DNA of 21,844 nt from positions 1 through 21,844 of the forward strand of contig NW_025407909.1 in NCBI RefSeq assembly GCF_003324165.1, given 5' to 3'. The notes beneath the pieces were generated by a model, which was given only the letters and a program-made list of their open reading frames with translations, was not told the DNA's origin and made no database searches. This DNA is from Naegleria lovaniensis (taxonomy: Eukaryota > Heterolobosea > Eutetramitea > Acrasida > Naegleriidae). The position numbers and the translations under genes were made by a program. Positions 1 to 21,844 of this stretch are shown here, piece by piece (position 1 is the first letter of the stretch; the number at the start of each line of letters is the position of its first letter).

Positions 1-734
1 CTCCAGTTTCAGGATTTTCAATTCGTGGAGGCGGATGTCGTTTGGGATAAACAGGTTCAATGACTGTTTCACCTGTTTCTTCATTTACATTTTTTTTCTT
101 TGAAATTGGAATTCGAATCGGTCTAATTTTCCAATACTCTGAATTTTCCTTATATTCTTCCTGAGATTGAATATATCTTCGACATCTTATTAAAAGCTTC
201 ATCGTATAGTTACTCAAAATTGCTAATAAAATTAATGTAATGACTCCTGCTAACAGCCCAGATTGTTTCAGGGCCCACGGTAACGCAAAAGATCCAGCAC
301 CTGAAATATTGGAAAATATCAATAAATTAATATTGTCACGAAATCACAATAATGTTTTTGAAAAAAATGATTCTCTAAAATGACATACCAGCAAATGTTT
401 TTGTAATATTCAAAAAAGCAGATACTGCATTTGTCTTGGAAGGTAATTGCTTTTTAATATGCACTTCATGTTCGTTCACTTTATCTCCTCCGTTGTTTTC
501 ATCGTTATGATGATGATTTATTGAACCACTTTCCATCAACAGAGATGCTCCTTCTTCGGTTGCATTATGTCCACTTTCACCATCATAATATTCTCGGTTA
601 TTCAATCCGTTTACTAAATAGCCATCTTCAGCAGTTCCTCGGAATGAATTAAATCTCAAATCCATGCCACCATCGTCGTGATAGGATGAAGAGCCATTGA
701 ATGTTGAATGAAAAGAGGGATCTAGTGATGACAT
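1..734 (-). CDS. Amino-acid permease of the AAAP (Aa_trans) family, 5' part
   Basis: Probable membrane transporter for amino acids; only the N-terminal part is inside the window. Exon 1 is 734-389 and exon 2 is 300-1, running off the left edge. The 88-nt intron (388-301) starts GTATGT and ends TTTCAG on the minus strand. Joining gives ITKTFAGAGSFALPWALKQS, the glycine-rich start of the first membrane helix typical of AAAP/SLC36/AVT carriers. A hydrophobic stretch (LLAGVITLILLAILSNYT) follows, then a charged loop. The first ~105 residues are a polar acidic tail rich in N, H, D and G, as expected for a cytosolic N-terminus. The ATG at 734 is the first in frame. Family call is from motif recognition; substrate cannot be told. 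Confidence 0.85.
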
Positions 735-1279
735 TTTTTTTGGAGTGGTGTTTAGCTACTGGAGGCGAAGGTATGCAGGAGTGCTCAACCGGAGTTTGAA
801 GCTCGACTCCGAGAAAAAGTCTGAGAGCAAAAAAGAAATCTTTGAGCAAGAATGGTCCAGTTTTAAGGCTGCTGAAACCAGGATATGTTGGACTAGGTTG
901 TCAACAGAGTCGACTCGATTTTTTCCTGAAATAGAAATTTTTTGGCAAATTCAAAAAAAACATCTGCATGATTGCCTGCAATATTGTTCGTTGAATTACT
1001 CGGTCTTTCACTTTTTACACACCACCAACAACCATCATTTCTTACTGGACCACCTTGTCCTTGCGTCCCTCATCTAACAAATACCAAAAACTGACATTTG
1101 ACGCGGCATCACATCTACTTTTTAAAAAAACAATCCACATTCCGCTTTTCAACCTACCATACAACAACAGCTCGTTTAAAAACATCATTCGTCTCGTTTA
1201 AAAACATCATCATAACGTCTGATTTTTATTTCAAACTCCCAATAACATACAACCACTACCTACTACTAACTGTGAGACA
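735..1279. other. Divergent intergenic spacer (545 bp)
   Basis: Lies between the start codons of the permease (-) and the ankyrin-hemerythrin gene (+), so it should hold both promoters. Open frames in it (745-1077 and 1098-1283) have no recognisable domain or good coding character and are rejected. The right half is C/A-rich on the + strand with several CATCA and ACCA tracts and holds one 18-bp direct repeat, listed separately. No TATA box or other motif stands out. Confidence 0.6.
1171..1210. repeat. 18-bp direct repeat, 22-bp period, two copies
   Basis: CTCGTTTAAAAACATCAT is present exactly at 1171-1188 and again at 1193-1210, separated by 4 bases. It sits 70-110 bp upstream of the ankyrin-hemerythrin start codon, so it may be part of its promoter or 5' leader. 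No function is assigned. Confidence 0.9.
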
Positions 1280-3353
1280 ATGAAAGACGAACGTTTGAGT
1301 GTTTTAGACATCATCAATACATTTGAAAGTACGAAACGGTTGAGTGTGAGTGGCATCAATGGAATGTTCGATACAAATACCATGCACTCACATTCTCTAT
1401 TTCAACTACATGATGAGGAAGATGATGACGAGTTATTGAAAAAGTCACCAGCTTGCGACTCATCAGATGAAGATGATGACACCGCAGCAGATATTAAGAG
1501 AATTTCTGCAAATATCACATCAATCGTTAATTTTTCGAGTCCAACAGAATCAAAATCACTGGAAGAGGAAAATGGAAAGTGTGAAAAATCGTTATTTAAC
1601 ATTGCTGACCTGGCATTTGAACTGCATAATACCATAACTGATGAGAAACAAATGTTGGAAACGATACAAAAAGCAGAAACGTTATCAGATCATCCTCTCG
1701 ATTTCACCAAAGATTTATTGGATCCTAAAAGAAATGCTCACTTCTTCATACAGCTGCAAAATTAGATTTTCTCACGGTTATGCAATATTTATTGGATAAA
1801 CAACCTTGCTTGCTAGAATCAAAAGATAGAGCTGAAGCAACTCCAATATTCTATGCTTGTTCGAGTGCTCATAGCAAGAGCGTGACAATGTTGGCCATTA
1901 ATGGAGCAAATTTGAATATTCATGACAAGTATGAAGCATCGCCACTCAGCGTCTCTCTCAACTCCAAGAACAAATCCAAAGGATTTTCTGTTGCACGAGT
2001 ACTGCTGGATTTCATGTGGATGTAGAATATAAGGTGTATTGTGGAAACAGCATACTTCATTTAGCTTGTCGAGAAGGTGATTTGGAAAAAGTTCAATTCA
2101 TTGTTGAAGATTTGAAACATAATATTTTCAGAAGAAATACCAAACAAGAATCGTGTTTGTTTAGAGCAGTAAGACACCCTCATGTGACTAAATATTTATT
2201 AGAATATTGTAATAATCATATTGGACATGAAAAACTTCTGAAATTACTTTTCATGAAAAATGATAAGGGACAAACAGTGATTCATCATATATGTTCAAAA
2301 GGATACCTAGAAAGTCTGATACACATTATTTCAATATTGTCTCACGACGTAGAAAAAATTGAACAATTATTTAACGAGAAGGATTCAGCTTATGGATTAA
2401 CTCCTTTACACATTTCAGTACTTTCAGAACAAGAAGGTACATTTGAATTTCTCATTCGATCTAAAGAAGTTCAATTAGATATACAAAATAAGATTGGTGA
2501 CACAGCACTTCATATTGCAGTTCGCAATGAAAATCTGCCCATGATCAAAGAGCTCTATCACTTGTACAGTTCAAAAAGTCTTCAACTCAAAAATGCTCAG
2601 AAAAAGACCATTGAAAAACTGGCAAAAGAGAGAAATATTGACTTGAAGAAGATGGAAAAAGAGCTTGAGCAAGATAATGCAGGCATTCAAAAGGAAAGCT
2701 TTTGGAGCTCATTGTTTGGAAAGAAAAAAAAAGAGAAGAGTCATAGAAACACTATGAGTTTTAGCTCACAATCAGCAACAGAGCTTCAATCAAGAATGTC
2801 CACCGTTTCTAGGAGAAATTCTCTGTTAGTTGCGGTCTCTTGGGATCCTCAAAAGTACGCTGTTGGCTACGAACAAATTGATTCCCAGCATATGCAACTA
2901 ATTGAATGGTTAAAGAATTTGAGTGAAGCTTCTCTCACAAAACAATCACATTGGGTTGTTGGTTACACTATTGGTTGTTTATTGGAGTATACAGGTGTGT
3001 ATTTGTTGTTTTATGACTTGTGTGATTAACAATATACAGAATTTCACTTTGAGGATGAAGAATTGTTAATGATGAAGTATAGAAAAGGAATTGGTGAGTA
3101 TTTGTTGTTTGTGACCTGACATGAATAACTAAAAAATTAAGGTGAGGACTATGTTAAAAAGCATCTAGAAGAGCATGAGACTTTCACTACGAAAATTCGA
3201 AACATGCAACGTGAATATGTGAAAAATCACAGTACAAGTTTGGATATTGAACTGCTGAACTACTTAATTGGTTGGCTCGTCAAACATATCAATTTTACAG
3301 ACAGGAAACTTGCTGACTTTGTAAACAACCATCCTCCAGATGAAGAGAAATAG
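1280..3353 (+). CDS. Ankyrin-repeat protein with C-terminal hemerythrin domain (two apparent frame breaks)
   Basis: Likely a cytosolic protein joining ankyrin protein-protein interaction repeats to an O2- or iron-binding hemerythrin four-helix bundle. The N-terminal ~150 residues are acidic and low-complexity. Ankyrin repeats follow (LLHTAAKLDFL, GNSILHLACREGDLEKVQFI, GLTPLHISVLSE, GDTALHIAVRNENLPMIKEL). A lysine-rich linker leads to hemerythrin at the C-terminus. Two introns inside hemerythrin, 2995-3039 and 3094-3141, restore the domain when removed. All expected diiron ligands are then visible: IDSQH, HFEDEE, HLEEH and HINFTD. The stop is TAG 3351-3353. The frame breaks near 1729-1762 and near 2005-2016. 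At each point inserting one base would rejoin the ankyrin repeat (LLH-TAA; LLDF-HVDVEY), so they may be assembly errors or real lesions. Confidence 0.85.
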
Positions 3354-3470
3354 ACAGGTGTTTCCCAGGACTTGAGAAACAACTCACGAATGAACATGTT
3401 GATTCTGCTGTCTTTCACCAAGAGCCGTTAAGCCCGCCAACTTGCAAAATTTGATTAAAAAAAATAAAAA

Positions 3471-4540
3471 ATGGGCAACTCTGGGACCAAAGAAACAGCC
3501 TCTCCTTCTCCTTCTCGATCATCAAAAGGAAGAAGCTCCTTTGCTAATACAAGCCCCAAAGCATCAACTCCTTCAAAAGAAATTGTAAGCTTGCCAAAGA
3601 GGATTTCTAGTCATCAATCAAACACGACGACACCTCTCGGATCAACTAAGAGAAAATATGAAGAAGTTCAGGTGATAACAGCCATTCATGCCAGTCAGGA
3701 CACAGAACGTGACGATGACGAAGAAGAATCGACCAATATTCAAAATGTTGTACAAGAAAGTAAAAAAGTGAAAAGAGAATCAATAACAAATAATTCCGAT
3801 CATGCATCAAGTACTGCAACAGCTCCAGCAACCGTGATTACATTCAGCGGATTTAAGAACACCAATGACAAATTTAGCAAAAATGTCAAGAAAATGTTAA
3901 CAGATGAAGCAATTAAGAACAATGTGATTGTGAAAGAAGAATCAATCGATGACCGAGGTAAGTTTTTAGTTCAAAATAAGGATGTGAATTACTGAGCTGA
4001 ATTGTGGTATAGATACTCTTTCTAATGACATCACTCACATCATTGGTAAGTTAACACTTATTCATTGTATTAATTTGACATACTAAATACATAACAGCTC
4101 CACCATATGCTAGGACAATGAAAGTTTTACAGGCGATTGCCACAGGTCGCTGGATCATGTCAACCAAATGGATTACAGAAGGAAAATGCAGTTTACATAA
4201 TTTGCACTTATTTGGCGTTAGAAGATTAGACAGGCCAATTAGTGGAAAGAAAGTTTTTTTACATGAAACCTTTTTAAAACAACATCCCACAAAAACTCTA
4301 ACTTATAAACACTGTCAAATGCTTGTCGAATTTGGAAGTGGAGATTTTACTGACAAGATTGAAGAGGCTGATTTTTGCATTGTTGGGGGTGATGAAAATT
4401 CTGCTGATGATAAACTTGTAGAAGAAAAGGAACGTATTACACAACTTTATCCTTATATGATGGTTTTGGAATGGGTAGAACTTGTGGATTTGATTTATCC
4501 TTTTTATCTTGAACAAGCTCTTAGAAAAATGGAGAAGTAA
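3471..4540 (+). CDS. Protein with C-terminal tandem BRCT-like domains
   Basis: Probable phosphopeptide-binding adaptor of DNA-damage or chromatin signalling, inferred from BRCT family knowledge. Exons are 3471-3957, 4013-4045 (a 33-nt micro-exon) and 4098-4540. Introns are GTAAG..TATAG and GTAAG..AACAG. The first ~115 residues are Ser/Thr/Lys-rich and disordered, with basic clusters STKRKYEE and SKKVKRES that could be nuclear signals. BRCT 1 starts at VITFSGFKNTNDKFSKNVKK and, across both introns, continues as DITHIIAPPYARTMKVLQAI then TGRWIMSTKWITE, the classic T-H-I and G-W core. The rest (GKKVFLHE ... YPYMMVLEWVELVDLI) resembles a second, weaker BRCT. Arrangement recalls PTIP/MDC1-type C-terminal pairs, but orthology is not claimed. 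The N-terminus MGNSGT also fits an N-myristoylation signal. Confidence 0.75.
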
Positions 4541-4742
4541 ACAATGAATTATTTGCTCAAGCATTAGTGATCTTGTGAATGTACGTCTCAGAGCCTTCTT
4601 CATCAAATCTTTCAAATTTTTTCACAAGTGTCTCACTTTTATTTCGAAAAGAAGTGCTTTTGTCGCAAATCGAGCGAATAAAAAATTGCCGAGATTCTTC
4701 TCGTTCTTCACCATCAAGCCTTCTGCCAACTCACCTCGGTGC

Positions 4743-5922
4743 ATGAAACGAACACAAGAAAACACAATGAGCGGAACACCTTCAAAGACCGTAAAATTTT
4801 CAGAAGATACCAAGGAGTCCCCAGAGATTACTCCTTCTGTTGCTTTCCCGCACATGATTATTCATGCGTATGTTTTAAGCCCAGTTTGTTTTTTTAATAT
4901 TCATCAACTTTAAATATTCGGACATTACGAAACCAATCATTGAATAGTTGGCATGATCTGGATGTAGGATCATCAGAACTTTTCAATGCCCTTATTGGTA
5001 AGTTTTGGCTCTGATGATTTTATTTGTTGATTATTCCGTTATTGGCAGAAATTCCAAAGGGAAGCAAAATCAAGTATCAATACGATACCAAGTACGGTTT
5101 ATTGAAGGTGAGCCACATCCTCTCTAGTTCGTAAGTAGTAGTATTAACAGAATTTAGAAATGACCTTTGATCCACTCATCTTCTGGACTCTTCCTGTTGA
5201 ATACGTTTGCTTCTCAATTATTTCATCATCAATTATTATTACAACATCATCAATTATTATTACAACATCATCATAACCGTACTATGAAATTTTGCCTTGC
5301 TCTAATTCTGACTTCACACAAAATCATCATATTTGTTGAATTATTCGGCGTTGCTGCCATTTTTCGCTGTAATCACAATAGATTGACCTATCCTGCTAAC
5401 TATGGCTTCATTCCACAAACATTCGGTGAGGACAAGGACCCAATTGATGTATTAGTGTTGATGCAAAGTGCTTGCCATCCAATGAGCATTGTTCGTTGTC
5501 ATCCTATTGGAGTCATGCCATTAATTGACAATGGAGTCATGGAGTACAAAGTTATTGGTAAGTTCACATCCATGCTGAAAATTGGAGTTTATTGAATTTT
5601 ATTCTCCACAGCTGTTCATGCTGATGACCCTGAGTACCGTGGAATTAACGAATTGAGTCAACTCAGACCACACATCTTGAACGAAATTAAAATCTTTTAT
5701 GAGGACTATAAGAAATTGGACAAGAACACCCAAACTGTCGTTGTAAAAGACTTTTTACCAAGATCTGAGGCAATGAAAATTATTGAGCAAGGAATTGAGG
5801 GTTACAAACAATATATCAGAGAGCAAAAGAAGTCGTTGACTTGTACAAGATATGGTTCATATCAAAACTTGTTTAAGAAAGGATTGAATCTTAGCGATAT
5901 GGATGATGAAGACGATGAATAA
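4743..5922 (+). CDS. Soluble inorganic pyrophosphatase, family I
   Basis: Hydrolyses pyrophosphate to two phosphates with Mg2+, driving biosynthetic reactions. Five exons: 4743-4867, 4948-4997, 5049-5130, 5382-5557, 5612-5922; the sum is 744 nt, giving 247 aa. Spliced protein shows the family hallmarks in order: WHDLDVG, LFNALIEIPKGSKIKYQYD (substrate/metal-binding ExPKGSxxKY), SLTYPANYGFIPQTF, the signature EDKDPIDVLVLMQ with its three metal-binding Asp, then GVMPLIDNG, HADDPEYR and FFxxYK-like IFYEDYKKLD. It ends in an acidic DMDDEDDE tail. The start is ambiguous: ATG 4743 (MKRTQENT) or ATG 4767 (MSGTPSKT). The same frame is open upstream to 4548 and encodes a K/R/F-rich peptide resembling a mitochondrial presequence, but it has no ATG. 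Intron 3 (5131-5381) is unusually long. Confidence 0.93.
5131..5381 (+). other. Long intron 3 of the pyrophosphatase gene
   Basis: This 251-nt intron (GTAAGT...AATAG) is the longest in the window. Removing it joins codon TC|A to give SSSLTYPANYG, exactly the family's conserved order. It is open in one frame into the next exon, so a naive caller could take it as coding. It includes a tandem repeat at 5224-5265. Confidence 0.85.
5224..5265 (+). repeat. 21-bp tandem repeat, two full copies plus partial
   Basis: The unit CATCATCAATTATTATTACA plus a final A occurs at 5224-5244 and 5245-5265 without mismatch, and a third partial copy follows (CATCATCA). It lies within pyrophosphatase intron 3 and probably arose by slippage. 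Confidence 0.9.
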
Positions 5923-5976
5923 ATAAGCATGATGGTGACATTTTGAAGTTGTTCATGGCCACAATGTTAAATAATA

Positions 5977-6034
5977 CAGCTTGTTGCACGCAGTCTCGAA
6001 CACCAAAGGTCTCCAAAAGACCACGCAAAGCCTC
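5977..6034 (+). repeat. Left terminal inverted repeat
   Basis: 58 bp starting CAGCTTGTTGCACGC and ending at GCCTC. It pairs with the reverse complement of 8068-8123. Similarity stops abruptly at 6034, which supports this as the inner boundary. The outer boundary is the TA at 5975-5976. Confidence 0.88.
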
Positions 6035-6145
6035 CCGTTTTGTTAATCCGATTTGGTCATGATGAAATTCATGGCATCGCACGTTGAAGGTCTCTAAATC
6101 AATTACTCCATCACCAATTTAAATAATAATTAAAATAAATTAAAT

Positions 6146-6649
6146 TTATTGATTGTTGCAAGGATTTTTTAACGTTTTAAATTTATCAGCAAAAACTGCA
6201 AATCCTTTTCCCGCATTATTTATAAACGAATAAACACAATCTAAACTTTCACGCAGTGCTTGAATTTGCTGTTTCATCTCTGCATTTTCTTTTCGCAACC
6301 TCTCAAGCTCATATGCAATCACATCGTTGTTCAAGTTCGGTATCGGAGGAGGAGACGATGGTTGTTGTTCAAACATCTCTTCAATTTCCGCAAAATCATC
6401 AGTAATATCTACAGTGCTTGATGATGATTGGGATCTAATGTTGTTAATTGAAAGACAATGAAGACATCAACATACTTACACTGCAAAACTTTGGACATCA
6501 TCGCAAGATATTTCGCTAATTTTTCGTTTGGGAGGTTGATTGTTGCATTTGGGTTGAATGTGATCTTTGATTTGTCCTACAATCGCGAAAGGAATTGGGG
6601 ACCGTTTAGACCGGTAGTTTCTTGTGCTGCTTTGGCTACGTGTGTCCAT
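6146..6649 (-). CDS. Small basic/coiled-coil protein inside the transposon
   Basis: Exon 1 is 6649-6480 and exon 2 is 6434-6146. The 45-nt intron (GTAAGTATG...CATTAG) gives an intact 152-aa frame with start ATG at 6649. The N-terminal half is basic and Ser-rich (MDTRSQSSTRNYRSKRSPIP; PPKRKISE). An acidic stretch (DITDDFAEIEEMFEQ) follows, then Pro-rich sequence, then a heptad-like helix (YELERLRKENAEMKQQIQAL) typical of a short coiled coil or leucine-zipper dimeriser. It starts only 19 nt after the stop of the zinc-knuckle gene, so the two may share a transcript or be splice products of one gene. No family recognised. Its location suggests a transposon-encoded accessory protein; this is inference. 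Confidence 0.6.
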
Positions 6650-6668
6650 TTTGAATTGGAAGATGGTT

Positions 6669-7108
6669 TCAAGGATGCATCATTTTTGAACTGCGTCTTC
6701 TCTTGTTTTTTCTTTCATTCTCTTCTCGCTGAGCTGTTGCTGCTTCCTTTTTGCGTTTTTTTTTGACTGAACAGTCCTCTTTAGTACAACTTCCATCGCA
6801 GGGCGGGTTTGTACACTTTGCTCGGTTGTGGCCTTTCTGATGGCATCCGCTGCAATAGCAAGAATAGGAATTGTTAGTTGTGTTAGGTGTAGAGGGAGTA
6901 AAATTATAAACAAACGTAGATTGTTGAGAATTTGAAAAAGGTGGTACTTGAGAATTGTTCATTGGTGTATTACTGGTGTTGCTTTGCGTAAATGTTGTTG
7001 ATTGTTTTGAGGTGTGTTTGTTGGATATATAATTTGATTGTCAATGGCTGGATAAACATTCAAACCACCAAAGTCAGTAACAAATGCTACTTGTGATTGA
7101 GTGGCCAT
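6669..7108 (-). CDS. CCHC zinc-knuckle protein inside the transposon (one apparent frame break)
   Basis: Probable nucleic-acid-binding protein. ATG at 7108 opens MATQSQVAFVTDFGGLNVYP. The frame then breaks near 6990-7015 in a CAA/ACA-rich run. One inserted base would join it to the downstream frame (TFTQSNTSNTPMNNSQ), giving about 146 aa. The middle is N/T/S/Q-rich. The core is CSGCHQKGHNRAKC, a CX2CX4HX4C zinc knuckle, followed by further cysteines (NPPCDGSCTKEDC) that could bind a second zinc. The C-terminus is highly basic (KKKRKK, KNKRRR), suiting nuclear import or DNA binding. It is divergent from the transposase with 74 bp between starts. The stop is TGA at 6669-6671. The knuckle is certain as a pattern; the role is inferred. 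Confidence 0.65.
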
Positions 7109-7182
7109 TTTTTTTTAGATTTTATTAAATTTTGATTTTTAGTTTAACGGTTGTTTATGGCGCCACTTTGTGAAAAATTCAC
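7109..7182. promoter_or_regulatory. Divergent promoter region inside the transposon
   Basis: Only 74 bp separate the zinc-knuckle ATG (-) and the transposase ATG (+), so both should be driven from here. It contains a T-run next to the minus-strand start and AT-rich sequence. No defined box is recognised. Confidence 0.4.
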
Positions 7183-7775
7183 ATGACAACACACGAAAGT
7201 AGAAGCAAACCAAGGAAGCGAGTTGTGGTTGGTTACTACCACAGCAAGAAGGTAATGGTGGCAGGCCTGAAAATATTCTCTTTCAGACAGGTTGCAAAAG
7301 CTTGGGATGCTCACCAAGCACTGTGTTTTATTGGAAAAACAGAATTGAAGAAAACGTGCAAGCTAATGTTGGTGGTGTTCGTCAATTCAAGTATGATTTA
7401 AAGGACGTGGTAAAGGCAGTACTTATTGTGAACAAAGTGTCAATGGTAAAACCATTGTCTACACTGGATGAATATGTAAATGAATTACAAAAACATGGTT
7501 ACGATTACAGCACCACATGGGTGAGTCGAGTGTTGAAGCAACTAGGTAATTCTTTCAAGAATGCTTGTTATAAGAGCAGATTGAAATATACACCAGAAAA
7601 CATCACAAAGTACATCCATTACGTTTGTGGTATGGCAGAGCTTCTTGAAAAAGTGCCGGTGTATCGTCTGAAATTCCTTGATGAAAGTAGTTTCGTGAGC
7701 AGAAATTTGTATCGGAAAAGAGGAGTTGCTCCTATTGGTTGTAGATTGATAGTTGTGAACAACACAAAGCATTAG
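7183..7775 (+). pseudogene. IS630/Tc1/mariner-like DDE transposase, 3'-truncated
   Basis: Would bind transposon ends and cut and join DNA. Start ATG 7183. A 35-nt GT..AG segment (7252-7286, GTAATG...TTTCAG) must be removed to keep frame. This yields KKTGCKSLGCSPSTVFYWKN, a helix-turn-helix (G-CSPSTVFYW) as in this family. The frame then runs to TAG 7773-7775 for 185 aa, against roughly 300-360 aa usual. The first catalytic Asp is at about residue 155 in LKFLDESSF, followed by RKRGVAPIGCRL, the typical strand after it. The second Asp and the final Asp/Glu are absent. Past the TAG the same frame still reads a hydrophobic strand (IIRVVVACFVVV) before decaying, so the 3' half seems lost. 35 nt is short for an intron here, so a small indel is the alternative. 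Confidence 0.75.
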
Positions 7776-8067
7776 ATTATTCGTGTAGTCGTTGCTTGTT
7801 TTGTTGTAGTTTTCTTGCCATGTCTCGTTTTGTGATGGTCTCTTCTCTCTTGTTTTGTAATTCTCTGCTTCACATCTCACGTTTTGTCAGTAAAATGGCC
7901 CGCGCTTCTTGTTTGTGATGTCTCTTCTCTGCACATGCTTGTTTGTGAGTTTCACAGGTCACAGTTCTGTTTTTGTGCTCGTAATGTTGGCGCTGTCAAC
8001 ATTTATATTTCTTACATGCTCGTCATTACTTTTTCTGTGCACGTCAAACGAAAAATTTCCTTTGCTA
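7776..8067. other. T/G/C-rich, A-poor tail of the transposon
   Basis: This segment stands where the missing transposase C-terminus should be. The + strand is dominated by T with TTGTTTTGT, TCTCTTCTCT and similar motifs. It contains an imperfect direct repeat (about 7825-7848 and 7907-7930, both ending TCTCTTCTCT after a GTTTGTGATG-like core). Short open frames running from here into the right inverted repeat show no protein-like pattern. Confidence 0.55.
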
Positions 8068-8123
8068 GAGGCTTGTGTGGTCTTTTGGAGACCTTGGTGT
8101 TCGAGACTGCGTGCAACAAGCTG
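8068..8123 (-). repeat. Right terminal inverted repeat
   Basis: 56 bp whose reverse complement matches 5977-6034. It lacks one A in each of two A-runs present in the left arm and has one G-to-A substitution. Followed by TA at 8124-8125. Confidence 0.88.
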
Positions 8124-8264
8124 TAGTTTATGGCATTTTAAAGCGGGCCCGTGTCACATGCCAAAAACTTGAGAGATTGCAATCATGTCGCTAGGGTGGC
8201 CGCTTCCATGTCCTCGTGGTTCACTTTCTAATGGTCAGCTTACCTAAATTGCTGGATTGTTCGA

Positions 8265-8495
8265 ATGTTAAATCAAATTTTAAGGCCAAGTCCCATTCAA
8301 CTCAAACCAACGCCGGGCCTCTTTTCTTCTGAATCTTCTTTTCATATCGCTCAAGCTCCAATGATGGTAAGTGAAGAAATTATTTCTGGTGAAACTCATG
8401 AATCGAAATTTCGGCGTAATTTTGATGAAAGGTATGAATCACTATTAAAGGTGGAGCCACATCTCGAACGACAAGCGTTGTTAACGACAAGATAA
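8265..8495 (+). CDS. Doubtful small open reading frame, 76 aa
   Basis: Starts ATG 8265 and ends TAA 8493-8495. The second half (ETHESKFRRNFDERYESLLK) is charged and looks more protein-like than random translation. It has no recognisable domain. An internal GTAAGT after ATGATG could be a splice donor, so it may be a relict exon or part of an unresolved gene. Low confidence. Confidence 0.2.
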   Translation: MLNQILRPSPIQLKPTPGLFSSESSFHIAQAPMMVSEEIISGETHESKFRRNFDERYESLLKVEPHLERQALLTTR

Positions 8496-9055
8496 TTCGC
8501 AACGATTTGAGTGTACCTTGTCTGTGTAATAATTTGGACTGGCCATCGTTTGTGCGCTTCAAAACCCTTAAGATGGCTAGAAATGCGTTTGCGCTTTGAT
8601 TGTTTCTAACAGGCATTTGACACATGTGCGCACTATTGACATAACTTGAACAAATCGGTCCAAGAACCAACAACGCCAAACATTCAAATAGCACAAATCT
8701 AACCCACCAACAGTCGTTCGGTGTCTTGTTTTGATCCATGACCACACAATGATGGTCTGGACACACCTAACAAACATCACAACTTGTTGATTGATAGCTA
8801 AACACAATTGCGCACCGTCATCTTGTGGATTTTAGAAGAAAAAAACACAATACTTGCATTGCTTGACCTCTCAAAAAAAAGTGTCGTATTGTTGACCAAC
8901 AGATCCTTTCCATTGACAAGTGGCACTTCCTTTTCGCCAGTAGTACGCAATCGAGAAACTCACTCCTATTAATACCTGCATAGTCCTCTTCACTCAACTA
9001 CTATAGTCCTCATCGCTCTTGGCCAGCAGCAGATAGCCAGCCATACCATTCCAAG

Positions 9056-9080
9056 AATTGTCAAAGAAAAATTGACAATT
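9056..9080. promoter_or_regulatory. Inverted repeat AATTGTCAA / TTGACAATT
   Basis: Perfect 9-bp arms at 9056-9064 and 9072-9080 with a 7-nt A-rich spacer. It lies 220-245 bp upstream of the Zn2Cys6 start codon. It could be a binding site for a dimeric factor or an RNA hairpin in the leader. Confidence 0.6.
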
Positions 9081-9132
9081 ACATTCACCCGTCCCACCAC
9101 TCTCCCGTCCTCTTGACCACACAGCCTTTGTA

Positions 9133-9154
9133 TTCACAAGTGCGCACTTGTGAA
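9133..9154. promoter_or_regulatory. Perfect 22-bp palindrome upstream of the regulator
   Basis: The half-site TTCACAAGTGC is followed directly by its exact reverse complement, with no spacer. It contains CAAGTG/CACTTG, an E-box-type CANNTG core, twice. It lies about 150-170 bp upstream of the start codon at 9301. A dimeric transcription-factor site is plausible, but the factor is unknown. Confidence 0.7.
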
Positions 9155-9238
9155 ATTTCAACACGTGCCAATAGTACCGCAACTATCATCATCATTAACA
9201 TTACTACTCTGGGCGTTCTATCCCTAGTAATCATATTG

Positions 9239-9269
9239 ATTGACGTAATAATTTCCATACTACGTCAAT
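9239..9269. promoter_or_regulatory. Inverted repeat ATTGACGTA / TACGTCAAT
   Basis: Perfect 9-bp arms at 9239-9247 and 9261-9269, 13-nt spacer, ending 31 bp before the start codon at 9301. Each arm contains TGACGT, the core half-site of CREB/ATF-type bZIP factors. It could act as DNA operator or as a hairpin in the 5' leader. Confidence 0.65.
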
Positions 9270-9300
9270 TCCAATTTAACAATTGCCTAAAACAAGATTA

Positions 9301-11684
9301 ATGATAACGTTGAAAGATTCAACAACGCCATCCACATCAGCTCCTGTTGCCGTAGTTGTTAATAATTGTGTTTACACACCATCACACTATCAATTTCTTG
9401 CTCAATTCAAAGAAGAAAGCAGCTATTCCCCAGTGTCATTTCTTCCTAATCCTTGCGCCATGCTTCCATCGAATCAAGATGCAACTGTGACTTCAACAAC
9501 GGCATCCCGAGAAGATTTTGGCGAATACCAACCTTCGTTGCATATTCCTTATTCATTTATGGCACCAATGTCCTCATCAGGAGAAAATGCCACCATCGAT
9601 ATCGAATCAGAGATAGTCACAACAAACCAACCATCTACCTCCATGAACAATAACCACCATCTATATATTGACAACAACCAACCTAATTTTGAAGAGACAA
9701 ACATCTTTCATGATTTTACATCTACAACAACAACAACAACGCTACGAAATCGACAACAAAATCATGTGGACATGCAATCACCTCAATCATTCCATCATTC
9801 TGACATTAATCGCGTAGCGACAAACACATTTCAAAAAGTGCCTCCACAACCACCGGATCAACAACAGCAGCAACAACCACCACCACAAACCATGGACTTG
9901 TCTAACTTGTCCATCTTGTATCCCTTATCTGGTGTGGATGGTCTTCTTCCTGTTGATCATGATCATGTGGATCATTTGATTTCCTTTTTAAAGGGAGATG
10001 GGTTCAATCCAAACAACACCATGGATGGTCGTATGACCAACAACAACAACATGGAATTACTTGTTCAAGCAAACATGAGCAGCACGAATGATCATTCTAA
10101 AATGTCGTTCAAGAACATGTTGGTTGGCGGTCATGAAGCTACTACATGTAACATCGACACGACATCATCCTACATGCATGATACATGCATCAACAATGAG
10201 CAGCAACAACAACAACCAACTCCGCTCGTGCAGGATAACAACAATGCGTTTACGCCTCATTTTGCTTTCAGGAAACGAAAGAACACGAAACGAAAAAGCA
10301 TCTCATCTTCACCATCATCCTCTACTTCGAACTCTTTGGATGAGGATCCACAACATGTGCAGCATGCCGATCTCATTCTTGACGATGAGGATATTTCCAA
10401 TGACCAATTCGCTTCTGATCTGCAAGATCAAGACGACCATTCTCATTCTCCAACAAGTATTCGCAACAAATCATCAACAGGCAGTACTCACAACACGATT
10501 GGAGCTAAAGCTTATCCAAATGGGAGAAAACGAGCGAGCAAAGCATGTTTGGAATGTCAAAAAAGACACACCCGATGTGGATTTGAAAGACCATGCGATC
10601 GGTGTACCAAGCTGGGATTGAATTGTGTGGAAGTAGTTTCCACAAAGAAGAGAGGAAGATCCACGGCCAACATGAACAACAAGAACAAGTTGAGTGAGGA
10701 AACATTGGATCTTGCTCCATCTCGAAAAAAGGAAAAGACATCTTCCAGAGCACCAAATCAAACTGCTTCACCAAGTTCAAATGAAAGTAATATTGAGAAT
10801 GTTAACAATGCTAGTGGTAGTAGCATCATTGAGAAGCAATCCGAATCGAGCAATCCAAATGAAGCATCTTCATCTAGTATTCCAAATGGGTCAGAGCAAC
10901 TTCTTCTCAAACCAATTCAAAATCTTCAAGCTCTTCATCATTGACAGGAATTCATCAAGCTGAAACCATGAATACCACCACGACGACAGCCTCAAGAACT
11001 ACCTCTCCAACGACTGCTCAAGCACATTCCATGCCACAACCTCATCATCAAAAGCCTCCTCAACAACAACAACAACACAAATTACTTCCTCGGGTATCAT
11101 CCTCTTCGTCCTTTGGAACGCTGCTGCACCCAATTCCTTCCAATGTATCCTCTATTTCTTCATCATCGACCACCTCCTCTCATTCCCCAATTAATTATTT
11201 GAACAACAATGCATCAGTAACAGCAGCATCGAGCTATGCTTCTCAACAGCCATATTCCAGCAATGCTCTGACTCAACTTCAATTTCCAACTCTTCCTTCA
11301 GCAAGTTATGAACAAACAGGATTCATCATGACTGGACCGAATTTCCCCAATATTAGGTGTGTGAGCGAAGGCTTATTGAGTCGATTGGGCTATCAAACGA
11401 GTTCTCAACTGACATCTCTCACTCAAATTTTCAGTTTGGATTTTGTCAATTCCGAACTCATTCAACTCCATCAAGATATTAAGGCTAGAGCCACAATTCT
11501 TCAACAAGTGCAAGGAGGTGCTGATTTACTCCGGCAAGGTCATTTGAGAATTCAAAAAGAAGGCATAACCAATGTGAGAACGATTATGGGAATGGAGCAA
11601 TTGAAATTTAAAATGTTCCACTCGTTCCGAGAGGATCAACCAGCCTCGTTGGAAGCAGTCTATGTATTTTTGTTTTGGCATTAA
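9301..11684 (+). CDS. Zn2Cys6 transcription factor with PAS-like C-terminus (one apparent frame break)
   Basis: Probable sequence-specific nuclear regulator. Start ATG 9301. About 330 residues of N/Q/S/T-rich low complexity (with Q and T runs) come first. A basic cluster FRKRKNTKRKS follows, then the binuclear cluster at residues ~416-442: CLECQKRHTRCGFERPCDRC plus TKLGLNC, matching CX2CX6CX5CX2CX6C exactly, then KKRGR. The frame ends at TGA 10942-10944. The sequence continues in a neighbouring frame (LTGIHQAETMNTTTT) to TAA 11682-11684. One base missing between about 10878 and 10941 would connect them. The C-terminal part has more Q/S-rich sequence and a PAS-like stretch (IRCVSEGLLSRLGYQTSSQL ... 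KMFHSFRED). Zinc cluster plus PAS recalls fungal ERT1/AcuK-type regulators; orthology is not claimed. Next gene starts 74 bp downstream. Confidence 0.8.
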
Positions 11685-11758
11685 TATGGGCCATAAAAGT
11701 AATTTTGTAAAACAACAATTGCAAAGTTCGAGCCTTTCGAGTTTTAGTTGGAAAAAAA

Positions 11759-14700
11759 ATGTATCGAAGGAACAAACAAGCTAAAAAATATGTTCCACCA
11801 AAGGAGATGACTCCATTGACCGACCAAGCTGGTGTCGATGCTTTGGAATTGTTTTTATTGGATCGGCAACAACAATCATTGTCGGGTACGAGTTCAACAA
11901 CACTTTCCAATGATGAAGTCCATGTGAATGATGATACCACAGCTACAAAAATTCCGAAACGAATGGAATCTTCCAATCATCATCATCATTGCAACAAGAA
12001 AAATATGAATGAATTTTTAGATCAAATCAAAGAAACTGAAGATGAACAGTTGATGAAACAAGTGATGGATAAATTTGAAAAATTAAAATGTGGTTATGAT
12101 GAAAGACCTGCTTCGCTTTCAAGCTCATTAAATTCTCAAATCGAGCAAGAGATTTTTGAAAAGAAGATGCTACTCAAGAAAAAGTTGCAGGATCGAGTTT
12201 TTCGTGTCAGTGTTGGAGGACAAGTGTTTCACATCCCTTCCAGCATTCTCTCATTTGGTATAGACTTGGAAAATTTTGAAGGAAGCGATCGAGATTTATT
12301 GACGACACTCTGTGAACAGGAATTGAATTCCATGGATCAAGGAGAAGAGGATAATCATTTCATCATTGAAAAGGAGAATGGATGTATCAAAATTCAAAGA
12401 GACCCTACTTATTTTCCATTCATCTTGGCATATTTGCGATTGAGAAGAGATTGGAAATATATCCAAGCACAAGTTCTTGGAAGTGATGAAAACACTTTGG
12501 AAAGAAGTAACATCACAACGGGAACAGACGACTCTAAGAATTTTCCTTTCTATTGCTTTCATGAGAACCCATTTTATGTTAGAGGAAGGAAATCTCGAAG
12601 AGAGTTAGAAGCTAGTTATGGTGCCTGCCAAATTGACCACGACTTGATGAAGAAATACTTTGTGAATGAGCACATTCTCAAGGCAACCATGTTTTCTTGC
12701 TCATCCATCAAGTTATTGAACTCGATCAGAGAAGAGGCAGAGTTTTATTGCATTCCCTCTCTGGCTTCTTATTTGGAAACGAAAATCAAATCATTATTCA
12801 ACCCATTCGATTTAAATTATCAGCGTGGAGGAACCGAGCAAGACTCACAACACATTTCGAGCTCTCAAGTCATTGCTACACCATCATCTGCATTCCCATT
12901 GCCTCCTAAAATGACCGAGCGGGTGGATACTGAGTACTTGGCGACACTATTGCCTCCTCGTGACAATGTTGACGCGGGTAGTAGACATCAAATTCTGCTT
13001 CAACAATTGTCACAAACTAGTATTCAGTTCAGCATGAACCAAAGCTCCATCTTGGTGCCAATGAGATCTCTTTTAAAATTTAAGCATTCCAAATTTCTCG
13101 TTCTTGCACTTTCTAATGCCATGAAACATATGAAAGAAGGAAACTCAGCCTCTCCACCTGTTGTGTCATTAATTGCCAATGTTGAAATTTTATACATGCT
13201 CAAGTTCATAAAATATGGAAGGCTAGATTTGGAAGAGTTGAATTGGGCACAGGAACATGACTCTCTCGTGAATGAAACTTGCAAAGAGTACAATTTACCA
13301 GAGTTTTTCCAATATATTCATCATTGCTACATTACGGACGATTATTTGAGAGAATTAATTGGAGAAACCAATTGGAAGATGCGTGAAGAAGAGGAGTCAT
13401 TACGAGAAGCGTTTGTCGTCCTCAGAGAAAATCCAAAATTTTTGGAAGAAAGCAAGAAGATATTGATTAATGTTTTTGACCAATTGGAAAGTTTTTCTCC
13501 TTCCCCAACTATTGATGCTCCTGAAAGCAGTCTCTTGTTTAATTTTGAGAATCCTTTCAATTGCTTTAATGGACGCCATAATGCTCTCTCGAGACCTGAA
13601 ATTGTCACTTGCAGAGAGGAGTTTATCTATAACTTTAATTTATTCACAAAAAATTTGCTAAATGGTTTAGATTATTCCAACGTATGTTTGGCAGGCGGTT
13701 CCGTGCTCTGTACCATGCTGAGAGCTCCTACAAACCAGAAAATTTGTGAGCACAAAGTTATGCCACATCGTGCCTTCAGTTATCGAGGTATGTATCATAC
13801 TATTCTGCATCTCAAAAAAACGTGACATTCCTGTCTTCAATTATACTTGTTGCCACAACTTTGAACATATGCTCAAGATTTGGAATTTGAAAAATTGGAT
13901 ACCAAAATCAAAAGCAGTCCTATGTATAAGGATGACAAACTTGACGATCCCAATGAAAACATGGCCTTTTACTATGAACGCTTTAATTCTAAATACAGTT
14001 ATAGAACTTCTGACGTAGACATGTTTTTGTATGGTCTCAACGAAGAACAAGCATTGGAGAAGATTAAGCACATCATTGAGGTCATTAAGAAAAACACTAA
14101 GGATGATCAGGTATTTCTCATTCGAAGTGGTCAATCTATCACTATAAGAACTTCGAACTCTATTCGTGCTTTCCAAATTATTTTGAGATTATATTCTTCA
14201 ATTGAAGAGGTTTTGTGTGGCTTTGATGTAGATTCGTGTTGTTTTGCGTTCGATGGAGTGAATGTGTTGACCACCCCAAGAGGTAGAAGATCCATAATTT
14301 ATCGTTATAACATGGTGGACACTTCACGACAATCCTATACCTATGAAAAAAGATTATACAAGTATGCATGTAGAGGTTTTCGAATTTATGTTCCAAATTA
14401 TAATAGAAATTATGTGAAAAGAGAAGGACTACTTCATCCCTTGCAAGAAAAATATTATTTGAAAGCTCAGAGAATTCCAAATCCATCTGCTGAAAATTGT
14501 AGAGGTCTTGCTTATTTATTATTGCAAGAGAGACGACATTATTCATCAATTTATTCAAACTTTGCATTTGCAAGTGCACTACACTTTCACAACAAGATGG
14601 ATCGCAAACTAAAAGATACAGAAAAAGACAAGGACCTATTCAAACATGATTGCGATTATTCTACAGGTAGAAGTTTTATTAATACGGCTCGTCTGGATGT

Positions 14701-15220
14701 ACATGGAATGGCTCTTCGATATCAAAAAATGGAACAATTATTTGTGAATGGAACACTACATCGTGAACAATTTCCAAATCCTTCCAGTTTTAACGCAGTT
14801 TATGGTGTGAATGATGTTACGAAAATTTTACAAAGAGTTGAACCCATGCCACTCCAATTTGTCACCATTAACCCAGGACGACAAGATAAAATAGGAAGCT
14901 TCCATCCACACAACAGAAACTTTTATGAGGATGCCTATTGTTGTTATCACACCATTCTCGAGAAGAAAATGAATGACAAAGAAGGGCAAGAAAAGGGTGA
15001 TTTTATTCTTGCACCACATTATTGGGTCAAAGATAAATACGATCATGTTTGGTATTGGGAGAGCGAATATGACCAAGATTCAGTGGAAGAGGATTATCAA
15101 AAGTTTTTATCCGAGGGTGGAACATCAACCAAATCGGATTGTGGCATTGATTTTATGAAATGGAGGAAATATGGTAAGGCTGACGTGAAACGTGATATCA
15201 TTTTCAAGTATGCGGTTTAA
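11759..15220 (+). CDS. BTB/T1-domain protein with nucleotidyltransferase-like region
   Basis: Two exons, 11759-13787 and 13878-15220, with a 90-nt intron (GTATGT...CTCAAG), give 1123 aa. Residues ~146-235 form a BTB/T1 (KCTD-type) domain: FRVSVGGQVFHIPSSIL ... IQRDPTYFPFILAYLRLRRD. The middle part (to ~600) includes a helical region with a second BTB-like flavour (SILVPMRSLLKFKHSKFLVL). From ~640 comes a conserved block: LAGGSVLCTML (GGS at 646-648), then TSDVDMFLYGLNEEQALEKI (D722, D724), then RAFQIILRLYSSIEEVLCGF and DVDSCCFAFDGVN. The GGS...DxD pattern resembles the nucleotidyltransferase fold. Similar blocks occur, from memory, in proteins of amoebae, fungi and some large DNA viruses. BTB may recruit a cullin ligase; catalytic activity is unproven. 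Confidence 0.8.
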
Positions 15221-15388
15221 GAGAGTTATTTGAAAAGAAATTCCAACCTTCACAAGCAACCCATTTCTGAAGACGTTATTTGTTAACCCACTCAAGCTTC
15301 GTTTGATCAATTAAAAAAAATCAATTATTAACAAGCACCGTTTCTGAAGACATAGAAAGTTAGATTTTAATCTTGATTAGTGATGATG
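15221..15388. other. Convergent 3' intergenic spacer (168 bp)
   Basis: Lies between the stop codons of two convergent genes, so it holds both 3' ends. TTTCTGAAGAC occurs twice (about 15266 and 15341). The region is A/T-rich with an A-run near 15312-15320. No gene seen. Confidence 0.55.
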
Positions 15389-17724
15389 TTATTTACATGA
15401 AGATACCTGTACATGATAATTTCTTGAACTCGAAGTTTCATCATTGTTCATGAATGGAGCAATTTTGGATTTGATAGAACCACCAAAACTAACACACGTT
15501 CCGTTTTGGCTCGTAACAACACCATAGTGTGCACTGGAGAGCGAACAGTTATAGGTGACACATGTGGAATTGTTGCTCACCAAAATACAACATGATCCTC
15601 CTTGCAAATCATTATCTACAAACGTTTCAGGGTCTGTAAAATCTTCAAAGGTAATTTCACACTCATCGAGAAAAAGACTTCCATTCTCGACATGAATGGC
15701 ACATGGAATTCGAAAGTCCTTATTGCTCGATTTTCCATTCGATGAGGTCTTTCCGTTCATGTATCTGTTTTTCATTTCAATTTGCTCATTGGACAACTCG
15801 GAAATAATTCGAAGTTTCAATTTTCTGAAACGAACATTTTCACTATTAATTCGAATCATGGGTTCACAGAATTTTGATGAATGCATTTCAATAATGCAAT
15901 TTTCAAAAATAGCTCCATGAATTTCTAAGGGTTGAGAAACGACCAATGTTTGACACTCGGTATAAATTCCAGGTAAAATATACAATTTGATTGGAACCAA
16001 TTCTGCTTGAAGAGAATTTTCAGTAGCCAAGAATGCAAACTTTTCACTGTAGGAACCTTTAAATGTGATCGATTCTCGTTTTTTCGACTTTTTCAAGAGT
16101 GCAACAACTTTTTCATCTTCCTTTCTTCTTTGAATTTCATCGAAAATGGTTTCGGAAATGATGGAAATGGGTTGAGCTTCAATATTGTCCATCGACTGAT
16201 GTCGAGACGAATCCGTTTCTGAATTGTTATTATTCGCAGAACTATTCTCAGAAATGATACTTTCCAAAGAGGGCAATAAACTACGAGCACTGTCAGCATT
16301 GAGTGAGGAACCGCCACTTTCGATCATGTCATCTGAAGCGGTCGAAGTGGCATCGTCAAAGTCAGAATGCCCAATTTTCACAAAATGTGACAACTCTCCC
16401 ATTACATTAAGGATTGATTCGAATAAGAATAACACCCATTCATCACAATCATCTTGAGTTTTGGCATAAATGGTATAGGTTCGAGAAGGTGTTCGAATTT
16501 CAAAGGCAAACCAAGTTTTTTGAAAATCATTGTCGAAAGGTTCTTCTGGAATGATAAATTGACCATTCGAAATGGATGATAGAGACCATCTCTTATCGAC
16601 AGTACTGCGTCGAAGCGAGCTTACTGATCTCGATCGATCTCGTGAAGTTCCCGACTCTTCAATTTCATGCAATAAATCTTCAGCGTTTTTAACTTTCTTC
16701 TTTTTCTTTGCTGGATTTTGTTTAAACTGAATGGTTGAATTGTAAAATGTGACAACTCCTTGAGCAATCATATTCTGCAGTTTTGCATCCAATTCGGAAA
16801 TATTGACCATGTCTTGTACATGGTTGGAATTACTACTTTGATTCGTGTCACTCTCCTTTTTAGGTTTATAATAATAAAGCATATCGTTTCGCAACACAAA
16901 AAATCGTTGTTTCCACGATGCTTTCAATTTTCCTCCTGATTTAATCATCCATCCCAATTTTTTCGATCCACCATGTTTCGAAAATGAGTTTTTGGAATTG
17001 GACTCTAAATTGTCTCCATTCGCTACTTGTGTGATAAATTGTGACCATTGTTGCACAATTTTCAAATCTGCATTCAATAACCAAAACGATCGAAAGGGTG
17101 TCTTGACCACGAGCAATACAACCACACGGTCTGAATTACCCCCCCTGCGCAATCAAGAGGGGTACTCAACTGTCACAGCGCAGCTGGCTCGCAAAAAATT
17201 TTTTAATTTCTTGGTGTAAGGAATTACTTCGCGCAACCTTTTCTCAAGAAATTTGTGAAGAGTGGTTGTATTGGAATAGTAATCAGATTGTCCATTTTCG
17301 GAAGGTGGTTTTTTTCCATTTTTGAGAGTGTCTTCAGGATTGCAAATTTCAACGGAGGAATCTTTCAAGATGATGGCACCTTTTGGTTCCTTATCTTGTT
17401 CAGAGGCATAGTAGTAGAGAGTATTTTCGAAAATGACAAAGAGACGTTTTTTCCATCTACATGTCAATTGTATTATGAATCACACCCAAAATGAGTAGTG
17501 CACAGAATTGTGTACAATTGGTCATATCATCATCATCATGTGTGTACACAGATTCCAAAGTGTGTGCCCCATGTATAGAATTGTCAATTCCGATCCAATT
17601 CGATCGGATCATCCAATTAAAAAAAATTCATATGATTTGAACAAGATGTTTAAAAAACGTACGACTTGATTCTTCCACCCTGTTTCCAAAACCATTCCTT
17701 TTTCAATTCAGAGTTTTGTGCAGT
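15389..17724 (-). CDS. Protein with two PH domains and a parallel beta-helix (5' end unresolved)
   Basis: Likely a membrane/phosphoinositide-associated cytosolic protein. Recognisable exons on -: 17724-17663, 17456-17238 and 17144-15389. Together they make an uninterrupted 2037-nt frame. PH 1: KEWFWKQGGRIKS joined to WKKRLFVIFENTLYYYASEQ ... TPFRSFWLLNADLKIVQQWS. PH 2: LGWMIKSGGKLKASWKQRFF ... TWFAFEIRTPSRTYTIYAKT then DDCDEWVLFLFESI. After a Ser/Asp-rich linker, the C-terminal ~240 residues show right-handed beta-helix repeats (LYILPGIYTECQTLVVSQPL; ENCIIEMHSS; GSLFLDECEITFED). The 206-nt intron uses GTACGT..TGTAG. The 93-nt intron 17237-17145 has a weak GTTGCG donor and ends at a seven-G run, so a frame error is the alternative. 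The first exon(s) and start codon, upstream of a pyrimidine-rich acceptor at 17725, were not found. Confidence 0.75.
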
Positions 17725-18208
17725 CTGAAGAGAAAAGAAGGAAATCTGAAAGTATTGTTTTTTTTGATGTCAAGTCCAAGAATTATACAAAATGATGATG
17801 ATGAAAACAAATGTTATTTTGAAAATGTAAGAAGGACTATTGGAATGATGGAATGAACTCAACAACCAACCTTTCGATGACGACCTGTTTTGCCCATGAA
17901 TAAGTTTTTTGGTTTTTTTTGAAGTGTTTGACAAGAGACAACTCGCCTGAAGAGATAAAAAAGGAACCTTTTTCATGGTTACATATGATGGCAAAGGTTC
18001 GGTATGATGGAAATTTCAATAAGGAAGTGAGGTTAATGTTTTTCTAATGCATTGTATAAATCATCATCTACAAGGAAGGATAATCAATTATTGTATATTC
18101 AAGGAAGAACCAATAATAGAGTCTTTGATCCTTATTCATTATTGGATGATCATGATCACCATTATGTAATTCTTTTTCAATTTTTGAAAAACCCAAACGA
18201 CTCCTGTC
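17725..18208. other. Divergent spacer with unresolved 5' exon(s) of the PH gene
   Basis: Just right of 17724 the minus strand reads a pyrimidine tract ending CTTCAG, a good acceptor, so at least one upstream exon should lie here. Minus-strand frames at about 17837-18019 and 17770-17994 hold charged peptides (for example KHFKKNQKTYSWAK), but no choice of donor and start is convincing. The right part, 18020-18208, is AT-rich and should carry the promoter of the GH65 gene. Confidence 0.45.
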
Positions 18209-21185
18209 ATGAGAATTTCAATAATTCATGAAAAAATCATCTTGTCGGAACGAATGAATGAATCATCCTTTCATCAACGAGGACATCAAGTCCCAAGAGC
18301 TGATAATTCCTCATATTCATCCCGACAAATCACCACCATCATGATGAACAAGAAGACTCTAATTTTTTTCATCATGATGATGATGATCTTCGTATTGAAT
18401 TTTGTGGAGGAGGAAATTCAATTAGTTTCTTCGTACGTGTTCACGTGATATTAGGATCGTATTTATTGAGAATGATTTCAATTATTATGTATTTCAATAT
18501 ATTTGAATGATGATCAATCTTATTAGGCTTAACATTCCATTCAACGGAATTTCTAATGATTTAAAACATTTCATACAACAAGAACATCAATCATTCCGTT
18601 ACCCCAACTACAATGATAATAATAATAATAATAACAATGATGATTGGAAAGAACGAATGGCACAGGCTCAACTCTTAGCCACTCCCTCCGAACCCAACGA
18701 TCCCAATTATCTTCCATCCATTTCCAATGGTTATATTGGAACGGTCATTGATAGTGCCGATGTCTTTATGGGTGGAGTGTATGTGGGACAGCAAGTCATT
18801 CTCGATCAATTGATTGGTTTTCATTCGAGAAGAGCCCGAATTCCATCCATGATGAACATTCATGTCAAGTTGAATGAAAGTGAAATGGATGGAACGGTTA
18901 CATTGAAAGGAGTTGGATCAGCATTGGATATGGAACGGGCCATGTATTTGAGAAGATTTGTTGGAATTTCTACAGAACTGGAGGATTTAAAAGTCGAGCA
19001 ACGATATTATGCTCATCGTGTGTTTCGATCATTGCTGGTACATCAATTAGATGTCGATAATAGGAATGGAAGAAATAATGTTCAGATTGGACTCATGCAA
19101 GTGGTGACACCACCAAGTAAGGATATTTCATTTAGTGAGGTGAAATGTCCAATTTCATGGCCGAATATCATGTGTCAAGTTGGAGAGCTCGTTGAATTGG
19201 AGACACCAGAATCGGAACGTGTGAAAGTTGCATTTGTGACATCGATAATTTCATCTTCTTTGCCTATACAGGTAAAGGCAAATTCGAGAAGCATTTTCAC
19301 ACATATCACTGCCATTCGATCGACGATTGATTCTGTGGATCCTCTGTTAGAAGCAGCAACAGATTTTATGAAAGGAATTTCAATGGACCCACAAGAATTA
19401 ATGAATAATCACACTCGAGAATGGGCCGAATTGTGGAAGAGTGGAATTGAGTTAGGTGGAAATGTCTCACTGGCTGCAATGGTCAATAGCACATTGTATT
19501 ACATGTTAAGTGCTACACGGAAGGATTATCATTGGGGAATATCACCTGGAGGAGGTATGTAGACTTTGATGGTATTGTCATACATCTTATTTTCACACGT
19601 TTACATTGAAACGAATATTCATCGAATTTTCAAATCGTTGATTACTTTGGTAACAATTACATGCATGTAACATGAAATATAATTGTGAAATATAACATTG
19701 CCCATAGTTGCAACTAATTCATATAATGGGCTCATGTTTTGGGATCAAGAATGCTTTGTATTACCTTCCCTCGTTTACTTGTATCCAGAGTTGGCTCATG
19801 GTCTCATTGAGTACAGATTTGAGAGACTTCAGCAAGCCCTACACCATGCTCAAAGATATGGTTATGCTGGTGCCATGTATCCTTTCCAATCAGGTAAGTG
19901 GAGGATATCCTATGGAAATATGTTAACGTAGTGAAATTTGTCCATATTATTTCTATCATTACTACAACATGCAATATTTGAAAAATTCTTGATATTAGGA
20001 TACAGTGGAAGAGAAGTAGATTTAATTGCACTATTTAATGAATTGGAACAGCACATCACAGGAGACATTGCTTTTGCTCTTCAATTGTATTGGCAATTGA
20101 CCAAAGATTTGAATTGGCTTTCCACACGTGGCTATCCAATTGCTTCTGAAATTGCAAAATTCTGGGCAAGTCGTGTCACTCGAAACACGTTTGGACTCTA
20201 CGAGATTCATAGAGTGGTTGGACCGGATGAATTTGGAATTGGTTTTCCATGGTACAGTGGTGTGGATAATAATGTCTTTACCAATGCTGTTGCTCAAATT
20301 TCACTTCGATTTGCAAATAAGGCAGCACGTGCTCTTGGAAAGCAAGACACTCCATTATTTGATGCAATTGCAAATAACATGACCATTCTGTTCGATGAAG
20401 TCAATCAGATTCATCCAGAATATGATGGCTTTCCAAAGGGAAATATTTATTTCATGGAGTATGTCAAACAAGCAGATGTCGTCTTGCTAGGTATGTATAT
20501 ATCATTCAAGAATGAGATGATGACACAAACTCGTTTCACAATGTTGTGATTTCAAAATTCATAATTTTCAATGGAACTGTACATGGCGTGAACAAACAGG
20601 ATATCCTCTCATGTTCCCAATGCCACCCCATGTCAGATACAATGACATTCGATATTATGAAAAATATATGTGGTCAGAAGGACCTGCAATGACCTATTCC
20701 ATGCACACGATAACCTATTTGGGTAAGTGTTCAATATGATTGTCTAGTTTTTGATACATGGCTGCTGTATGTGACATTTTATGACAGATTTGAAAAATTA
20801 TTCATTGGCTGGAGAAGCCTTCAGAAGATCTCTTCTTAATATTCATCCTCCATTTAACATCATTTCAGAGACACCAGATCCTTATAAACATTTTCTAGAT
20901 ATGGGATCTTTTAACTTTTTAACTGGAGCAGGTGGATTTTTACAGAGTGTTCAAAATGGTTATGGAGGTTTAAAAGCCTACGATGATTACTTGTTACTAA
21001 ATCCACAACCATTCACTCAACTCAATGTGACAACAATGAAATTACGAGGCGTACATTATGTAGGAGGAAAATTTGATTTATGGTTTGATGGAACAAAGGC
21101 AACCATTACAGTGTCACAATTACCAACCCATCGATCCTCCTTCACCATTGAAGATTCTTTTGATCTAAGAAGCAAATTGTTGTGA
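18209..21185 (+). CDS. GH65 glycosidase, protein-glucosylgalactosylhydroxylysine glucosidase (PGGHG/ATHL1) type
   Basis: Predicted to remove glucose from a glucosyl-galactosyl unit or related alpha-glucoside; the animal enzyme acts on hydroxylysine-linked sugar. Six exons: 18209-18432, 18527-19554, 19708-19893, 19999-20490, 20600-20722, 20788-21185, giving 816 aa. Spliced motifs follow family order: NGYIGTVIDSADVFMGGVY, LMFWDQECFVLPSLVYLYPE (D430), GYAGAMYPFQSGYSGREVD, EQHITGDIAFALQLYWQLTK, VVGPDEFG (E557, expected general acid), VDNNVFTNAVAQISLRFANK, YVKQADVVLLGYP, SEGPAMTYSMHTI, NFLTGAGGFLQSVQNGYGG. The N-terminus carries a hydrophobic run (TLIFFIMMMMIFVLNFV). From ATG 18341 or 18344 it would be a signal peptide; from ATG 18209 a signal anchor. 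That suggests secretion or the lysosome. Acid trehalase is the related alternative, but the motif set fits PGGHG better. Confidence 0.88.
19657..19670. repeat. 14-bp perfect palindrome in an intron
   Basis: TTACATGCATGTAA lies in intron 2 of the GH65 gene (19555-19707), about 38 nt before the acceptor. No role known; may be chance in AT-rich DNA. Confidence 0.6.
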
Positions 21186-21449
21186 ATCAACAAGTTTCCT
21201 TTATTCCTCCAGCAAAGATTTTTTAATGGTAGTCCTTACATTGAGAATTCAATGGATCAACTTGATTGTATAAGGCTTCTTTTTTTAATGAGCCAATTCA
21301 GGAATGAAGATCTTTTTCTCGTAAGAATTTGAAATTTGAAATTTTTCAAAAACAAAAGAAAAATATTTTTTCACACTCAACCATTTTTCCGATTTTCATC
21401 ACAACGCCTGAATTAAAATTATTGTTGGATCAAGGCACTATAATATATT
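21186..21449. other. Intergenic spacer (264 bp)
   Basis: Between the GH65 stop and the next start codon on the same strand. A/T-rich with T- and A-runs and a repeated GAAATTT motif near 21328-21345. No gene or clear signal seen. Confidence 0.5.
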
Positions 21450-21844
21450 ATGAGATTTACCAAACGAGATATTTCTCGGCTTCTCTTCAAGAACGTTTCT
21501 CCCTTTAAGCTCATTCTTCATGGAATTTGTATCGGGATTTGTTTATTGCCTGCCATTGCAGTGCTCATTGTCGGATTGGTAGTTTTTATGACATCGCCGA
21601 GTGATAATATCACCTCTCCAGCCACATGCATCATTCTTTCTAAATTACAATGTATTACCAATAACAAGAACAACAATCTGGTTCATCATCACGAGAGGAG
21701 AGTCATTCATTCTCATCACCATCAAGAAGAAGAAATTCATACATTTTCATCATCATCAGAACGAAAATTATTGGCTCAACCACACCACAAGGCTTCTTCC
21801 CTCTCTCAATCATCATCATCATTGTTCGTACACTCCTCTCATTC
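21450..21844 (+). CDS. N-terminal part of a single-pass membrane or secreted protein
   Basis: ATG 21450 opens a frame that stays open to the end of the window (131 codons). The N-terminus MRFTKRDISRLLFKNVSPFK is basic. It is followed by a strong hydrophobic segment at about residues 21-49 (ICIGICLLPAIAVLIVGLVV then FM), fitting a signal anchor with the basic side in the cytosol. After it come a likely lumenal part with NIT (a possible N-glycosylation site) and a His- and Ser-rich stretch (HHHERRVIHSHHHQEEE). The region resembles the start of large surface or receptor-type proteins, but the family cannot be named from this piece. Confidence 0.65.
   Translation, partial: MRFTKRDISRLLFKNVSPFKLILHGICIGICLLPAIAVLIVGLVVFMTSPSDNITSPATCIILSKLQCITNNKNNNLVHHHERRVIHSHHHQEEEIHTFSSSSERKLLAQPHHKASSLSQSSSSLFVHSSH

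Follow-up and report, generated by a model that had tools for sequence, protein, structure and literature searches.

The question raised by this locus is whether a mobile element has recently moved in Naegleria lovaniensis, how it could have done so, and whether the genes found on either side of it are its true neighbors. The window, that is, the whole stretch of DNA analyzed here, is an entire contig (C87, 21,844 bp), and its features are listed in Table 1. The published assembly is reported to comprise 30.8 Mb in 111 contigs, obtained from PacBio reads with FALCON followed by Quiver (PMC6125883), and the genome that we searched comprises 30.69 Mb in 97 contigs. On balance, we consider it somewhat probable that the window holds a recent non-autonomous transposon of the Tc1/mariner cut-and-paste type, placed in a contig that is an assembly chimera.

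Table 1. Features of the element and of its flanks in the window.
Feature	Position	Strand	Remarks
Left flank	1..5976	.	Homologous to C3:433575-439530, 16 substitutions
Whole element	5977..8123	.	2147 bp
Left terminal inverted repeat	5977..6034	+	58 bp; preceded by TA at 5975-5976
Second gene, probable continuation in the -1 frame	6149..6704	-	Likely intron; likely coiled-coil end (by eye)
Second gene, first open frame	6669..7108	-	Q/N-rich start, Cys/His motif, Lys/Arg-rich end
Spacer between divergent start codons	7109..7182	.	74 bp; altered by inversion in the C16 copy
Transposase gene, N-terminal part	7183..7775	+	HTH-like region and first-aspartate motif FLDESSF
Right terminal inverted repeat	8068..8123	-	56 bp; followed by TA at 8124-8125
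Right flank	8124..21844	.	Homologous to the sequence right of the C29 copy (C29:159551-173333), 83 substitutions

The original prediction was of a recently inserted Tc1/mariner-type element with nearly identical 58/56-bp ends that start with CAG at TA dinucleotides. Realignment of both ends recovered all of these features, and the two repeats differ by one substitution and two one-base gaps. One of these gaps occurs in the window copy alone, where it probably reflects a consensus error; the right repeat measures 57 bp in the six other copies. A probe of 204 bases from the left end matched seven left regions and seven opposite ends, which make up seven elements in the same genome. The proposed search for further copies thus returned near-identical ones, seven in all with that of the window, and the refuting outcome, neither other copies nor an empty TA site, is absent from this genome. 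TA is present at 14 of the 14 outer flanks.

The copies on C45, C44, and C30 share one sequence of 2156 bp, and the copy on C21 differs from this commonest type by a single substitution. The C16 copy carries the same substitution and, between the two genes, a modified stretch with an inversion in it, and the C29 copy shows several changes, including a 35-base gap. The inverted stretch, with a net gain of 25 bp, occurs in the C16 copy (L013) alone, and its equivalent in the window lies at about 7127-7177. Compared with the commonest copy, the window copy has nine one-base gaps and no substitution. The element is 2156 bp long in four other copies, 2181 bp on C16, and 2120 bp on C29. When a 17-base end pattern was searched in the whole genome with up to three mismatches, 43 places were found, 14 of them exact; of the remaining 29, one had two mismatches and 28 had three, and the reversed pattern used as a control gave 17 places. 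Because all 14 exact places belong to the seven elements, as both of their ends, the element ends are not due to chance. No solo end with the exact 17 bases is present elsewhere in the genome.

The original prediction had also called for an empty site with a single TA, and such a site was found within the same genome. Contig C3 matches window positions 1-5976 and then runs on without the element, with one TA at the insertion point; the 14-base end of the element was not found in the 10-kb stretch of C3 examined. Left flank and element abut precisely at the TA, so that our preferred reading of the contig, given below, implies a real insertion allele at the C3 locus. With seven copies, TA at every outer flank, three identical copies, and a single-TA empty site, positions 5977-8123 are a recent TA-targeting DNA transposon. 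DNA transposition in N. lovaniensis is recent and probably still polymorphic within one strain.

The surroundings of the element are less straightforward. It had been placed with a housekeeping gene on one side and a regulator gene on the other, and the identities of these genes stand: the left neighbor encodes an inorganic pyrophosphatase (PF00719, E 2.5e-07) and the right one a Zn(2)-Cys(6) protein (PF00172, E 1.3e-07). What finds no support is a clean insertion between neighbors, since the element joins a C3-like left flank to a right flank that matches C29. This neighborhood is therefore unreliable as an address, and contig C87 is unsafe for saying which genes adjoin. We favor, judging from the assembled sequence rather than from reads, the explanation that C87 is an alternative-haplotype contig that the assembler joined through the repeat. 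Of the 20 sites at which the contig has lost a single base, 13 are in positions 5977-9110, which make up 14% of its length (binomial probability 3e-7, for an interval picked after the data had been seen), and such a cluster resembles what a poorly polished join would have.

A second explanation is that the contig is real and that one haplotype joins the C3 and C29 regions at the element through a transposon-mediated translocation. Ectopic recombination between two copies would be one route to it, and alternative transposition with ends taken from different copies another. We regard this explanation as possible but doubtful. The join falls precisely on an element that is complete and TA-flanked, and both flanks carry substitutions against C3 and C29, as would those of an alternative haplotype. 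A switch from the common type to the C29 type would also fit a crossover inside the element. The same switch counts in favor of a chimera as well: left of 7252, the window copy lacks all seven differences that are peculiar to the C29 copy, and from 7252 to 9663 the window is free of substitutions against C29 and has a one-base gap in common with it; the right flank shows no substitution before 9664. The part from 7252 to 8123 discriminates weakly, because the common type also lacks substitutions against the window there. Inside the element, the evidence for a C29 origin comprises one shared T-run gap and a gap at 7963 that fits the C29 letter better, and the case for such an origin of the right part is thin. 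Against a translocation, the join region holds the majority of the single-base deletions, and a search of the genome for the reciprocal product found none: the 2.9 kb that follow the empty site on C3 occur in one place, and for the sequence left of the C29 copy, leaving aside a high-copy repeat there, the only matches besides itself are of 68-78% on C45. An assembly chimera is still the reading that we prefer. Two side observations concern these flanks. A repeat of about 422 bp on C29 (L047, about 177.35-177.77 kb) occurs in dozens of places, many of them 97-100% identical among the best candidates. In the left flank, one-base deletions against C3 at 1726 and 2005 lie near the breaks between the open reading frames 1280-1765, 1780-2025, and 2016-3029, which suggests that these may be one gene split by consensus errors.

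Within the element, two genes diverge from the spacer. The first frame of the second gene has 146 codons in five of the seven copies and is interrupted in the window and C29 copies; by eye, its Cys/His motif appears zinc-knuckle-like. The frame at 6149-6704, in which the window copy lacks a further base, is the probable continuation of the same gene, with a predicted translation. It includes a 45-nt GTAAGT...TAG stretch at 6435-6479 that is present in all seven copies and is likely an intron. No Pfam match above the cutoff was obtained for the pieces of this gene. Instead of having been split by mutation, the two frames could be translated together through a programmed -1 shift at the heptamer A AAA AAC. 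The heptamer is present in six of the seven copies, its register suits a -1 shift (as computed for one copy, L010, which is identical to two others), and in L010 the -1 frame is open as far as the plausible 45-nt intron. However, no stable RNA structure was found downstream of the heptamer (z 0.25 and 0.18), the overlap of the two frames is A-rich, and the length of the A-run differs in the C29 copy, so that a simple mutation explains the split. We therefore consider programmed frameshifting quite unlikely.

The transposase gene has a frame of 256 codons from the ATG in five of the seven copies and of 245 codons on C29, and is interrupted in the window copy. For the bipartite HTH DNA-binding region that marks Tc1/mariner transposases, its HTH-like region gives matches below the cutoff, of 23.2 versus 24.6 bits for HTH_23 and of 13.2 versus 31.5 bits for HTH_Tnp_Tc3_2. 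Of the DDE transposase motifs that had been predicted, one could be retained, FLDESSF, which we recognized by eye as a D motif; D2 and D3 were not found, neither being present in the listed frames of at least 50 residues of the commonest copy. When compared by hhalign with an intact DDE_3 transposase from the same genome, FLDESSF aligns weakly with the region of the first aspartate, 10 of 23 residues being identical (E 0.031, probability 1.6%). In Pfam, the 256-residue protein matches no DDE family at E values up to 1, and the only DDE match of the window fragment is DDE_Tnp_ISAZ013 (E 0.14, 11.6 against a cutoff of 26.9 bits). The best Pfam match over the D motif is HTH_12, the winged-helix domain of ribonuclease R and not a DDE family, with 21.2 bits against a cutoff of 21.4 in one search and 19.2 bits in another. 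A sequence search of the PDB gave no meaningful match (best E 0.78), and an AlphaFold model of the 157-residue window fragment from a single sequence had a mean pLDDT of 41 and was set aside.

Other sources of a transposase were sought in six-frame searches of the genome, in which the best candidates were scored. The transposase itself matched the seven copies and, with 47% identity, a relic stretch on C36 (E 8e-5); one further hit was insignificant. The PF13358 profile gave 15 places, 14 of them over the cutoff and none inside any of the seven copies. In neither search was a full-length relative found among the candidates scored. A possible relative on a viral contig (L068) was rejected as a 22-residue chance match; by eye, none of the 10 open reading frames listed there resembles a transposase. 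Mobilization by L053-L063, a DDE_3 family with many copies in this genome, is conceivable; the proteins of that family lack similarity to the window transposase, and its ends are undefined. Because no source transposase was found, we infer mobilization in trans by elimination; the source may have been lost or may be unassembled. That the element is autonomous, the short transposase sufficing, perhaps with the product of the second gene, is very improbable: all seven copies are near-identical, both first frames are open in five of them, and the genome searches gave no other transposase source, but the recognizable protein stops shortly after the first D motif, the stretch following that motif is T-rich and repetitive, and known DDE enzymes need both D2 and D3. 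Mobilization in trans would proceed as follows. A transposase supplied by another copy or family would recognize the 58-bp ends and provide catalysis, the element's own gene keeping only a DNA-binding part and the start of a catalytic domain. The element would be excised and then inserted at a TA, which would be duplicated. The window element would occupy an insertion allele at the C3 locus, from which the assembler most likely carried the contig across the repeat to the C29 locus.

The transposon itself is ordinary and of a known kind. DNA transposons were reported to make up 1.25% of the N. lovaniensis genome by automatic classification (PMC6125883), and this repeat may already be included, unnamed, in that set. 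Among the matches listed in the literature on Naegleria and Heterolobosea transposons and on multi-ORF mariner elements, there was no description of it. Recent DNA transposition is documented here in a Naegleria amoeba. If the join were real, it would represent a live transposon-mediated translocation, in a group with little transposon work among the matches listed. It is unlikely, though worth stating, that we are dealing with a two-gene, head-to-head Tc1/mariner-like design with a zinc-knuckle/coiled-coil accessory protein, belonging to a non-autonomous family that recently caused a chromosomal rearrangement, still segregating between the haplotypes of the strain.

With the DD34E-type elements of the Tc1/mariner (IS630-Tc1-mariner) group, the window element has in common the TA target, inverted repeats beginning at the TA, a length of about 2 kb, and a putative HTH-like N-terminal region followed by a D motif. 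TA lies on both sides in seven of the seven copies and once at the empty site on C3, and terminal inverted repeats of 58/56 bp in the window and 58/57 bp in the six others are present. It differs in that a catalytic triad was not detected and in that it has a second, divergently oriented gene. Because of the DDE/D triad only a D1-like motif was found, we file the element as a non-autonomous derivative that works like Tc1/mariner rather than as a complete member. PIF/Harbinger elements would share the combination of a transposase and a second gene, but they have another target site and another transposase class. The ciliate TBE and Tec elements are described as multi-gene Tc1/mariner elements whose three ORFs include one for a DD34E transposase; in TBE a zinc-finger protein is encoded, and one Tec ORF lies in the complement (PMC7325037). 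More than one ORF in an element of the Tc1/mariner type is thus shared with the window, a likeness by description and not by sequence, and here two genes and no triad were recognized instead of three ORFs with a DD34E transposase.

The last comparison is with the DDE_3 family of the same genome. Its transposase shows no significant protein similarity to that of the window (best blastp E 1.2), and its frames have 377 or 382 codons in 10 of the 11 loci and 294 in L056. No inverted pair of at least 20 bases was found in three loci, and L053 has one 18-base pair. A locus of another kind, L064 (C31:130585-131004), has a 382-codon frame with a DDE_3 match of 67.9 bits and is distinct from the multi-copy family; by eye, its usual second-aspartate position reads otherwise, and it may be an inactive or host-adopted transposase. 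When the longest plus-strand frame was taken for each of the six loci with minus-strand hits, a second divergent frame was seen in five, the sixth being L064. This frame runs for about 250 residues up to the locus end in three loci, and the one tested had no Pfam match at E values up to 0.1. Like the window element, the DDE_3 family thus combines a Tc1-like transposase with a second, divergent open frame.
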